64,000 bases of DNA from Sediminibacterium sp. (GTDB taxonomy: Bacteria; Bacteroidota; Bacteroidia; Chitinophagales; Chitinophagaceae), in NCBI GenBank assembly GCA_017537025.1, contig JAFWCB010000007.1, positions 62,001 to 126,000 of the forward strand. Reading direction: 5' to 3'. A model generated the notes under the pieces. It saw only the letters and a list, made by a program, of their open reading frames with translations, was not told the DNA's origin and ran no database searches. Position numbers and translations under genes: made by a program. Shown here in pieces: positions 1 to 64,000 of the stretch; within the stretch, counting starts at the first letter, position 1; the number at the start of each line of letters is the position of its first letter.

Positions 1-1
1 T

Positions 2-1105
2 AATAGTTTTCGGAGGATTCCATGGGAAGATAATACCCCCTTTTTTCTGGGAGAATTACTAAATAAAGAAAGTGAAGCATCGGAAGTATGTGGCAGACAA
101 TTACTCAAAAAAATAATTGCCAAATCGAGATCATTAGGATTAGAACCCACTTGCTCACAAGAATTTGAATGGTTTAATTTTTCGGAAACACCACAGTCCA
201 TTCACGAGAAAAATTTTAAAGACCTTACCCCCATTACTCCGGGTATGTTTGGTTATTCCATATTAAGAACGAGTTTAAAAAATGATTTCTTTACTGCATT
301 ATTTGAGCAACTTGGAAAATTTAATATTCCAATAGAAGGATTGCATACGGAAACAGGTGCGGGAACTTATGAGGCTGCTATTACTTACACGAATGCGCTA
401 GAGGCAGCAGATAGAGCTGTATTGTTTAAAACGGCTGTAAAAGAAATCGCTTACAAACACGGTATCATGGCTACATTCATGGCTAAGGTTCATGAAAACT
501 TACCGGGTTGTGGCGGACATATTCATCAAAGTTTATGGGATATCGAAAGTGGAACTAATTTATTTTATGATCGAAGATCAGCCACCAATATGAGTGAATT
601 GATGGAGCAATATATAGCCGGGCAACTGTATTGCTTACCACATATTCTACCCTTCTTTGCGCCAACAATTAATAGCTATAAACGATTGGTGGAAGGTGCT
701 TGGGCTCCAACCACTCTAACATGGGGAATAGATAACAGAACAGTTGCGATTAGGGTACTGAATAATAGTGCAAATGCCTGTAGAGTAGAAACAAGAGTAC
801 CGGGTGCTGATGTAAATCCCTATTTGGCGATTGCCGCATCTATCGGGACCGGCTTATATGGTATTGAAAACAAACTAACATTACAAAGTATAACAACCGG
901 TAATGGATATAAAGAAGAAAAGTACGGAAGATTACCGGCAACTTTAGAATTAGCCACAGCGCGAATGAAGCAAACCGGGCTGGCCCATGAAATTTTTGGA
1001 GACGCATTCACCAATCATTTCATAGCTACCAGAGAATGGGAATGGAGACAGCATTTAAAACCAGTTACGGATTGGGAATTAAAACGTTATTTCGAAATCA
1101 TTTGA
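2..1105 (+). CDS. Glutamine synthetase family protein (5' end outside window)
   Basis: The frame is open from base 2 and gives 367 C-terminal residues, so about 80 N-terminal residues are missing compared with the usual 440-450. Family hallmarks are visible: an ETGAGTYE segment matching the glutamate/metal-binding strand, GCGGHIHQSL (the ATP-binding HxH loop), NSYKRLVEGAWAP, and NACRVETRVPGADVNPYLA near the C-terminus. The family ligates ammonia or an amine to the gamma-carboxyl of glutamate using ATP. One base separates its stop from the next start, and the two downstream genes are an alcohol and an aldehyde dehydrogenase. I therefore infer a gamma-glutamyl-amine ligase (PuuA/GlnA4-like) rather than the nitrogen-assimilating enzyme. 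Substrate is unknown. Confidence 0.85.
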   Translation, partial: NSFRRIPWEDNTPFFLGELLNKESEASEVCGRQLLKKIIAKSRSLGLEPTCSQEFEWFNFSETPQSIHEKNFKDLTPITPGMFGYSILRTSLKNDFFTALFEQLGKFNIPIEGLHTETGAGTYEAAITYTNALEAADRAVLFKTAVKEIAYKHGIMATFMAKVHENLPGCGGHIHQSLWDIESGTNLFYDRRSATNMSELMEQYIAGQLYCLPHILPFFAPTINSYKRLVEGAWAPTTLTWGIDNRTVAIRVLNNSANACRVETRVPGADVNPYLAIAASIGTGLYGIENKLTLQSITTGNGYKEEKYGRLPATLELATARMKQTGLAHEIFGDAFTNHFIATREWEWRQHLKPVTDWELKRYFEII

Positions 1106-1106
1106 T

Positions 1107-2246
1107 ATGAGTATACTACAATATAATTTTCCTACTACCATTCGTTTTGGTGCGGGTGCAGTTCAAGAACTAGGTCCCTATTTGAAAAAGCATCAATTAG
1201 TGGCCCCATTAATAGTTACAGATCCAACCGTTGCACAGCTCCCTTTTTTTAAGCAATTGATTAGCCGGCTATCTGCACAATCCATAGCCGTTGAGGTTTT
1301 TTCAGAAATCCATAAAAACCCAGTTAAATCTGATGTTTACAAGGGTACCGACTATTGGGATAATACCAAAAGAGATTGTGTAATTGGTATCGGCGGCGGT
1401 GCTGCCATTGACGTTGCCCGATCCATTGTATTACGCGTCAATCATAGAGAAGATTTATTTGTATATGATGATTTAATTGGGGGTGATGTATTTGTAACGA
1501 ATGATGTTCCTCATTTTATTACCATACCCACAACAGCCGGTACAGGTAGCGAAGTAGGAAGAAGTGCCATTATTGCGGATGATGAAACATACCAGAAAAA
1601 AATTCTTTTCTCTCCGAAACTATTAGCAAAAATTATTTTTGCTGATCCCGAACTAACCTACGATTTACCAGCTTTTATCACTGCGGCAACAGGTATGGAT
1701 GCACTCACGCATAATATGGAAGCCTATCTGGCAAAAATGCATCATCCACTTTGCGAAGGCATTGCACTAGAGGGAATATCGTTGATTCATCAATCATTGG
1801 AAACCGCCGTAAATAATCCAACTCCAGAAGCTAGGGCTAATATGCTTATCGCCTCTTTAATGGGGGCAGTAGCATTTCAAAAAGGATTAGGCATTGTGCA
1901 TTCGTTGGCACATCCACTCTCTTCTTTATTAGATACCCATCATGGATTAGCTAATGCCATCAACTTACCCTATGGTATGGAATTTAATATTGCAGGCGCT
2001 GAAGATAAATTCAAACGGATAGCACAAGTATTAGCATTAAAAGAACAGATAGGAGAAGCAGTAGTAAATTATTTATTTCAATTAAATAGCGATATCAATA
2101 TTCCGCATCATCTAAAAGAAATTGGCGTAAAATCGGAACATATTGAAACCTTAAGTGATTTAGCTATTGCTGATTTTGCTCATCCCAATAATCATAAACC
2201 TGTAAGCAGAGAAAACTTTAAAGAATTATACCATAAGGCTCTATAA
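1107..2246 (+). CDS. Iron-containing (group III) alcohol dehydrogenase
   Basis: A 379-residue cytoplasmic NAD(P)-dependent enzyme interconverting an alcohol and an aldehyde. The N-terminal dinucleotide fold carries GIGGGAAIDVARS (residues 94-106) and TIPTTAGTGSEVGRSA (139-154). The helical C-terminal domain holds the four metal ligands expected from the FucO family: D198, H202, H265 and H279, with the family spacing (4, 63 and 14 residues). The gene starts one base after the glutamine synthetase-like gene and ends one base before the aldehyde dehydrogenase, so the three are almost certainly co-transcribed. In that context it probably oxidises a hydroxyl group on the gamma-glutamylated product. 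Whether the metal is Fe or Zn cannot be read from sequence. Confidence 0.92.
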   Translation: MSILQYNFPTTIRFGAGAVQELGPYLKKHQLVAPLIVTDPTVAQLPFFKQLISRLSAQSIAVEVFSEIHKNPVKSDVYKGTDYWDNTKRDCVIGIGGGAAIDVARSIVLRVNHREDLFVYDDLIGGDVFVTNDVPHFITIPTTAGTGSEVGRSAIIADDETYQKKILFSPKLLAKIIFADPELTYDLPAFITAATGMDALTHNMEAYLAKMHHPLCEGIALEGISLIHQSLETAVNNPTPEARANMLIASLMGAVAFQKGLGIVHSLAHPLSSLLDTHHGLANAINLPYGMEFNIAGAEDKFKRIAQVLALKEQIGEAVVNYLFQLNSDINIPHHLKEIGVKSEHIETLSDLAIADFAHPNNHKPVSRENFKELYHKAL

Positions 2247-2247
2247 T

Positions 2248-3612
2248 ATGAAAATTATTAACCCTGCCACGGAAGAACTCATTCAAGAAATAGCAAGTTC
2301 AACAGAACAATCTCTCGATCAATCTTTCAAGGAATTATCAAATGGACAACGTCATTGGAAGTTAACTTCACTCGCATCCAGAATTGAAAAACTTGCCAAA
2401 TTTTCAGACTTACTGGCGGAAGAGGCTGAACAATTGGCTTACGATTTAAGTAGCGAGATGGGAAAGCCTTTAGCCCAGGCAAAAAATGAAATTAACGGAG
2501 CAAGAATCCGAATAGCTTGGATGCTTAAGAATGCCGACAAATACTTGAGTAATGAAGTAATGACTGATACAGAAGGTTTACAAGAAATTATTGTACATGA
2601 GCCTTTGGGTGTGGTGTGTAATATTTCGGCTTGGAATTATCCGTTTTTAGTGGGCGTTAACGTGTTTATTCCGGCATTATTAGCCGGTAATACGGTAATG
2701 TACAAACCTTCAGAATATGCAACGCTAACCGGTCTGCATATTCAACGACTACTTTATGCTGCCAGGATTCCGGAAAATTGTTTTAAAGTAGCCATTGGAG
2801 CCAAAGATGTTGGGGAGTATTTACTAAACTTACCTTTTAATGGTTATTTTTTCACCGGTTCCTATGCAACCGGCAAATACATTTATGAAAAAGTAGCCAA
2901 AAAAATGGTTGTTTGTCAGTGTGAGTTAGGCGGCAAAGACCCACTCTATATTGCCGATGATATTCATGATATTGAAAAAGTAGCTGCTGCCACTGCGGAT
3001 GGTGCATTTTATAATAATGGGCAAAGCTGTTGTGCGGTAGAAAGGATTTATGTGCATGAAAAAATAGCAAATGCCTATATCGATGCATTTGTAAAAGAAG
3101 TAAAGTCGTGGAAGATAGGTAATCCCTTCGAAGAGGGTGTTTATATGGGTCCACTTAGCAGAGCAGAACAAATTTCGCTTCTTGAAAATCAAATTAGTGA
3201 TGCTGTAGAAAAAGGTGCAACCATACTAAGCGGTGGTAAAAGAATAGCCGGAAAGGGATATTATTTTGAGCCTACAGTGTTAACCAATGTGTCACATGAT
3301 ATGCTGGTAATGAAAGAAGAAAGTTTTGGTCCGGTTATAGGTATCTCCGTGGTAAAAGATGATGAAGAAGCTATTGAAAAAATGAATGATACAGCATTTG
3401 GATTGACTGCGGGTGTGTATGCTAGCGACGAAGAAAGAGCGCGTAACATTTTAAATAAGATGAACTCAGGAACAGGCTACTGGAATTGTTGCGATAGAGT
3501 GAGTGCCCCTCTTCCTTGGAGTGGAAGAAAACATTCGGGTATCGGTAGTACATTATCTTATGTAGGGTTAAGAGCATTCACGCAGCCTAAAGCGTTGCAT
3601 TTAAAAAGATAA
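2248..3612 (+). CDS. NAD(P)-dependent aldehyde dehydrogenase
   Basis: A 454-residue member of the ALDH superfamily, oxidising an aldehyde to a carboxylate. The catalytic residues are present: N130 in ISAWNYPF (oxyanion hole), the general base E226 in CELGGKDP, and the nucleophile C261 in NNGQSCC. It is shorter than the usual 480-500 residues, mainly because the N-terminus starts directly at the NPATEE strand, as in succinate-semialdehyde-type members. It is the third gene of a tightly packed operon (one-base gaps). The inferred role is the second oxidation after the alcohol dehydrogenase, giving a gamma-glutamyl amino acid from a gamma-glutamyl amino-alcohol. Substrate is inferred from context only. 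Confidence 0.92.
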   Translation: MKIINPATEELIQEIASSTEQSLDQSFKELSNGQRHWKLTSLASRIEKLAKFSDLLAEEAEQLAYDLSSEMGKPLAQAKNEINGARIRIAWMLKNADKYLSNEVMTDTEGLQEIIVHEPLGVVCNISAWNYPFLVGVNVFIPALLAGNTVMYKPSEYATLTGLHIQRLLYAARIPENCFKVAIGAKDVGEYLLNLPFNGYFFTGSYATGKYIYEKVAKKMVVCQCELGGKDPLYIADDIHDIEKVAAATADGAFYNNGQSCCAVERIYVHEKIANAYIDAFVKEVKSWKIGNPFEEGVYMGPLSRAEQISLLENQISDAVEKGATILSGGKRIAGKGYYFEPTVLTNVSHDMLVMKEESFGPVIGISVVKDDEEAIEKMNDTAFGLTAGVYASDEERARNILNKMNSGTGYWNCCDRVSAPLPWSGRKHSGIGSTLSYVGLRAFTQPKALHLKR

Positions 3613-3620
3613 TAGACCGC

Positions 3621-3646
3621 CCTTCAACGAGCTCAGGGTGACAGAA
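3621..3646. repeat. Dispersed intergenic repeat fragment (CTTCGACAAGCTCAG-like)
   Basis: The segment reads close to CTTCGACAAGCTCAG followed by GGTGACA, with two differences. From memory this motif recurs between genes in many unrelated bacterial genomes. It sits between the aldehyde dehydrogenase stop and the sirtuin start. Related pieces occur in the coding sequence of the E2 acyltransferase in this window (16167-16190, 16313-16339 and 16971-16985). Confidence 0.5.
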
Positions 3647-3648
3647 GG

Positions 3649-3669
3649 TAGACCATTGACCACTGACTA
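3649..3669. repeat. Degenerate heptamer tract (TTGACCA type)
   Basis: Three consecutive 7-bp units (for example TAGACCA, TTGACCA) in strict phase just upstream of the sirtuin start. It belongs to the same class as the other heptamer tracts in this window, though with a different unit. Confidence 0.6.
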
Positions 3670-3676
3670 AATAAAT

Positions 3677-4375
3677 ATGAGTAATAAAACGAAAATTGTA
3701 GTGTTATCTGGTGCCGGCATTTCCGCGGAAAGCGGACTTCGAACTTTTCGTGATAGCGATGGATTATGGGAAGGGTATAATGTGTATGAAGTAGCTACGC
3801 CTGGCGGTTGGGCTGCTAATATGCCTTTGGTGCTCGATTTTTATAATATGCGTAGAAGAGATGTGGCGAATGCCAAGCCCAATGCGGCACATACTGGCTT
3901 AGCTGAATTAGAAAAAGAGTTTGATGTAACCATTATCACACAAAATATTGACGATTTACACGAGCGAGGCGGCAGTACTAACGTCTTGCATTTACATGGA
4001 GAAATTTTTAAAATGTGCAGTGAACGAAATAAAAATATCACTTATGAAATTATTGGAGATATTAAACCGGGAGATCTTGCACCCGATGGTGCACAATTGA
4101 GGCCATTTATTGTTTGGTTTGAAGAAGAGGTTCCTTTATTACCAGAGGCAGCAGCAATAATTACCGCTGCCGATATTTTTGTTGTGATTGGGACTTCTTT
4201 ACAAGTTTATCCTGCAGCCAGTTTAATTCACTATGCACCAAAGCATGCGAAAAAGTTTATTATCGATAAAAAGATACCCCCTATCCCATCCAACTTGGGA
4301 ATTGAAGCTATAGAAGCTACAGCATCGGAAGGGGTATTGCTGTTGAAGGAAAAATTATTAGCAGGTAGATCCTAG
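3677..4375 (+). CDS. cobB: Sir2-family NAD-dependent protein deacylase (class III)
   Basis: A 232-residue sirtuin that removes acyl groups from lysine using NAD+. NAD-binding motifs are GAGISAESG (12-20) and TQNIDDLHERGG (88-99), with catalytic H107 in HLHGE and GTSLQVYP (172-179). Y56 and R59 in FYNMRRR match the Tyr/Arg pair that recognises succinyl/malonyl groups in SIRT5/CobB-type enzymes, so desuccinylase or demalonylase activity is plausible. Oddities: the zinc-binding Cys tetrad is absent, with only C114 in the region that normally carries it, and the usual HIVWFGE motif reads FIVWFEE. Loss of the zinc cysteines is, as I recall, common in Bacteroidota homologues. It is probably transcribed separately from the upstream operon, since repeats fill the gap. 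Confidence 0.88.
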   Translation: MSNKTKIVVLSGAGISAESGLRTFRDSDGLWEGYNVYEVATPGGWAANMPLVLDFYNMRRRDVANAKPNAAHTGLAELEKEFDVTIITQNIDDLHERGGSTNVLHLHGEIFKMCSERNKNITYEIIGDIKPGDLAPDGAQLRPFIVWFEEEVPLLPEAAAIITAADIFVVIGTSLQVYPAASLIHYAPKHAKKFIIDKKIPPIPSNLGIEAIEATASEGVLLLKEKLLAGRS

Positions 4376-4378
4376 ACA

Positions 4379-4406
4379 GTCTATCGTCTTTGGTCTACCG
4401 TCTATT
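4379..4406. repeat. Degenerate heptamer tract (GTCTATC type)
   Basis: Four consecutive 7-bp units in perfect phase, each beginning GTCT (for example GTCTATC, GTCTACC), between the sirtuin stop and the ychF promoter. A TTG at 4390 that could open the ychF frame earlier lies inside this tract, which argues against its use as a start. Confidence 0.75.
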
Positions 4407-4409
4407 CCC

Positions 4410-4417
4410 TATCTTCG
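4410..4417 (+). promoter_or_regulatory. Candidate -7 box TATCTTCG for ychF
   Basis: Matches the Bacteroidota TAnnTTTG -7 consensus with one change (TTCG) and lies 17 bases before the ATG at 4435, giving a short leader. It supports the ATG over the upstream TTG. Confidence 0.5.
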
Positions 4418-4434
4418 CGCCTCAAATCGAAAAT

Positions 4435-5538
4435 ATGGCATTACAGGCAGGTATCGTAGGCTTACCTAACGTAGGGAAATCAACTCTTTTTAACGCGGTG
4501 AGTAATAGCGCTAAAGCACAGGCAAGTAACTACCGTTTCTGTACTATTGAACCCAATGTGGGCTTGGTTGATGTTCCCGATGAACGCCTGACTAAACTTG
4601 CTGAACTGGTAAATCCGCAAAAAATTATTCCTACACAGATGGAGATAGTAGATATTGCCGGTCTAGTGAAGGGTGCAAGCAAGGGAGAAGGTTTAGGTAA
4701 TAAGTTTTTGGGTAATATTCGGGAAGTAGATGCTATTATCCATGTAATTCGTTGTTTTGAAGACGAAAATGTTTTGAGAGAAGAAGGTGCCATAAATCCT
4801 ATCAGCGATAAAGAAATAATAGAAACTGAACTCCAATTAAAGGATTTGGAAAGTGTAGAAAAGAAAATGCAGCGTGTTGAAAAAATGGCACGAGTGGGCA
4901 GTGATACCAAAGCAAAAGCTGAATTCGAAATTCTACAACGCTGCAAAAATCATTTAGAAGCCGGTAAAAGTATTTTTGGTTTGGGATTAAGCAAAGAGGA
5001 AAAAGTGGCTATTGCCGATTTATTCTTACTTACGGATAAACCCGTTCTTTATGTTGCTAATGTAGATGAAGCATCTATGCATACCGGGAATAAATATGCT
5101 GAGCAATTAAAGGCAATGGCTACATCAGAGGGTGCTGAAGTCATTGTAATGTGTAATAACATAGAAGCGCAAATTGCCGAGATGGATAACCCCGATGATA
5201 AGCAGATGTTTATGGAAGAATATAAAATGACGGAACCTGCTTTAAATAGATTAATTCGCTCCACATACCATTTACTCAATTTAGATACTTATTTCACAGC
5301 AGGTGTTCAGGAAGTAAGAGCATGGACGATCCACAAGGGTTGGAAAGCCCCCCAAGCTGCCGGCGTTATTCATACCGATTTTGAAAAAGGGTTTATTAAG
5401 GCTGAAGTAATTGCTTACGAGGATTTTATAAAATACGGCTCTGAAGCAGCTTGTAGAGAAAATGGTAAATTACGTATCGAAGGAAAGGAATATATTGTTA
5501 AAGACGGAGATGTGATGCATTTCCGATTCAACGTATAA
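4435..5538 (+). CDS. ychF: Redox-regulated ATPase YchF (Obg-like ATPase 1 family)
   Basis: A 367-residue P-loop protein of the TRAFAC class, close to the 363 residues of E. coli YchF. The P-loop GLPNVGKST is near the N-terminus and the DIAGLVKGASKGEGLGNKFL switch region follows. The fourth nucleotide motif reads NVDE instead of NKxD, the substitution that makes this family prefer ATP to GTP. The C-terminus is the TGS domain, ending in VKDGDVMHFRFNV. It binds ribosomes and modulates translation and oxidative-stress responses in other bacteria. I chose the ATG at 4435 because homologues start MALQAGIVGLPNVGKS and because the alternative TTG at 4390 lies in an intergenic heptamer tract upstream of the likely promoter. 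Confidence 0.95.
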   Translation: MALQAGIVGLPNVGKSTLFNAVSNSAKAQASNYRFCTIEPNVGLVDVPDERLTKLAELVNPQKIIPTQMEIVDIAGLVKGASKGEGLGNKFLGNIREVDAIIHVIRCFEDENVLREEGAINPISDKEIIETELQLKDLESVEKKMQRVEKMARVGSDTKAKAEFEILQRCKNHLEAGKSIFGLGLSKEEKVAIADLFLLTDKPVLYVANVDEASMHTGNKYAEQLKAMATSEGAEVIVMCNNIEAQIAEMDNPDDKQMFMEEYKMTEPALNRLIRSTYHLLNLDTYFTAGVQEVRAWTIHKGWKAPQAAGVIHTDFEKGFIKAEVIAYEDFIKYGSEAACRENGKLRIEGKEYIVKDGDVMHFRFNV

Positions 5539-5548
5539 ACGAAATACC

Positions 5549-6667
5549 ATGCAAATATCCCACTGGGAACAAACAACATATTATCGAGAAGCCGATATAG
5601 TGATTGCCGGTGCCGGATTAATGGGCTTATGGAGTGCATGGGAACTACTACAAAAGAACCCGCATCTTGCCATTACGATCCTTGATAAGTATCCGACCCC
5701 ATTAGGAGCTTCCACACGCAATGCCGGCTTCGCATGTTTTGGCAGTCTAACCGAGTTGATTTCCGATGAAGCTACGATGGGTACGGATGCTATGCTCGCC
5801 ATTGTTGAAATGCGTTATAAAGGCATTGAAAAAATAAAACAGTTATTTGAAGAAAAAGAAATTGATTATGATGCCTGTGGTGGTTACGAAACCTTATTGT
5901 CTTCTCATGCAGCTTACTCAAGTTTAACCGAAAGAATCGATTATTTTAATCAACTAGTTTTTCCTTTTATAAAAACAAATGCATTCGAACTTGCCAGCAA
6001 TCGACTGTCAATATTAGGATTGAAGAATTTTGATGCACTTATTTTTAATCGCTGCGAAGCTGGCATTCATAGCGGTAAATTGGTAAATGCACTCTCCCAA
6101 AAATTAATAGCTAGAGGTGTAAAAATATTATTTGGCAATGGTATTGAGTCCTATCATTCAAGCAATAAGCAGATAGAGATCCTGCTAACTAATAAAGCTA
6201 CTATAAAGGCGGGCCAATTATTATTGGCTACGAATGCTTATACCAATGCTATTACCGGAAAAAATTGGGTTACTCCGGGGCGCGGACAAATACTGCTTTC
6301 TTCCCCTATTACCGGTTTGAAAACAATTGGCACTTTTCATTTTGATGAAGGTTTTTATTATTGGCGAAATATAGGCGATCGTATATTAATAGGTGGTGCG
6401 CGTAATGCCAATTTTGAAGCGGAAGAAACAACAGACTTAAACGGTTCTGATACTATCCGACATGTTTTATCCGATTTCCTACAAAAACATTTCAATGATC
6501 CCATTACAATAGCGCAGAGCTGGAGCGGAATCATGGGTTTTACAAAAGATAAAAAACCTCTGCTGGTGCAGTTAGAAGATAATGTTTTTGCTGCCACCGC
6601 CTGCAATGGTATGGGTGTTGCTTTGAGTCCGGTTTGGGCGGAAACAGTTGCTGCCACTCTGCTTTAA
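5549..6667 (+). CDS. FAD-dependent oxidoreductase, DAO/OrdL-like family
   Basis: A 372-residue flavoprotein. The N-terminal Rossmann fold reads ADIVIAGAGLMGLWSAWELL, followed by GASTRNAGFACFGS, the FAD-binding loop typical of D-amino-acid oxidase/OrdL-type enzymes. The C-terminal SWSGIMGFTKDKKPL and CNGMGVALSP stretches match the second FAD-contact region. Members oxidise amines, N-methyl amino acids or gamma-glutamylputrescine (PuuB). It lies 2 kb downstream of the glutamine synthetase/dehydrogenase operon on the same strand, but the sirtuin and ychF separate them, so a link to gamma-glutamyl metabolism is only speculation. It starts 10 bases after ychF. Substrate unknown. Confidence 0.8.
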   Translation: MQISHWEQTTYYREADIVIAGAGLMGLWSAWELLQKNPHLAITILDKYPTPLGASTRNAGFACFGSLTELISDEATMGTDAMLAIVEMRYKGIEKIKQLFEEKEIDYDACGGYETLLSSHAAYSSLTERIDYFNQLVFPFIKTNAFELASNRLSILGLKNFDALIFNRCEAGIHSGKLVNALSQKLIARGVKILFGNGIESYHSSNKQIEILLTNKATIKAGQLLLATNAYTNAITGKNWVTPGRGQILLSSPITGLKTIGTFHFDEGFYYWRNIGDRILIGGARNANFEAEETTDLNGSDTIRHVLSDFLQKHFNDPITIAQSWSGIMGFTKDKKPLLVQLEDNVFAATACNGMGVALSPVWAETVAATLL

Positions 6668-6702
6668 CCATTTATTTCGAGCTTCTTACTTATTTTTACC
6701 GT

Positions 6703-7503
6703 ATGAAATATTTATCCTCCATCGTACTCTTATTCTCATTATTTACTGCTTGTAACCCTCCTGCCGAAGAGGTTTCCTCTAGTAATACTAATACTATTGC
6801 AGCACCTACAGTACTCAACTATAGTATTTTAGCCATATACCCACATGATACTGCTTCTTATACCCAGGGATTAATTTGGGAAAATAATATGCTTTATGAA
6901 GGTACCGGTTTATATAAAGTGAGTAAACTTCGTATCAATGAGTTAAAAACGGGTAAAGCCACTAAATCTATCAATCTACCTAATAACATTTTTGGAGAAG
7001 GCATTACTTTACTCAATGGCAAGATTTATCAGTTAACTTACCAAGAGCATATTGTGTATGTATACGATGCCAAAACCTTTAAAAAAGAAAAAGAATTTAA
7101 TTGGCCATACGAAGGTTGGGGTATTACCCATAACGGCAAGCAACTTATAGTTTCAACCGGCGGTAGTAATTTATATTTTATAAATCCTGAAACTTTTAAG
7201 GTTGAAAAAACGGTAGGTGTTAGCGATAATAATGGCTATATCGATAGTATCAATGAATTGGAATTTGTAAACGGTTTCGTGTATGCGAATAGATATCAAA
7301 CAAATTACATTCTCAAAATAGATCCTGCTTCAGGAACAGTTGTTGCGCGTGCCGATTTAACAGGTATTTTGGAAAAGAATAATTTCCCGCCAACAGATGA
7401 TTACGATAGAGTGTTAAATGGCATTGCCTATAATGCAGCCTCACAGAGTTTCTATATCACCGGTAAAAAATGGCCTGCACTATTCGAAGTAAAGTTTAAC
7501 TAG
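6703..7503 (+). CDS. Glutaminyl-peptide cyclotransferase, lipoprotein
   Basis: A 266-residue secreted protein of the glutamine cyclotransferase family (plant/bacterial type, a five-bladed beta-propeller unrelated to animal enzymes), which converts N-terminal Gln to pyroglutamate. The N-terminus is a lipoprotein signal with lipobox LFTAC, so the mature protein is lipid-anchored and periplasmic or surface-exposed. Recognisable segments include SYTQGLIWENNMLYEGTG and the C-terminal NGIAYNAASQSFYITGKKWP, typical of the family. T9SS substrates often acquire N-terminal pyroglutamate after signal cleavage, which would fit the secretion genes elsewhere in this window (inference). I chose the ATG at 6703 because an upstream in-frame start would bury the signal peptide. 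A TATTTTTA box at 6691-6698 leaves almost no leader. Confidence 0.87.
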   Translation: MKYLSSIVLLFSLFTACNPPAEEVSSSNTNTIAAPTVLNYSILAIYPHDTASYTQGLIWENNMLYEGTGLYKVSKLRINELKTGKATKSINLPNNIFGEGITLLNGKIYQLTYQEHIVYVYDAKTFKKEKEFNWPYEGWGITHNGKQLIVSTGGSNLYFINPETFKVEKTVGVSDNNGYIDSINELEFVNGFVYANRYQTNYILKIDPASGTVVARADLTGILEKNNFPPTDDYDRVLNGIAYNAASQSFYITGKKWPALFEVKFN

Positions 7504-8389
7504 ATTTCTTAAAAACATATATCACTGAACTGCAAGCCTGGGCATTGAATAATGCACTTGCATTAGATCTCAGCCCATGCCATAGCGCGGCAATTATACT
7601 GGATTTACCTTTTTTATATTGCTCACTTAATAAACTCACATAAACAGCATCAAACCACATAGGTTTAATAGATTCGATCTCAAAGCCATACAGTTTGCCT
7701 AATTTTTCCATTGATGAGGGAGAGAAATGATATAAATGTCGGGGTACATCATAAGCCGCCCAGTATTCACCATAGTGTCCTGCATCATAACTAGTATAGT
7801 TTGGCACAGCAATTATTAGTCGCCCTTCTTTAACCAGGATCTTTGCAAAAACTTCCCAATATCCCTTCAAATCATGCACATGCTCTAATACATGCCACAT
7901 GGTAATGGCATTCATAGAATCATTATTCAATGAATATAGTTCATCCGGAAGAGCTAATGCTATTCCATAATTCTTGAAAGCCTGAGCGCGAGCAGTGGCA
8001 TCGGGTTCTAAGCCTTTTACCTCCCACCCTGCTTGTTGCATTACATGCGTAAAAGCACCTGTTCCTGCACCGATATCTAATAATTTTCCTCTTTTTAACC
8101 CTGTGATACGGGTAATCAATTTTTGTTTTTGACGTAAAGTAAATTTTCGAACCCAATGATACATAGTATTTACCAACCCCTCTTTAGTATCGCTATGCGA
8201 AATGTATGCGTTGGATTGATAATATTTACCAATTTCATTGATACCGGGAACAGCTTGGGTAAACCGAAGTGAGCAATCGGAACATTCGCAAATTTCATAA
8301 ACCTCTTTACTTACGGTGTGATCAATGGCTTTAATTACCGGAGAAAATCTTTTGCTGGCACAAGCCGGACAAGCCTCGTAGTATATCAT
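7496..8389 (-). CDS. Class I SAM-dependent methyltransferase with N-terminal zinc finger
   Basis: 297 residues. An N-terminal four-cysteine element (CPAC near residue 8 and CECSDC about 30 residues later) precedes a class I methyltransferase fold with motif I LLDIGAGTGAFTHVM and acidic motif II GLEPD. This layout is common in small-molecule or sugar C-/O-methyltransferases of Bacteroidota. I chose the ATG at 8389: it falls 10 bases after the upstream gene's stop, whereas the longer frame from 8434 would overlap that gene and push the zinc finger away from the N-terminus. It is the last gene of the operon running 13858 to 7496. Its stop overlaps the stop of the convergent cyclotransferase gene by 8 bases. 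Substrate unknown. Confidence 0.82.
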   Translation of the reverse strand: MIYYEACPACASKRFSPVIKAIDHTVSKEVYEICECSDCSLRFTQAVPGINEIGKYYQSNAYISHSDTKEGLVNTMYHWVRKFTLRQKQKLITRITGLKRGKLLDIGAGTGAFTHVMQQAGWEVKGLEPDATARAQAFKNYGIALALPDELYSLNNDSMNAITMWHVLEHVHDLKGYWEVFAKILVKEGRLIIAVPNYTSYDAGHYGEYWAAYDVPRHLYHFSPSSMEKLGKLYGFEIESIKPMWFDAVYVSLLSEQYKKGKSSIIAALWHGLRSNASALFNAQACSSVIYVFKKSS

Positions 8390-8399
8390 CTTAATACTG

Positions 8400-8987
8400 C
8401 TAAACGTAATAGAATAAAACGGCACCAACTCCAATGAGTAAAAGTATTACTGCGTACACCCACCAATTATCGGCACTTGCTTCGGCGGCATCTTGTCCTA
8501 ATAGCTCTCTAATATCTTCCTCCTCTTGTTCCGTTAGTTCCCTTTCATACTCTTCGGGAATATTTTTCTTATCTGCTTTTACAGGCTGGATGGCATTGCC
8601 AGAATTAACTTGCGGAATAATATCATGGGTAGTTTTATCCGGACTGAATATGATCAATCCACTTTCTTCTTTTCTTAAATTACCCAATCCTGGTATCTTA
8701 CCTCCTTGTGGCGCCGTAATTGTAGATTTAAGTTGATATAAATAGTCGTGAAAGCGACGAATGGCCACCACTTCATCAACTCCCATTTCTTCGGCTAAAA
8801 AATCAAAGAAAACCTTATCTGCAGGTGCGGTTTGCTCCTGTTTAAATTGAATTACCGGGGTTGGACCAAATAATAACCCAGTAGAAGTATCTAGCTTAGA
8901 AGGGTTATACTGGATAGTGAAATTACCCACATCAGGAATGCCCAGTTTTTTATGGAGTACCAGGTATTTATGAAGGTATTGATGCAT
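8400..8987 (-). CDS. HU-CCDC81-like domain protein with C-terminal membrane anchor
   Basis: 195 residues. The N-terminal half (MHQYLHKYLVLHKKLGIPDV, later GLGNLRKEESGLI) resembles the HU/IHF-like HU-CCDC81 module that Bacteroidota proteins carry ahead of a SPOR peptidoglycan-binding domain. An acidic linker (EEYERELTEQEEEDIRELL) follows, and a single hydrophobic helix at residues 175-195 ends the protein. The usual membrane-SPOR half is therefore missing or reduced to the anchor. Topology would place the HU-like domain in the cytoplasm, where it might bind DNA or a protein partner (inference). It starts 14 bases after the stop of the upstream barrel gene, so co-transcription is likely. Confidence 0.72.
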   Translation of the reverse strand: MHQYLHKYLVLHKKLGIPDVGNFTIQYNPSKLDTSTGLLFGPTPVIQFKQEQTAPADKVFFDFLAEEMGVDEVVAIRRFHDYLYQLKSTITAPQGGKIPGLGNLRKEESGLIIFSPDKTTHDIIPQVNSGNAIQPVKADKKNIPEEYERELTEQEEEDIRELLGQDAAEASADNWWVYAVILLLIGVGAVLFYYV

Positions 8988-9001
8988 TCAATTAACGCTG
9001 T

Positions 9002-10798
9002 TTATTTAAACGAATATACAACTCCTGCGATTACATTGAATCCAAAAACCGGATATTGATTCCAACGTTGATATTTATTATTGAAAAGGTTGTTTAACTG
9101 CAGCCAGATGTTGATGTTCTTGGTGGCTGCAAACTCACCCCCCAAGTTGACGTCGAAAGTGGCAGGAAGCCGATCCGACTTGAGTGCAGCATTTCGGTAA
9201 AGGCTACCACTTCTAAAGAATATATCGGCCTTAATTTGTAAATCTTTGAGTGGCTTCCATTGAGCACCGCCTGTAATATCAAAAGGCACCAAACCCCAGG
9301 CATATAAATTTTGTGATACCTCATTAAATTGGGTAATATTGGTTGACCCAATAAATGAAAGCTTCTCTTGAACAGTATAATTAACTTCTCCGTGAACTTT
9401 AAAAGCTTTTATCTCCGGCTCAAAAATAATATCAAAGAATTTACTGTCGCTCATGTTATTGGTAAATAAAACCTGATTAAACTGCCTCAGATAACTTACC
9501 CTAGCCCCATATGAGATATGATTTCCTACATTACCCTTAATTCCAATATATTGTTCATTCGTTCTGGTATTGGATAAATTTGTTGGCTGACTAATCCATG
9601 GGTTAGTACCTGTTAGAGAGCGAAAGCTATTTTTTGTATAATACCCAACCCAGCCCAATTCAAAAGAAAATGGATTATACGGCATTTTTAAGGTTGCTGA
9701 AATATCGGGCAGCATGTTGTATGCGTTATTATCCCAACTTGGCATAATACCGGCATTAATTTTTACATTAGGTGTAGAAAATATAACAGCAGGATTAACT
9801 TGGTATAAATTATTGGTAATCCTATTCACCGGCGTTACCGTTGACCCGAAATCACCTGTAATATCTAATGCAAAAGAAAGAATCTTCGTAAAAGATTTTT
9901 CAACCGGGAGTTGTAATATAATATTATTGTCTTGCGCCCCTACATTATCGGTAAACCGATAATAATTGATTTTAGGATGATAACTTAATAATTTTTCATT
10001 AGGCATTTTATTTCTTAAGCCTAACTCTAAACCAAGGGTATTATAAATTTGCTTAAGCTGATCTTTTGTGAAACCACTTGTTGCACCACCGGGTACTCCA
10101 TACCGAAATTGGGTGATGCTATTAAAAAATGCTTCCGTTGTCCATTCTATATTATTATCCGTATTAATGATTGATTTCACATCGATACCAAATTTACTAT
10201 ACTGCTGAGCAAAAACATCGCTTTTGGCAGTAATGTAATCAACTCCCAAATTCGTTATTGATTTCTTACCATCCCCAAAAGAAAAACGGCCATCCGCTAG
10301 TACCGTACTGTAATTGCCCAAGCCTATTTTTACACGATGATTATTTTGCCAGGTAATTCCCGAATCTGCGGGTAACGCAAGTGGTTTTATGGGTAAGGGT
10401 TGATAGGAGAAGAATAAATTTGAAGAAGGTACCTTATATTCTAAGGGGATTTTAGAAGAATCGGTTACCGGGGTGGCAGCAGTAAAATTTATTTTAGCAG
10501 CGTATTGTAAGGAAGGCTTAAACGAAGATGTTATAATTACCGTTCTATTGCCGGTTGTATCTGATAATCCTTCTCTGGTTACTATAGCCATTTCTGCATC
10601 GGCACTATTAGTGCTTGATTTCGTTTTAGCGGTTGATATTTTCTTGGCAACCTGCTTTTGGGCTGTCGATTTCTTTTTAGTAAGAGTGGTTTTTTTTGCT
10701 TTTGTTGTAGTCTTTTTCTTTCTTTTTTGAGCCAGTGCCGAATCAAAAACTAAAGTGCTAAGCAACAAAATCAATAATATGGATATGATTTTTTTCAT
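9002..10798 (-). CDS. Outer-membrane beta-barrel, TonB-receptor-like barrel without plug
   Basis: 598 residues. A signal peptide ends at ALAQ and is followed by a strongly basic, Lys/Thr-rich stretch (about residues 24-66), unusual for an envelope protein and resembling a histone H1 tail. The rest has alternating aromatic/polar strands with turns (for example YGARVSYLRQFNQVLF). It ends in NNLFNNKYQRWNQYPVFGF and a final aromatic strand, the signature end of TonB-dependent receptor barrels. I see no plug domain or TonB box. It starts 3 bases after the large TPR gene, so the two are translated from one transcript. The pair probably forms an envelope complex; the cargo or function is not recognisable. 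Confidence 0.78.
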   Translation of the reverse strand: MKKIISILLILLLSTLVFDSALAQKRKKKTTTKAKKTTLTKKKSTAQKQVAKKISTAKTKSSTNSADAEMAIVTREGLSDTTGNRTVIITSSFKPSLQYAAKINFTAATPVTDSSKIPLEYKVPSSNLFFSYQPLPIKPLALPADSGITWQNNHRVKIGLGNYSTVLADGRFSFGDGKKSITNLGVDYITAKSDVFAQQYSKFGIDVKSIINTDNNIEWTTEAFFNSITQFRYGVPGGATSGFTKDQLKQIYNTLGLELGLRNKMPNEKLLSYHPKINYYRFTDNVGAQDNNIILQLPVEKSFTKILSFALDITGDFGSTVTPVNRITNNLYQVNPAVIFSTPNVKINAGIMPSWDNNAYNMLPDISATLKMPYNPFSFELGWVGYYTKNSFRSLTGTNPWISQPTNLSNTRTNEQYIGIKGNVGNHISYGARVSYLRQFNQVLFTNNMSDSKFFDIIFEPEIKAFKVHGEVNYTVQEKLSFIGSTNITQFNEVSQNLYAWGLVPFDITGGAQWKPLKDLQIKADIFFRSGSLYRNAALKSDRLPATFDVNLGGEFAATKNINIWLQLNNLFNNKYQRWNQYPVFGFNVIAGVVYSFK

Positions 10799-10801
10799 GA
10801 C

Positions 10802-13800
10802 TTAGTTTTTAGGAGCTTCAACTTTTGCGCTTTTATTTTTTTCTACAAGTACCACTGCCAGTTTATCGGAAGCTTCTTTTTTTAATATTGGGTCGCTTGC
10901 ATTCTCAACCACACTTTTTAAGGTTGCTTCCGCATTAAAAAAATCTTTCTGCTCCGTATAAATGTCGCCTATCAGTATATAAGATTTTGTAACCCAGTTA
11001 TCATAAGAACCAAATTTTTTAATGGTTTCAAAACAAGATTTTTCTGCATCAGCCAGTTTATGTTGATAAAATTGTATCAGTGCGATATTGTATTGTGTTT
11101 CTGCTGTTATCTCCGATTTACCTTGAGACAGTAATGATTTATATTGTGTGAGGGCGGCATCATAATTTTTAGCCAGTTGCTCATTCTTGGCTAATATAAA
11201 TCCGGCCATTAATTTATCGTCGTTAGCAATTCCTTTTTCCAATAGCAGTTCAGCGGCTGTTGGTGCGGCAGGCGTATATTGTTGGGTTTTAAAATAACAT
11301 CTTACCAATCCGCGCATAGCTTCTAATCTATTTTCTTGTTGCAGCGCTATTTTCTTTAATTGTTCAAAGTAGATGGCGGCATTAGTATAGTCCTTATTAT
11401 CAAAGTAGTAGATCCGTGCTGCTTGCAACATACTTCTTTCTGCATATTTATTAGGTGCCAGTTTAGCAACCATGGTATAGAATGGTAAAGCAGCAGCGCT
11501 ATTCTTTTGTACAATATTTATTTCTGCTAAAAAATAATTTGCTTCTACTTTATATTTCCCATCGGGGTATTTTAAAACGTATTCTGTGAAACCGGATTGA
11601 GCGCCACTGTTATCTTTAGCCTCATATCTAATCATGGCAGATTTAAAATTTAACGAATCCGCCTCTCCAACAGTTACCGGTTTGCCATTCTTCTCCATAA
11701 ACCCGATATACTCAGCTGGTTTTTGTTGCTCAATAAAAATATTTCGAATGTACTCTATAGCAGCGTCCGATTCAGTACTATTCGGATACCTATTTACTAA
11801 TATTTTAAACTGATCTAATGAGGCATCATTTTTATCGAGATTGAATAATGCAACGCCTAGCTTTAAATAAGCTTGCGGATATAAAGCCGATGCTTTAGGA
11901 TTGTTGATTATTTTGTATAAAGGAGAGAGTGCTTTCTCAAAAGCTTCCTCCCCCAGCCAAGCATTGGCAGTTTCCATTTGTCCAAATGGGAGATAATTCG
12001 ATTGAGGATACTCGGATTCTAATTTTGCCAGTAGTTGTAGCTTATCGGAAGATTTATTCAAAGCACCGGCTATGATTGCTTTTTGATACAAAGCGTAATC
12101 TGCCGCACTCCAACCTGCGTTATACACTCCATCATATATATTGAGTGCTTGCTTATACTCTTTATTCATAAACCAGCAATCGGCGGCCCTCACTACAGCA
12201 TCTTTCTCAACATTATTGGTAGCCGTTGCCACCGACTTTGCCACTAGCTCAAACTGCTCTTTAGCTTGTTTATAACTCTCTTTTTTTAATAAAGCATATC
12301 CCAAAATATAACGAGCGTTCTGCGAGCTTACTTCTCCATTTCGGGCAGGGGCTTTTAAATATTGCAGCATAAAGGCAATAGCCGCATCAGTTTTGCCGGT
12401 ACGGTAAGCGATTTCTCCTTTCCAAAAATTTGCCATGGAAAAATAATTTCCATTCTCCTGTGCCTGTAATAACACATCCAGTAAATTATCTGCCTGTGCA
12501 ATTTGTTGATCATTGATAAGCTCTACAATTCTCCCATATAAAATACGTGGATATAATTTTATAGCAGTAATTGTTTTGTTTGGCATAGCATCATACAATA
12601 ACAAAGCATTCTTATAGCTGCTTGTATTTGCCAGTGTACTCAATAACAATTCCTTAGCTTCATAATTATAGGAAGAAGTGGGATACTGCTGAATGAAACG
12701 CTCTAAGCCTTTTGCGGCCTCATCAAAATAATTGAGTTCATAAGAAAGCTTAGCGTAATGAAAGGCCGAAACTTCTTTTTGGGTAGGGTTGCTATTATTA
12801 GTATAACAAAAAAGAAATGCACTGCGTGCGTTAGCGGGATCATCTACTTTTAAATAACAATCAGCCAACAAGTACATACTATTCTGCGCTAGCGAGTCTT
12901 GCGCACTACCTATTTGTTTAAACCCGGATATGGCTTTTTGCCAATTCTTGGCTTCATAATAGCAGTACGATAATTCATAAATATCTTCTCTACTTACTTT
13001 TTCTTTTCTTTCCACATATTCCTGCAAGTAAGGAAGTGCTTTTGCAAATTGTCGTTTCTCAAAAAGTATATGTCCGGCCAGTTGCTTCAATGGCAAATCA
13101 TAGTATTGTCCTTTTTTTTGAATAGCCAGTTCCGCATAGTTCAGGGCCTTATCTTTTTCACCGGAGAAATAATATAACTCAGATAAATAGAAAGGAACAA
13201 TATTTTGATAGTCAGGGGCTTTTTCAGCGATCATAAAAGCCTGGATTGCCTCTGAATAATTCTTCTCATTAAATTGTAGAAAGCCGTAATAATAATTAGC
13301 ATCGATATAGTTGGGATTATTGGGCAACTGCCGAATACTATTAAATAGTGGTTTGGCTTTATCAAATTGCTGTAACACAAAGTAGCTATATGCCTTACAA
13401 AATTTCATTTCTGCAATCTGCGCATTACTCAAGTTCTCAATATTTGTTTTATCAAAAAAAGCAATGGATTCCCCAAAAGATTGTTTTCGATAATAATAGG
13501 TCCCTAAGTGAAAGGCTGTCATCTGTGCATGTGCCAGGTTATTTTCGAGATCTATATATGTTCTGGCCATGGTAGCTGCAGAGGCTTCATTAAGTTGTAA
13601 ACCACAAATAATATAGTAATATTTGGCTTCGGCATACACCTGATCCGGGATATTACTATTTTTTACACCATTGCTATAAAGGGTTTTAAATAAGGGATAG
13701 GCCAAACTAAATTGCTCTTGCTGGTACAATAGTTTCGCTTGTTTAAAATCGGCATCAGGTTCAATATAGGTTTGCGTAAGCTGTGCTGTTACAGCCCCTA

Positions 13801-13858
13801 TGAAGAGTTGTATAAAACAAAAAACAATAAGAACACGTTGCATAAGGTTACGATTCAT
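10802..13858 (-). CDS. Large secreted tetratricopeptide-repeat protein
   Basis: 1018 residues from the ATG at 13858; an upstream TTG at 13870 adds only four residues and is less likely. The signal peptide ends IGAVTAQ. The remainder is a long alpha-solenoid of TPR-type repeats, with typical pieces such as YAEAKYYYIICGLQ, KALNYAELAIQKKG and PDGKYKVEANYFLAEI. It has no catalytic domain. Such long periplasmic TPR proteins act as scaffolds. It is the first gene of the four-gene minus-strand operon and is followed after 3 bases by the barrel gene. Residues 390-410 and other segments resemble BamD/YbgF-like repeats, which fits a role at the outer membrane, but the partner is unknown. It is much longer than BamD itself. 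Confidence 0.8.
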   Translation of the reverse strand: MNRNLMQRVLIVFCFIQLFIGAVTAQLTQTYIEPDADFKQAKLLYQQEQFSLAYPLFKTLYSNGVKNSNIPDQVYAEAKYYYIICGLQLNEASAATMARTYIDLENNLAHAQMTAFHLGTYYYRKQSFGESIAFFDKTNIENLSNAQIAEMKFCKAYSYFVLQQFDKAKPLFNSIRQLPNNPNYIDANYYYGFLQFNEKNYSEAIQAFMIAEKAPDYQNIVPFYLSELYYFSGEKDKALNYAELAIQKKGQYYDLPLKQLAGHILFEKRQFAKALPYLQEYVERKEKVSREDIYELSYCYYEAKNWQKAISGFKQIGSAQDSLAQNSMYLLADCYLKVDDPANARSAFLFCYTNNSNPTQKEVSAFHYAKLSYELNYFDEAAKGLERFIQQYPTSSYNYEAKELLLSTLANTSSYKNALLLYDAMPNKTITAIKLYPRILYGRIVELINDQQIAQADNLLDVLLQAQENGNYFSMANFWKGEIAYRTGKTDAAIAFMLQYLKAPARNGEVSSQNARYILGYALLKKESYKQAKEQFELVAKSVATATNNVEKDAVVRAADCWFMNKEYKQALNIYDGVYNAGWSAADYALYQKAIIAGALNKSSDKLQLLAKLESEYPQSNYLPFGQMETANAWLGEEAFEKALSPLYKIINNPKASALYPQAYLKLGVALFNLDKNDASLDQFKILVNRYPNSTESDAAIEYIRNIFIEQQKPAEYIGFMEKNGKPVTVGEADSLNFKSAMIRYEAKDNSGAQSGFTEYVLKYPDGKYKVEANYFLAEINIVQKNSAAALPFYTMVAKLAPNKYAERSMLQAARIYYFDNKDYTNAAIYFEQLKKIALQQENRLEAMRGLVRCYFKTQQYTPAAPTAAELLLEKGIANDDKLMAGFILAKNEQLAKNYDAALTQYKSLLSQGKSEITAETQYNIALIQFYQHKLADAEKSCFETIKKFGSYDNWVTKSYILIGDIYTEQKDFFNAEATLKSVVENASDPILKKEASDKLAVVLVEKNKSAKVEAPKN

Positions 13859-14006
13859 ACGATATATCAAAGGTTTCTGCTTTTTGTGATATTAAAGCAC
13901 AAGAACCTGTTAAAGATAGTGAGGCTGTTTTGTAAGCCCTATAGAACCCTGCATATGTGGAAAAACAAGATAAGGTCGTAAGTTTGTCAACAAATTGAAT
14001 ATTTTC

Positions 14007-14420
14007 ATGTACGAACATAGTACTATTGTTAGGGTAAGATATGCGGAAACGGATCAAATGGACATTGTTTATTATGGTAATTATGCGCAGTATTTTGAAG
14101 TTGGCAGGGTTGAATGTATTCGCGATTTAGGGTTTTCTTATAAAAAAATGGAGGAGATGGGAGTTAGGATGCCGGTAGTGAAATTAGAGATCGAATATTT
14201 ACGTCCCGCTCATTACGACGAACTACTTACCATCAAAACTGTTATCAAAGAATTACCGATTAAGCACGAGATTATTTTTTATCATGAAGTATACAATGAG
14301 AAAAAGAAAATTATTACGCGCGGTAAAGTGGATTTATTTTTTATTGATATCGCCACCAATAAGCGTACCCTAATGCCTGAAAATTTACGTAAAACTTTGG
14401 AACCGTTTTTTAGGGAATAG
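14007..14420 (+). CDS. Acyl-CoA thioesterase, YbgC/4HBT hotdog family
   Basis: 137 residues with a single hotdog fold, the usual size for YbgC. The motif YAETDQMDIVYYGNYAQYFE carries the catalytic Asp of the 4-hydroxybenzoyl-CoA thioesterase/YbgC family within the first 30 residues. It hydrolyses acyl-CoA in the cytoplasm; chain length cannot be predicted. I chose the ATG at 14007 because the TTG at 13995 would add only four residues. It is divergent from the TPR operon across about 150 bases. It is followed by a heptamer repeat tract and then cinA. Confidence 0.87.
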   Translation: MYEHSTIVRVRYAETDQMDIVYYGNYAQYFEVGRVECIRDLGFSYKKMEEMGVRMPVVKLEIEYLRPAHYDELLTIKTVIKELPIKHEIIFYHEVYNEKKKIITRGKVDLFFIDIATNKRTLMPENLRKTLEPFFRE

Positions 14421-14422
14421 AT

Positions 14423-14529
14423 TATAGGTTATAGGTAATAGCTAAATTATCTATTACTCCCATAACCTCTATATTCTATACCCTATAACCTGTCACCTAC
14501 CACCTATCACCTATACCCTATAACCTAAA
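14423..14529. repeat. Degenerate heptamer tract with inverted arms (TATAGGT / ACCTATA)
   Basis: The left part has TATAGGT-type units and the right part at least nine heptamers of the complementary type (for example ACCTATC, CCCTATA), running in phase right up to the cinA start codon. The two halves are inverted relative to each other and could fold into a long imperfect hairpin. It fills the whole gap between the thioesterase and cinA. Confidence 0.75.
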
Positions 14530-15792
14530 ATGCTAACACAAAAAACCTACGCCTCCATCATTACTATAGGAGATGAACTTTTAATCGGACAAGTAATTGA
14601 TACTAATAGTGCCTGGCTTGCGCAAGAACTAAATAAAATTGGGGTTATTGTAAAACACCGGGTAGCAGTTGGTGATGTTTGGGATGATATTTGGCAGGCT
14701 CTGGATGATGAAAGTAAACAAGCTTCTATTGTGTTAATCACAGGCGGACTTGGTCCTACCGCCGATGATATAACTAAGCCATTGCTATGCCAATATTTTA
14801 AGGGAAATATGGTGGTTCATCAACCCACACTCGATCATATCACTTATATATTTGAACATATACTGAAACGGCCAATGATAGAACGTAATGCTAAACAGGC
14901 CGAGGTTCCCGATGTATGCACCGTATTAAAAAATGAGCGGGGTACAGCACCGGGCATGTTATTTACAAAAGACAATACTGTTTTTATCGCGATGCCGGGC
15001 GTACCGCATGAAATGAAATGGATCACTAACAACCATGTAATTCCCTATATACAAACTCATTTTCAAACCGGTGCAGTAGCGCATAGAACCCTGCTAACTG
15101 CAGGTATTGGGGAATCATTTCTAGCTGAGTTGATCAAAGATTTCGAAGAATCACTTCCCCAGCAAATTAAACTTGCATATCTACCGAATTATGGAATGGT
15201 TAGATTGCGGTTAACCGGCTGGATGGAAGATAAATTAGCTTTAGATGAATTACTAGATAGTCTCTTTAATAAATTGAAAATCAAAGTACAAGATTATCTA
15301 GTTATAGATGAAGACCAGCCTATGGAAGTAGCTGTTGGAAAATTATTAGTAGCGAAAAAACAAACCGTTGCTACAGCCGAAAGCTGTACGGGTGGGTATA
15401 TTGCGCATTTATTAAGTATTCACCCGGGATCTTCTGTTTTTTTTAAAGGTTCTATTGTTAGTTATGCCAATGAAATAAAAGGAACTCTACTAGGTGTTCC
15501 AAAAGAAATTATGGAAACTGTTGGGGTTGTTAGCGAGCCTACGGTAATTCAAATGGCTAAAGCTGCTAGAATAAGTTTGAATACCGATTATGCTATTGCC
15601 GTAAGTGGTATTATGGGGCCCGGCGGGGCTACCAATGAAAAACCAGTTGGATTGGTTTGGGTTGCTGTTGCGAATGCGGAGAAAGTTATTGCTCAGTCTT
15701 TTAATTTTAGGTTTGACCGAAGACGTAACATTGAATTAACTGCCACAAATGCATTAAACTTACTTAGGCGCATGATTGTGGAAAATAGTTGA
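14530..15792 (+). CDS. cinA: CinA family protein (nicotinamide-nucleotide amidase / pyrophosphatase)
   Basis: 420 residues in the full two-domain arrangement. The N-terminal MoaB/MogA-like domain holds GDELLIGQVIDTNSAWLA and VLITGGLGPTADD. The C-terminal PncC domain begins around residue 260 with the nucleotide-loop motif TAESCTGGYIAHLL, followed by GPGGATNEKPVGLVW. The family deamidates nicotinamide mononucleotide and hydrolyses ADP-ribose, serving NAD recycling; the competence link applies to other phyla. The start codon directly abuts a heptamer repeat tract, leaving no obvious Shine-Dalgarno. That is normal for Bacteroidota. Confidence 0.93.
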   Translation: MLTQKTYASIITIGDELLIGQVIDTNSAWLAQELNKIGVIVKHRVAVGDVWDDIWQALDDESKQASIVLITGGLGPTADDITKPLLCQYFKGNMVVHQPTLDHITYIFEHILKRPMIERNAKQAEVPDVCTVLKNERGTAPGMLFTKDNTVFIAMPGVPHEMKWITNNHVIPYIQTHFQTGAVAHRTLLTAGIGESFLAELIKDFEESLPQQIKLAYLPNYGMVRLRLTGWMEDKLALDELLDSLFNKLKIKVQDYLVIDEDQPMEVAVGKLLVAKKQTVATAESCTGGYIAHLLSIHPGSSVFFKGSIVSYANEIKGTLLGVPKEIMETVGVVSEPTVIQMAKAARISLNTDYAIAVSGIMGPGGATNEKPVGLVWVAVANAEKVIAQSFNFRFDRRRNIELTATNALNLLRRMIVENS

Positions 15793-15919
15793 ATAAATTT
15801 TCTGTGGATAACACTATATTTGTTGATTAGTAGTACTTTGTATATAAAAAAAGAGGCTAATTAAACAATGGAAGGGTTGGGAGGTTAACGTTTTGTCCAA
15901 CTTAAAATAGTACGACAGT

Positions 15920-17815
15920 ATGGCAATTGCTGAATTGGTTATGCCCAAATTGGGTGAAAGTATTATGGAAGCTACCATCCTCAAATGGCATAAACAGGTA
16001 GGCGATTCTGTAAAACTAGACGAAACAGTTCTTGATATAGCAACCGATAAGGTTGATAGCGAAGTGCCTTCAACAGCCGAGGGTACCATTACAGAAATTT
16101 TATTCAATGTGAACGATGTAGTACCTATTGGTACTGTAATTGCACGGATCAATACGGTCGCTGCAAGTCATGCCGAGCGAAGCGAGTCACCGGTAGTAGC
16201 ACCAACTGTTCAAACTCCTCCACCGCCGGTAGTGCCTGCACCACCACCAGTTGCTGTAACTCCAACTATAGCCTCACCACAACCCGTAACTCGTAACCCG
16301 GAACCCGAAGCTAGCCATACCGAGCACAGCGAAGTACCATACACTCCACATCCTAACCCAGTTGAGTTATTATCAAAACCTGCGACCAATCGTTTTTACT
16401 CTCCATTGGTTTTAAATATTGCAAATAGTGAAGGAATCTCTTTAAGTGAACTAGAAAGAATACCGGGTACCGGTAATGATGGCAGGGTTAGTAAAAAAGA
16501 TATTCTACAATATATTGTTGATAAGAAAGCAGGTAGAGTGCCTGCCTTTCAACCTATCGCCCCACAGGCTCCGGTTTATGTTGCACCACCGGTGCAAATA
16601 CCTGTTCAGCCACAACCTGTTCCAGCGCAGCCTGTATATACTGCCCCAACACCGCAGCCGCCTGCTCCTGTTGTTACAGATACACCTGTTCAAACGAATC
16701 CGGAAATTGCTGCACCAAAGGCAGTGCCATCGGTTCAACCATCTCAACCAGAGATTATTCCGACACCAACCACTTTAGTTTCTCAGCCAGTATCAACACC
16801 AGCTCTGCCTGTTGAACAGCCTGTCATTCACAGTAACCCAGAGCCGCTTGCTAAGCCCGCGGCAATAGTTGATAAGCAGGAACCCGTTACGCCGGTTCAG
16901 CCATTACAGCCTATTCAAGAGCCTGTAATAGCTCCTGTACATACACCAGTACCCGAAACCCGTCGTCAACTTGAGCCTGTCGAAGTGCCCCAACCCGTTA
17001 TCAAAACAGAACCTGTTCGAACCGAGATACCGAATCATATCCCTTCAAACTATGTTGGAAAACTACCTGATCCAAGATCTGTAGTAGTTTCCGGAGAAAC
17101 TGAAATTATGGAAATGGATCGTATGCGTAAACTTATCGCCAAACATATGGTTGATAGTAAGCATACCAGTCCACATGTTACCAGTTTCGCCGAAGCAGAT
17201 GTAACCAATATGGTAGCATGGCGGGAGAAAGTAAAAAAAGAGTTTGAATTTAGAGAAGGTACAAAACTCACTTTTACACCGATGTTTATCGAGTGTTTAG
17301 TGACCGTAATGAGAAGATTCCCATTGATTAATTGTTCTATTGATGGCGATAAAGTAGTTATTAAAAAAGATATCAATATCGGTATGGCTACAGCTTTGCC
17401 AAGTGGGAACTTAATAGTACCTGTGATCAAAGGAGCTGACCAATTGAGTATCGTAGGACTCAGTAAAGCCGTTAATGGCTTAGCGGATGCCGCAAGGAAT
17501 AGTAAATTGAAGCCGGAAGACACTACAGGAGGTACTTTTACACTTACCAATGTAGGAACTTTCGGAAGCCTGATGGGTACTCCTATAATTAATCAACCAC
17601 AAGTTGCCATACTTGCCGTAGGTGCTATCAAAAAAAGACCTGTGGTAATTGAATCTGCAGAAGGCGATACCATTGGTATCCGGCACATGATGTACTTATC
17701 GTTAAGTTATGATCATCGCATAGTAGATGGCAGTATCGGAGCAAGCTTCTTAACCGAAGTAGCAAAAGAATTTGAAAAATGGGATGCCGATCGGCAGTGG
17801 TTCCATTATCTTTAA
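15920..17815 (+). CDS. 2-oxoacid dehydrogenase E2 (dihydrolipoamide acyltransferase)
   Basis: 631 residues, the acyl-transfer core of a pyruvate/branched-chain/2-oxoglutarate-type complex. In order: a lipoyl domain (residues 3-77) with the lipoylated K44 in ATDKVDSEVP; linker 1 (about 80-157); the peripheral subunit-binding domain (about 158-200, ending GNDGRVSKKDILQYIV); an unusually long Pro/Ala/Val/Gln-rich linker 2 (about 203-385); and the catalytic domain with H599 and D603 in YDHRIVDG. E1 and E3 are not encoded nearby, so the substrate class is open. Both linkers contain DNA that looks like intergenic repeat sequence read in frame (see the repeat entries). The DUF2490 gene follows after 5 bases. 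Confidence 0.93.
   Translation: MAIAELVMPKLGESIMEATILKWHKQVGDSVKLDETVLDIATDKVDSEVPSTAEGTITEILFNVNDVVPIGTVIARINTVAASHAERSESPVVAPTVQTPPPPVVPAPPPVAVTPTIASPQPVTRNPEPEASHTEHSEVPYTPHPNPVELLSKPATNRFYSPLVLNIANSEGISLSELERIPGTGNDGRVSKKDILQYIVDKKAGRVPAFQPIAPQAPVYVAPPVQIPVQPQPVPAQPVYTAPTPQPPAPVVTDTPVQTNPEIAAPKAVPSVQPSQPEIIPTPTTLVSQPVSTPALPVEQPVIHSNPEPLAKPAAIVDKQEPVTPVQPLQPIQEPVIAPVHTPVPETRRQLEPVEVPQPVIKTEPVRTEIPNHIPSNYVGKLPDPRSVVVSGETEIMEMDRMRKLIAKHMVDSKHTSPHVTSFAEADVTNMVAWREKVKKEFEFREGTKLTFTPMFIECLVTVMRRFPLINCSIDGDKVVIKKDINIGMATALPSGNLIVPVIKGADQLSIVGLSKAVNGLADAARNSKLKPEDTTGGTFTLTNVGTFGSLMGTPIINQPQVAILAVGAIKKRPVVIESAEGDTIGIRHMMYLSLSYDHRIVDGSIGASFLTEVAKEFEKWDADRQWFHYL
16167..16190. repeat. Dispersed-repeat-like segment inside E2 linker 1
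   Basis: Reads GTCATGCCGAGCGAAGCGAG plus four more bases, a form I recall as a common intergenic repeat in many bacteria. In frame it encodes SHAERS, an out-of-place charged patch in a Pro/Ala/Val linker. A diverged relative lies at 16313-16339 (residues SHTEHSEVP). Confidence 0.5.
16281..16308. repeat. Heptamer tract inside E2 coding sequence
   Basis: Four 7-bp units in perfect phase (for example AACCCGT, AACTCGT), the same architecture as the intergenic heptamer tracts of this window. Here it is translated as part of linker 1 (residues QPVTRNPEPE region). Two similar units lie at 16951-16964. Confidence 0.65.
16313..16339. repeat. Diverged copy of the linker repeat in E2
   Basis: Resembles 16167-16190 (GCCATACCGAGCACAGCGAA against GTCATGCCGAGCGAAGCGAG) and follows the heptamer tract directly. 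It encodes SHTEHSEVP, parallel to SHAERSESP 47 residues earlier. Confidence 0.45.
16971..16985. repeat. TTGAGCCTGTCGAAG segment in E2 linker 2
   Basis: The reverse complement is CTTCGACAGGCTCAA, a close variant of the dispersed intergenic repeat also present at 3621-3646. It is read in frame as part of LEPVEVP and directly follows two more heptamers (16951-16964). Confidence 0.45.
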
Positions 17816-17820
17816 TAAGC

Positions 17821-18573
17821 ATGACCGATAGCTTTCTACAACCATATAAACGTGTTATAAAAGCCGTCTTACCGATGGCTTTTTCGTTTGGTGCGTTTCG
17901 AACTGGTGCGCAAACACCGGGCTTAGGTACTTGGAATATTATATCTACAAGATACACATTCAATAAAAAATGGAGTGGTTTCTTTGAAGCACAGCTTCGC
18001 TCTCAACAATTTTACACAGATTTTAATTATCGTGAATTTAATGGTGGTGTGGGTTACAACTTACCCAAAAATGTATCATTCATACTCGCAGTTGGTAAGT
18101 ATGATACATACCAACCTACCGGAACTTTTAAAACACCTATTGTTACAAATGAGTTTCGAATTTGGGAGCAGCTAATACTTAACAATACTATCAATAGATT
18201 AAAAATTGAACATAGGTATCGGTTGGAACAACGTTTCATAAATGGAGATACTTATCGGAATAGATTTAGATATCGATTGAATGCCATACTGCCCATTAAT
18301 AATAAAATTATTCAAAAAAAGACTTTCTATCTAAGCTTAGCAGACGAGATCGCGCTGAATAACAGAGATATTTTTTTCGAACAAAATAGAATATTTGCAG
18401 GTGCCGGGTATGGGATTACAAATCAGGTAACCATACAAGCAGGATGGCTAAATCGATTTGATAATTTGGGGAATGGTATTGAACAGAAAAAAAATTTTCT
18501 TCAACTAAGCCTGCTACTATCCTTCTCAGAAGTTAAAAGCGGTACGGAACGGCACCCCAGTTCTGTGGATTAA
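17821..18573 (+). CDS. DUF2490 family outer-membrane protein
   Basis: 250 residues from the ATG at 17821. A signal peptide ends around GAQT, then a chain of amphipathic beta strands carries the family pattern LGTWNIISTRYTFNKKWSGF at the N-terminus and RLKIEHRYRLEQRF in the middle. DUF2490 proteins are predicted small outer-membrane barrels of unknown function. It begins 5 bases after the E2 stop and is probably co-transcribed, although no functional connection is evident. The frame extends upstream to 17779 inside E2, but that would destroy the signal peptide. Confidence 0.8.
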   Translation: MTDSFLQPYKRVIKAVLPMAFSFGAFRTGAQTPGLGTWNIISTRYTFNKKWSGFFEAQLRSQQFYTDFNYREFNGGVGYNLPKNVSFILAVGKYDTYQPTGTFKTPIVTNEFRIWEQLILNNTINRLKIEHRYRLEQRFINGDTYRNRFRYRLNAILPINNKIIQKKTFYLSLADEIALNNRDIFFEQNRIFAGAGYGITNQVTIQAGWLNRFDNLGNGIEQKKNFLQLSLLLSFSEVKSGTERHPSSVD

Positions 18574-18639
18574 AGTAGTGTGAGTAAACATTCCATTGAT
18601 AAAAAAAACTTTTTTCGTAAATTCCATTAACAAAATAGA

Positions 18640-19380
18640 ATGGAAATGAAAACACTATCCCAAACCTGGTTCGCTGATGGGTATATCGATTTTGAGTTAA
18701 AAAAGTATACCCTACTCGCCTATTTACAAGAAATCAACAAATATTTTTGTCAGAATAAGCTTTACCCACAGCTAGCTGATCTTATATTTCACTATAATAA
18801 CCTGATAGCCTTCAGAGAAAATAAGAGATATCTTCAGGAGCAATTTCCGAAGCGACTAACAGGCGTTCAAATAGAAAAATTACAGTTACTGTATGAATCC
18901 TTAGTAGAAGACGATGAACTGATGCAAGAGCTTGAAGATATTATTCAATATGCTTCTTCTACCATGAAAAAAACGATTACAAGTGGTACGGAAATTTATG
19001 AATTTGTGGAGAATAAAATCAACATAGAACCTATTGGTATCATGCCACTGGAACATAACGAAGGCTATTTCATGCTCTGTGAAGGAAGTTGTAAAAACAC
19101 TTGGGTATACCAGTATCGGTTAAGTTTCTTTGAAAAACATGATGAAAAATACAGAAGCATAAAAACAGAATTTATTGATGTATGGCAAAGAAATATGGTA
19201 AACTCATATGTAGCTATTAAATCGGAGCTTATTAAAAATAGAAGTGATTTACCTAATCCTGCGGTTTATGCACTTGAAACAGATTTAAGTTTACCGATGG
19301 AAGAAACTTTACTACCTATTGCTAAGCGCTATTTGGTTCGTTATATCACTACTTATGGAAATACATCAAGTAGTGTATAG
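18640..19380 (+). CDS. Conserved hypothetical protein, mostly helical
   Basis: 246 residues, not recognised as a named family. The sequence starts MEMKTLSQTWFADGYIDFEL and is rich in Leu, Glu, Lys and Tyr, with no signal peptide, no membrane segment and no clear catalytic motif, so it is probably cytoplasmic. An internal acidic run (ESLVEDDELMQELEDII) suggests a helical bundle. A second ATG at 18646 is an equally possible start. It ends one base before the convergent rsmD. The family appears to be restricted to Bacteroidota (impression, not searched). Confidence 0.65.
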   Translation: MEMKTLSQTWFADGYIDFELKKYTLLAYLQEINKYFCQNKLYPQLADLIFHYNNLIAFRENKRYLQEQFPKRLTGVQIEKLQLLYESLVEDDELMQELEDIIQYASSTMKKTITSGTEIYEFVENKINIEPIGIMPLEHNEGYFMLCEGSCKNTWVYQYRLSFFEKHDEKYRSIKTEFIDVWQRNMVNSYVAIKSELIKNRSDLPNPAVYALETDLSLPMEETLLPIAKRYLVRYITTYGNTSSSV

Positions 19381-19381
19381 C

Positions 19382-19924
19382 TTATTTTACAGATTGAAAA
19401 AAAGAGAATAAAGTAGTACCATAATTTCGTGCAAAACAAAATCCATCAAATTTCTCGTAATTATTACGTGGAGTATGTTCCAACACAAGAAAGCCATCCA
19501 CTGCGATTAACTGATTAGCAATAATAATTTTAGGTAGCTCATCAATAGTACCTAACGCATAAGGAGGGCCTGCAAAAATAAAATCATATGGCTCTTTACA
19601 GGTTTGTAAAAAAGCAAAGACATCCATTTTTAATAACTTGGCTCCTGTTAATCCTAACTTGTTTATGTTATCTTGGATAAAACCATACATCACTGGATCT
19701 TTTTCTACAATAGTAAGATCCGAGGCACCTCGAGATGCTAACTCATAGCTGATACAACCTGTTCCACCAAATAAGTCAAGCGTTTTAATATCCTCAAAAC
19801 TTATTCTATTTTGTAAGATATTAAACAGTCCTTCTTTAGCAATATCTGTAGTAGGTCTGGTATGTGGCATATGAGCGGGAGGATTTATTCTTCTTCCACC
19901 CCATTTACCTGAAATAATCCTCAT
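19382..19924 (-). CDS. rsmD: 16S rRNA (guanine(966)-N(2))-methyltransferase RsmD
   Basis: 180 residues, the usual size. The N-terminus MRIISGKWGGRRINPP and HTRPTTDIAKEGLFNIL are diagnostic of RsmD, and the SAM-binding motif I is DLFGGTGCISYELASRGA. It would methylate G966 in helix 31 of 16S rRNA. Unusual: the catalytic motif IV, normally DPPF/DPPY, reads AGPPY here, replacing the Asp that contacts the target amino group. This is encoded as GGC, two base changes from an Asp codon. It overlaps the upstream DUF3822 gene by 4 bases (ATGA), so the two are translationally coupled. Confidence 0.9.
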   Translation of the reverse strand: MRIISGKWGGRRINPPAHMPHTRPTTDIAKEGLFNILQNRISFEDIKTLDLFGGTGCISYELASRGASDLTIVEKDPVMYGFIQDNINKLGLTGAKLLKMDVFAFLQTCKEPYDFIFAGPPYALGTIDELPKIIIANQLIAVDGFLVLEHTPRNNYEKFDGFCFARNYGTTLFSFFQSVK

Positions 19925-20769
19925 ACCGTGAGCTTATAGAAAGGAGTAAAATAGTGAGCAGGGTATTCTTCCAATGCCGCTTTAAACACACCCACCGCTT
20001 GCATATTATCTAGTTGTATATTTGGAAATACATTTTTTATTTGAGTAAATAAAATGGAAGAATGATCTATCATACCACTTAACTCAACCTTGCATTCTGT
20101 TGATTCAACACTAAATTGTGAAGTAATACGCAGTAAATAATACAATAAATCTTCTGCAGAATGATACCGGTAAGAGTGAATCAGTTGTAACCGTTCATCT
20201 TTCCAAAAAGCGACTACAAAATGATGTGTATACACCTGTATTTTTAAGAATCGATCATCAATCCGGGGTCGGCGCATCACATCATTCAATAAGTTTGAAT
20301 ACGTATGTGAGCATTGAAAGATAACAAACTGGCGGTTTAATAATTCTATAATGGACTTACGGATTCTATAGGCATTAATAAAAACTTTTGTGGCTAGCAA
20401 TTTCTCATATCTTACTTCATGCCTAGTAGATTCTCCATATATAAGATTTAAATAGTCTTCGGCAGAAGTAGCTGTCAATAGTTTTTCGGGTATCAAAATA
20501 CTCTCATCAACATTGAAAAATATACTCACTTGCCTGAAACCACTATTCAAAAACCTGGAAGCAGATTTTACTTCATAAAAGATATCATTCCAATCGTCGG
20601 TACTGCTTCTATCTAAACTAAACAATTCGAAAGCTTCAATTTGAGTATTCCCCGACTTTGAAAGCAATACCATCTCCTCCTCAGAAATTTCAATATATAA
20701 ATGATGTTCCGGTGTAACAGAAATATCTTCGTTATATAAACCAATCTTTTTTCTGGCCATGCCTTTCAT
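19921..20769 (-). CDS. DUF3822 family protein
   Basis: 282 residues. The pattern HHLYIEISEEEMVLLSKSG at the N-terminus and the phosphate-loop-free, alternating strand/helix layout fit DUF3822, a Bacteroidota family predicted to adopt an actin-like (ASKHA) fold and regularly found directly upstream of rsmD. It overlaps rsmD by 4 bases. No enzymatic residues can be named. An alternative start is the ATG at 20760, three codons in. Function unknown. Confidence 0.7.
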   Translation of the reverse strand: MKGMARKKIGLYNEDISVTPEHHLYIEISEEEMVLLSKSGNTQIEAFELFSLDRSSTDDWNDIFYEVKSASRFLNSGFRQVSIFFNVDESILIPEKLLTATSAEDYLNLIYGESTRHEVRYEKLLATKVFINAYRIRKSIIELLNRQFVIFQCSHTYSNLLNDVMRRPRIDDRFLKIQVYTHHFVVAFWKDERLQLIHSYRYHSAEDLLYYLLRITSQFSVESTECKVELSGMIDHSSILFTQIKNVFPNIQLDNMQAVGVFKAALEEYPAHYFTPFYKLTV

Positions 20770-20849
20770 TCGTTTTGGTTGTTCAGCTATGCCGAATATT
20801 TTTTAAAAATACAAAGTAAAGTGCATATTTGATACGAAGTGGGTTTACC

Positions 20850-20857
20850 TATCTTTA
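20850..20857 (+). promoter_or_regulatory. Candidate -7 box TATCTTTA for the MATE gene
   Basis: A one-mismatch version of TAnnTTTG, 8 bases before the ATG at 20866, leaving an almost absent leader. It argues for the ATG over the GTG at 20839. Confidence 0.5.
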
Positions 20858-20865
20858 CATCGATT

Positions 20866-22224
20866 ATGAGTAGCGAGGCAACCACCGTTAATTTACAACT
20901 TGAAACAGGGAATAAGCAAATTGTAAAAATAGCATTACCCATTGCCGCGGCCTTATTTGTACCCCAGCTTAATTTTATTACCAACAATATTTTCTTGGGC
21001 AGATTAGGGCAAGCGGAGTTAGCCATAGCAGGTATTACGGGCGTTTATTACCTCATTTTTGCAGTTATTGGGAACGGCTTAAACAATGCGCTTCAAGCCC
21101 TTATATCGCGACGAGCAGGTGAAAATAGAACCGATGAAATCAATGGTTTATTCAGACATGGAGTAAGGTTATCTCTGTTTTTTTCTGTAGGTGGTATTCT
21201 CATAACCTGGTTTTTGGCACCAATTATTTTAAGATGGTCGTTACACGACAGTAAGGGCATTGACATGGCCATTCAATTTCTTCGCATCAGGATACTGGGA
21301 TTACCTTTTTTGTATGTATACCAGATGCGCAATGCCTTGCTCGTAGGCACGAATAATAGTAAATATTTAGTGATTGGTACGGCTACGGAAACCATTGTAA
21401 ATATTGTTTTAGACTATGCTTTTATTTACGGTAAGCTAGGCTTCCCCGCATTGGGTTTTAATGGTGCTGCCTATGCCTCTATTCTCGCAGAAATATCAGG
21501 ATTGATCATTGTATTTTTAGTTATCCGATACAACGGAGTAGCAGAGCGCTTACAATTATTGCGTAAAGCGGGAAAAAGTAAAGATACCACCAAGCTTATT
21601 TTAGTGCAGGCCTACCCTATTATATTACAATATGCCATCAGTATTATAAGTTGGGAATATTTTTATATTTTGATAGAACACCACGGCTCGCTGGCGCTCG
21701 CCATTTCCAATACGATGCGAAACCTATTCGGCTTCTTTGGCTGCTTTACCTGGGGCTTTGCAGCTACTACCAATACTATGGTGAGTAATGTAATCGGACA
21801 AAATAAGCAAACAGAAGTAATTCCGCTTATTAACAGAATAATGAAACTAAGCCTGCTGGTGGCATTTATCAGCTTAATACTCATCAATGTATTTCCGGAA
21901 TTATTTTTGAGCGTTTATGGACAAGGCCCGGAATTTATTGAAGCGGCGATACCGGTATTGCGCATCGTTTCATTTGCCATGCTGCTGATGAGCTTTGGCA
22001 CTATATGGGTAAGCGCTGTTACCGGTACAGGAAATTCCAAAATGAATCTCTATACCGAAATTTTTACCATCTTCATTTATCTGATATATGTGTACATAAC
22101 CCTGGAACATCTCAACCTTTCTATTGGAATCGGATGGTTGAGTGAATGGTTATATTGGATTACCATGTTTGTTCCTTCTTACTGGTATATTCACAGTTTG
22201 CGTTGGAAAAAACTAAAGATCTAA
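20866..22224 (+). CDS. MATE family multidrug/Na+ antiporter
   Basis: 452 residues with about twelve hydrophobic segments and the two-fold MATE architecture: the first half begins IVKIALPIAAALFVPQLNF and the second half begins around residue 245 (LVQAYPIILQYAISII). Family exporters use an H+ or Na+ gradient to expel cationic compounds across the inner membrane. The ATG at 20866 is chosen; a GTG nine codons upstream lies before the probable promoter. It ends overlapping the convergent acyl-CoA-binding protein gene by 4 bases. Substrate not predictable. Confidence 0.9.
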   Translation: MSSEATTVNLQLETGNKQIVKIALPIAAALFVPQLNFITNNIFLGRLGQAELAIAGITGVYYLIFAVIGNGLNNALQALISRRAGENRTDEINGLFRHGVRLSLFFSVGGILITWFLAPIILRWSLHDSKGIDMAIQFLRIRILGLPFLYVYQMRNALLVGTNNSKYLVIGTATETIVNIVLDYAFIYGKLGFPALGFNGAAYASILAEISGLIIVFLVIRYNGVAERLQLLRKAGKSKDTTKLILVQAYPIILQYAISIISWEYFYILIEHHGSLALAISNTMRNLFGFFGCFTWGFAATTNTMVSNVIGQNKQTEVIPLINRIMKLSLLVAFISLILINVFPELFLSVYGQGPEFIEAAIPVLRIVSFAMLLMSFGTIWVSAVTGTGNSKMNLYTEIFTIFIYLIYVYITLEHLNLSIGIGWLSEWLYWITMFVPSYWYIHSLRWKKLKI

Positions 22225-22478
22225 CCCTTTAATTTGGTAACCAAATCAATATAATCCTGCATGGCAGCTTCTTTGGTGGTGCCCGCCAATTTAGACCAGG
22301 CTTCATGCTTAAACTTAGCTACAAAGTCAAAAGCATTCTCCGGACCACTTCCAGTATTATCTCCTTCAGTAGCTTGTTTAAATAAAGCGTAAAGTTTTAA
22401 AAGGGTTTCGTTATCAGGCTTTTCTGTTAGTGTTTTGCTGTTGGCAACTGCCTGCTCAAATAAACTGTTTAATTCCAT
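22221..22478 (-). CDS. Acyl-CoA-binding protein
   Basis: 85 residues, the classical size of ACBP. It shows the four-helix pattern with the signature LLKLYALFKQATEGDNTGSG and later KHEAWSKLAGTTKEAAMQDY, which include the Tyr and Lys residues that bind the CoA moiety. It buffers and transports acyl-CoA in the cytoplasm. It lies 7 bases downstream of the TPR gene and is probably the last gene of a folB-TPR-acbP transcript. Confidence 0.92.
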   Translation of the reverse strand: MELNSLFEQAVANSKTLTEKPDNETLLKLYALFKQATEGDNTGSGPENAFDFVAKFKHEAWSKLAGTTKEAAMQDYIDLVTKLKG

Positions 22479-22485
22479 ATACTAT

Positions 22486-23244
22486 TTATTGTAATGATTG
22501 TAAAAGTTGAGCACCTTCTGCTTTTATGGCTATGTCTTCCGTGCTTCTCGTAGGTAATTTAACCAATTTAGTAAGTAATTCAATAGCCTGTGCAGGTCTT
22601 CTTGCTTCTTTATATGCTTTGGCCAAGTCTAAATAATTAGGTGCAAAATAAGGCTCGATCAACTTACATTTTTCCATGTAAACAATAGCCTTATCAATAT
22701 CGCCCTCAGGTAAGCCGCCATAAAATAATTTTACGGCAGCTTTTTTGAGTCCAGATAAAGTTACCATTTCATAATGCCATTTACCCAGTGTATAATTGGC
22801 ACGAGCATGATTAGGGTTTAATGCTACAGCCTTATCAGCATAGATTTTTACCTCTTTTACAAAAGCTACTATTTTTTTATTTTCTGTTTCTATGTCGGTC
22901 AATTTACCATTGGCTAAAGCCATTGCATAACAGGCATCCGCACTCGATCCATCGCTTTGGAAAGCTCTTTTCGCATATGCTAAAGAAGATTCATAATATA
23001 ATTTTTTGGAGGCTTTATCTTTCTCCCTACCACCAATATTAGCGTTTAATTCAGCGGCTTTCACGAGTGCTTTTACATTCCCCGACTCCAACAATAATAT
23101 TTGTTTGTATTTCTCAAGCGCCTCCGGCTCCTTTAACTGACGTTCTAAATTTTCAGCCTCTTTAAATAGTATGGGTATCTCCTGTGCTTTAGCAACTAAA
23201 GCAAATACAGTTATGATAGCACTTAACAAAAATATTTTTCTCAT
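22486..23244 (-). CDS. Secreted TPR-repeat protein
   Basis: 252 residues from the ATG at 23244. The N-terminus MRKIFLLSAIITVFALVAKA is a clear signal peptide. Several TPR-like helical pairs follow (for example KAVALNPNHARANYTLGKWH), resembling the regulator-of-microtubule-dynamics-type TPR proteins. The start is supported by a 4-base ATGA overlap with the upstream folB stop; a start at 23265 would add seven charged residues before the signal. It is probably periplasmic. The partner is unknown. Confidence 0.78.
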   Translation of the reverse strand: MRKIFLLSAIITVFALVAKAQEIPILFKEAENLERQLKEPEALEKYKQILLLESGNVKALVKAAELNANIGGREKDKASKKLYYESSLAYAKRAFQSDGSSADACYAMALANGKLTDIETENKKIVAFVKEVKIYADKAVALNPNHARANYTLGKWHYEMVTLSGLKKAAVKLFYGGLPEGDIDKAIVYMEKCKLIEPYFAPNYLDLAKAYKEARRPAQAIELLTKLVKLPTRSTEDIAIKAEGAQLLQSLQ

Positions 23245-23597
23245 GATTCTCTTTTTTGCTCCCATTCAATACCAACACTGGCTCCCGTGAAATAAGGAAT
23301 GGGGGGCGATTCTTTTGCAATGCTTATACGCACTGTTTCCACGAGAGAAAACCGTGCCAAAATATTTGTTGCTATTCTCTGCGCCAAGGTTTCTAATAAA
23401 GGAGTAGCAATTTCCATTTCGGCTTTTACCAATTCAAATAGATCGGCATAATTAACGGTTTCTTCTATTTGCAGAATAGGCTTATCGGTGGAATATAAGG
23501 CACTCAAATTAACCGTGAAATAAGTACCCGTTTTTTTCTCCGTATCATACAAACCATGATATCCAAAAAACCGAAGATCTTTTAAAATAATTTTCAA
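23241..23597 (-). CDS. folB: Dihydroneopterin aldolase
   Basis: 118 residues. The diagnostic N-terminus LKDLRFFGYHGLYDTEKKTG contains the catalytic Tyr/Glu region, and VRISIAKESPPIPYF near the C-terminus carries the active-site lysine. It converts 7,8-dihydroneopterin to 6-hydroxymethyl-dihydropterin and glycolaldehyde in folate synthesis; the later folate gene folP is also in this window, 35 kb away. It overlaps the following TPR gene by 4 bases. A heptamer tract separates it from trxB. Confidence 0.92.
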   Translation of the reverse strand: MKIILKDLRFFGYHGLYDTEKKTGTYFTVNLSALYSTDKPILQIEETVNYADLFELVKAEMEIATPLLETLAQRIATNILARFSLVETVRISIAKESPPIPYFTGASVGIEWEQKRES

Positions 23598-23605
23598 GAG
23601 GAGAA

Positions 23606-23682
23606 AGGTTATAGGTTATAGGTTACAGATAATAGGTTATAGATTCCTAATTCTTAATTCATAATTCATAATTCTTACCCCT
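23606..23682. repeat. Degenerate heptamer tract, eleven units in phase
   Basis: Eleven consecutive 7-bp units in perfect register, changing along the tract from an AGGTTAT type to a TAATTCA type without losing phase. It lies between the folB start and the trxB stop (genes in the same direction) and reaches the trxB stop codon. It is the clearest example of the class in this window. Confidence 0.8.
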
Positions 23683-24628
23683 AACCCAGCCCTTTAGCAG
23701 TAAGATATCTTTCCGCATCCAATGCAGCCATACAACCACTTCCAGCAGCAGTTACAGCTTGTCGGTAATTTTTATCCTGCACATCTCCTGCAGCAAAAAC
23801 ACCTTCAATATTGGTTTTAGTGGTGCCGGGTTGTGTAAGGATATATCCGGTTTCATCCATATCTATCCAGCCCTTAAAAATATCGCTATTCGGTTGGTGC
23901 CCAATGGCAACGAAAAATCCGCTAATAGGAATTTCTTGTGTAGTACCATCCACCACATTTCTAATTCTTACCCCGTTTACTTTCTGCTCTCCTAAAATTT
24001 CATCGGTTTCTGTATTCCAATACACTTTGATATTAGGAGCATTCAAAACACGCTCTTGCATTACTTTACTGGCTCGCATTTTATCTTTCCGGATAAACAT
24101 GTGAACGGTGGTACATAGTTTAGATAAGTATAAAGCCTCTTCAGCAGCGGTATCTCCTGCACCTACAATGGCAACTTCTTTTCCTTTGAAGAAAAAACCA
24201 TCACATACGGCACATGCACTTACGCCAAAACCATTCAATCGCTGCTCACTTTCTAAACCCAGCCATTTTGCCGAAGCACCGGTACAAATAATAACTGAAT
24301 CGGCATGAATTTCTTTCTCTTCATCAATCCATACTTTTAAAGGTTTCGCACTAAAATCTACTTTAGTAGCCAATCCGTATCGTATATCGGCACCCATTCG
24401 CGCGGCTTGCTTCTCAAAATGAACCATCATTTCAGGCCCTTGAATACCATCCGGATAACCGGGATAGTTCTCCACTTCTGTGGTAATGGTTAGCTGTCCG
24501 CCCGGCTGAATCCCCTGATACAACAAGGGTTTCATATTGGCCCTGGCTGCATAAATAGCGGCTGTATAACCTGCAGGTCCTGAACCTATTATTAATACAT
24601 GTACTTTTTCAATCGCGGTATCACTCAT
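23681..24628 (-). CDS. trxB: Thioredoxin-disulfide reductase
   Basis: 315 residues, the usual length. FAD-binding GSGPAGYTAAIYAARA is near the N-terminus, the redox-active disulfide is C139/C142 in CAVCDG, the NADPH-binding GAGDTAAEEA lies around residues 156-165, and the C-terminal FAD motif reads FAAGDVQDKNYRQAVTAAGSG. It reduces thioredoxin with NADPH in the cytoplasm. A weak TATTTTTA-like box lies about 20 bases upstream. Thioredoxin itself is not encoded in this window. Confidence 0.96.
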   Translation of the reverse strand: MSDTAIEKVHVLIIGSGPAGYTAAIYAARANMKPLLYQGIQPGGQLTITTEVENYPGYPDGIQGPEMMVHFEKQAARMGADIRYGLATKVDFSAKPLKVWIDEEKEIHADSVIICTGASAKWLGLESEQRLNGFGVSACAVCDGFFFKGKEVAIVGAGDTAAEEALYLSKLCTTVHMFIRKDKMRASKVMQERVLNAPNIKVYWNTETDEILGEQKVNGVRIRNVVDGTTQEIPISGFFVAIGHQPNSDIFKGWIDMDETGYILTQPGTTKTNIEGVFAAGDVQDKNYRQAVTAAGSGCMAALDAERYLTAKGLG

Positions 24629-24713
24629 ACAAAAACTTTAGTCGGTAAAAATAACGTCAAAATTAATCACAGCAGCTAATATATAAGGTTTGTACACAAC
24701 AATGTGGAAATCC

Positions 24714-25604
24714 TTATTTAGGAATAATGATCGTTTTATATTGAGAGGAATAGCCGCAAAAAGCACCTAATGCCCCATTATCGATATTACCAATAACAAC
24801 ACCGGGAGATGAAAAAGGATTACCATTGGATTGATAACTAAATTCCCAGGTTTGCCAAAAATCAAAACTGGCTTTATCTATATTGCTAAACTTCACGGTT
24901 ACCGTATCTCCCCGTTTAAAAAAACCATAATTGTCTCTTTCTAGAACTTGATTCTTATCAACACCCCTATCTACACTTACAGTATATGTTTTGCCATCGA
25001 TGATGGCATCATCAAATACACTGTTATATCCGGCATAAAAAGGCTTACTATTCACTTTTGTAAAATAGCGAATATAATTCCCTAATCCGGGTGGATCTGT
25101 TACAGTTGCCATCAATACCACAAAGCTATCTGTAGCGGGACGGTTTGGCACTTTTTTCCAAAATAAAGAATCTATTTTCTTCACTAATGGTGGAATACTG
25201 GTTTTGCCTGTATATGTAGTACCATTCCACTCAATCTTTAATAGATAATTCTTTCCTTCCGCACCAATGATGGCCGTACCGGGGTTTGCAATATCATTGG
25301 AATAATATAAAAGCCTTTCGTTATTACTCGTCCGCACATCATAAAAACGCAATTGATGAGTAAGCGCACCATCGCTAACGGTTACTTTAGCATCTTTGAT
25401 AAAGGAAGCATATAAGGTTGCCGTATCTATGTTAGAAAAAAAACCAAGAGAAGTAGACAATAATACGACCGGTGGTTGTCCTGCCTCTATCTGTCCATCC
25501 ACAACGAGTTTAGTAGATTGCGTATTCGGTCGAATATCGATTGTTTTTTCGCAGCCAATGCCAAAGATTATCACACTAAAAAGATAAATAAATCGCTTCC
25601 ACAT
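24714..25604 (-). CDS. DUF4249 family lipoprotein
   Basis: 296 residues. The signal peptide ends with lipobox FGIGC, so it is a lipoprotein. The body begins STKLVVDGQIEAGQPPVVLLS and contains FIKDAKVTVSDG, matching DUF4249, a Bacteroidota beta-rich outer-membrane family. DUF4249 genes are normally adjacent to a TonB-dependent receptor. None is next to this one, so it is an orphan copy flanked by rpoD and trxB. A good promoter box lies just upstream and a terminator separates it from rpoD, so it is its own unit. Confidence 0.82.
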   Translation of the reverse strand: MWKRFIYLFSVIIFGIGCEKTIDIRPNTQSTKLVVDGQIEAGQPPVVLLSTSLGFFSNIDTATLYASFIKDAKVTVSDGALTHQLRFYDVRTSNNERLLYYSNDIANPGTAIIGAEGKNYLLKIEWNGTTYTGKTSIPPLVKKIDSLFWKKVPNRPATDSFVVLMATVTDPPGLGNYIRYFTKVNSKPFYAGYNSVFDDAIIDGKTYTVSVDRGVDKNQVLERDNYGFFKRGDTVTVKFSNIDKASFDFWQTWEFSYQSNGNPFSSPGVVIGNIDNGALGAFCGYSSQYKTIIIPK

Positions 25605-25611
25605 ACTGATA

Positions 25612-25619
25612 CAAAGATA
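25612..25619 (-). promoter_or_regulatory. -7 box TATCTTTG for the DUF4249 gene
   Basis: A perfect match to the Bacteroidota TAnnTTTG -7 element on the minus strand, 8 bases from the start codon at 25604. It sits immediately after the rpoD terminator. Confidence 0.6.
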
Positions 25620-25626
25620 CGAACAT

Positions 25627-25656
25627 AAAAAAACCCCGGCCGATACGCCGAGGTTA
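25627..25656 (-). terminator. Rho-independent terminator of rpoD
   Basis: On the minus strand a G+C-rich stem (arms 25647-25653 and 25634-25640, 7 pairs with one G-U, 6-base loop) is followed by seven T residues. The wobble pair would be a mismatch on the plus strand, so it is directional and fits the end of rpoD. Confidence 0.75.
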
Positions 25657-25692
25657 TTATTGTTAAATTATTTTAACTCATGAAACTGATTA

Positions 25693-26550
25693 TTAACCCA
25701 AGTAAGCTTTCAACGCATTGCTATATCTGGCTTTTTGCAATCTCTTGATCGCACGCTCTTTAATTTGACGAATACGTTCTTTAGTAAGATCGTATTTCAT
25801 ACCAATTTGTTCTATCGTTACACCATTCTCTCCATCTAATCCAAAATAAGCGTTCACAATTTCAGCTTCACGCGGACTCAAACTCTTTAATACCCTGCGA
25901 ATTTCTTCGCGTAAAGAATCTTTCATCACATCATCATCTGTATCATCAGAACCCTCCAGTAAATCGCCCATAGCCACATCTTCTGCTTCATGAACAGGTG
26001 CGTCTAAAGAAGTATGACGGGTATTACTTTGAAAAATATTATTGATCTCTGTTTCGCTCATTTCCAAAATCTCAGCAAGTTCTTCGGTAGATGGCTCACG
26101 CTCATGCTCCTGCTCAAATGCCATATAGGCTTTATTAGCCTTATTGTAGGTACCAATCTTATTCTGAGGTAAACGTACCAAACGACCTTGTTCGGCCAAA
26201 GCCTGTAGTATGCTCTGACGAATCCACCATACTGCATAAGATATAAACTTAAAACCCTTGGTTTCATCGAAACGCTGAGCAGCTTTTATCAAACCCAAAT
26301 TTCCCTCATTGATCAAATCACTTAAAGATAAACCCTGGTGTTGGTATTGTTTGGCCACCGATACCACGAAACGAAGATTGGCCTGAACCAGTTTATCTAA
26401 TGCACGCTGGTCGCCCATTTTGATCTTCTGCGCAAGGGTTGTTTCCTCCTCAGGAGTGATCATCGGGATCTTTGAAATTTCCTGTAAGTATTTCTCTACG
26501 GCTTGCGAATCTCTGTTGGTAATCTGGGTAGCGATCTTGAGTTGCCTCAT
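25693..26550 (-). CDS. rpoD: Primary RNA polymerase sigma factor (RpoD/SigA, sigma-70 group 1)
   Basis: 285 residues, the short form typical of Bacteroidota, lacking region 1.1. Region 1.2 begins DSQAVEKYLQEISKIPMITP. Region 2 has ANLRFVVSVAKQYQHQGLSL and the core/-10 recognition helix KFISYAVWWIRQSILQALAE. Region 3 follows, then region 4.2 with TKERIRQIKERAIKRLQ binding the -33 element. It directs transcription from TAnnTTTG-type promoters, several of which are visible in this window. Its own upstream region contains a TATCTTTA box. Downstream lies a strong terminator. Confidence 0.96.
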   Translation of the reverse strand: MRQLKIATQITNRDSQAVEKYLQEISKIPMITPEEETTLAQKIKMGDQRALDKLVQANLRFVVSVAKQYQHQGLSLSDLINEGNLGLIKAAQRFDETKGFKFISYAVWWIRQSILQALAEQGRLVRLPQNKIGTYNKANKAYMAFEQEHEREPSTEELAEILEMSETEINNIFQSNTRHTSLDAPVHEAEDVAMGDLLEGSDDTDDDVMKDSLREEIRRVLKSLSPREAEIVNAYFGLDGENGVTIEQIGMKYDLTKERIRQIKERAIKRLQKARYSNALKAYLG

Positions 26551-26568
26551 GTTTTGTAATATTGCTTT

Positions 26569-26576
26569 TAAAGATA
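26569..26576 (-). promoter_or_regulatory. Candidate -7 box TATCTTTA for rpoD
   Basis: A one-mismatch TAnnTTTG box on the minus strand, 18 bases upstream of the rpoD start, in the divergent region shared with the threonine aldolase gene. Confidence 0.5.
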
Positions 26577-26724
26577 ACGAGAATTAGACCCTAAATGTTT
26601 CATTCATGCTGCAATCAGGAATCTTAAATTTTTCATATTGAAACGTGCAAAGTTACTATTTTACAACGGATTTACCCAGTATATGTGGATAAATCCGGTA
26701 TAACCTATACAAAAAACGAATACA

Positions 26725-27738
26725 ATGATAGATTTCCGGTCGGATACCCTTACAAAACCTACAAAACCCATGTTAGCAGCCATGTACGATGCCCCACTGG
26801 GTGATGATGTATTTGGGGAAGACCCCTCTATTAATACCCTTGAGCAATATGCAGCTACCCTTTTTGGAATGGAAGCGGCCATATTCTGTGCCAGCGGTAC
26901 CATGACCAACCAAATTGGTATCCGGTGCCATACCCAGCCGGGTGATGAAGTGATCTGCGATCAGCTTTCCCATATCTATCTCTATGAAGGCGGTGGTATA
27001 GCCAGTAATTCAGGAGCTTCTGTGAGGCTGATTCAAGGTGATAGAGGTAGAATACGTGCCGAACAGGTAAAAGCAGCTATTAATAATGAAGATATCCATA
27101 AGCCCGTTAGCACTTTAGTAGCTCTTGAAAATACGGCTAATAGAGGCGGCGGAAGTTGTTATGATTTCACTGATATTCAATCAATTAAAGAAATTTGTTC
27201 CACTAATGGTTTAAAATTGCATCTGGATGGTGCCCGTTTATTCAATGCATTAGTTGCCAAAAATGAAACACCAAAACAATACGGTGAGGTTTTCGATAGT
27301 ATTTCGATTTGCTTGAGCAAAGGTTTAGGTGCGCCGGTAGGTAGTTTATTATTAGGCAAAAAAGACTATATCAAAAAAGCAAGAAGGGTGCGCAAAGTTT
27401 TTGGCGGCGGTATGCGTCAGGCAGGAATGTTAGCAGCAGCCGGACAATTTGCCCTCGAGCATCAGGTAGAGAGATTGAAACAGGATCATGATCATGCACA
27501 ACTTATTGCAAACGCATTGGCTAAAAAAGATTTTGTTGGAGATATGCTTCCTGTTGAAACCAATATTATTTTATTTGAAGTTAGCGGAAGATTTACAGCC
27601 CCTTCCTTGGTGGCTGCTTTAAAAGAGAAAGGAATAGCCACCATTGCCATGACGCCAACACAAGTAAGGATAGTACTTCATTTAGATATCACGGAGATAA
27701 TGGTGGAACAAACCATATCTGTTATTGAATCACTATAA
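26725..27738 (+). CDS. ltaE: Low-specificity L-threonine aldolase
   Basis: 337 residues, a PLP-dependent fold-type I enzyme cleaving threonine or allo-threonine to glycine and acetaldehyde. It starts MIDFRSDTLTKPTKPM as homologues do. H83 in QLSHIYLYEGGG is the ring-stacking residue, the Asp in LHLDGARLFNA (near 168) contacts the pyridine nitrogen, and K199 in CLSKGLGAPVGS forms the Schiff base. It is divergent from rpoD and followed after 45 bases by pgi, which has its own promoter box. Confidence 0.94.
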   Translation: MIDFRSDTLTKPTKPMLAAMYDAPLGDDVFGEDPSINTLEQYAATLFGMEAAIFCASGTMTNQIGIRCHTQPGDEVICDQLSHIYLYEGGGIASNSGASVRLIQGDRGRIRAEQVKAAINNEDIHKPVSTLVALENTANRGGGSCYDFTDIQSIKEICSTNGLKLHLDGARLFNALVAKNETPKQYGEVFDSISICLSKGLGAPVGSLLLGKKDYIKKARRVRKVFGGGMRQAGMLAAAGQFALEHQVERLKQDHDHAQLIANALAKKDFVGDMLPVETNIILFEVSGRFTAPSLVAALKEKGIATIAMTPTQVRIVLHLDITEIMVEQTISVIESL

Positions 27739-27745
27739 AATTGAA

Positions 27746-27753
27746 TATCTTCA
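27746..27753 (+). promoter_or_regulatory. Candidate -7 box TATCTTCA for pgi
   Basis: A near-consensus -7 element with a TTG about 19 bases upstream (27725-27727), a plausible -33. It lies 30 bases before the pgi start. Confidence 0.5.
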
Positions 27754-27783
27754 CGCTCCAAAACAATGTTAGTTAGCTGAACT

Positions 27784-29445
27784 ATGTTACCTAGAATTAA
27801 TCCAACGAGTACACAGGCCTGGTTTTTATTAAAGAAGCATTATGAAGATGAAATGAGTCGCAAACACATGCGCGATTTATTTGCTCAAGATCCTGAACGT
27901 TTTAAACGATTCTCACTTTGTTTAGAGGGTCTTGTTTTTGATTATTCGAAGAATATCATCAATGCAAAAACTCTCCAATTGCTTTTACAATTAGCAGAGG
28001 AATGCCATATCAAAGAAGCCATTCACGATATGTTTGCCGGTATTAAAATCAATGAAACCGAGCAGCGTGCCGTATTACATACTGCCCTTCGCAATTTTTC
28101 CGATACCCCTATTTTGGTGGAAGGAAAAGATATCATGCCCAAAATCAGAAAGGTGCTAAACCAGATGAAAGGGTTTTGCGATAAACTGCACACCGGTAAA
28201 TGGAAGGGGTATACAGGAAGAAAAATAACTACCATCGTAAACATAGGTATTGGTGGAAGCGATTTAGGTCCGGTTATGGTTACCGAAGCCCTACGCCCCT
28301 ATTGGGTGGATGGTATCAACACTTTTTTTGTAAGTAATATTGATGGTACACATATTGCCGAAACATTAAAGAAATGTAACCCTGAAGAAACGCTGTTTCT
28401 GATTGCTTCTAAAACATTTACAACGCAAGAAACCATGACGAATGCACATACTGCACGAGCTTGGTTTTTAGAACATGCAAAAGATGAAAAAGAAATTGCC
28501 AAACATTTTGCTGCCCTCAGTACCAATGAAGCATTGGTAACAGCTTTTGGAATTGATAAAGCCAATATGTTTGAATTTTGGGATTGGGTTGGTGGAAGAT
28601 ATTCTTTATGGAGTGCTATTGGTTTATCGATCGCTCTTACTATTGGCTACGATCATTTTGAGGAATTGTTACGCGGCGCCGAAGGCGCCGATATCCACTT
28701 CCGAACAGAGAAAATGGATAAAAATATTCCGGTACTGATGGCATTATTGGGTATCTGGTATACTAATTTCTTCGGTGCCCAAAGCGAAGCTATCTTACCA
28801 TACGATCAATACCTGCACCGATTTGCTGCTTATTTTCAACAAGGTAATATGGAAAGCAATGGGAAGAGTGTAGACCGCAGCGGCAACCCCGTAAATTATG
28901 CTACAGGTCCTGTTATTTGGGGCGAACCCGGCACAAATGGTCAGCACGCTTTCTACCAACTCATCCACCAGGGTACCCTGCTCATTCCCTGCGATTTTAT
29001 TGCACCGGCAATAAGTCATAACCCTGTCGGCGATCACCATACCAAATTACTTTCTAACTTTTTTGCACAAACAGAAGCCCTCATGAATGGCAAAACAGAA
29101 AATGAAGTGAAAGTAGAACTCATGAAGGTCGGCAAGTCGGAAGAAGAAATAAAAAAGCTTGCCCCTTTTAAAGTATTTGAAGGTAATAAGCCCACTAACT
29201 CCTTCCTCCTAAAAAAAATCGACCCATTTTCTTTAGGTATGCTCATCGCTTTATATGAACATAAAATTTTTGTACAAGGTGTGATCTGGAATATTTTTAG
29301 TTTCGATCAATGGGGCGTTGAATTAGGCAAACAATTAGCAAACGCTATACTTCCGGAGTTAATAACCGACGATAAAATAACGTCTCACGATAGCTCTACC
29401 AATGAGCTGATCAATATCTATAAAACATTTAGAAACCAAGCATGA
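27784..29445 (+). CDS. pgi: Glucose-6-phosphate isomerase
   Basis: 553 residues, close to the 549 of E. coli Pgi. Both signatures are present: [18 protein letters not shown] near residue 262 and the C-terminal [20 protein letters not shown]. The catalytic His/Glu region reads [16 protein letters not shown], and the sugar-phosphate site [11 protein letters not shown] is around residue 156. It interconverts glucose-6-phosphate and fructose-6-phosphate in glycolysis. It overlaps the following acetyltransferase gene by 4 bases (ATGA). Confidence 0.97.
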
Positions 29446-29933
29446 TAGCAGGGGTTCAAATAAGGCCGATTGCACTGGCTGATAACAAAGCCATGGCAAC
29501 CATAATCAGAACTGCATTAACCGAATTCGGAGCCAATAAACCGGGTACCGTCTTTTATGATGATACTACCGATCATCTCTATGAATTATTTCAATCCACT
29601 CCACTCAGTGCCTATTTTGTGGCTGAAAAAAATGGAGAATTGATCGGCGGTGCCGGCATATTCCCTACTGAAGGCCTGCCTGCAAATACCTGCGAACTGG
29701 TAAAAATGTATCTCCATAAATCCGCCAGGGGCATGGGCTTGGGAAGATATATGATCGATCAATGTATACTCACCGCTAAAGAAAAAGGCTTTACCCAAAT
29801 ATATTTGGAAACCATGCCCGAACTCAAAAAAGCAGTATCTGTTTATGAGAAATTCGGGTTTCATTATCTCAATCGTCCGATGGGAAATTCCGGACACAAT
29901 GGCTGCGATATTTGGATGCTCCGAGAACTGTAA
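29442..29933 (+). CDS. GNAT family N-acetyltransferase
   Basis: 163 residues, a single GNAT domain. The acetyl-CoA pyrophosphate loop is in [15 protein letters not shown], and the C-terminal [13 protein letters not shown] is the usual terminal motif. Acceptor substrate unknown. It is translationally coupled to pgi through a 4-base overlap, and its stop is 3 bases from the convergent porV stop. Confidence 0.88.
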
Positions 29934-29936
29934 TTA

Positions 29937-31049
29937 TTACTCAAACACGATCCCTAATCTAATTGTATTGTTCAATACATTTCTGTTACTATTCGCAGCA
30001 GGTACTAAATACGATATATGTACTCCTCCTCCTTTAAAGTAGGCACTTAACCCCATCGTAAAATACTTTCTATTTCCTCTTATCTGATCTTCCGTATAGT
30101 ATCCCATTCTAGCCCCAAACTTATGATCATACATATACTCCGCTCCAATTGAGTATGCTAATGATTTAAATAACCCACTCCCATCACTAAAACTATTAAA
30201 CCAACTTGCTACCACCGTCCACTTCCTATACTCCGCCGCATTCAGTGAGTCGGTACTCGCATTGCCCGTTTGATTGGGCCAGGCTGGTACCAATAACTTA
30301 TTGATCTCTATACTCGCTCTGATCTTACTCTTCTCCTCTAATACCCATCCATAACTAGCTCCCACTCCTAAGTTCGCAGGTAAAAAATCCTTATCCGTAC
30401 TGGCTGTTCCCGCATACCCCATCTTGCCTCCTAAATTACTCAAACTCACTCCCCAGTTCCAACCTGCCCCATCCTTATTCTCTCCCTTATAGTAAAACGA
30501 TACATCGCCAGCCAGCGATGAACTCGTTCTCGATAATCCCCCCGATGATGAGCTTGCTCCACCCAAGGCACTATTGATAAACTTTAGTGTTACCCCCACT
30601 CCCATCTTATCATTCAGTTTCCTGTTGTATCCAATACTGATATCCCAATCCCTTGGCTTGAACGATCCCAATGGATCTCCACTTACACTCGTTACATTAA
30701 TCGTACCCTGACTATAATACCTGATACCTCCTGTAATACTCGATACCTCATCTATTTGTTTATAACCACTGGCACTTAAAAGGTATATATCCTTTGCACC
30801 CACTTCTCTAAACCAACTCGTATAGGTTAATTGTCCTGCCATCTTCTTCTCCGCAAATAAACTCTTTGCCCCATTCCAGAAAATACTCGCCGCATCAGGC
30901 GTAGCCGTAATACCTGCATCTCCCATACCCGATGCCCGCGCATCCGCCGCAATACGCAAGTGCGGTACCGCTGTGGTCAGTACACTGTTCTGAGAGAAGA
31001 GAGCCATCGGAGTTAAAACTCCGGCGATATATACTAATATTTTTTTCAT
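29937..31049 (-). CDS. porV: PorV-type T9SS outer-membrane shuttle protein
   Basis: 370 residues. After a signal peptide (ending LFSQ), the mature start AVPHLRIAADARASGMGDAG and the FadL-like 14-strand barrel pattern match PorV/LptO. The C-terminal part AEYMYDHKFGARMGYYTEDQ followed by GNRKYFTMGLSAYF is typical of PorV rather than PorQ. In P. gingivalis PorV binds the C-terminal signal of T9SS substrates and hands them to the attachment complex. It lies directly downstream of a giant type A T9SS substrate. Paralogues of PorV/PorQ are common in this phylum, so it may be a dedicated rather than the general copy. Confidence 0.85.
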   Translation of the reverse strand: MKKILVYIAGVLTPMALFSQNSVLTTAVPHLRIAADARASGMGDAGITATPDAASIFWNGAKSLFAEKKMAGQLTYTSWFREVGAKDIYLLSASGYKQIDEVSSITGGIRYYSQGTINVTSVSGDPLGSFKPRDWDISIGYNRKLNDKMGVGVTLKFINSALGGASSSSGGLSRTSSSLAGDVSFYYKGENKDGAGWNWGVSLSNLGGKMGYAGTASTDKDFLPANLGVGASYGWVLEEKSKIRASIEINKLLVPAWPNQTGNASTDSLNAAEYRKWTVVASWFNSFSDGSGLFKSLAYSIGAEYMYDHKFGARMGYYTEDQIRGNRKYFTMGLSAYFKGGGVHISYLVPAANSNRNVLNNTIRLGIVFE

Positions 31050-31085
31050 CGTCTTTAGCTTGGTTTTTTATTTTAATTCTTGTTT

Positions 31086-31130
31086 CGTCGGATCGTCATA
31101 CGGACTCCCCGTCTCTCCGTCTCACGGACT
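31086..31130. repeat. GTCT/GACGGA-rich degenerate repeat tract
   Basis: A short run of CGGACTC / CCCGTCT-type elements with mixed 7- and 8-base spacing and both orientations, filling most of the gap between porV and the giant gene. It is less regular than the other tracts. Confidence 0.5.
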
Positions 31131-34100
31131 ATTCCTTCACAAACTGCTGATAGGTTACCCCACTACCCTTAATCACAAGCATATACGCTCCTCTTGCCAA
31201 AGCTGCCGTATTGATACGAACAGGGTTTTGTCCGGTGCCCAGTGTTACCGGTATCTCCTGCAATACTTTACCTGCCATATCCGTAAGTTGTAGCGTGATG
31301 CTCTGCGCCCTATCACTCACTATCGAAGCCACCGTATAACTGCTTGCAGGGTTCGGATATAAGGTCGCGATACTACTTGTGGTATATACAAACTCATCAC
31401 TCCATGGGCCTATACAACCACTATTATTACCCTGTACCTGTAATCTGACATTAGCTCTTGGGTTATAGCTTGAACTGCTTACACCACTCACTGTTTGTTG
31501 GCTGCTGGCATTGTACCAAATATTTACGCCACTATAACTACTATTTAAATTACCGCTGAAGTCGCGCGTGATAACCGGTTTTACCGGTGTGCTTAATACT
31601 GGCAGTAATGCTGTTACGGTTCCCAAACAACCAAAACTGTTCGTTACCGCATAGCTAATAGTAGTATTGCCTTGTGATACTGGTGTTACTTGCCCACCAC
31701 TTGCATTAATCGTTGCTACTCCCATATTACTGCTCGACCATACACCACCAGATAAACTATTCGTAAGCGTATAGCCCGATCCGGTACATACTGGACTAGG
31801 TATCGTAATAGCACTTGGTACTGGTAAGGCGTTAACCGTCCATACACTCGCATTACTTGTTACCGGTGCACAGCCTCCTGTTGGCGTTACGATAACAGTA
31901 TAACTGCCTGCATTGGCTGCTGTTAAAGATGGTACTGTATAGGTATTATTCGTAGCTCCATTAATAGCAGTTCCATTGAGTAACCACTGATAACTAAAGT
32001 TCGGAGAACCGGTAGCTGAAACACTAATACTTGCAGAGGTACCTGCACACTGAGTAAGTGTTGTTATTGGTTGAGTGGTTATGGTTGCCGATGCAATTAC
32101 ATTTAATACACCATTGGTATAAGTGATATTATAATTAGTTAAGCCCGTTCCTGTTGCATTACTAATTGTAATCGGGTATGTGTTAATAGCCGCAGTACCA
32201 GTAGCTCCTACGCTACTTAGCGTTACGCTACTTACTGCATCGCTATTTAATAAACCACTTACACTATATCCATTAGCCGGTAAGCTTAAGTTCAATCCAA
32301 AACACTTACTCTGATTAGTTGCAGTAATCGTTAATGGTGCAGGGTTTACTGTTAATGTGCCGTTGGTATAAGTAATAGCATAGTTAGTGAGTCCCGTTCC
32401 TGTAGCTGCACTAGGAATAATATTATAGGTGCCAACAGCCGCTGTTGCTGCTGTACCTGTGCTTGATAGCGTTACACCACTTACTGCATCCGAACCAACT
32501 AAACCACTTGTTGTGTAAGCAGTTAAGCTCGCTACCGTTCCATAGGTTTTACTGGTAGCGCTTGCTGTGATAGTTAGTGTAGCTGGGTTTACAGTCAGTG
32601 TTCCATTAGTATATGTGATAGCATAGTTAGTTAGTCCAGTTCCTGTAGCGGCACTTGGTACAATATTATAAGTTCCTATTGCTGCTGTTGCTGCAGTACC
32701 TGTGCTTGATAGTGTTACACTACTTACAGCATCCGAACCAACTAAACCACTTGTTGTGTAAGCAGTTAAGCTCGCTACCGTTCCATAGGTTTTACTGGCA
32801 GCACTCGCTGTGATGGTAAGTGTAGCTGGGTTTACTGTTAGTGTGCCATTAGTATAGGTAATAGCATAGTTAGTTAGTCCCGTTCCTGTAGCTGCACTTG
32901 GTACAATAGTATAAGTTCCTACAGCCGCAGTTGCTGCAGTACCTGTACTTGAAAGTGTTACACTACTTACTGCATCAGCACCAACTAATCCACTTGTTGT
33001 ATATGCCGTTAAGCTCGCTACCGTTCCATAAGTTTTACTGGCAGCGCTAGCCGTGATGGTTAGTGTAGCTTGGTTTACCGTTAATGTGCCATTGGTATAA
33101 GTAATAGCATAGTTAGTTAATCCCGTTCCTGTAGCTCCACTAGGAATAATATTATATGTGCCGACTGCCGCAGCTGCTGCCGTGCCCGTACTTGATAGTG
33201 TTACACTACTTACTGCATCCGAGTTCACCAAGCCACTTGTTGTATACGCCGTTAAGCTCGCTACCGTTCCATAAGTTTTACTGGCAGCACTCGCCGTGAT
33301 GGTTAGTGTAGCTTGGTTTACCGTTAATATGCCATTGGTATAAGTAATAGCATAGTTAGTTAATCCGGTTCCTGTGGCTGCACTTGGAACAATATTATAA
33401 GTTCCTATAGCCGCAGTTGCTGCACTACCCGAGCTTGATAGTGTTATAGCACTTACTGCATCTGTACCAACCAGTCCACTTGTTGTATATGCACTTAATG
33501 TTGCTGCTGTTCCATAAGTTTTACTAGCAGCACTCGCTGTAATCGTTAATGCTTTTGTTCCAACAATTATATTACCTGTTGCATAAGTAATGTTATAGTT
33601 AGTAGCTGTGAATGTTCCACCAGTTGCTGCGCTTGGGGTAACACTGCCAGTATATGTACCAACTGCTGCAGTAGCTGCTGCTCCTGTACCGTAAGCTACT
33701 GTCACAGAGCCAATAGTCTCGCTGTTTTGCAATCCACTCGATATAAAGGCTGTACTGCCTGCTGCCCCTGTTAATGTTGAACCGTATGTTTTATTGGCAG
33801 TACTAGCTGTAATGGTTAATGCAGCTTGACCAACAACAATATTACCTGTTGCATAAGTAATGTTATAGTTAGTAGCTGTGAATGTTCCACCAGTTGCTGC
33901 GCTTGGGGTAACACTGCCTGTATAAGTTCCAACATTTGCTGTAGCTGCAGAACCTGTTCCATAAGCAACCGTTACGGTTCCAATAGTCTCGCTGTTTTGC
34001 AATCCGCTTGATGTAAACGCAGTGCTGCCTGCTGCTCCTGTTAATGTTGAACCGTATGTTTTATTGGCAGTACTAGCTGTAATGGTTAATGCAGCTTGCG

Positions 34101-37100
34101 CTACAATAATTTTACCGGTTCGATAAGTGATAGTATAATTACTCGCTGTAAATGTTCCACCTGTTGCTGCGCTTGGGGTAACACTACCCGTATAGGAGCC
34201 AACGGCATCTGTTGCGGCAGCTCCTGTTCCATAGGCAACTGTTACACTTCCGATCGTTTCACTGTTTACTAGTCCGCTCGAAATAAAATCTGTACTGCCG
34301 GATACGCCTGTTAAAGTGCTACCATAGGTTTTATTGGCATCTCTATGGGTTATTGTTAAAGCGGCTGCAGAAACAATACTACTAACAGTTGCCACATTTT
34401 GTGATGTTGCCCCCGTGCTGCTACAAACCACATTACCTGTATATGTACCCACTGCTGTGGTGCCGGGTATTCTTACATAAATAGTTGTTGACGCAACATT
34501 ACCACTACTAGGTGTTAAACTAACAGAGCTTCCAAAACCACTACTGGCGCTTGTTGATACCTGATAACCTGTTGGCGCCGTTACTACTAAACTCGCACTT
34601 AACCCTGTACCGCTTACAGAAAAACTGGTGTTAGCTGATGCCGTACCGTATGTAGTGTTTACTGCTGATAAACTACCACTTGTTGTAATCGTTAATACAT
34701 CGGTATTACGGAATACAGAAACTTTATTGCTAAGCTGATTAGCCACTGCCAAATCGGGCTTGCCATCTCCATCTATATCCCCAATAGCTACTGCTGTTGG
34801 AGCTGTACCCGTTGTAAAATCTACTTTAGCCGCAAAACTGCCGCTGCTAATACTGCCACTGCTACTCGTATTGCGGAATACAGAAACCTTATTGCTGTTA
34901 GAATTAGCCACCGCCAAATCGGGCTTGCCATCTCCATCTATATCCCCAATAGCTACTGATAGTGGAGCTGAACCCGTTGTAAAGTCAACCTTTGCCGCAA
35001 AACTGCTGCTGCTTATACTGCCACTACTACTCGTATTACGGAATACAGAAACCGTATTGCTGTTAGAATTAGCCACCGCCAAATCGGGCTTGCCATCCCC
35101 ATCTATATCCCCAATAGCTACTGATAGTGGACCTGAACCCGTTGTAAAGTCAACCTTTGCCGCAAAACTGCTGCTGCTAATACTGCCACTACTTGAAGTA
35201 TTGCGTAATATAGAAACATTGTCTGAGCTACTATTGGCTACTGCCAAATCGGGCTTGCTATCCCCATCCAAATCACCGATCGCTACAGAATACGGTTGTG
35301 CTCCTGTTGTAAAGTCCACCTTAGCCGCAAAACTGCTACTGGTAATACTGCCACTGCTACTCATATTACGATAGATAGAAACCGTACTGCTAAACTGATT
35401 AGCTACCGCCAAATCGGGCTTGCCATCCCCATCCAAATCACCAATAGCTACCGAATATGGTTGTGTTCCTGTTGTAAAATCTACCTTAGCCGCAAAACTG
35501 CCGCTACTAATACTTCCATTGCTACTCGTATTGCGTAATACAGAAACTGTATTGCCGTTAAAATTAGCCACCGCCAAATCGGGCTTGCCATCCCCATCTA
35601 TATCCCCTATAGCTACTGATAGTGGACCTGAACCCGTTGTAAAGTCAACTTTTGCTGAAAAACTGCCGCTGCTAATACTTCCACTGCTACTCGTATTGCG
35701 GAATACAGAAACTGTATTGCTGTTATAATTGGCCACCGCCAAATCGGGCTTACCATCCCCATCCAAATCGCCGATGGCTACTGAATAAGGATTAGGTCCT
35801 GTTGTAAAATCTACTTTTGCAGATATATCTCCACTGGTAATACTGCCTTTATTGGGACTAAAAGTAGGTGTAAATTTAGTGGTGCTTGCACAGGCTAAAC
35901 CAGAACTTGTATTAAGTTCGGTAATATAATCGAAGCAAGCACCTGTGGGTACGGTTACTGTTAAACTGGTTGTTGTAGCTGCCGTAACCGTTGCCCTTGT
36001 TGCACCGAAGAAAACAATATTATTTGTGGTGGTTGTATTAAAATTAGTACCCGTAATAGTAACTGCATCACCCGGTTTAGCAGATGTTGGAGTGAAGGAG
36101 GTAATAGTAGGTTGGATATCCGCATTTCTTAAAACAGACACATTATCACTATTAAAATTCGCAACAGCCAAATCGGGCTTGCCATCCCCATCCAAATCGC
36201 CTATAGCTACGGAAGCTGTACCATTACCCGTTGTAAAATCCTGCTTCGCTGCAAAGCTGCTGCTTCCTATACTGCCACTGGTAGCTGTATTACGTAAAAC
36301 GGAAACAGTATTTGCCGCCTGATTAGCAGCAGCCAAGTCGGGTTTGCCATCCCCATCTATATCTCCTATAGCTACTGCTATTGGAAATTGCCCTGTTATA
36401 AAATCTACCTTAGCTGCAAAACTGCTACTCGTTATACTTCCACTGCTACTCGTATTGCGGAATACAGAAACTGTATTGCTGTTATAATTGGCCACCGCCA
36501 AATCAGGCTTGCCATCCCCATCCAAGTCGCCAACTGCTACCGATAAAGGGTTGCTTCCTGTTGTAAAATCCACCTTAGCCGCAAAACTACCGCTTCCAAT
36601 ACTACCACTGGTAGCGGTATTACGCAAAACAGAAACAGTATTTGAACCCTGATTCACAACAACCAAATCGGGCTTGCCATCCCCATCCAAATCACCCATA
36701 GCTATAGATGTCGGAGTACCACCTGTTGTAAAATCCTGCTTTGGTGCAAAGCTACCGCTTCCTATACTGCCATTGGTTGAAGTATTACGAAATATAGAAA
36801 CCGTACCTGAATTTCTATTCAGAACCGCCAGATCAGGCTTGCCATCCCCATCTACATCCCCAATGGCTACGTAATAAGCACCACTACCTGTTGTATAATC
36901 CACCTTAGCTGCAAAACTGCCGCTGCTTATACTGCCACTGGTTGAAGTATTACGCAAAACAGAAACTTTATTTGACCCCTGATTCGCAATAGCCAAGTCG
37001 GGCTTGCCATCCCCATCCAAATCGCCAACCGCTACCGATATAGGATTGGTTCCTGTTGTAAAATCCTGCTTCGCTGCAAAGCTTCCGCTTCCTATGCTGC

Positions 37101-40100
37101 CACTGGTTGAGGTATTGCGAAATACAGAAACCGTATTTGAGGTATAGTTCGCAATTACCAAATCGGGCTTGCCATCCCCATCCAAATCGCCTATAGCCAC
37201 TGAAATGGGACTAAAAGCTGTTGTAAAATCCTGCTTCGCTTCAAAATCGCCAGTACCGATACTGGTTTTAGCCAAACTATAAATAGGGTTAAAATTGGCC
37301 AAACTGGCACAAGCTAAACTACTTCCTGTATTTAATAAGGTAATAGAACCATAGGTGGCACCGGTTGGTACGGTCACCGTTAAACTGGTAGTTGTAGCTG
37401 CCGTAACCGTTGCCCTTGTTGCACCAAAGAAAACAATATTATTGGTGGTCGTTGTATTAAAATTAGTACCAGTAATAGTAACCGCATCACCCGGTTTGGC
37501 TAATGTTGGCGTGAAAGAAGTGATGGTGGGTGGGATATCTGCATTTCTTAGAACAGATACCGTACCGCTGCTATTTGCAATCGCCAAATCAGGCTTGCCA
37601 TCTCCATCTATATCCCCAATTGCTACTGAACGAGGAGATGAGCCCGTTGCAAAGTCTACCTTAGCCGCAAAACTACTACTCGCAATACTTCCACTGCTAC
37701 TGGTATTACGATAAATAGAAACCGTATTGCTACCGTTATTAACCACTGCCAAATCGGGCTTCCCATCCCCATCTATATCCCCAATAGCTACTGAAAATGG
37801 AGTAAAACCCGTTGTAAAGTCAACCTTAGCCGAAAAACTGCTGCTCGTAATACTACCACTGCTACTCGTATTGCGTAATACAGAAATGCCACCGTTAAAA
37901 TTAGCCACTGCCAAATCGGGCTTCCCATCCCCATCTATATCCCCAATAGCTACTGATATTGGAACTGAGCCCGTTGCAAAGTCCACATTAGTCGCAAAAC
38001 TGCTGCTGCTAATACTGCCACTGTTACTCGTATTACGTAATACAGAAACATTGTCTGAGCTACTATTGACTACTGCTAAATCGGGCTTGCCATCCCCATC
38101 TATATCCCCAATAACTACTGATACTGGAGCTGAACCTGTTGCAAAGTCAACGTTAGCCGCAAAACTGCTACTCGTAATACTGCCAGTACTACTCGTATTG
38201 CGTAATACAGAAACCGTATTGCTACTCTGATTAGCCACTGCCAAATCGGGCTTGCCATCTCCATCTATATCCCCAATAGCTACCCAATATGGACCTGAAC
38301 CCGAACCCGTCGCAAAATCTACTTTAGCCGCAAAACTGCTACTGGTAATACTACCACTGCTACTTGTATTGCGGAATACAGAAACGGTATTGTCGTTAAA
38401 ATTAGCCACTACCAAATCGGGCTTACCATCCCCATCTATATCCCCAATAGCTACAGATAGTGGACCTGAACCCGTTGTGAAGTCAACTTTTGCTGAAAAA
38501 CTGCCGCTGCTAATACTGCCACTACTACTTGTATTGCGGAATACAGAAACTGTATTGCTGTTAGAATTAGCCACCACCAAATCGGGTTTGCCATCCCCAT
38601 CTATATCACCAATAGCTACTGAACGAGTAGCTGCCCCTGTTGTAAAATCTACCTTAGTACTAAAATCATTCGTACCAATACTGGTTTTATTTGGACTGAA
38701 AACTGGTGTAAACTTAGTAGTGCTTGCACAGGCTAAACCAGTACCAATATTAAGTTCCGTGATATAATCGAAGGTTGCACCCGTGGGTACGGTTACCGTT
38801 AAACTGGTAGTTGTAGCTGCCGTAACCGTTGCTTTTGTTGCACCAAAGAATACAATATTATTGGTGGTTGTGGTATTAAAATTAGTACCTGTAATAGTAA
38901 CTGCATCACCGGGTTTAGCAGATGTTGGTGTGAAAGAAGTAATGGTGGGTGGAATGTATGTATTCCTTAGAACAGAAACTGAATTGCTGCTATTATTAGC
39001 CGCCACCAAATCGGGCTTACCATCCCCATCTAGATCCCCAATAGCTACTGATATCGGAGCTGAACCTGTTGCAAAATCTACCTTAGCTGCAAAACTGCCG
39101 CTCCCTATACTGCCACTACTACTCATATTGCGAAATACAGAAACTGTATTAGTGCCATTATTAGCCACTGCCAAATCGGGCTTGCCATCTCCATTTATAT
39201 CCCCAATAGATACTGAAAATGGAATCGACCCTGACCCTATTGCAAAGTCTACCTTAGCCGCAAAACTGCCGCTGCTAATACTACCACTACTCGTATTGCG
39301 TAATAGAGAAACCGTATTATCGTCAGCATTAGCCACCGCCAAATCGAGCTTGCCATCCCCATCTAGATCCCCTATGGCTACTGATACTGGACTTAAGCCT
39401 GTTGTAAAGTCAACCCTAGACCCAAAATTGCTGATAATATTGCCACTACTACTCTCATTGGGGAATATAGAAACAGTACTGTTTGCATAATTAGCCACCG
39501 CCAAATCGAGCTTGCCATCTCCATCTATATCCCCAATAGCTACTGAATATGGAGTCGACCCAGGACCTGTGTAAAAATCCACCTTAGCTGCAAAACTGAT
39601 ACTACCACTGCTACTCGTATTGCGGAATGCAGAAACATTATTGCTGTTTACATTAGCAACCGCCAAATCGGGCTTACCATCTCCATCTATATCCCCAATA
39701 GCTACTGAAAATGGTAGTGTTCCTGTTGTAAAATCTACTTTAGCCGAAAAACTGCTACTAGTTATACTACCACTGCTACTCATATTGCGAAATACAGAGA
39801 CCGCATTGCTGAGACTATTAGCTACCACCAAATCGGGCTTGCCATCCCCATCTATATCCCCAATAGCTACTGAATTTGGAAATGAACCCGTTGTAAAGTC
39901 AACCTTAGCCGCAAAACTGCTACTACTAATACTGCCATTACTACTCGTATTACGATAGATAGAAACCGTATTGCTAAACCTATTAGCCACCGCCAAATCA
40001 GGTTTACCATCCCCATCCAAATCGCCTATGGCTACCGAAAATGGTAATGTTCCTGTTGTAAAATCTACCTTAGTACTAAAATCATTCGTACCTATACTGC

Positions 40101-40461
40101 TTTTATTCGGACTGAAAACTGGCGTAAATTTAGAGTTGCTTGCACAGGCTAAACCACTAATTGTATTAAGTTCGGTAATATAATCGAAGGTTGCACCGGT
40201 GGGTACTGTTACCGTTAAACTTGTTGCTGTTGCTGCCGTAACCGTTGCTTGTGTTGCGCCAAAGAATACAATATTATTGGTTGTGGTGGTATTAAAATTA
40301 GTACCGGTAATAGTAACCACATCACCCGGTTTGGCTGATGTAGGTGAAAATGAAGTAATGGTGGGTTGCGCTAAAAGATTTGTTGATATACCAAAAAAAC
40401 AAAACAAAAACAAGCAAATAAGCTTAACGAAATAAGCGTGTACACGTAAATCCATTTTCAT
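31129..40461 (-). CDS. Giant T9SS-secreted surface protein: 4 x (IPT + 7-blade propeller), 9 MBG domains, Ig-like, type A sorting domain
   Basis: 3110 residues. The order is: a signal peptide (ending LLAQ, residue 32); four modules of one IPT/TIG domain (starting near residues 33, 503, 978 and 1450) plus seven FG-GAP/VCBS blades; a beta domain (about 1925-2030); nine MBG domains (about 2033-2790); Ig-like repeats with Cys pairs (about 2790-3020); and an 80-residue T9SS type A sorting domain (ATLYPNPASS to the C-terminus). Each blade carries GDxDGDGKPDL, an integrin-like calcium-binding loop, giving 28 sites (one reads DGDSK, one DINGDG). It is exported to the cell surface by T9SS. The role is probably adhesion, but no ligand can be inferred. 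PorV is encoded 80 bases downstream. A sensor kinase is divergent, and a palindrome lies 71 bases upstream. Confidence 0.93.
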   Translation of the reverse strand: MKMDLRVHAYFVKLICLFLFCFFGISTNLLAQPTITSFSPTSAKPGDVVTITGTNFNTTTTNNIVFFGATQATVTAATATSLTVTVPTGATFDYITELNTISGLACASNSKFTPVFSPNKSSIGTNDFSTKVDFTTGTLPFSVAIGDLDGDGKPDLAVANRFSNTVSIYRNTSSNGSISSSSFAAKVDFTTGSFPNSVAIGDIDGDGKPDLVVANSLSNAVSVFRNMSSSGSITSSSFSAKVDFTTGTLPFSVAIGDIDGDGKPDLAVANVNSNNVSAFRNTSSSGSISFAAKVDFYTGPGSTPYSVAIGDIDGDGKLDLAVANYANSTVSIFPNESSSGNIISNFGSRVDFTTGLSPVSVAIGDLDGDGKLDLAVANADDNTVSLLRNTSSGSISSGSFAAKVDFAIGSGSIPFSVSIGDINGDGKPDLAVANNGTNTVSVFRNMSSSGSIGSGSFAAKVDFATGSAPISVAIGDLDGDGKPDLVAANNSSNSVSVLRNTYIPPTITSFTPTSAKPGDAVTITGTNFNTTTTNNIVFFGATKATVTAATTTSLTVTVPTGATFDYITELNIGTGLACASTTKFTPVFSPNKTSIGTNDFSTKVDFTTGAATRSVAIGDIDGDGKPDLVVANSNSNTVSVFRNTSSSGSISSGSFSAKVDFTTGSGPLSVAIGDIDGDGKPDLVVANFNDNTVSVFRNTSSSGSITSSSFAAKVDFATGSGSGPYWVAIGDIDGDGKPDLAVANQSSNTVSVLRNTSSTGSITSSSFAANVDFATGSAPVSVVIGDIDGDGKPDLAVVNSSSDNVSVLRNTSNSGSISSSSFATNVDFATGSVPISVAIGDIDGDGKPDLAVANFNGGISVLRNTSSSGSITSSSFSAKVDFTTGFTPFSVAIGDIDGDGKPDLAVVNNGSNTVSIYRNTSSSGSIASSSFAAKVDFATGSSPRSVAIGDIDGDGKPDLAIANSSGTVSVLRNADIPPTITSFTPTLAKPGDAVTITGTNFNTTTTNNIVFFGATRATVTAATTTSLTVTVPTGATYGSITLLNTGSSLACASLANFNPIYSLAKTSIGTGDFEAKQDFTTAFSPISVAIGDLDGDGKPDLVIANYTSNTVSVFRNTSTSGSIGSGSFAAKQDFTTGTNPISVAVGDLDGDGKPDLAIANQGSNKVSVLRNTSTSGSISSGSFAAKVDYTTGSGAYYVAIGDVDGDGKPDLAVLNRNSGTVSIFRNTSTNGSIGSGSFAPKQDFTTGGTPTSIAMGDLDGDGKPDLVVVNQGSNTVSVLRNTATSGSIGSGSFAAKVDFTTGSNPLSVAVGDLDGDGKPDLAVANYNSNTVSVFRNTSSSGSITSSSFAAKVDFITGQFPIAVAIGDIDGDGKPDLAAANQAANTVSVLRNTATSGSIGSSSFAAKQDFTTGNGTASVAIGDLDGDGKPDLAVANFNSDNVSVLRNADIQPTITSFTPTSAKPGDAVTITGTNFNTTTTNNIVFFGATRATVTAATTTSLTVTVPTGACFDYITELNTSSGLACASTTKFTPTFSPNKGSITSGDISAKVDFTTGPNPYSVAIGDLDGDGKPDLAVANYNSNTVSVFRNTSSSGSISSGSFSAKVDFTTGSGPLSVAIGDIDGDGKPDLAVANFNGNTVSVLRNTSSNGSISSGSFAAKVDFTTGTQPYSVAIGDLDGDGKPDLAVANQFSSTVSIYRNMSSSGSITSSSFAAKVDFTTGAQPYSVAIGDLDGDSKPDLAVANSSSDNVSILRNTSSSGSISSSSFAAKVDFTTGSGPLSVAIGDIDGDGKPDLAVANSNSNTVSVFRNTSSSGSISSSSFAAKVDFTTGSAPLSVAIGDIDGDGKPDLAVANSNSNKVSVFRNTSSSGSISSGSFAAKVDFTTGTAPTAVAIGDIDGDGKPDLAVANQLSNKVSVFRNTDVLTITTSGSLSAVNTTYGTASANTSFSVSGTGLSASLVVTAPTGYQVSTSASSGFGSSVSLTPSSGNVASTTIYVRIPGTTAVGTYTGNVVCSSTGATSQNVATVSSIVSAAALTITHRDANKTYGSTLTGVSGSTDFISSGLVNSETIGSVTVAYGTGAAATDAVGSYTGSVTPSAATGGTFTASNYTITYRTGKIIVAQAALTITASTANKTYGSTLTGAAGSTAFTSSGLQNSETIGTVTVAYGTGSAATANVGTYTGSVTPSAATGGTFTATNYNITYATGNIVVGQAALTITASTANKTYGSTLTGAAGSTAFISSGLQNSETIGSVTVAYGTGAAATAAVGTYTGSVTPSAATGGTFTATNYNITYATGNIIVGTKALTITASAASKTYGTAATLSAYTTSGLVGTDAVSAITLSSSGSAATAAIGTYNIVPSAATGTGLTNYAITYTNGILTVNQATLTITASAASKTYGTVASLTAYTTSGLVNSDAVSSVTLSSTGTAAAAAVGTYNIIPSGATGTGLTNYAITYTNGTLTVNQATLTITASAASKTYGTVASLTAYTTSGLVGADAVSSVTLSSTGTAATAAVGTYTIVPSAATGTGLTNYAITYTNGTLTVNPATLTITASAASKTYGTVASLTAYTTSGLVGSDAVSSVTLSSTGTAATAAIGTYNIVPSAATGTGLTNYAITYTNGTLTVNPATLTITASATSKTYGTVASLTAYTTSGLVGSDAVSGVTLSSTGTAATAAVGTYNIIPSAATGTGLTNYAITYTNGTLTVNPAPLTITATNQSKCFGLNLSLPANGYSVSGLLNSDAVSSVTLSSVGATGTAAINTYPITISNATGTGLTNYNITYTNGVLNVIASATITTQPITTLTQCAGTSASISVSATGSPNFSYQWLLNGTAINGATNNTYTVPSLTAANAGSYTVIVTPTGGCAPVTSNASVWTVNALPVPSAITIPSPVCTGSGYTLTNSLSGGVWSSSNMGVATINASGGQVTPVSQGNTTISYAVTNSFGCLGTVTALLPVLSTPVKPVITRDFSGNLNSSYSGVNIWYNASSQQTVSGVSSSSYNPRANVRLQVQGNNSGCIGPWSDEFVYTTSSIATLYPNPASSYTVASIVSDRAQSITLQLTDMAGKVLQEIPVTLGTGQNPVRINTAALARGAYMLVIKGSGVTYQQFVKE
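32093..34366 (-). repeat. Tandem MBG-domain repeat array (nine units)
   Basis: Coding repeats: three units of about 270 bp (KTYGSTLTG subtype, high-coordinate end), five of about 242 bp (KTYGTVASLTAYTTSGLV subtype) and one diverged unit (SKCFGLNL). Units 5-8 are nearly identical at DNA level over tens of bases; for example the stretch around 32500 recurs around 32740. The array should be prone to recombination that gains or loses whole domains in frame. Confidence 0.85.
34700..40366 (-). repeat. Four tandem 1.41-1.42 kb super-repeats, each IPT + seven blades
   Basis: The IPT domains begin near 40365, 38953, 37530 and 36112, a period of about 1415 bp. Within each module seven blades of roughly 160-175 bp repeat. 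Shared DNA includes the segment encoding GDIDGDGKPDLAVAN in almost every blade. Counting blade by blade gives 7, 7, 7 and 7. Confidence 0.88.
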
Positions 40462-40503
40462 AATGCTTCAGTTTTGGTACTATTTTAGTATATAAAACAG
40501 ACG

Positions 40504-40511
40504 TAAAACTA
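40504..40511 (-). promoter_or_regulatory. -7-like box TAGTTTTA(C) of the giant surface protein gene
   Basis: On the minus strand, 43 bases upstream of the start codon at 40461. The nine bases TAGTTTTAC are identical to the box before the response regulator gene (43632-43639), and each lies 20-21 bases downstream of the same palindrome. Confidence 0.55.
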
Positions 40512-40532
40512 TTTGCCAAGAAGATGTTGAAC

Positions 40533-40552
40533 AATAGAGCAGATGCTCTATT
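40533..40552. promoter_or_regulatory. Palindromic operator candidate, copy 1 (AATAGAGCA-GA-TGCTCTATT)
   Basis: Perfect 9-bp arms with a 2-base spacer in the 111-bp divergent region between the giant surface protein gene (minus) and the sensor kinase (plus). It ends 21 bases before the minus-strand TAGTTTTAC box. On the plus strand it overlaps a possible TATTTTTA box (40549-40556) for the kinase, so one site could affect both genes. Confidence 0.7.
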
Positions 40553-40572
40553 TTTAGATGTAATATCAGTTT

Positions 40573-43500
40573 ATGTGTAAAGTGAATTTTGTTATTCTAC
40601 TGCTCTGTGGATGCCTTACAGCAACAGCACAAGGGAATCTCAAATTCTCTACATATAGCGTTAATGAAGGTTTACCGCAAAGTAGCGTATGGAGCATAAC
40701 ACAAGATAAAAATGGCTTTCTTTGGGTAAGTACATCCGATGGGGTTTGCAGATTTGATGGCTTCACATTCAATGTTTATAAAAGCAATCCCAAAAACCCT
40801 CACTCTATTTTAACAGGAAATGAAAATTATTTTTTTAACGATGAGCAATACAACCTTTGGTTAATATCGGCTAAAGGTATTAGCAGATATAATGACGCAA
40901 AAGATAATTTTGATAATATTTTCATCAATAAAAAAGCCATCGAAAATCAGTATTATCCCAAAAATTTCATCTATGGCAAGCGGGATGGTTATATTTGGGC
41001 GGGTGTTGCTAAAAACGGTTTCGTTAAAATTAATACGGCAAATAATACTGCCAAAACCATTACCAATGCTGGAAAATTCAATCTATCAAACAATACTTTC
41101 TGGTCGAAAGGATTTATGGAGAAAGATTGTATCTATGGTATCAATGACTCAGGTTTTTTTAAATACAATGTAACTACAAACACAATTTCGCATGTTACTC
41201 AAAAAGGAAATTCTGTAACGCTTTGTAATCTAAATGAAAATGAAGTACTTAGTTGCACGTCTTTTTTCCTTTATTTCATCAATAAAAAAACATTAGAAGT
41301 TAGGGCAGTACCATTGAATTTACCAAAAGATGTTCAGTTAGTAACCGATATCGAAAGAAATTGGGAAGATTCCTCACAAGTAATACTGGCAACCCCAATG
41401 GGTATCTTATATGTTGATATCGCAACCGGTAAATTGGTAAATGCTTTAACTGATTTCGACCCGGGTAAACAAAATAAGTACTCCTATGCGGAATGTTTTT
41501 ACCACGATAATTCCGGGAATTTTTGGGTAGGATTAAATGGTGATGGACTAAGAAAAATCAGTTACCCTTTTAAAAAATTTAAATTGTATAAAACTAGCAA
41601 TACAAAAAGTAGTATTGTAAAAAGTTTATATGCCAATAAAGAGAAAGTTTATGTAGGCTACTTCAATAATGGTATGGATATTTTTTCAAGGAAAAACGAG
41701 TTTGAACGTAACCTGAATGTGTCGAAAATGGCTGGCATAGCCAATAATAATATTTATGGTATTTTCCCTATCAACGCAACCGATCTTCTTTTGTATGTAT
41801 TTGGTGAGGAACAAAATGTTTTTCTGAGATACTCTACGTTATCAAATAGTTTCACTAATATCACCCCACCCTTTCAAAAATTATTCTCTTTTATCCCCTT
41901 ACTTAAAAATAGCCTTTTCTGTTTTACACAAAAAGCAGATGGTACTTTTATAGGTGCATCGCATAGTTATATTTTCTCCCTGAAATTTGATCATAAAAAA
42001 ATACCTGAACTAAAATTTGTATACCAGCTCCCTAATCAAGACATCAACTGCTTATACAGAGAAACCGATAATGATTACTGGGTGGGTACGCAAACGGGTT
42101 TATTCCATATAAAAAATGGGAAACCGCAAGCAATTCCCTTAGACAAATTATTTTTAATTAAAACCATTGAAAAAGATAATGAAGGTAATATATGGGTAGG
42201 TGGTACTGAAGGTTTGTATATACTCGATAAAAACTATGCTATTAAAAAAATTTATACTGAAAGCAATGGATTACTAAATCAACATATTTATGGTATTCTT
42301 AAAGATAGTATTGGTAATATGTGGTTTAGTACCAATAAGGGCTTGGGCGTTTATTATGTGAAAGAAAAAAAGTTTAGATTTTTTACCAAAGAAGATGGAC
42401 TACAAGCCAATGAATTTAATAGTAAGGCATTTTTCAAAGCATCCGACAATGAACTTTTTTTTGGCGGAATTAATGGTACTAACTCTTTTTATGCTAACGA
42501 AATAAAGAACAACCCCAATACCCCTCCTGTAATCATCAACAGTATAAAATTATTTGATGAGCCATACAAAACAGATAGCGCTTATTGGAAAGTAAAATCA
42601 TTAACACTACCCTACACCGATAATAGTTTAAGCTTTGAATTTGTAATGCCTGAATTTACAAATTCATCACAAAACCAATATTCCTATATGATGGAAGGGG
42701 TTGATAAAAATTGGATTTTTTCAGGCGATAAAAGGTTTGCGCGCTATCCTTCTTTAACACCCGGGCATTATACCTTTAAAGTAAAGGCAAGTAACGATGA
42801 TGGCATTTGGGGAAATGCCATTACCACTATTTCCATAGAAATTGTTCCTCCATTTTGGCAACGTTGGTGGTTTATCTTTTTAACCATATTACTATTCATT
42901 TTATTACTCATTTTTACAGTTGTTTTTATCCAGAAACAACAGTTTAAAAAGAAAATGAAGGCGCTAGAAGTGCAGCACAAAATTCAAATAGAAAGAGAAA
43001 GAATTTCCCGCGATCTCCACGATAATGTGGGTACTCAACTTAGCCTGATTAGTAAAAGTATTCAAGGTATCATGGATGATTCTACCAATATTTCGGAAGA
43101 AGACAAAAAGAAAAAATTAGCTTCAACAGGACAAAGCTCTGTAGAAGTAATTACTGCTTTGAGAGAGACGATATGGGCCTTAAACAAAGAGGCTGTATTA
43201 TTAGAAGACTTTTTCGATCGCTTAAAGTCATTTGCCCAGAAACAATCAGCTCTAAGCCCCGAAACTGAGGTTCAATTTAAAGAAGCAATAGATAACGAAA
43301 CTGTTACATTAAGCCCTACTGAAGCATTAAATCTTTTTAGAATTTGTCAGGAAGCCATTACCAATGCTTTAAAATATAGTAACGCTTCCATCATAGAAAT
43401 TGAGATGAAAACACACCAAAACAAGTTTATATTGACAATTTCAGATAACGGCTCAGGATTCGATTCAAATAAGATTAATACGAACTTACATTATGGAATA

Positions 43501-43593
43501 GAAAATATGAAGCATAGGGCTATAGAAATAAACTGTGAATTATTGATTGAATCGAAAAAAAATGAAGGCACTACAATAACAATAAGCCAGTAA
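40573..43593 (+). CDS. Sensor histidine kinase with periplasmic two-component-regulator propellers
   Basis: 1006 residues. After a signal peptide (ending TAQG) come Reg_prop blades, recognised by WVSTSDGVCRFDG, WVGTQTGLFHI and WVGGTEGLYIL. A Y_Y_Y domain ends near residue 755 and a single membrane helix covers about 764-788. A HisKA_3 dimerisation domain follows with phospho-acceptor H816 in RISRDLHDNVGTQ, then a HATPase_c domain with N931 (EAITNALKY) and the DNGSGFD G-box (near 958). It lacks the receiver/AraC part of hybrid two-component systems, so it signals to the separate regulator downstream. It is divergent from the giant T9SS substrate gene. The signal is unknown; in this family glycans are frequent ligands. 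Confidence 0.93.
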   Translation: MCKVNFVILLLCGCLTATAQGNLKFSTYSVNEGLPQSSVWSITQDKNGFLWVSTSDGVCRFDGFTFNVYKSNPKNPHSILTGNENYFFNDEQYNLWLISAKGISRYNDAKDNFDNIFINKKAIENQYYPKNFIYGKRDGYIWAGVAKNGFVKINTANNTAKTITNAGKFNLSNNTFWSKGFMEKDCIYGINDSGFFKYNVTTNTISHVTQKGNSVTLCNLNENEVLSCTSFFLYFINKKTLEVRAVPLNLPKDVQLVTDIERNWEDSSQVILATPMGILYVDIATGKLVNALTDFDPGKQNKYSYAECFYHDNSGNFWVGLNGDGLRKISYPFKKFKLYKTSNTKSSIVKSLYANKEKVYVGYFNNGMDIFSRKNEFERNLNVSKMAGIANNNIYGIFPINATDLLLYVFGEEQNVFLRYSTLSNSFTNITPPFQKLFSFIPLLKNSLFCFTQKADGTFIGASHSYIFSLKFDHKKIPELKFVYQLPNQDINCLYRETDNDYWVGTQTGLFHIKNGKPQAIPLDKLFLIKTIEKDNEGNIWVGGTEGLYILDKNYAIKKIYTESNGLLNQHIYGILKDSIGNMWFSTNKGLGVYYVKEKKFRFFTKEDGLQANEFNSKAFFKASDNELFFGGINGTNSFYANEIKNNPNTPPVIINSIKLFDEPYKTDSAYWKVKSLTLPYTDNSLSFEFVMPEFTNSSQNQYSYMMEGVDKNWIFSGDKRFARYPSLTPGHYTFKVKASNDDGIWGNAITTISIEIVPPFWQRWWFIFLTILLFILLLIFTVVFIQKQQFKKKMKALEVQHKIQIERERISRDLHDNVGTQLSLISKSIQGIMDDSTNISEEDKKKKLASTGQSSVEVITALRETIWALNKEAVLLEDFFDRLKSFAQKQSALSPETEVQFKEAIDNETVTLSPTEALNLFRICQEAITNALKYSNASIIEIEMKTHQNKFILTISDNGSGFDSNKINTNLHYGIENMKHRAIEINCELLIESKKNEGTTITISQ

Positions 43594-43611
43594 TAGAGCA
43601 AATGCTCTATT
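43592..43611. promoter_or_regulatory. Palindromic operator candidate, copy 2 (AATAGAGCA-AA-TGCTCTATT)
   Basis: The same palindrome as at 40533-40552, differing only in the spacer base. It overlaps the last two bases of the kinase stop codon and lies 20 bases upstream of the TAGTTTTAC box of the response regulator gene. No T-tract follows, so it is not a typical terminator. Confidence 0.7.
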
Positions 43612-43631
43612 GTATAATTATAGGTAACGAC

Positions 43632-43639
43632 TAGTTTTA
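43632..43639 (+). promoter_or_regulatory. -7-like box TAGTTTTA(C) of the response regulator gene
   Basis: A TAnnTTTA element 5 bases before the ATG at 43645, with the palindrome 20 bases further upstream. The same arrangement exists at the giant protein promoter. Confidence 0.5.
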
Positions 43640-43644
43640 CATTC

Positions 43645-44301
43645 ATGAGTTATAAACTTGCCATTGTTGACGATAGCTTTCAAATTATTACCGCACTAAC
43701 AAATGAGCTTAGCCAGTTTAGTGACATTGAAATTGTTGTAAAAGCAAAAAACGGTCAAGATTTTTTAGCGCAATTAAGAGGCCTGCAACCAGAACAACTA
43801 CCTCATTTAGCATTAATGGATATAGATATGCCCTTATTGAATGGTATTGAAACGGTAAGAGTTAGTAGTGTACTGTACGAATCCATGAAATACATTATGC
43901 TTACCGTTTTTGATGACGATGACACCCTTTTTGAGGCTATTAAAGCAGGGGCCGACGGCTACCTATTAAAAGAAGAACAGCCACTTGTTATTCTAAGAGC
44001 AATTAAAGAAGTAATGGAACATGAGGGAGCCCCTATGAGCCCGAGAATCGCAAGAAAAACGTTCGAATTTTTAACCAATAAACAGAACAATTCATCGGAT
44101 GCTGTTCCAACTAATTTATCGCAACGCGAAATGGATATTCTTAAAGGGCTATATGATGGATTAGACTATAAACAAATTGCCAGCCGACTCATTATTAGTC
44201 CTTTTACAGTTCGTAATCATATTACAGCTATATATGATAAGCTACACGTTTCTTCCAAAACAGAAGCTGTGAAATTAGCTATCAAGAATAAATGGATGTA
44301 A
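43645..44301 (+). CDS. NarL/FixJ-type response regulator (receiver + LuxR HTH)
   Basis: 218 residues. The receiver domain has the acidic pair D9/D10, the phospho-acceptor D59 in ALMDIDMPLLNG, a switch Thr in MLTVFDDDD and the conserved Lys in GYLLKEE. The C-terminal LuxR helix-turn-helix is about residues 155-212 (LSQREMDILKGLYDGLDYKQ, then FTVRNHITAIYDKL). It is the obvious partner of the HisKA_3 kinase 51 bases upstream. LuxR-type regulators bind inverted repeats as dimers. The AATAGAGCA palindrome before this gene and before the giant surface protein gene is a natural target (inference). Confidence 0.93.
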   Translation: MSYKLAIVDDSFQIITALTNELSQFSDIEIVVKAKNGQDFLAQLRGLQPEQLPHLALMDIDMPLLNGIETVRVSSVLYESMKYIMLTVFDDDDTLFEAIKAGADGYLLKEEQPLVILRAIKEVMEHEGAPMSPRIARKTFEFLTNKQNNSSDAVPTNLSQREMDILKGLYDGLDYKQIASRLIISPFTVRNHITAIYDKLHVSSKTEAVKLAIKNKWM

Positions 44302-44310
44302 ATATCTCCT

Positions 44311-44342
44311 GACACGCAGACGTTTTGACGTTCTGACGATGC
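44311..44342. repeat. Degenerate octamer tract (GACGTTCT type)
   Basis: Four 8-bp units in phase, each starting GAC (for example GACGTTTT, GACGTTCT), in the convergent gap between the response regulator and PorP genes. It is the only tract here with an 8-bp rather than 7-bp period. Confidence 0.6.
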
Positions 44343-44346
44343 TCTC

Positions 44347-45372
44347 TCACCACATATTACGCGGACACCAATCGCCATATTTGTTACCCAACAAAAAACC
44401 AATCAAAATTTCGTGGGTTCCCTTACTCACCGTATTTAATTTAGATGTTTGAATATCATAAGAGTAACCGATATTAATAGTATTGCTCAAATTGATCCCT
44501 AACATCGCGGCAAAACCATCTTGATATCGATATGAGGCCCCCAACCACACCAAATCCTGATATTGGAATTTTGTATTTACATCAAACCCTATCGGAAGTG
44601 GACTAATATATCTGATTAAAGCAGAAGGTAAAAAAGAAACATCTTCAGAAATAGGTATTCGATAACCTGCACTTAAAAACAGATGCGGAATTAATCTACC
44701 CTTTGTTAAAGCAACGGTATTATCTGAAAAAGAAATATTCTGGGGTACAATTTGCTGTGCTGAAAGTCCCAGAAAATAGTCTTTAGAATATAGCCATAAT
44801 CCGGCACTTACATCCGGCTTCAATCTATTCAAAGTACCACTACTGGCAACAGCAGGATCTACCGTAGTAGTCCCAAAATTTAATTTGCTTGCATCTAAAC
44901 TCATATTGGTGATACCCACCGAAATACCTGCCGATAAATTTGTTGTAGGAGATAACCCAATATGATACGCATAAGTGCCATAGGCAGCAAAGCGATTGAG
45001 TGGCCCGGTTTTATCATTCAATATCGTAAACCCAACACCCTGATGCGGGTCTGCTGCCTGATAATCGCGCCAATAGGCTTGTCCGCGGGGGTTCTCTCCT
45101 CTCGCCTTAAAGCCGGTAGCCGTAGTATTATCGTAGGCACTTTTCTTTAATGGCCCATGAATCGTTAAGTAAGTAGTAACCGGTGCATCTTGGAGTCCAA
45201 CCCATTGCATTCTATGACTCGCTTTAACATCCCAATAATTTTCAATACCTGCCACAGCCGGGTTGATGATATAATTATTCATGATGTATTGCGTATAATA
45301 GGGGCGCTGCTGTGCGTTCACAATCCTAACTATCCCTAGTATAAAAATGATATATTTTACTTTACGCCTCAT
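44347..45372 (-). CDS. PorP/SprF family T9SS outer-membrane protein
   Basis: 341 residues. The mature start QQRPYYTQYIMNNYIINPAV and the following HRMQWVGL element are diagnostic of PorP/SprF. The protein is a 14-strand outer-membrane barrel. SprF is required for export of the adhesin SprB, and homologues are encoded next to substrates with type B C-terminal domains, acting as partner-specific anchors. It overlaps the stop of the upstream 1494-residue type B protein by 4 bases (ATGA), so the two form a coupled pair. Confidence 0.93.
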   Translation of the reverse strand: MRRKVKYIIFILGIVRIVNAQQRPYYTQYIMNNYIINPAVAGIENYWDVKASHRMQWVGLQDAPVTTYLTIHGPLKKSAYDNTTATGFKARGENPRGQAYWRDYQAADPHQGVGFTILNDKTGPLNRFAAYGTYAYHIGLSPTTNLSAGISVGITNMSLDASKLNFGTTTVDPAVASSGTLNRLKPDVSAGLWLYSKDYFLGLSAQQIVPQNISFSDNTVALTKGRLIPHLFLSAGYRIPISEDVSFLPSALIRYISPLPIGFDVNTKFQYQDLVWLGASYRYQDGFAAMLGINLSNTINIGYSYDIQTSKLNTVSKGTHEILIGFLLGNKYGDWCPRNMW

Positions 45373-48300
45373 CGAATAATTGTTACAGAACCTGAAATAA
45401 TTTTTCTTCCATTTTTAGGATTGATCACATAATAATAAGTACCAATGGGCAAAGGTTTTCCATTCACAGTGCCATCCCAATCCACTGAATATTCTATACT
45501 GCTAAATACTAATTGCCCGTATCGATTATATACATCCACCGTTGCACCGGGGTAACTTTCTAAATACTGAATGCGCCAACGATCATTGATACCATCTCCA
45601 TTGGGTGAAAACGCATTAGGTACAATAGGTGATAATAATAATTTTACGAACATCGTATCACTAACCGTACAACCTCCAATACCTGTTAGATAAAGCTTAT
45701 AAGTAATATCTCCTAATGGTGTTGTAACAGGAGTAGAATCGGTAGGATCATTTAAGTAAGTGGGCGGTGTCCACATATAACTCAAATTGGTTCCATAATA
45801 ATAAATAGGCTTGATCTTAAGATTGCCGCCTTCCAACACATTAACACGCTTGGGCAGCGTAAGTTTGGGATAAGGATATACAATTAAATTCTTACTTACC
45901 GTATCACTCACACAGCCTTGTGCATTGAAAAAATAATAACTGATGGTATAAGTGCCCGAATCGTTGAATTGTCTGGATGGGTTTTTCAAAGTGGAACTAA
46001 AACCCTGTCCCAAATCCCAACGCCAACTCGCTGCACTGCTACTCATACCATTTCCATTATCCATAAAATAAACCGTATCACCAACACAGGCGGTACTAAC
46101 ATTCATACCGAGGTTTGCCTTTGGCCAGGGATAAATATTATTGAAAGATTTAGTTAGTGAATCTTTACATCCATCTTTTGAAGTGATGCTGAGTTTCACA
46201 TTAACCGGACCAACAGCACTGTATTTATGCGTAGGCTCTTTGAGTAGTGAAGGAGTAGCATCAGATGGGTCGCCAAAATTCCAGAGATAACTAAATAAAG
46301 ATTCAGAAGCGTCTGCAATCGTAGATTGATTGGTAAAACTAGCCCTGCCATCGGGTAAGCAAACTACAGTAGGTAAAGTGAAAGCAGGCTGTGGCAAGGG
46401 ATTCACTTTAATTGCTTGTTGATTGATGGGACTTACACATCCACTATCCGTTATCACTTGCAAGCTAACATTGTAGGTTTGTGCTGTTGGGTATACTCTA
46501 TTGAAGCTGGTAACTGAAGTTCTGGTTTCATTTACACCATCTCCATAATTCCATTTGCGCTGTGCGATATTGCTGAAATTAGCCACGGAACTATCTGTAA
46601 ATGCAATATTATTCTTTTCGCATAAAATAGCTTGAACACCCCATTTAGCAACCGGTGAAGGCCATACAGTTATAGATTGTGCAGCAGAATCGGTACAGCC
46701 GGCCGAATTGGTTACCTTATACTTTAATGCATAAGTGCCTGCAGCCAAAGTTTGCGGACTATACAAGCCAGCGGAATTAATTCCTGTTCCTGAATATACA
46801 GCGGTGTTGGTAGACACAGCAGATACAAATGTGCCTTGCGAAATTTGTCGAGGCGCTGCTTCATTACAAATATCACGTGGTTTCACAAAGCTTACAGCCG
46901 GACTATTATTCAAAATAATTACTTTTTTAAATGATCTTGAACAAACAGATGATTGTCCGGAAGCGGCAACCAATGCAATCGTAATACTTTTATTGGCCGG
47001 AGAAGCCGCCGATGCAAATGCACTATACTTGGTTGCATATACTTTATTAAATGTTGGGTCTTCATCTCTCACCTTTGTTAATGGTGCATTCAATGTATCC
47101 CAATAAATATCCAAGCGAGTAATGGTACCAAAATCAACAGTAGAAGTGTTAGTGATTCTAACAGAATCGTTCACACAAATAGGCGTTAATTGCTCTACGA
47201 ATTTTGAGTTAGGGATACTTCCATTTACAGTGAATGGTTTACTAAGTGTAGATACACAACCGTTATTAGATGTAACCGTTAAAGTAACCGTATAATTATC
47301 TGCTTTATTATACTTGGGAGCAGGATTTTTTTGTGTGGTCATACCAGCCACAACTGTGGGCCCCGGGCTAACCGGATTACTGCCATCATTAAACTTCCAT
47401 AAATAAGTAAAAGAGGCTTGGGAACCATCTGCTATGGAGGTAGTATCTGTAAAAGGAGCATTCGCATCTGCCAAACAAACTTCTGGTAATACAAAACCTA
47501 TTTGAGGTAAGGGATTAATTTTGAATTGTGGACTTAATCTAAAAGTATCGCTCAAACAACCGGTATTCGATTCTGCTACAAGCCTTACATCTTTATTACC
47601 CCAAGCACTGTAGGTTGTAGATTGAGAGGCATTAGTAGTAACATCTGCAAATCCACCCCCGTTATCCAAATTCCAATTATATCGAGTTATTGTATTACCG
47701 GCTGTGCCCGCTTCAATAGTTGAAGTATTGGTAAATACAATAGATGATTTTTCGCAGAGCAATGTGGGCACTGTGAAAGAAGCAACCGGTTTTGCAGAAA
47801 CGTTGATATTCTTAGTGGCAGTGGCAATACAACCAAAATCGGTAATAGAAGTAAGTTTCGCTGTATAGTTTCCTCCTGTACTAAAAGTTTTTGAAGGATT
47901 TTGAACAGTTGCTGTGGTAGCGTCACTAAATTCCCAATTCCATTTAATGATGGGTCTTCCCAAACCATCCGATGCATCGGTTAAAGCTATGGCAGTATTG
48001 ATGCACCCATTTGAACTAACGGTAAAGTCTGCTGTGGGTGGTGCATTTACAACAACATTATCAGTAAAATCTTGCGTATTCGTATTACTACATCCATCTG
48101 ATTGTACCGTATTGGATGTTGTGGTTAGTTTAACCGGATAAGTTCCTGAGGCATTGAAAGTATATACCTGTGGGATACGGTATAAATAGTAAGTCTTTCC
48201 GTTTGAAATATAGGTCGAATCATACCCTGGCGAACCGGAAGGCGTATAAGTGAAAGTGGAGGGTCCAACTAAAGAACCATTATTATTGAAATCAACTACA

Positions 48301-49853
48301 ATCTGTGTAGGTTGATAGGTTAACGAAAGATTTATTTTGAAAGGGGAATTACTACATGTAGCTGAATAAGATATATTAGTTGATGAAAACTGATTTTGAA
48401 TGGTAATAGGTGGATTTAAATCTATAACATTAGTCCCTCCATTATAACCATAGGATTCAACTTGTCCATAACCATATACAATCGCTGAAAATCCCGTATC
48501 CGCCGTAACTCTATGAATAGGATTACTGGCCGATGAGACAGTTAGATTTTCTTGTAAATAAGCATAGTTGGTATTAGGTATATCGATGAAGCTGGCTACC
48601 GGTGGGGCGTTATCTATTTTAACTGAATTCTTAAAATTTTTATTAATAATGATATTTACAAAGTGAAGTACTACTGCAGTCTGCCCAGAAGGAACATAAT
48701 TGGCATGAGCAGAAAAAAAAGTAACATCTCCTAAAGTTTGCTCCACCGGGTTGAGAATTACCATCTCTGGATCTGCATAACAGCCTTGATTAGTAGTATT
48801 GGTAGTACAGCCTGTTTTACAAGTTTGCGAAGTAATAAACTGAGCAACCGTTACCGGAGCAGAGGCCGTAATAACTAGCGGTAAAGACGTTTTATATGTA
48901 TAATACTTGCCGACAGAATTATAACTTGAAGCAGATAGTGTAAAACTTGTTCCCGACTCTTGAATATTTACTGTCGTGGCCGGATCGTCAACATAAATTC
49001 TATAAATATCTGAGAGTCTGTTAATAAAAGGCGCAGTTACAAATTGTTTGCCCCAAGAGCGCATCGGGAACATCTGTTGATACAAGTTATCACCACCACT
49101 GGCACCCGAGCAATCTAAAGCACTCCAGGTACTCCCAGCAAAAACAGCTATAGGCTTACATCCTGAGGGGCCCGAGGCTATTGACCTTATCTTAGTTCCG
49201 GAAACATCGCCCAAATTACTGCTTCGAAATTGATAAACATCACCGGCATTGGGGAGGGGAACAGTATAAACATTGCCAACAGAACGATTTGACCCACCAG
49301 AGGCAGTAAGTGTTACTTCAATAACAGTGTTATCTTGGGTAGCAACAACTGCAAATTCTGACTGACCGCCGGTAGAACCATTACTAGTAGGTTGAGAAGT
49401 AGATACGGAGCTCATGCCTGTTGTAATGTATGTTGTGCCTAAAACAGGGGTCGGTAGTACCAAAGTTGCACCACTTCTTGCGGATCTGATAATGTGTGCG
49501 TATACAACTATAGGATTATCAGATGTTACTTTTATGGCCGCTCCGGTTTTAACACCATCAGCTTGATCTAAATAAACACTCGAACTATTCGCGTCCATCG
49601 TAGCAGTGGAACCAATAAAATACCTTTTCACTTGGTTCGCAGTTACCGCCACTGTATTAGTGGATGCTCCAACCTGAATAGTTACGTTAGCATTAACAGA
49701 AGAAGTAATATATAAACCCATTACGGAGTTAGTGCCGTCAATATGGCTGGGATAGGCAATCCAAAATTCCTTCCCCTTATTCGAAAAATCCTGTGCGCTT
49801 GCAAAAACCGAGAAAAAAAGACAAAAAATGAATAGCAGTCTAGAACAGTTCAT
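45369..49853 (-). CDS. T9SS type B adhesin with IgGFc-binding-like N-terminus and PKD repeats
   Basis: 1494 residues from the ATG at 49853; the frame extends to 49925 but the signal peptide MNCSRLLFIFCLFFSVFASA starts at 49853. An N-terminal IgGFc-binding-protein-like domain (about 22-400; FSNKGKEFWIAYPSHIDG, then MGLYITSSVNANVTIQVGAS) precedes about eight PKD/Ig-like domains with paired Cys (for example YLWNFGDPSDATPSLLKEPT). The C-terminus PNAFSPNGDGINDRWRI begins the type B (gliding-motility) sorting domain. It is secreted by T9SS and probably held at the surface by the coupled PorP/SprF protein. Ligand unknown. The gene belongs to the SprB-like class but is much smaller than SprB. Confidence 0.9.
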   Translation of the reverse strand: MNCSRLLFIFCLFFSVFASAQDFSNKGKEFWIAYPSHIDGTNSVMGLYITSSVNANVTIQVGASTNTVAVTANQVKRYFIGSTATMDANSSSVYLDQADGVKTGAAIKVTSDNPIVVYAHIIRSARSGATLVLPTPVLGTTYITTGMSSVSTSQPTSNGSTGGQSEFAVVATQDNTVIEVTLTASGGSNRSVGNVYTVPLPNAGDVYQFRSSNLGDVSGTKIRSIASGPSGCKPIAVFAGSTWSALDCSGASGGDNLYQQMFPMRSWGKQFVTAPFINRLSDIYRIYVDDPATTVNIQESGTSFTLSASSYNSVGKYYTYKTSLPLVITASAPVTVAQFITSQTCKTGCTTNTTNQGCYADPEMVILNPVEQTLGDVTFFSAHANYVPSGQTAVVLHFVNIIINKNFKNSVKIDNAPPVASFIDIPNTNYAYLQENLTVSSASNPIHRVTADTGFSAIVYGYGQVESYGYNGGTNVIDLNPPITIQNQFSSTNISYSATCSNSPFKINLSLTYQPTQIVVDFNNNGSLVGPSTFTYTPSGSPGYDSTYISNGKTYYLYRIPQVYTFNASGTYPVKLTTTSNTVQSDGCSNTNTQDFTDNVVVNAPPTADFTVSSNGCINTAIALTDASDGLGRPIIKWNWEFSDATTATVQNPSKTFSTGGNYTAKLTSITDFGCIATATKNINVSAKPVASFTVPTLLCEKSSIVFTNTSTIEAGTAGNTITRYNWNLDNGGGFADVTTNASQSTTYSAWGNKDVRLVAESNTGCLSDTFRLSPQFKINPLPQIGFVLPEVCLADANAPFTDTTSIADGSQASFTYLWKFNDGSNPVSPGPTVVAGMTTQKNPAPKYNKADNYTVTLTVTSNNGCVSTLSKPFTVNGSIPNSKFVEQLTPICVNDSVRITNTSTVDFGTITRLDIYWDTLNAPLTKVRDEDPTFNKVYATKYSAFASAASPANKSITIALVAASGQSSVCSRSFKKVIILNNSPAVSFVKPRDICNEAAPRQISQGTFVSAVSTNTAVYSGTGINSAGLYSPQTLAAGTYALKYKVTNSAGCTDSAAQSITVWPSPVAKWGVQAILCEKNNIAFTDSSVANFSNIAQRKWNYGDGVNETRTSVTSFNRVYPTAQTYNVSLQVITDSGCVSPINQQAIKVNPLPQPAFTLPTVVCLPDGRASFTNQSTIADASESLFSYLWNFGDPSDATPSLLKEPTHKYSAVGPVNVKLSITSKDGCKDSLTKSFNNIYPWPKANLGMNVSTACVGDTVYFMDNGNGMSSSAASWRWDLGQGFSSTLKNPSRQFNDSGTYTISYYFFNAQGCVSDTVSKNLIVYPYPKLTLPKRVNVLEGGNLKIKPIYYYGTNLSYMWTPPTYLNDPTDSTPVTTPLGDITYKLYLTGIGGCTVSDTMFVKLLLSPIVPNAFSPNGDGINDRWRIQYLESYPGATVDVYNRYGQLVFSSIEYSVDWDGTVNGKPLPIGTYYYVINPKNGRKIISGSVTIIR

Positions 49854-49926
49854 CAGATTGGGGGTATCTTTAAAATTCAAGGGTATAAAAATAAGCCTTG
49901 GAAGCCAAATACCATTTATAGACACG

Positions 49927-50553
49927 CTAAAAAACGTTTTTGCTGTCTACCAAAAGCCGATAACCCGCTTTTCCCGTACAAGATAAAAGGTCGAGAATAC
50001 TCATATTGCTTTGATATCCTATTTTATCTTCAAACACCTGGGTATAAGGGTGGGTATGATTTGTAATATTTAAGCGTGGACTAAACCGCCCCCTTCCATC
50101 AATTTCCCCCTCACCGGCAAGAGGCTGGTAGCTTTCCGTTAAAGAAATATGCAAACCACCCCCAAATTTTTCAGATATCCACTCCGTAGTAGCGATATTC
50201 AAATCGAGCAAGAAAAGTGGCTTTCTCTCTAATAAGGTCTTCAGTTCGTCGCGGTAATATTCAAAAAAAGGGGCGCGGTTATATACCGACTCCAAAGTTC
50301 TAATATGTTGTTGCACCCAATTATCTCTATAAGAAATTTTAATGTCTTTGGTAATCGCTTTTTGATCCCTCCCTTTTTCCAAAGGAACCGATAATGAAAC
50401 CACGCCATTAGCCCCGGGAATCAAACAGCGGTTCTTAAAACTAGCTTTTTGATGCTTATCATATTGTTCAAAAATTATATATTTATTTTGAAACAATAAT
50501 TTATAGTAATTAATACTCCCAAAATATTGACAATCAATTAATAATGCTGACAT
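49927..50553 (-). CDS. WbqC-like family protein
   Basis: 208 residues. The N-terminus LLIDCQYFGSINYYKLLFQ and the KASFKNRCLIPGANGVVSLS segment match the WbqC family, associated with O-antigen or other polysaccharide loci and presumed to take part in amino-sugar or peptide modification; the activity is unproven. It lies 73 bases upstream of the type B adhesin gene on the same strand, so it may be co-transcribed. In many Bacteroidota WbqC follows lepB; here no such neighbour is seen. Confidence 0.8.
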   Translation of the reverse strand: MSALLIDCQYFGSINYYKLLFQNKYIIFEQYDKHQKASFKNRCLIPGANGVVSLSVPLEKGRDQKAITKDIKISYRDNWVQQHIRTLESVYNRAPFFEYYRDELKTLLERKPLFLLDLNIATTEWISEKFGGGLHISLTESYQPLAGEGEIDGRGRFSPRLNITNHTHPYTQVFEDKIGYQSNMSILDLLSCTGKAGYRLLVDSKNVF

Positions 50554-50710
50554 TTTAAACTCTGTTTAACGACCTGATTTTAGCAAAAAAAACGGACGTG
50601 TAATAAACGTCAATTAATTTAACTTTATGTTTTATAAAATTTTATAATTATATATTAATCAATTAGTTATAATATTATTAATTTACTAAATAATTGAGCT
50701 TGTAAAAACC

Positions 50711-50730
50711 ACCCGTCAGACGGGTATTTT
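50711..50730. terminator. Orphan hairpin with A/T flanks in a divergent gap
   Basis: The arms ACCCGTC and GACGGGT (50711-50717, 50719-50725) are perfect inverted repeats, flanked by an A-run on the left and ATTTT on the right, so it could terminate transcription from either side. The flanking genes are divergent, so neither needs a terminator here. It may end a short unannotated transcript from the very A+T-rich 50560-50700 region. The rest of the 256-base gap holds nothing else I can name. Confidence 0.45.
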
Positions 50731-50809
50731 ACTAATCAATTTAGCATATGAAGTTACCTGTTTTTCCTGAATTCCAGAGAATCCAACTAATCTTTATTAC
50801 TTTAGAGAC

Positions 50810-51265
50810 ATGAAAATTTTTCGCCTCTCCCCCCTATTACTTATTTGCGGATTACTGCTAAACTCCTGCTCAAAACCAAAAGATTTTGAATACCGCGATT
50901 TTCGAAATGTTAAGGTAGAAACCCTTGGTTTCAACCAGAGCACCCTTTGTTTCGAACTGATTTATTATAACCCGAATGGTTTTGCGCTCGACCTTCGAAA
51001 AGTTGACAGTGATGTTTATATAGATAGTTTATTCTTAGGGAAATTTCAGTTGGATACGCTTATGCATATCAATCGGATGAGTGAATTCTCACTACCTGCA
51101 AAAATCAATTTAGACATGAAAAACCTCCTTAAAAACTCGGCCTACCTATTACTAAAAAAAGAAGTTACCGTTCAGGCGAAAGGAACAGTTAAAGCTGGTA
51201 GAGGAGGTATTTTTAAAACAGTACCATTTAATTATGAAGGAAAGCATAAGCTTTCGTTATTCTAA
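50810..51265 (+). CDS. LEA14-like (LEA type 2) lipoprotein
   Basis: 151 residues. The signal peptide has lipobox LLNSC. The mature part has the WHy/LEA-2 beta-sandwich pattern (VKVETLGFNQSTLCFELIYY, NPNGFALDLRKVDSDVYIDS) seen in bacterial LEA14-like lipoproteins. It is probably attached to the outer membrane facing the periplasm. It ends 3 bases from the convergent gene. Function unknown; plant homologues are desiccation-related. Confidence 0.75.
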   Translation: MKIFRLSPLLLICGLLLNSCSKPKDFEYRDFRNVKVETLGFNQSTLCFELIYYNPNGFALDLRKVDSDVYIDSLFLGKFQLDTLMHINRMSEFSLPAKINLDMKNLLKNSAYLLLKKEVTVQAKGTVKAGRGGIFKTVPFNYEGKHKLSLF

Positions 51266-51268
51266 ACC

Positions 51269-51670
51269 CTAATTAATGGGTTGAATATGACAGGGTTTCT
51301 TAGGTTGTGGACCACCCCCTTCTTCTGCATATTTACAAATTGGCGGTAATTTCTTATAGGCCTCAGGCTCCGCTTTTTCATCATCGGCATCAAAACCGGC
51401 ATTATTTATAGCGGCTTTTATTTCTTCTACCCCACATCTATCCGGCCAATACTGAAGCTTCAGCTCACCTTGCAATAAATTAAACTTCATTTGGGTAACC
51501 CCGCTTTGTAGAAGCGATTGATTGGCTTTGGCAAAATACTTTTCCAGCGCTACTTTACATTCCCAGCATTTTAAATTGGCCGACTTAATAGTTACCCATT
51601 CTTGCTTCCGCATTTGGGATAAGGAAGTGGTTGCTACACCTAGAAGAATCATTACCAATATTTTTCTCAT
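51269..51670 (-). CDS. Secreted heavy-metal-associated (HMA) domain protein
   Basis: 133 residues. The signal peptide is MRKILVMILLGVATTSLSQ. The mature domain has a ferredoxin-like HMA pattern with C35 and C38 in KCWECK, replacing the usual MxCxxC, and GVEEIKAAINNAGFDADDEK at the C-terminal half. Two more Cys (in ICKY and PCHI) lie in the tail. Export implies metal binding in the periplasm, perhaps copper. I chose the ATG at 51670, two codons inside the longer frame. A heptamer tract separates it from pyrE. Confidence 0.72.
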   Translation of the reverse strand: MRKILVMILLGVATTSLSQMRKQEWVTIKSANLKCWECKVALEKYFAKANQSLLQSGVTQMKFNLLQGELKLQYWPDRCGVEEIKAAINNAGFDADDEKAEPEAYKKLPPICKYAEEGGGPQPKKPCHIQPIN

Positions 51671-51685
51671 ACACAAAATTTAAAT

Positions 51686-51727
51686 CTACAATCCACTATC
51701 CACTATCCACTACCCACTATTCACTAC
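51686..51727. repeat. Degenerate heptamer tract (CCACTAT type), six units
   Basis: Six 7-bp units in strict phase (for example CCACTAT, CCACTAC) between the HMA gene and pyrE. The last unit overlaps the pyrE stop codon. Confidence 0.75.
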
Positions 51728-52353
51728 CTCCCCCATTCCTCCGGTGCCTTACTCCAATTCATCAGCGTTTCTTTCACATTAGCCTCAATAAGTCCTTTTT
51801 CTATGGCCAATTCAATTAATGTGGGGTAATTCGTTAGAGATTTTGTTTGCACCCCTGCAGCTGCAAAAGCTTGTACTGCCTTATCAAATCCATAGTTGAA
51901 AATAGAAGCCATCCCTTCAATTTGCACACCTGCATCCTTCAATACATCCACCACTTGTAAACTGCTTTTTCCGGTAGAAATCAGATCCTCGATTACCAAT
52001 ACACGTTGCCCGGCAGTATATGCACCTTCTATTTGATTACCTAACCCATGTTCTTTGGGTTTTGGACGAACATATAAAAAAGGTAATTTCAGTTGATCGG
52101 CCGCCAAAGCTCCCCAGGGTATACCTGCCGTTGCCACACCCGCCAAAGCTTCTGCTTCGGGAAAATGCTCAAAAATAACATTGCACAATTCACTCTTTAC
52201 AAAGTCGCGTACATAAGGAAATGATAATATTTTTCTGTTATCGCAATAAATCGGGCTCTTCCAACCACTGGCCCAGGTAAATGGGTTTTCAGGATTTAAT
52301 TTTACCGCTTCTACCTGTAATAATTTTTCTGCAACCGCTTTTTCGTTTGTCAT
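51724..52353 (-). CDS. pyrE: Orotate phosphoribosyltransferase
   Basis: 209 residues. The PRPP-binding motif VLVIEDLISTGKSSL is present, the active-site loop reads RPKPKEHGLGNQIEG, and the N-terminus has NPFTWASGWKSPIYCDNR. It converts orotate and PRPP to orotidine-5-phosphate in pyrimidine synthesis. It lies in the same 11-kb stretch as pyrB, pyrR and a dihydroorotase homologue, but coaD and a Nudix gene intervene, so it is not a single operon. Confidence 0.95.
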   Translation of the reverse strand: MTNEKAVAEKLLQVEAVKLNPENPFTWASGWKSPIYCDNRKILSFPYVRDFVKSELCNVIFEHFPEAEALAGVATAGIPWGALAADQLKLPFLYVRPKPKEHGLGNQIEGAYTAGQRVLVIEDLISTGKSSLQVVDVLKDAGVQIEGMASIFNYGFDKAVQAFAAAGVQTKSLTNYPTLIELAIEKGLIEANVKETLMNWSKAPEEWGR

Positions 52354-52406
52354 GCTGCAAAACTAACAACTTGACGCTGCTTTTAGCAGATCAAATTTTC
52401 ACATCT

Positions 52407-52414
52407 TATCTTCA
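52407..52414 (+). promoter_or_regulatory. Candidate -7 box TATCTTCA for the Nudix gene
   Basis: A near-consensus -7 element 15 bases before the ATG at 52430, in the divergent gap with pyrE. Confidence 0.45.
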
Positions 52415-52429
52415 CCATAAAATTCATAG

Positions 52430-52843
52430 ATGCATAAACCTATCATCGTGGCCGCAGGTGGTTTAGTACAAAACCCTTCTCAGGAAATTTTACTCATTTT
52501 TAGAAGAGGTTTTTGGGATTTGCCAAAAGGAAAGCTTGATGCAGGAGAAACCATTGAAGCTTGCGCCATACGTGAGGTTGAGGAAGAAACAGGCTTAGTA
52601 AACCTAACCATTCAAAAATTTATCACCATAACCCAACATGAATATTTTGATCCTTTTCTCCAGCAAGAAGTAGTTAAAGAAAGCCATTGGTATGCTATGA
52701 AAATCGATAGCTACCAAAATGGGTTACCACAAACAGAAGAAGATATTAATGAAATAAAATGGGTAGCACCCGAAATTGTGGCAGATTATTTCCCAAACAT
52801 GTATCCGAATATCGTAGAAGTGATTCGTTTATTTATTGCGTAG
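52430..52843 (+). CDS. NUDIX hydrolase
   Basis: 137 residues with a complete Nudix box from G34 to L56 (GKLDAGETIEACAIREVEEE, then TGL), including the metal-binding REVEEE residues. It hydrolyses a nucleoside diphosphate linked to another group; the substrate cannot be assigned. Its 3' end overlaps the convergent coaD by 15 bases. Confidence 0.9.
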   Translation: MHKPIIVAAGGLVQNPSQEILLIFRRGFWDLPKGKLDAGETIEACAIREVEEETGLVNLTIQKFITITQHEYFDPFLQQEVVKESHWYAMKIDSYQNGLPQTEEDINEIKWVAPEIVADYFPNMYPNIVEVIRLFIA

Positions 52844-53302
52844 CGTACGAATTACCGCATCCGGCAAAAAAGGAGAAGCATCACCCCCATTCCTTAAAAT
52901 ATCTCTTACAATGGTGGAAGCTACAGAAGTATATTTAGGCTCTCCGGTTAAAAAAATAGTTTCTATATTATTATCTAAGGTTCTGTTGGCATCGGCAATC
53001 GTTTTTTCATATTCAAAATCACTCACATAACGAATACCTCTTAAAATAAACTGTGCCCCAACTTGTTTACAATAGTTAATGGTTAACCCATCGTACACTT
53101 CGCTCTCTACTTTAGGCTCACTACTATAGATCTCCTTAAACCATTGCATTCGCTGCTCTGCACCAAACATCGGATTCTTTGAAGCATTAATACCTATCCC
53201 TACAATTATTTTATCAAACAATGGCAAGGCCCTATTTATAATATCTGTATGACCCAGTGTAACCGGATCAAATGTGCCAGGAAATAAGCATATACGTTGC
53301 AT
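52829..53302 (-). CDS. coaD: Pantetheine-phosphate adenylyltransferase
   Basis: 157 residues, the usual size. The nucleotidyltransferase motif PGTFDPVTLGHTDI has T10 and H18 at the same positions as in E. coli CoaD, and FLTGEPKYTSVASTIVRDI carries the ISSTxVR-type ATP-binding motif (here VASTIVRD). It catalyses the fourth step of coenzyme A synthesis. It is followed by a convergent Nudix gene with a 15-base overlap of coding ends. Confidence 0.95.
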   Translation of the reverse strand: MQRICLFPGTFDPVTLGHTDIINRALPLFDKIIVGIGINASKNPMFGAEQRMQWFKEIYSSEPKVESEVYDGLTINYCKQVGAQFILRGIRYVSDFEYEKTIADANRTLDNNIETIFLTGEPKYTSVASTIVRDILRNGGDASPFLPDAVIRTLRNK

Positions 53303-53307
53303 GTTGC

Positions 53308-53335
53308 AAGGTTAAAGGTGAAAGGTAATAGGGAA
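53308..53335. repeat. Degenerate heptamer tract (AAGGTGA type), four units
   Basis: Four 7-bp units in phase (for example AAGGTTA, AAGGTGA) just upstream of coaD, in the gap between pyrB and coaD (same direction). Confidence 0.65.
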
Positions 53336-53375
53336 ATGGATCATTGTGACTTAGTTTATATAGATACTTAGTTAC

Positions 53376-54302
53376 TCAATTCCTTCCTCCTGATAATAAA
53401 AAAAGCACAGCCATCCTCACGGCTACTCCATTTTCTACCTGATTAAGAATAATAGAATGCGGTCCATCAGCAACATCACTGTCTAGTTCAACCCCTCTAT
53501 TAATGGGGCCCGGATGCATAATAACAATTTCTTTACCCAATTTATCTAGCATTCTTCGGTTAATACCGTATGCTAAATTGTATTCTCGTAAAGAGGAGAA
53601 TAAGGGTTGGTTTTGCCGCTCAAGCTGTATACGAAGTACATTGGCCACATCGCACCACTGTAATGCTTGTTGTACATTATAACTTACTTTAACACCCAAT
53701 GCCTCGGCAATATAGGTAGGTATCAAAGTAGGCGGACCAACAACCATAATTTCAGCTCCCATTTTTTTAAGCAGATACATATTGCTTAATGCCACCCGGC
53801 TATGCATGATATCTCCAATAATAGCCACTTTCAACCCTTCTAATTTGCCTGTTTTTTCTTGCATCGAAAAAGCATCTAACAAAGCTTGAGTAGGATGTTC
53901 ATTTATGCCATCCCCGGCATTTATAATAGCTGCGGGAATATGTTTTGCCAGGAAATGAGGGGCGCCTGAAGCACTATGTCGCATCACTACCATATCCACC
54001 TTCATACTCAAAATATTATTAACCGTATCTAAGAGGGTCTCCCCTTTAGCGGCAGACGAGCTGCTGGCGGTAAAATTGAGCACATCTGCTGATAAGCGCT
54101 TCTCAGCCAATTCAAAGCTCATTCTGGTTCTTGTAGAATTTTCGTAGAAAAGATTCACAATAGTAACATCCCGCAGAGAAGGTACTTTCTTAACCGGTCG
54201 CTGTAAAACTTCTTTAAACTGAGTGGCTGTAGATAAAATTAGCTGGATATCTTCCTTTGTAAGATCCTTGATACCAAGTAAGTGTTTGGCTTGCAGTTCC
54301 AT
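53376..54302 (-). CDS. pyrB: Aspartate carbamoyltransferase catalytic subunit
   Basis: 308 residues. The carbamoyl-phosphate motif STRTR (residues 56-60 in FYENSTRTRMSFEL), the mobile-loop S/K pair with K86, and the HPTQALLDAFSMQE aspartate-domain motif are all present. It makes carbamoyl-aspartate in pyrimidine synthesis. It lies 20 bases downstream of pyrR, forming a pyrR-pyrB pair. No pyrI regulatory subunit is nearby. In several bacteria this type of ATCase needs an inactive dihydroorotase homologue as partner, and one is encoded at 62587. Confidence 0.95.
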   Translation of the reverse strand: MELQAKHLLGIKDLTKEDIQLILSTATQFKEVLQRPVKKVPSLRDVTIVNLFYENSTRTRMSFELAEKRLSADVLNFTASSSSAAKGETLLDTVNNILSMKVDMVVMRHSASGAPHFLAKHIPAAIINAGDGINEHPTQALLDAFSMQEKTGKLEGLKVAIIGDIMHSRVALSNMYLLKKMGAEIMVVGPPTLIPTYIAEALGVKVSYNVQQALQWCDVANVLRIQLERQNQPLFSSLREYNLAYGINRRMLDKLGKEIVIMHPGPINRGVELDSDVADGPHSIILNQVENGVAVRMAVLFLLSGGRN

Positions 54303-54322
54303 TAAAGGTCAAAGATAATAGT

Positions 54323-54895
54323 TTACAATAATATCACTTCGTCTTTTTCATCTCGCCCCTCCCAATGTACTTTTACTTTATCCGAAAGGATCGTATCTAT
54401 GGCTTTACCGGCAAAATCAGGTTGAATAGGCAATTCTCTACTAAATCTACGGTCTATCAATACACAAAGTGATACTTTTTTGGGTCTGCCAAAATCCAAT
54501 AGCGCATCCAAAGCTGCTCGAATGGTTCTGCCTGTATACAGTACATCATCTATCAATACTACTTTTTTGTTCTCAATACTGAAAGGTATATCGGTTGCAT
54601 TGGCAATATGCAATGATTTACGAATATCATCGCGATAAAAAGTAATATCTAGTTTCCCGTATTGTATAAGCGCAGGATCAATAATACGACCAAGTTCCTT
54701 TACTACCCTATCACTCAAATAAATACCCCTTGGCTGCAGACCAATAATTACGGTATCTTCCAACCCCGGGCTATTTTCAATCACTTGATGAGCCAATCGC
54801 TTTACGGTAAGCGCCATTTGATCCGCGGAGAGAATTGTTTTCAAAAAAGAAAATTTTCGATAAAAATAGGGCTTCTTCTTTACTTTGTGCCTCAT
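54323..54895 (-). CDS. pyrR: PyrR bifunctional pyr regulator / uracil phosphoribosyltransferase
   Basis: 190 residues as drawn. The PRPP-binding motif VVLIDDVLYTGRTIRAALDA and VIIGLQPRGIYLSDR are typical. PyrR binds pyr mRNA to control attenuation and has UPRT activity; in Bacteroidota only the enzymatic role is reasonably assumed. Start doubtful: the ATG at 54895 shares bases with the recF ATG on the other strand and adds a basic stretch (MRHKVKKKPYFYRKF) not usual for PyrR. A TTG at 54844 would give KTILSADQMALTVKRL, close to normal PyrR N-termini. A possible minus-strand TATTTTTA box sits between the two. Confidence 0.88.
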   Translation of the reverse strand: MRHKVKKKPYFYRKFSFLKTILSADQMALTVKRLAHQVIENSPGLEDTVIIGLQPRGIYLSDRVVKELGRIIDPALIQYGKLDITFYRDDIRKSLHIANATDIPFSIENKKVVLIDDVLYTGRTIRAALDALLDFGRPKKVSLCVLIDRRFSRELPIQPDFAGKAIDTILSDKVKVHWEGRDEKDEVILL

Positions 54896-55979
54896 GCTTT
54901 TGCTAGAAAATATAGAATTAATACAATTTAGGAACTATACAAGCCAGAAAAATAGTTTTTCCAAAAGAATTATAGGTATTTGTGGGGCTAATGGAGCCGG
55001 TAAAACCAATCTTTTAGATGCTATTTATTATTTGAGCTTTTCAAGGAGCTATTTCTCACGCACGGATGCCCAAAATGTACAACACGGAATGCAAGGCATG
55101 CGTATTGCCGGTACTTATTTATTACAAAATGAAAGGTATACCGTTCAATGTATTCTCCGGGAAAACAATAAGAAAGAATTATGGGTGGAAGAAGAACAGT
55201 ATAAAAAAATTTCCGATCATATCGGTAAGTTCCCGGCTGTTATGATAGCCCCCGACGATATTAGTTTGATCACGGAAGGAAGTGAAGAAAGAAGAAATTT
55301 AATAGACACCATTCTCTCCCAAACAAACACTATTTATTTAAGAAGCCTAATCAACTATAATAAAATACTTCAGCAGCGAAATGCTTTTTTGAAACAATAT
55401 GAATACCCCCAATTTCCGGATGAAAAACTATTATCCGTATTCAACGAGCAATTAACACTCGAAGGCAGTATCATATATGAAGTCAGAAAAAAATTCATGG
55501 ATATTTATATTCCTTTGGTGCAAAAATTTTATGAACAAATAGCCGGTTTACCGGAACGCATTGAATTATCTTATGAAAGCCAGCTACAGGAAGAATCACT
55601 CAGCAATCTATTACACAAAAGTTTACAAAAAGACTTGGCACTACAACGTACAAACGCCGGTATACATAAAGATGACATAAGCTTCACACTATATGACTAT
55701 CCCTTTAAAACAGAGGCATCACAGGGACAAAGAAAGAGTTTACTGTTTTCACTCAAGCTAGCCGAATGGGAATATTTAAAATCAGTAAAAGGCTTTGCTC
55801 CTATTTTATTATTAGATGATGTTTTTGAAAAATTAGACGCCAACAGAATGTTTCATTTGTTAATGCAGGTTTGTGGTGAAGAAGGAGGTCAAGTATTTAT
55901 CACCGATACACATGCAGATCGATTATCTTCCCAATTAGCAGCAACCGGAACTCCTTTTCAATTGATTGAATTAAGTTGA
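54894..55979 (+). CDS. recF: DNA replication/repair protein RecF
   Basis: 361 residues. It is an SMC-like ATPase with Walker A GANGAGKT at residues 31-38, the ABC signature region SQGQRKSLLFSLKLAEW, and Walker B PILLLDDVFEKLD. It loads RecA at single-strand gaps. I chose the ATG at 54894 because homologues start MLLLENIELIQFRNY; an upstream GTG at 54885 adds three residues. It is divergent from pyrR, with start codons overlapping in the tetramer CATG. A DciA-like gene follows after 13 bases, a common arrangement. Confidence 0.95.
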   Translation: MLLLENIELIQFRNYTSQKNSFSKRIIGICGANGAGKTNLLDAIYYLSFSRSYFSRTDAQNVQHGMQGMRIAGTYLLQNERYTVQCILRENNKKELWVEEEQYKKISDHIGKFPAVMIAPDDISLITEGSEERRNLIDTILSQTNTIYLRSLINYNKILQQRNAFLKQYEYPQFPDEKLLSVFNEQLTLEGSIIYEVRKKFMDIYIPLVQKFYEQIAGLPERIELSYESQLQEESLSNLLHKSLQKDLALQRTNAGIHKDDISFTLYDYPFKTEASQGQRKSLLFSLKLAEWEYLKSVKGFAPILLLDDVFEKLDANRMFHLLMQVCGEEGGQVFITDTHADRLSSQLAATGTPFQLIELS

Positions 55980-55980
55980 T

Positions 55981-55988
55981 TATCTTTA
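55981..55988 (+). promoter_or_regulatory. Candidate -7 box TATCTTTA before the DUF721 gene
   Basis: A one-mismatch TAnnTTTG element directly after the recF stop and 4 bases before the next start. It may give the small gene its own near-leaderless transcript. Confidence 0.4.
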
Positions 55989-55992
55989 TACC

Positions 55993-56274
55993 ATGAGTGA
56001 ATTTCATATTGGTGATGCCTTAAAAGGATTCATAAACAAAAGTAACCTACGCAATGGGATACGTGCCGTTCAAATCGAATCTGTATGGGAAGAATTGATG
56101 GGGAAAACAATCGCCAAATACACCGATAAAATCCAGATCATTCAAGGCAAGTTATTTATTCATACGAATATTGGTCCACTCAAAAATGAACTTCAATTTC
56201 AAAAACCTCAAATCATCGAAAGGGTAAATGAAGCATTCGGGGAGGTCGTGATTTCAGAGGTAGTGATTCAGTAA
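55993..56274 (+). CDS. DUF721 / DciA-like protein
   Basis: 93 residues, a compact DUF721 (DciA) domain with the typical IESVWEELMGKTIAKYTDKI segment and the C-terminal strand pattern KLFIHTNIGPLKNELQF. DciA-type proteins help load the replicative helicase DnaB; Bacteroidota versions are short, as here. Its position next to recF supports a replication role. It is followed by a heptamer tract and the convergent DoxX gene. Confidence 0.82.
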   Translation: MSEFHIGDALKGFINKSNLRNGIRAVQIESVWEELMGKTIAKYTDKIQIIQGKLFIHTNIGPLKNELQFQKPQIIERVNEAFGEVVISEVVIQ

Positions 56275-56299
56275 TTAACTTATTAAACTTCTTCGCTTA

Positions 56300-56327
56300 C
56301 ACCTATACCCTATAACCTACAAACTAT
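56300..56327. repeat. Degenerate heptamer tract (ACCCTAT type), four units
   Basis: Four 7-bp units in phase (for example CACCTAT, ACCCTAT) in the convergent gap. The last units run into the 3' end of the DoxX gene and encode its final residues. Confidence 0.65.
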
Positions 56328-57393
56328 ACAAACTCACCTTCTTCAATACACTATCTCCTCTCATATAATAAACGGTAGGCTTAACCCTAGCGGCTGTTTT
56401 AATAACAGTAGCGTCACAACCCATAATAATTTTATCGGGAAGTTGCGCACGTAATTTTTCGGCTTCGGCACAAATGAAAATTATTTTCCCATTGACTGTT
56501 TTTTCAGCTGTAAAAAGTTTATCAGCAAAGGGCTTCCAATTGCTAACGTCATTCGCATCTTGAACAAAGATCAGGATATAATTATCCGGATAGTCTAAGA
56601 TATTGGCAGTAGCATTTTCACCTGCAGCATTATATAAAGTAAAATCTTGAATAGGCGGTTTTAATCCATTTCCTTTCTTTACCAATATATCTTTTCTGCT
56701 TATAAAAGTATAGGCAGAATCGTCAAAATCGGCAGGAAAATGATCCTGATCAAAACTAATTTCTTTACCTGCTTTTTTATATACAAATTGTAAAGAGAAA
56801 CTATCGGCTATTGCGCCTTCGGGTAATTGCATTTGCTTTTTTATACTGGTTCCCGCTTTGTAAGGCAAACAATCGATAATGGGTAAATAACGTAAAGTAT
56901 ATACCTGTGCAGCAAAAGAAAAAAGTATTGTAGCCACTAAAATTAGAATGGCTGTTTTATTAGTAGTTGCGGCTTTAACTTGCTTATAGCAGAGAACGAG
57001 GATCACAATTAGGATAAGTAATATTATATCTTTAGCAAAAGACTGTGCAGCAGTTAAAGGGATACAATCTCCAAGGCAACCACAGGTTTTTATTTTTCCG
57101 GAGAATATAGCAAACCCGGTTAAAAAAGTAAAAAACAGAATTAATATCAGTAGTAGCCTGCTAAATAATTTCATTTGCCAGCCAATAATAACAGCTACTC
57201 CCGCCAATACTTCAAAAACATTCATAGCTACCGATAAGGGCAAGGAAAAATCATTCAAAAAGAGCATACCCCATACTTCAAAAAATTCTTGCATTTTGTA
57301 GCTAAGTCCGATCGGGTCATTTACTTTTATCAATCCTGAAAAAATAAATAGTACACCCACAACCCAACGTATTGCTATTAATAGTGGTTTCAT
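56317..57393 (-). CDS. DoxX/MauE-like membrane protein with C-terminal soluble domain
   Basis: 358 residues. Four to five membrane helices occupy about residues 1-165 (start LLIAIRWVVGVLFIFSGLIK, a DoxX hallmark), with a cysteine motif KTCGCLGDCIP in the second loop as in MauE-type members. The rest is a soluble, probably periplasmic domain with a thioredoxin-like look (YILIFVQDANDVSNWKPFAD) but no CxxC. It overlaps the upstream DUF1599 gene by 4 bases. A role in periplasmic redox is inferred from the MauE similarity only. Confidence 0.8.
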   Translation of the reverse strand: MKPLLIAIRWVVGVLFIFSGLIKVNDPIGLSYKMQEFFEVWGMLFLNDFSLPLSVAMNVFEVLAGVAVIIGWQMKLFSRLLLILILFFTFLTGFAIFSGKIKTCGCLGDCIPLTAAQSFAKDIILLILIVILVLCYKQVKAATTNKTAILILVATILFSFAAQVYTLRYLPIIDCLPYKAGTSIKKQMQLPEGAIADSFSLQFVYKKAGKEISFDQDHFPADFDDSAYTFISRKDILVKKGNGLKPPIQDFTLYNAAGENATANILDYPDNYILIFVQDANDVSNWKPFADKLFTAEKTVNGKIIFICAEAEKLRAQLPDKIIMGCDATVIKTAARVKPTVYYMRGDSVLKKVSLYSL

Positions 57394-57941
57394 GACTGGT
57401 GTTTTCCTTCAGCAATTAATATCAGCGCGAATGCAGCGTAATTTATGATATCAACATAATTGGCATCAATTCCCTCTGATATTAGTGTTTGCCCATTGTT
57501 TTGTAAAATTTGTTTGATCCTAAGCAGCTTCATTAAAATAAGATCGGCAAAACTCTCCTGGCTCATATCGCGCCAAGCCTCCCCATAATCGTGGTTTTTA
57601 GAAAGCATGGTTTCTTTGGCGAACTTGGCTTTTGTTTCATAAAGAGCAAGCGTAAGATCGTATGCGAGTTCTTCTACCGTTGCTTCTGTTTGATCTAATT
57701 GTATTAAACCAATTATGGCATAGTTCAATATACCTTTAAATTCCGAAGCTATATCATCTCCTACCTTCTGTGTTTTAACATCTTGTATCGTTCGGATACG
57801 AAGGGCTTTAATAAAAATTTGATCTACTACAGAAATAGTTCTTAACACCCTCCAAGCAGTTCCATAGTCTCTTGTTTTCTTCAAAAAAATATCTTTACAA
57901 GTATTTACCGCTATATCGTATTGTTGATTAGTATCTCCCAT
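57390..57941 (-). CDS. DUF1599 protein (nucleotide-modification-associated domain)
   Basis: 183 residues forming an internal duplication: FLKKTRDYGTAWRVLRTISV in the first half and MLSKNHDYGEAWRDMSQESF in the second, each followed by a KxLRIxxI segment. DUF1599 is found in Bacteroidota genomes and phages and is presumed related to nucleotide metabolism; the activity is unknown. It is translationally coupled to DoxX (4-base overlap) and divergent from folP, a neighbourhood I recall as conserved in this phylum. Confidence 0.82.
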   Translation of the reverse strand: MGDTNQQYDIAVNTCKDIFLKKTRDYGTAWRVLRTISVVDQIFIKALRIRTIQDVKTQKVGDDIASEFKGILNYAIIGLIQLDQTEATVEELAYDLTLALYETKAKFAKETMLSKNHDYGEAWRDMSQESFADLILMKLLRIKQILQNNGQTLISEGIDANYVDIINYAAFALILIAEGKHQS

Positions 57942-57945
57942 TTAA

Positions 57946-57953
57946 TATCTTTG
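57946..57953 (+). promoter_or_regulatory. -7 box TATCTTTG for folP
   Basis: A perfect TAnnTTTG -7 element 28 bases before the folP ATG, in the 40-base divergent gap with the DUF1599 gene. Confidence 0.6.
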
Positions 57954-57981
57954 ACCGGAATGCAATTTAATAAAAGCCTTC

Positions 57982-58806
57982 ATGTTTACACTCAATTGTA
58001 ATGGAAACTTATTAATAGCTCAAGAGCCTTTGGTGATGGGCATTATCAATGTTACCGCAGATTCATTTTATGCCGATAGCAGAGTGCAGCAGGCCGATGC
58101 CATAGTAAAAAAGGCGGTTACTATGGTTGAGGAAGGTGCTTCAATTATTGATTTAGGTGCTCAAAGTACTAGGCCCGGGAGTACTATAATGGATATTGAA
58201 ACAGAAGTCAAAACACTTATTCCGGTTATTAAGACGGTAAGAGAAACGCTTCCTACCGTTCCCCTTTCAGTTGATACCTATTACGCAGATGTTGCTGAAG
58301 CAGCTATTGAAGCAGGCGCTTCTATTATCAATGATATTAGCGGTGGGCGATTTTTTCCGGAGATACTTCATGTTGCAGCACGAAGAAGAGTACCTTATAT
58401 ATGTATGCACAGCCACGGAACGAGGGAAACAATGCATGAGAAACTGATGGTGCCAAATATCTCAGCAACCTTATTTCAATATTTCAGTGAAAGAATTAGT
58501 GCTGCTAAGGAAGCCGGTATTGTAGATTTTATTATCGACCCGGGGTTTGGTTTTGGAAAAACAATACCGGATAATTTTCAAATAATAAAGGAACTTTCTC
58601 AACTAACAATTTTCCGGAAGCCGATACTGGTAGGCGTATCGCGTAAGTCTTCTATTTATCAGACCCTTGGAACCACGGCAGATAAGGCATTGAACGGAAC
58701 AACTGTTTTACATACAACAGCTCTTTTAAATGGCGCTTCCATTCTAAGAGTTCATGATGTTAGAGAAGCTGTGGAGGCAGTTAAGCTTACGCAAATGCTT
58801 AAATAG
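57982..58806 (+). CDS. folP: Dihydropteroate synthase
   Basis: 274 residues, a TIM barrel. MGIINVTADSFYADSR (first pterin loop), GAQSTRPGS, SVDTYYADVAEAAIEAGA followed by the pterin-binding NDISGG, DPGFGFGKT and a final RVHDV are all present. It condenses 4-aminobenzoate with hydroxymethyl-dihydropterin diphosphate and is the target of sulfonamides. A heptamer repeat tract fills the gap to the convergent FKBP gene. Confidence 0.96.
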   Translation: MFTLNCNGNLLIAQEPLVMGIINVTADSFYADSRVQQADAIVKKAVTMVEEGASIIDLGAQSTRPGSTIMDIETEVKTLIPVIKTVRETLPTVPLSVDTYYADVAEAAIEAGASIINDISGGRFFPEILHVAARRRVPYICMHSHGTRETMHEKLMVPNISATLFQYFSERISAAKEAGIVDFIIDPGFGFGKTIPDNFQIIKELSQLTIFRKPILVGVSRKSSIYQTLGTTADKALNGTTVLHTTALLNGASILRVHDVREAVEAVKLTQMLK

Positions 58807-58876
58807 ACAATGGTCAATAGCCATTGGTCAATGGGATAACTACCCTAATGACTATTGACTACTGACCATTGACTTC
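58807..58876. repeat. Degenerate heptamer tract with inverted halves, ten units
   Basis: Ten 7-bp units in unbroken phase between convergent folP and FKBP genes. The first half has TCAATGG-type units and the second half TGACCAT-type, its approximate reverse complement, so the tract can form an imperfect hairpin. Confidence 0.75.
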
Positions 58877-58893
58877 CGTCTGTGGTTTAAAAT

Positions 58894-59802
58894 CTATTTC
58901 TTCGGTGCAGCAGGTGCGGTTGCTATTGGTTTAGGAGCGGTTACGTCCAACACTTCAATTTCAAAAATAAGTGGTGAGTATGCCGGTATAACCGGAGCAC
59001 TTCCATTAGGGCCATAAGCTAACATAGCCGGTACAAATATTCTACCCTTACCACCTTTATTAAAAAATCGAATGCCTTCATTAAGTCCGCTTATTATACC
59101 ATTAGTACCTACAACAAAAGAGAGAGGCTGACTATTTTGCGCCTTTACTCCCATATTGCCATCAAATTCTTTTCCATTTAAAAAGGTACCTCTATAACGC
59201 AGGGAAACTTGTTTTCCGGTATCTACTTTCACTGCTGCATCACCCGGGGTATTGATCTCAATGAATAATCCTGAAGGTGCTTCTTGGGTTTTGTAGCCTT
59301 TTTTACTAATAAAGTCTTTTAATTCTTTCACTTCTCTTTTCTTTTCTATCTCCATTTCTTTTTGATAATCGGCCATCATCAATTCTTGTGTGGCAAAAGT
59401 TTTCAGAAAATCAACTTTACCGTTGATCATATCTTTTGCCTTAAAATCGTTGTTGTAATCTAGCATACCCATTTTCTTTAGGGTATCGATGCTCATAGCA
59501 AACTCCATTTTATCGCCGGGCGCACATTTATTAATTACTTCCAAGAAACTGTGTTTAGCCATACGAGAGGTATCCACGATCATATACACGGGTACTTTAC
59601 CATAAGAACTCGTGAGTATTGAATCTTTTTTTGAAGGTAGTTTATACTCAATATTGAGTTTCACGAACTGACCTTGTTTTAAAGTTTCTTTACTATTTCC
59701 TTTTTTAATTTTATACAGGAAACCAGTAGGTGTTTTTTCATATTGATTACAGCTTGCAAGCAATACAATCGCTGCCACCAGCGGGGCGATAATTCTCCTC
59801 AT
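58894..59802 (-). CDS. FKBP-type peptidyl-prolyl cis-trans isomerase, lipoprotein
   Basis: 302 residues from the ATG at 59802. The signal peptide ends at lipobox LLASC. An N-terminal dimerisation-type region leads through a Lys/Glu-rich helix (around EKKREVKELKDFISKK) into a C-terminal FKBP domain (about 205-288: VSLRYRGTFLNGKEFDG, then MLAYGPNG and PLIFEIEVLDV). It acts as a periplasmic folding catalyst. The frame runs upstream to 59994 inside the DHH gene, but the signal peptide fixes the start; only one base separates it from the upstream stop, so the two are co-transcribed. Confidence 0.92.
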   Translation of the reverse strand: MRRIIAPLVAAIVLLASCNQYEKTPTGFLYKIKKGNSKETLKQGQFVKLNIEYKLPSKKDSILTSSYGKVPVYMIVDTSRMAKHSFLEVINKCAPGDKMEFAMSIDTLKKMGMLDYNNDFKAKDMINGKVDFLKTFATQELMMADYQKEMEIEKKREVKELKDFISKKGYKTQEAPSGLFIEINTPGDAAVKVDTGKQVSLRYRGTFLNGKEFDGNMGVKAQNSQPLSFVVGTNGIISGLNEGIRFFNKGGKGRIFVPAMLAYGPNGSAPVIPAYSPLIFEIEVLDVTAPKPIATAPAAPKK

Positions 59803-59803
59803 T

Positions 59804-60811
59804 TTATTGTAGTTGTGTTTTATATGTTTTAATGATCTTTTTAAAATCCTGATAGGTTTCGTCAATAGTTTTACTACTTCTTCCCCCGGAAGCATTGGCA
59901 TGTCCGCCACCTTCAAAATGATTTCTTGCAAATGTATTGACATCGAAGTTACCCTTGCTTCTAAAACTCCATTTTCTTTCCTCATCACGATCAATTACCA
60001 AAGCTCCAAACTTGATACCCTTAATAGTTAATAAATAATTAACCAAACCTTCTGTATCACCCGTTTTTATATCATACTGTTTTAAGTCTTGTTTGGTGAT
60101 GTACATCATAGCTGTATTGTATTCATATAACACCTCCAACCTATTCAACAAAGCGAATCCGATAAAACGCAATCTGCTTTCCAGAAAATTATCATACACA
60201 TTGGCATGTACCGAAGAATGATCAAACCCGGTTTCCTTGAGTTTCGCAACCATTTTATGAACAGATGCAGTGGTCGATGCAAAGCGGAAAGAACCTGTAT
60301 CGGTCATTACCCCTGTATATAAACACAGGGCAATATCTTTATTTAAAAGGGCTACATTACCCGATTCTACAATAAAATCATAGATCATTTCACAGGTTGA
60401 ACTCTTGGAAATATTACTGATGCCATATTGGAAAGAGGGCGTATCGGGCTCCTCGTGATGGTCAATTAATATTTTGGTAGCGGTTGCTTTTACTAAATGT
60501 GTGGCGAGATGTTTGGTTCTATGAAAGATATTGAAATCCAAACAAAAAATCCAGTCTGCCTGATCTACTATTTTAATAGCTTTTTCCTTTCCTGCCTCAA
60601 AATTAAGTACTGTATTCACGCCCGGCATCCAATCTAAAAAATCTGCCCAATTGGTGGGCGATATTACGGTAACTTCATGATTCAGTTGTTGTAAAAAATG
60701 GTATAAGCCTAATGCGGAACCCATAGCATCCCCATCGGGCTTCTGATGCATAGTTATAACAACACGCTTAGATTCGTTAAGAAGCGGATAAAATTGATCG
60801 ATTGCTTGCAT
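59804..60811 (-). CDS. DHH/DHHA1 phosphoesterase, NrnA-like (nanoRNase / pAp phosphatase)
   Basis: 335 residues. Metal-binding motifs are [15 protein letters not shown] (I), the Asp in DWIFCLDFN (II), [13 protein letters not shown] (III, the DHH) and [12 protein letters not shown] (IV). The DHHA1 substrate motif [10 protein letters not shown] is near the C-terminus. NrnA-type enzymes degrade very short RNA oligonucleotides and 3-phosphoadenosine-5-phosphate. It is transcribed with the FKBP lipoprotein gene and divergent from ndk. Confidence 0.9.
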
Positions 60812-60819
60812 AAAGGCAG

Positions 60820-60827
60820 CAAATTTA
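60820..60827 (-). promoter_or_regulatory. -7 box TAAATTTG for the DHH phosphoesterase operon
   Basis: A perfect TAnnTTTG element on the minus strand, 8 bases before the ATG at 60811. It lies 12 bases from the divergent ndk box, so the two promoters overlap. Confidence 0.55.
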
Positions 60828-60839
60828 GGGTTATTAACC

Positions 60840-60847
60840 TACCTTCG
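60840..60847 (+). promoter_or_regulatory. Candidate -7 box TACCTTCG for ndk
   Basis: A TAnnTTTG-like element (one change) 18 bases before the ndk ATG at 60866. It has the same TTCGCGCC continuation as the ychF promoter at 4414-4421. Confidence 0.5.
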
Positions 60848-60865
60848 CGCCGAAATTTACTAAGT

Positions 60866-61282
60866 ATGAGCAATAGAACATTTACGATGATTAAGCCCGA
60901 TGCAACAGGAAAAGGGTATACAGGAGCCATTCTCGACCAAATTATTAAAGCTGGTTTTTCCATAAAAGCCATGAAATGGACCAGGCTTACGGCAGAACAA
61001 GCCGGTTTATTCTATGATATACACCGAGAACGTCCATTTTTTCAGGAATTGGTTGATTTTATGATTAGTGGTCCGATCGTAGCGGCTATTTTAGAAAAAG
61101 ATAATGCTGTGGCTGATTTTAGAACCCTTATTGGAGCTACGAATCCAGCCAATGCAGCAGAAGGTACTATTCGCAAATTATATGCGGCTTCGGTTGGTGA
61201 GAATGCTGTTCATGGCAGTGATAGCGATGAGAATGCCATCATTGAATCCGATTTCTTTTTCTCTAAACTAGAAAGATTCTAA
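60866..61282 (+). CDS. ndk: Nucleoside-diphosphate kinase
   Basis: 138 residues, the normal size. It starts [20 protein letters not shown], and the phospho-acceptor is H116 in ENAVHGSDS. It balances NTP pools using ATP. The frame is open upstream to 60746, but that region belongs to the divergent gene and its promoter; the ATG at 60866 gives the standard N-terminus. A strong terminator follows. Confidence 0.97.
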
Positions 61283-61300
61283 CTGATTTAATTGCTATAA

Positions 61301-61331
61301 AATGCCTTTCATTTCGAAAGGCATTTTTTTT
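61301..61331. terminator. Bidirectional Rho-independent terminator (ndk and DUF6089 gene)
   Basis: Perfect 10-bp arms AATGCCTTTC (61301-61310) and GAAAGGCATT (61316-61325) with a 5-base loop, followed on the plus strand by eight T residues and preceded by A residues that serve the minus strand. It sits between convergent ndk and the DUF6089 gene. Confidence 0.85.
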
Positions 61332-61341
61332 ATTTATCTAT

Positions 61342-62265
61342 TTAGAAAACAGAACCGGGATTTTTAAGTCTAGATCTCGTAGAACCTACTCTTCTAATTT
61401 TATTAAAACCACCGCCACCGCCTCCTCTTCCAGAACCAAGAGAGAAGCCATTTAATCGTATGGAAACTCCCAAACCAAGGGTGTAGAAAGTATCCTTTGA
61501 ATACCCGCCTCTCTGGATATATGTACTTGGATATGGCAAAGTTGGATCGAGTTCATCGCCCCTGAATGTTAAACCGATAGTTGTATTAGGGTCAGAAGAC
61601 TCATTTAGTATAATATTTTTATCGGGGTATGTATTTCCTACATCATCCAAATAATCTGTAAAAAGTTTTCGAAAAGCTATTTCAAAATAAACATTAATAT
61701 TTTCATTAACGGCGTATTTAATACCCGCACCAAAAGGGATCTGCATATTAAATAAACTATATTCTTTTCTCTCTGGGTAAGAAGGCAACCCTTGGCCTTC
61801 CGTATGATAACCTCTTAAATATCTTTTAACACCATTACGGTCGTAGGTCCAGGGATTCATATGCATCACCCCCAAACCCAAAAAAACATATGGAGAAAGG
61901 ATATAATCCTCGCTATTCATATTCAAAAAATCATACTGCACTGTAAAATTTGTTTCCCAAAGGGTAGTTTGAAAATTCAAATTCCTCGCTACTAAATCGG
62001 GGCGCGTATTATATCTGTCATCCCCTTTGAGTTTCATAATGGAAAAGTCGAACCTCCCGATAATTTGTTCTGTAATGTCGTAGCTTAATCCGACATTAAA
62101 CATACCGGCTGTGTTTTGATTTACGAGTTTAAATCTTTCTGTAAGATCGCCGAAATAAGTTGCTAACCCCACAGAACTATGCACTCTAAGTGGATCTGTT
62201 TGCGCAAAACCTTTGAATGATAATTCCAGAAGACAAAAAAGTATACAAGAAAGGTATCTATACAT
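61342..62265 (-). CDS. DUF6089-like outer-membrane beta-barrel protein
   Basis: 307 residues. A signal peptide (ending GFAQ) is followed by LRVHSSVGLATYFGDLTERF and ISPYVFLGLGVMHMNP-like strands, the small OmpA/OMP-type barrel pattern of DUF6089 proteins in Bacteroidota. Odd feature: after the last barrel strand (TFYTLGLGVSIRLNG) the protein continues with a Gly-, Arg- and Ser-rich tail of about 32 residues, whereas such barrels normally end with the final strand. Function unknown. Confidence 0.75.
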   Translation of the reverse strand: MYRYLSCILFCLLELSFKGFAQTDPLRVHSSVGLATYFGDLTERFKLVNQNTAGMFNVGLSYDITEQIIGRFDFSIMKLKGDDRYNTRPDLVARNLNFQTTLWETNFTVQYDFLNMNSEDYILSPYVFLGLGVMHMNPWTYDRNGVKRYLRGYHTEGQGLPSYPERKEYSLFNMQIPFGAGIKYAVNENINVYFEIAFRKLFTDYLDDVGNTYPDKNIILNESSDPNTTIGLTFRGDELDPTLPYPSTYIQRGGYSKDTFYTLGLGVSIRLNGFSLGSGRGGGGGGFNKIRRVGSTRSRLKNPGSVF

Positions 62266-62369
62266 GTAAGGTTTTACTTAATCAAAAGATGAACAATCGT
62301 AGTGTATTGCTGCCTGTTGCACCAACCTATAACGATAAAACTATATTTATTCTTGTATATAACAAGTTA

Positions 62370-62404
62370 AAAAGAGGAAAAGGGCACCTTAATGATACCC
62401 TTTT
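62370..62404 (-). terminator. Terminator downstream of tRNA-Pro
   Basis: On the minus strand an 11-pair stem (arms 62394-62404 and 62378-62388, two G-U pairs, loop of 5) is followed shortly by a T-rich run. It lies 7 bases after the tRNA 3' end. Confidence 0.6.
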
Positions 62405-62410
62405 CTAAAG

Positions 62411-62484
62411 TCGGGTGGACAAGATTCGAACTTGCGACCCCACGCCCCCCAGACGTGTGCGCTACCGGGCTGCGCCACCACCCG
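62411..62484 (-). tRNA. tRNA-Pro (anticodon GGG)
   Basis: 74 bases on the minus strand, starting CGGGTGG and ending CCACCCG plus discriminator A, which pair as the acceptor stem with C1-G72 as in bacterial tRNA-Pro. The anticodon loop reads CTGGGGG, giving anticodon GGG. The T-arm has GTTCGAATC. CCA is not encoded. It has its own promoter box and terminator. Confidence 0.95.
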
Positions 62485-62529
62485 AAATCCCTAAAAATCA
62501 ACTTTAAAAGCTGCTTTTTCAACGGGCTG

Positions 62530-62537
62530 CAAATATA
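62530..62537 (-). promoter_or_regulatory. -7 box TATATTTG of tRNA-Pro
   Basis: A perfect TAnnTTTG on the minus strand, 46 bases before the mature tRNA 5' end. The same octamer occurs on the plus strand 23 bases away as the promoter of the dihydroorotase-like gene. Confidence 0.55.
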
Positions 62538-62559
62538 GGGTTAAAAGAAATTTTCAAGC

Positions 62560-62567
62560 TATATTTG
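62560..62567 (+). promoter_or_regulatory. -7 box TATATTTG of the dihydroorotase-like gene
   Basis: A perfect TAnnTTTG element 19 bases before the ATG at 62587. Confidence 0.55.
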
Positions 62568-62586
62568 TAAAATTTTCAACGGCTGC

Positions 62587-63849
62587 ATGAATATTCTTTT
62601 GAAGCAGGTTACCATAACCGACCCCCAATCGCCTTTTAACGGAAAAGAATATGATCTTCTTATAGAAAATAATATCATTACAAAAATTGGCACAAATCTT
62701 TCCGATAAAGCTTCTGTTATCATTGCAGAAGAAGGATTATGCGTATCACCCGGCTGGATAGATATTTTTGCTCATTTTGGCGAACCCGGTTACGAATACA
62801 AAGAGAGTTTTGAAACCGGTGCCGCTGCCGCAGCCGCAGGTGGTTATACAGGTGTTTTTACAATTCCTAATAATAAACCCATCGCCGATAACAAATCCCT
62901 TATAAATTTTGCAGCTAAACAATCAGCCTCCTTGCCGGTAAATATTTACCCGATTGGTGCTATTACCAAACAAGCCGAAGGCAAAGAATTGGCTGAAATG
63001 TACGATATGCGTGTTGGTGGCGCCAAAGCTTTTTCAGATGGTTTGAACCCCGTTCAATCTCCCGGCCTATTGCTAAAAGCATTACAATACGTAAAAGCAT
63101 TTGATGGAGTGCTTATACAAGTACCCATAGATAAAAGTATTGGCAGTTCCGGACTCATGAATGAAGGAATTATCTCTACCCGTTTAGGATTACCGGGAAT
63201 ACCCGCGCTGGCAGAAGAAATACTCGTTAAAAGAGATATCGATCTATTGGCTTATACGCAATCTAAACTACATATTACGGGCATCAGCACGGCAGGCTCT
63301 GTTAAATTGATCAAAGCAGCAAAAGAAAGCGGTTTAAATATTACTTGCAGCGTTACACCCTACCATCTTTTTTTCTGTGATGAAGATTTACAAAGCTATG
63401 ATACCTACTTAAAAGTAAATCCTCCCCTTCGCACAAAAGCAGATATGTTAGCACTCCGCGAAGCAGTTGCTAACGGTATAGTTGATTGTATTGCTTCCCA
63501 CCACTTACCGCAAGATTGGGATCATAAAATATGTGAATTTGAATATGCCCTTTTTGGAATGATAGGTTTAGAAACAGCTTATCCGGTTATTAATCATATC
63601 ATTGATAATTTATCAAATGATCAATTGGTGCGTTTATTTTCATTGAACGCACGTAATATTTTTCATTTACCCACTACTCATATCGATGAAAATGAAATTG
63701 CCGAACTAACAATTTACGCTCGTAACGGAACTACTGTTTATGAAAAAGATCAATTCAAATCTACATCACAAAACAGCGCTTTCACCGGAAGAGAATTAAA
63801 AGGACTAGTTTACGGTACTATTAAAAACGGAAAATTATACACCAACTAA
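62587..63849 (+). CDS. Dihydroorotase-like protein with degenerate active site (PyrX/pseudo-PyrC type)
   Basis: 420 residues with the overall amidohydrolase fold of class I dihydroorotase (SPGWIDIFAHFGEPGYEYKE, AAAGGYTGVFTIPN, VNPPLRTKADM). The zinc site is largely lost: the metal HxH is F61-A-H63; K147, the carboxylated-lysine position, is kept (GGAKAF); the VHAE histidine region reads QVPID (178-182); HICHVST reads HITGIST (H229, G232); and the catalytic TDHAPH reads SHHLPQ (304-309). It is therefore probably non-catalytic, like the pseudo-dihydroorotases that scaffold aspartate carbamoyltransferase. pyrB lies 8 kb away. It is expected to be cytoplasmic. Confidence 0.85.
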   Translation: MNILLKQVTITDPQSPFNGKEYDLLIENNIITKIGTNLSDKASVIIAEEGLCVSPGWIDIFAHFGEPGYEYKESFETGAAAAAAGGYTGVFTIPNNKPIADNKSLINFAAKQSASLPVNIYPIGAITKQAEGKELAEMYDMRVGGAKAFSDGLNPVQSPGLLLKALQYVKAFDGVLIQVPIDKSIGSSGLMNEGIISTRLGLPGIPALAEEILVKRDIDLLAYTQSKLHITGISTAGSVKLIKAAKESGLNITCSVTPYHLFFCDEDLQSYDTYLKVNPPLRTKADMLALREAVANGIVDCIASHHLPQDWDHKICEFEYALFGMIGLETAYPVINHIIDNLSNDQLVRLFSLNARNIFHLPTTHIDENEIAELTIYARNGTTVYEKDQFKSTSQNSAFTGRELKGLVYGTIKNGKLYTN

Positions 63850-63859
63850 AACAACCAAA

Positions 63860-64000
63860 ATGGAACCAAAAATTACACAACCCTGGATGAAAGGAATCAT
63901 GATTTCTTTACTATTCATTGTACTCAGCCTCGTATTTCAGTTCACAGACCTGTCTCAAAACAAGTATGTGCAATGGACAAATTCATTACTACTGATTGCA
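63860..64000 (+). CDS. Membrane protein, N-terminal fragment (cut by window end)
   Basis: 47 codons from the ATG at 63860, 10 bases after the dihydroorotase-like gene. The sequence begins MEPKITQPWMKGIMISLLFI and contains one hydrophobic segment (about residues 12-28) and the start of a second. It may be a DUF4199-type Bacteroidota membrane protein, but the fragment is too short to decide. Probably co-transcribed with the upstream gene. Confidence 0.55.
   Translation, partial: MEPKITQPWMKGIMISLLFIVLSLVFQFTDLSQNKYVQWTNSLLLIA

Follow-up and report, generated by a model that had tools for sequence, protein, structure and literature searches.

Two copies of a 20-bp palindrome stand at the two ends of a sensor kinase gene in the window analyzed here, a stretch of 64,000 nucleotides from Sediminibacterium sp.; one lies ahead of the gene for a giant surface protein and the other ahead of the gene for a response regulator. 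The question raised by this arrangement is which protein reads the two sites and what it does to the genes beside them. An initial annotation had proposed that the regulator itself binds both, autoregulating its own gene and controlling the giant protein.

Genes and Palindromes of the Locus

The predicted target is a 3110 aa, T9SS-sorted surface protein (31129-40461, minus strand) in which Pfam recognizes FG-GAP, TIG, MBG_2 and Por_Secre_tail domains. The last of these scored 29.6 bits in the Pfam scan, above its cut-off of 27, and the N terminus is exported-like by a simple hydrophobicity rule; the protein thus combines the C-terminal sorting domain and exported N terminus of T9SS cargo, bearing out its earlier description as a T9SS substrate. 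Directly downstream on the same strand is a PorV-like gene (29937-31049; PF19572, 149.5 bits), which is possibly co-transcribed with it. On the plus strand, the 1006 aa sensor histidine kinase (40573-43593; Reg_prop, Y_Y_Y, HisKA_3 and HATPase_c) is followed by the 218 aa NarL/LuxR-type response regulator (43645-44301), which consists of a receiver (Response_reg, PF00072, 63.4 bits) and a C-terminal GerE domain (PF00196, 60.7 bits), and in which alignments place Asn191 (N191) in the recognition helix. Among proteins of solved structure, those nearest to it in sequence include VraR and NarL. Facing the regulator gene is a PorP/SprF gene.

Operator 1 (40533-40552), AATAGAGCA-GA-TGCTCTATT, lies between the divergent giant-protein and kinase genes, and operator 2 (43592-43611), AATAGAGCA-AA-TGCTCTATT, begins inside the kinase stop codon (43591-43593), which overlaps it by two bases. 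Both are exact, perfect 9-2-9 palindromes with no strand of their own, and the initial annotation had located AATAGAGCA-NN-TGCTCTATT correctly at both positions. When up to 3 mismatches are allowed, this pattern matches the window at operators 1 and 2 alone; shuffled controls gave a mean of 0.08 matches, with 0 of 100 shuffles reaching 2, a control that is post hoc as the pattern was derived from the window itself.

Short inverted repeats also arise randomly, and the window holds three perfect 9-2-9 palindromes, the two operators and one of other letters at 9944, as might be expected if the pair were a product of chance or a dispersed repeat. Against this, a scan of the entire assembly (G000; 3,194,529 bases in 29 contigs, 94.74% complete) that tolerated up to 2 mismatches matched operators 1 and 2 alone, and their place and spacing are conserved in relatives, so that the probability of such an origin is close to negligible. 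A dispersed repeat, for which a genome-wide search had been suggested from the outset, is ruled out by the two copies that the search returned. Relaxing the scan to 3 mismatches added five matches, all five within ORFs. At up to 2 mismatches, the operator therefore has no copies elsewhere in the genome, as a local regulon would have it, in an assembly whose 94.74% completeness means that a missing piece could hold another copy.

Promoter Boxes and Predicted Transcripts

Each operator is followed by the same putative -7 box, TAGTTTTA, at 40504-40511 on the minus strand for the giant-protein gene and at 43632-43639 on the plus strand for the regulator gene, where 5 nt separate the end of the box from the ATG. 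The spacers are 21 bp from operator 1 toward the giant gene and 20 bp from operator 2 toward the regulator, as originally counted. The shared TAGTTTTA likewise stands, with the correction that the coordinates first given for it span 8 bases; the common 9-mer is TAGTTTTAC, at 40503-40511 (minus) and 43632-43640 (plus). As TAGTTTTAC is present five times in the window when both strands are counted, sharing this 9-mer is by itself weak proof, and the spacing tells more. Except for its last base, TAGTTTTA is TAnnTTTG, agreeing at both promoters with 5 of the 6 fixed letters of the motif that PMC9723704 gives as the sigma-A box of Bacteroidota and places at -12 to -5 in Flavobacterium psychrophilum; PMC7366714 gives the same consensus. 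A sigma-70 promoter scan found 12 promoters, fewer than the average of 18.1 in shuffled sequence.

If the position of the box in the literature is applied, transcription of the giant-protein gene is predicted to start at 40499 (minus strand), giving a 38-nt leader, and that of the regulator gene at 43644 (plus strand), 1 nt before the ATG; the regulator mRNA is thus predicted to be leaderless or nearly so. By the same rule, the palindromes would span -53 to -34 at the giant gene and -52 to -33 at the regulator gene, with centers near -43. LuxR-type activators commonly bind at such positions.

The palindromes could instead function at the RNA level, whether as hairpins, as terminators or as processing sites. 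Each can form an 8-bp hairpin, and the 71-nt fold on the strand of the giant gene beats 198 of 200 shuffles (z -2.64); the folds of the other two stretches are ordinary (z -0.96 and -1.38), and neither palindrome is among the 6 terminator-like hits. By box position, both sites also lie upstream of the start that they accompany, several relatives have the site between divergent genes, outside both predicted transcripts, and in many relatives the spacing persists although no more than 6-7 of the 9 pairs form. A role in RNA is accordingly highly improbable, and a hairpin or terminator was set aside on the terminator scan and the fold shuffles.

Spacing of Palindrome and Box in Related Regulators

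The spacing was followed across 127 regulators, which gave 121 distinct ones with sufficient upstream sequence and 114 after near-identical upstreams were removed, with the box picked independently of the palindrome. When 7 or more of the 9 pairs are required, palindromes number 14 at a gap of 21 and 3 at a gap of 20, against 0-2 at each other gap from 3 to 61; lowering the threshold to 6 of 9 pairs raises these numbers to 26 and 6, with 0-5 elsewhere. A palindrome at gap 20-21 is absent in 97 of the 114 regulators at 7 of 9 pairs and in 82 at 6 of 9. Boxes scoring at least 5 lie next to the ATG in 47 of the 114 windows, in comparison to 21, 15 and 8 at 30, 60 and 90 nt further upstream, and the distance from box to ATG has its mode at 4 nt (19 of 73).

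A second scan covered 49 loci (870,237 bases), with strong sites defined by a site-plus-box score of at least 22. Strong sites numbered 52 at gap 20-21, and each of the 12 decoy spacing pairs yielded between 2 and 9; the decoys serve as a guard, as the score thresholds were chosen after some of the 49 loci had been viewed. Of these loci, 21 came from a set of 80, with the near-twins L094, L097, L098, L109 and L220 excluded; 40 of the same 80 had been used for the regulators, chosen by title as Bacteroidota, a choice that missed at least one Bacteroidota locus (L166). In L130, L131, L192, L209 and L279, no regulator or start was found. Both the 114 upstreams and the 49 loci thus show the peak at gap 20-21, and with it an operator at a fixed distance immediately ahead of the promoter element, as in class II activation.

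Position alone is insufficient to tell the sign of regulation, and binding near -43 could also block polymerase; the regulator might therefore bind both sites and repress at one or both, for example at a kinase promoter overlapping operator 1. A candidate -7 box for the kinase gene, TATTTTTA (40549-40556, plus strand; score 5.5 of 6), does overlap operator 1 and ends 16 nt ahead of the kinase ATG, so that repression of the kinase from operator 1 is possible, as a speculation built on the placement of this box. The spacing of 20-21 bp, however, recurs at regulator and exported-gene promoters, and a repressor needs no single fixed spacing, which makes repression the unlikely sign. A fixed spacing is the usual layout of activators abutting an upstream promoter element. 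Activation of the kinase from the shared divergent site, an effect on that gene having been entertained at first, is unsupported: the kinase ATG begins 20 bp after operator 1, and a box is absent 20-22 bp past the operator in that direction.

Conservation of the Sites in Close Relatives

Of 101 genomes of the genus that were searched, 20 contain a match to the regulator with E <= 1e-30, and 11, counting the genome of origin, contain a close one (best E 4.3e-58 or lower). Each of the eight other regulators found at about 52% identity or more is preceded by a related site that keeps 10 or more of the 12 core letters; symmetry is weak in three of these sites (L186 and L187 with 5 of 9 pairs, L092 with 6 of 9).

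The whole two-site arrangement is repeated in G106, where the sites before the regulator and before a 2270 aa FG-GAP/TIG/CHU_C ORF (both with 6 of 9 pairs) each lie 21 bp from TAGATTTG; since the longest ORF contains operator 1 of G106 in its 5' portion, translation is taken to begin further in, at an in-frame start that would give 2224 aa. G066 has the same arrangement as far as its contig extends, with one site before the regulator and one separating the kinase from an exported ORF that runs divergently and is truncated by the contig end. The second site of G305 precedes a 3005 aa Por_Secre_tail protein. In a second clade (G087, G017, G084, G011 and G090), the kinase is divergent from the regulator with a site between them, and a further site after the regulator precedes an exported protein of about 350 aa, for which no Pfam match was obtained in the one protein scanned. 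The second site of L186/G403 has no gene within 300 nt, and L187/G180 has its 5-of-9 site at gap 19, with no second site found there; the G083 and L106 loci are cut by contig ends.

That the sites belong to another DNA-binding protein, with the regulator a mere neighbor, would fit the presence of a similar palindrome, AATACCGC...GCGGTAT, before an unrelated gene in G017, G084, G087, G090 and G100; look-alike sites for other proteins therefore exist. The distribution of the exact motif AATANNGCANNTGCNNTATT speaks against it, as this motif occurs in 7 of the 11 close-regulator genomes at 10 sites, all 10 of them at the regulator locus. Among the remaining 90 genus genomes, 7 have one copy each, two of which (L040 and L043) were inspected. 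Two further observations oppose a foreign binding protein, as half-site letters track the helix of the adjacent regulator and the nearest paralog in the same genome has a different palindrome at the same spacing; ownership by another protein is therefore very unlikely.

This paralog, L009, is the second-best regulator match in its own genome (44% identity). Its palindrome, ACCTGCAATATTTCGCAGGT (7 of 9 pairs), lies 21 bp before TAAGTTTG, which ends 4 nt ahead of the L009 ATG, and a diverged ACCTGCAATATTTCGCAGGT copy precedes TAGGTTTG by 21 bp, upstream of the neighboring next gene, which we read as a putative lipoprotein gene. The pattern derived from the L009 palindrome has one exact place in the genome.

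Recognition Helix and Half-Site Letters

Of the 114 regulators, 97 fit the helix expression, and 50 of these have a readable site, one that matches 8 or more of the 12 core letters; half-site bases 5 to 7 are not constrained by the core used for selection. With N191, 13 of 16 half-sites have G as base 5, a letter seen there in 2 of 64 with K191, and 13 of 14 with T191 have C; base 7 is G in 12 of 16 for N191, 11 of 14 for T191 and 2 of 64 for K191. A plain permutation of helix against letters, which ignores relatedness, reached this association in 0 of 20000 trials. The tree-aware test, based on a helix-masked tree with 3 to 5 independent contrasts, was non-significant, and its directions mostly agree.

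A case of minimal difference is provided by L275, whose helix is TVRNHIANIYEKLHV where that of L267, L244, L255 and L280 is TVRKHIANIYEKLHV, the sole difference being K to N; the left half-site is TAGTGCA in L275, TACTACA in L267, L255 and L280, and TACCACA in L244. Residue 191 aligns with the residue following TVK in NarL, a base-contacting residue in that protein. Half-site bases thus co-vary with residue 191, an indirect sign that the regulator may bind the palindromic operator.

Genes Preceded by the Sites

The 52 strong sites precede a regulator in 17 cases, a kinase in 3 and another gene in 29; the other 3 have no gene within 300 nt. The predicted leader at regulator sites is -1 to 6 nt in 16 of 17 and 23 nt in the remaining one, while the kinase sites would give 0, 13 and 39 nt and the 29 other genes 6 to 209 nt. 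Predicted leaderless regulators number 16 at gap 20-21 and 0 at every decoy spacing. By our own simple rule of N-terminal hydrophobicity, 28 of the 29 other-gene targets are exported-like, in comparison to 138 of the 344 remaining ORFs of the same loci. Regulator and other-gene sites coexist in 13 of the 49 loci, and a T9SS sorting domain is present in 5 of 11 putative targets scanned with Pfam; one of the 11, L123, has a site score of 21.

Proposed Mechanism

Uniqueness in the genome, the conserved sites of relatives, the fixed spacing to the box, linkage to regulator-bearing genomes and the co-variation of letters with helix together support the original proposal of a regulator that binds both sites, autoregulates and controls the giant protein. 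Judged from these sequence comparisons, the NarL/LuxR-type regulator probably activates its own gene and that of the T9SS surface protein next to it, using a local operator private to it. The propeller-domain kinase would activate the response regulator, and the active regulator would bind the palindrome as a dimer, its center some 43 bp ahead of the start and next to an RNA polymerase seated on a TAnnTTTG-type box. Transcription would thereby be raised at two sigma-A promoters, that of the giant T9SS surface protein and the regulator's own, the latter overlapping the end of the kinase gene, with a leaderless or nearly leaderless mRNA as its product; the regulon would be local and private to this kinase/regulator pair. 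Binding, the need for phosphorylation, activation over repression and the start sites are features that we infer.

Relation to Known Systems

LuxR-type regulators that activate themselves and a neighbor are a known kind. NarL/LuxR (GerE) regulators such as NarL, VraR and DesR share with this system the receiver, the GerE domain and a palindromic site beside the promoter; they differ from it in that the present locus has Bacteroidota sigma-A box spacing, a predicted leaderless regulator promoter across the kinase end and a single-locus operator. In LuxR-type class II activators, whose site lies near -42, a 20-bp inverted repeat similarly abuts the upstream promoter region, but their partner is an acyl-homoserine-lactone domain rather than a two-component receiver, and their spacing is measured to the sigma-70 -10 box rather than to TAnnTTTG.

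Bacteroides hybrid two-component systems have the same type of sensor, with propeller and Y_Y_Y domains, and local control of neighboring surface genes. These hybrids are single proteins with an AraC-type output, whereas the kinase and LuxR-type regulator are encoded here by separate genes. PorX/PorY with sigma-P, the subject of a title cited in PMC9723704, is also a two-component system acting on T9SS-related genes. Its route to T9SS genes uses an ECF sigma factor, whereas here a LuxR-type regulator is predicted to work through a sigma-A promoter on T9SS cargo. The locus would thus be a variant by virtue of its Bacteroidota spacing, its predicted leaderless regulator promoter across the kinase end and its private local operators. 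In the literature searched (titles and abstract openings, with most subscription journals outside), no earlier description of the layout was recognized.

The core of the two-site proposal finds good support in these comparisons, and it can be extended from the two sites of one genome to a layout that recurs. A broader generalization, to which we give even credence, is that Bacteroidota propeller-kinase/LuxR-type pairs are a family of insulated local switches. Each would have a private palindrome near -43 both in the leaderless promoter of its regulator gene and in the promoters of one or two neighboring genes for exported proteins, with residue 191 reading half-site bases 5 and 7. Many such pairs adjoin surface-protein genes without a known operator. 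If specificity drifts while geometry stays fixed, the operators and targets of many orphan pairs could be readable from sequence. For each pair, the fixed spacing and private palindrome point to its operator and target gene and supply a recognition rule that can be tested. Leaderless mRNAs are a further prediction of the layout for these regulators; they are reported to be uncommon in the phylum, with 5.5% of mRNAs given for F. psychrophilum (PMC9723704) and about 3.7% of leaders given as under 10 nt for B. thetaiotaomicron (PMC7366714).

T9SS-related genes and a third palindrome in the window

The gene immediately 3' of the one for the giant T9SS cargo, after a gap of 79 bp and in the same orientation, is PorV-like (PF19572; window 29937-31049, minus strand) and possibly encodes a dedicated partner. 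A PorP/SprF gene (PF11751), convergent with the regulator gene, and a 1518-aa ORF that comes after it are located at window 44347-49925 on the minus strand. A third perfect 9-2-9 palindrome, ATTATCGGTAAACCGATAAT, is found within an ORF (window 9944-9963).

Related regulators and kinases

The second-best regulator match within the own genome (L009; G000:C19, around 298300-299040) has a palindrome whose letters differ from those of the window's two putative operators, with an identical spacing to a box (21 bp); this box lies 4 nt upstream of the regulator ATG, and a diverged copy of the L009 palindrome is seen in front of the following gene. In a more distant group of regulators (loci L057-L072), CACATATTTATGTG-like repeats are seemingly present upstream of the regulator gene, and perhaps represent a different specificity at a similar position. 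The kinase of the related genome G087 appears as two ORFs (L093 4033-6992, minus strand) compared to one 986-aa ORF in G017; the split reflects either disruption of the gene or a misassembly.

Other palindromes among relatives

Palindromes of the AATACCGC...GCGGTAT kind are present near 6319-6878 of loci L101-L105 in G087, G084, G017, G090 and G100. An ORF follows after approximately 40-50 bp in the first four genomes, and in G100 the palindrome overlaps the start of the ORF; within this set, the L102 protein contains WG repeats. At L223 9262-9281, a single palindrome is flanked by the boxes TAGATTTG and TAGTTTTG, one per side and each 21 bp away, and precedes two divergent genes whose products are exported-like by a simple hydrophobicity rule.
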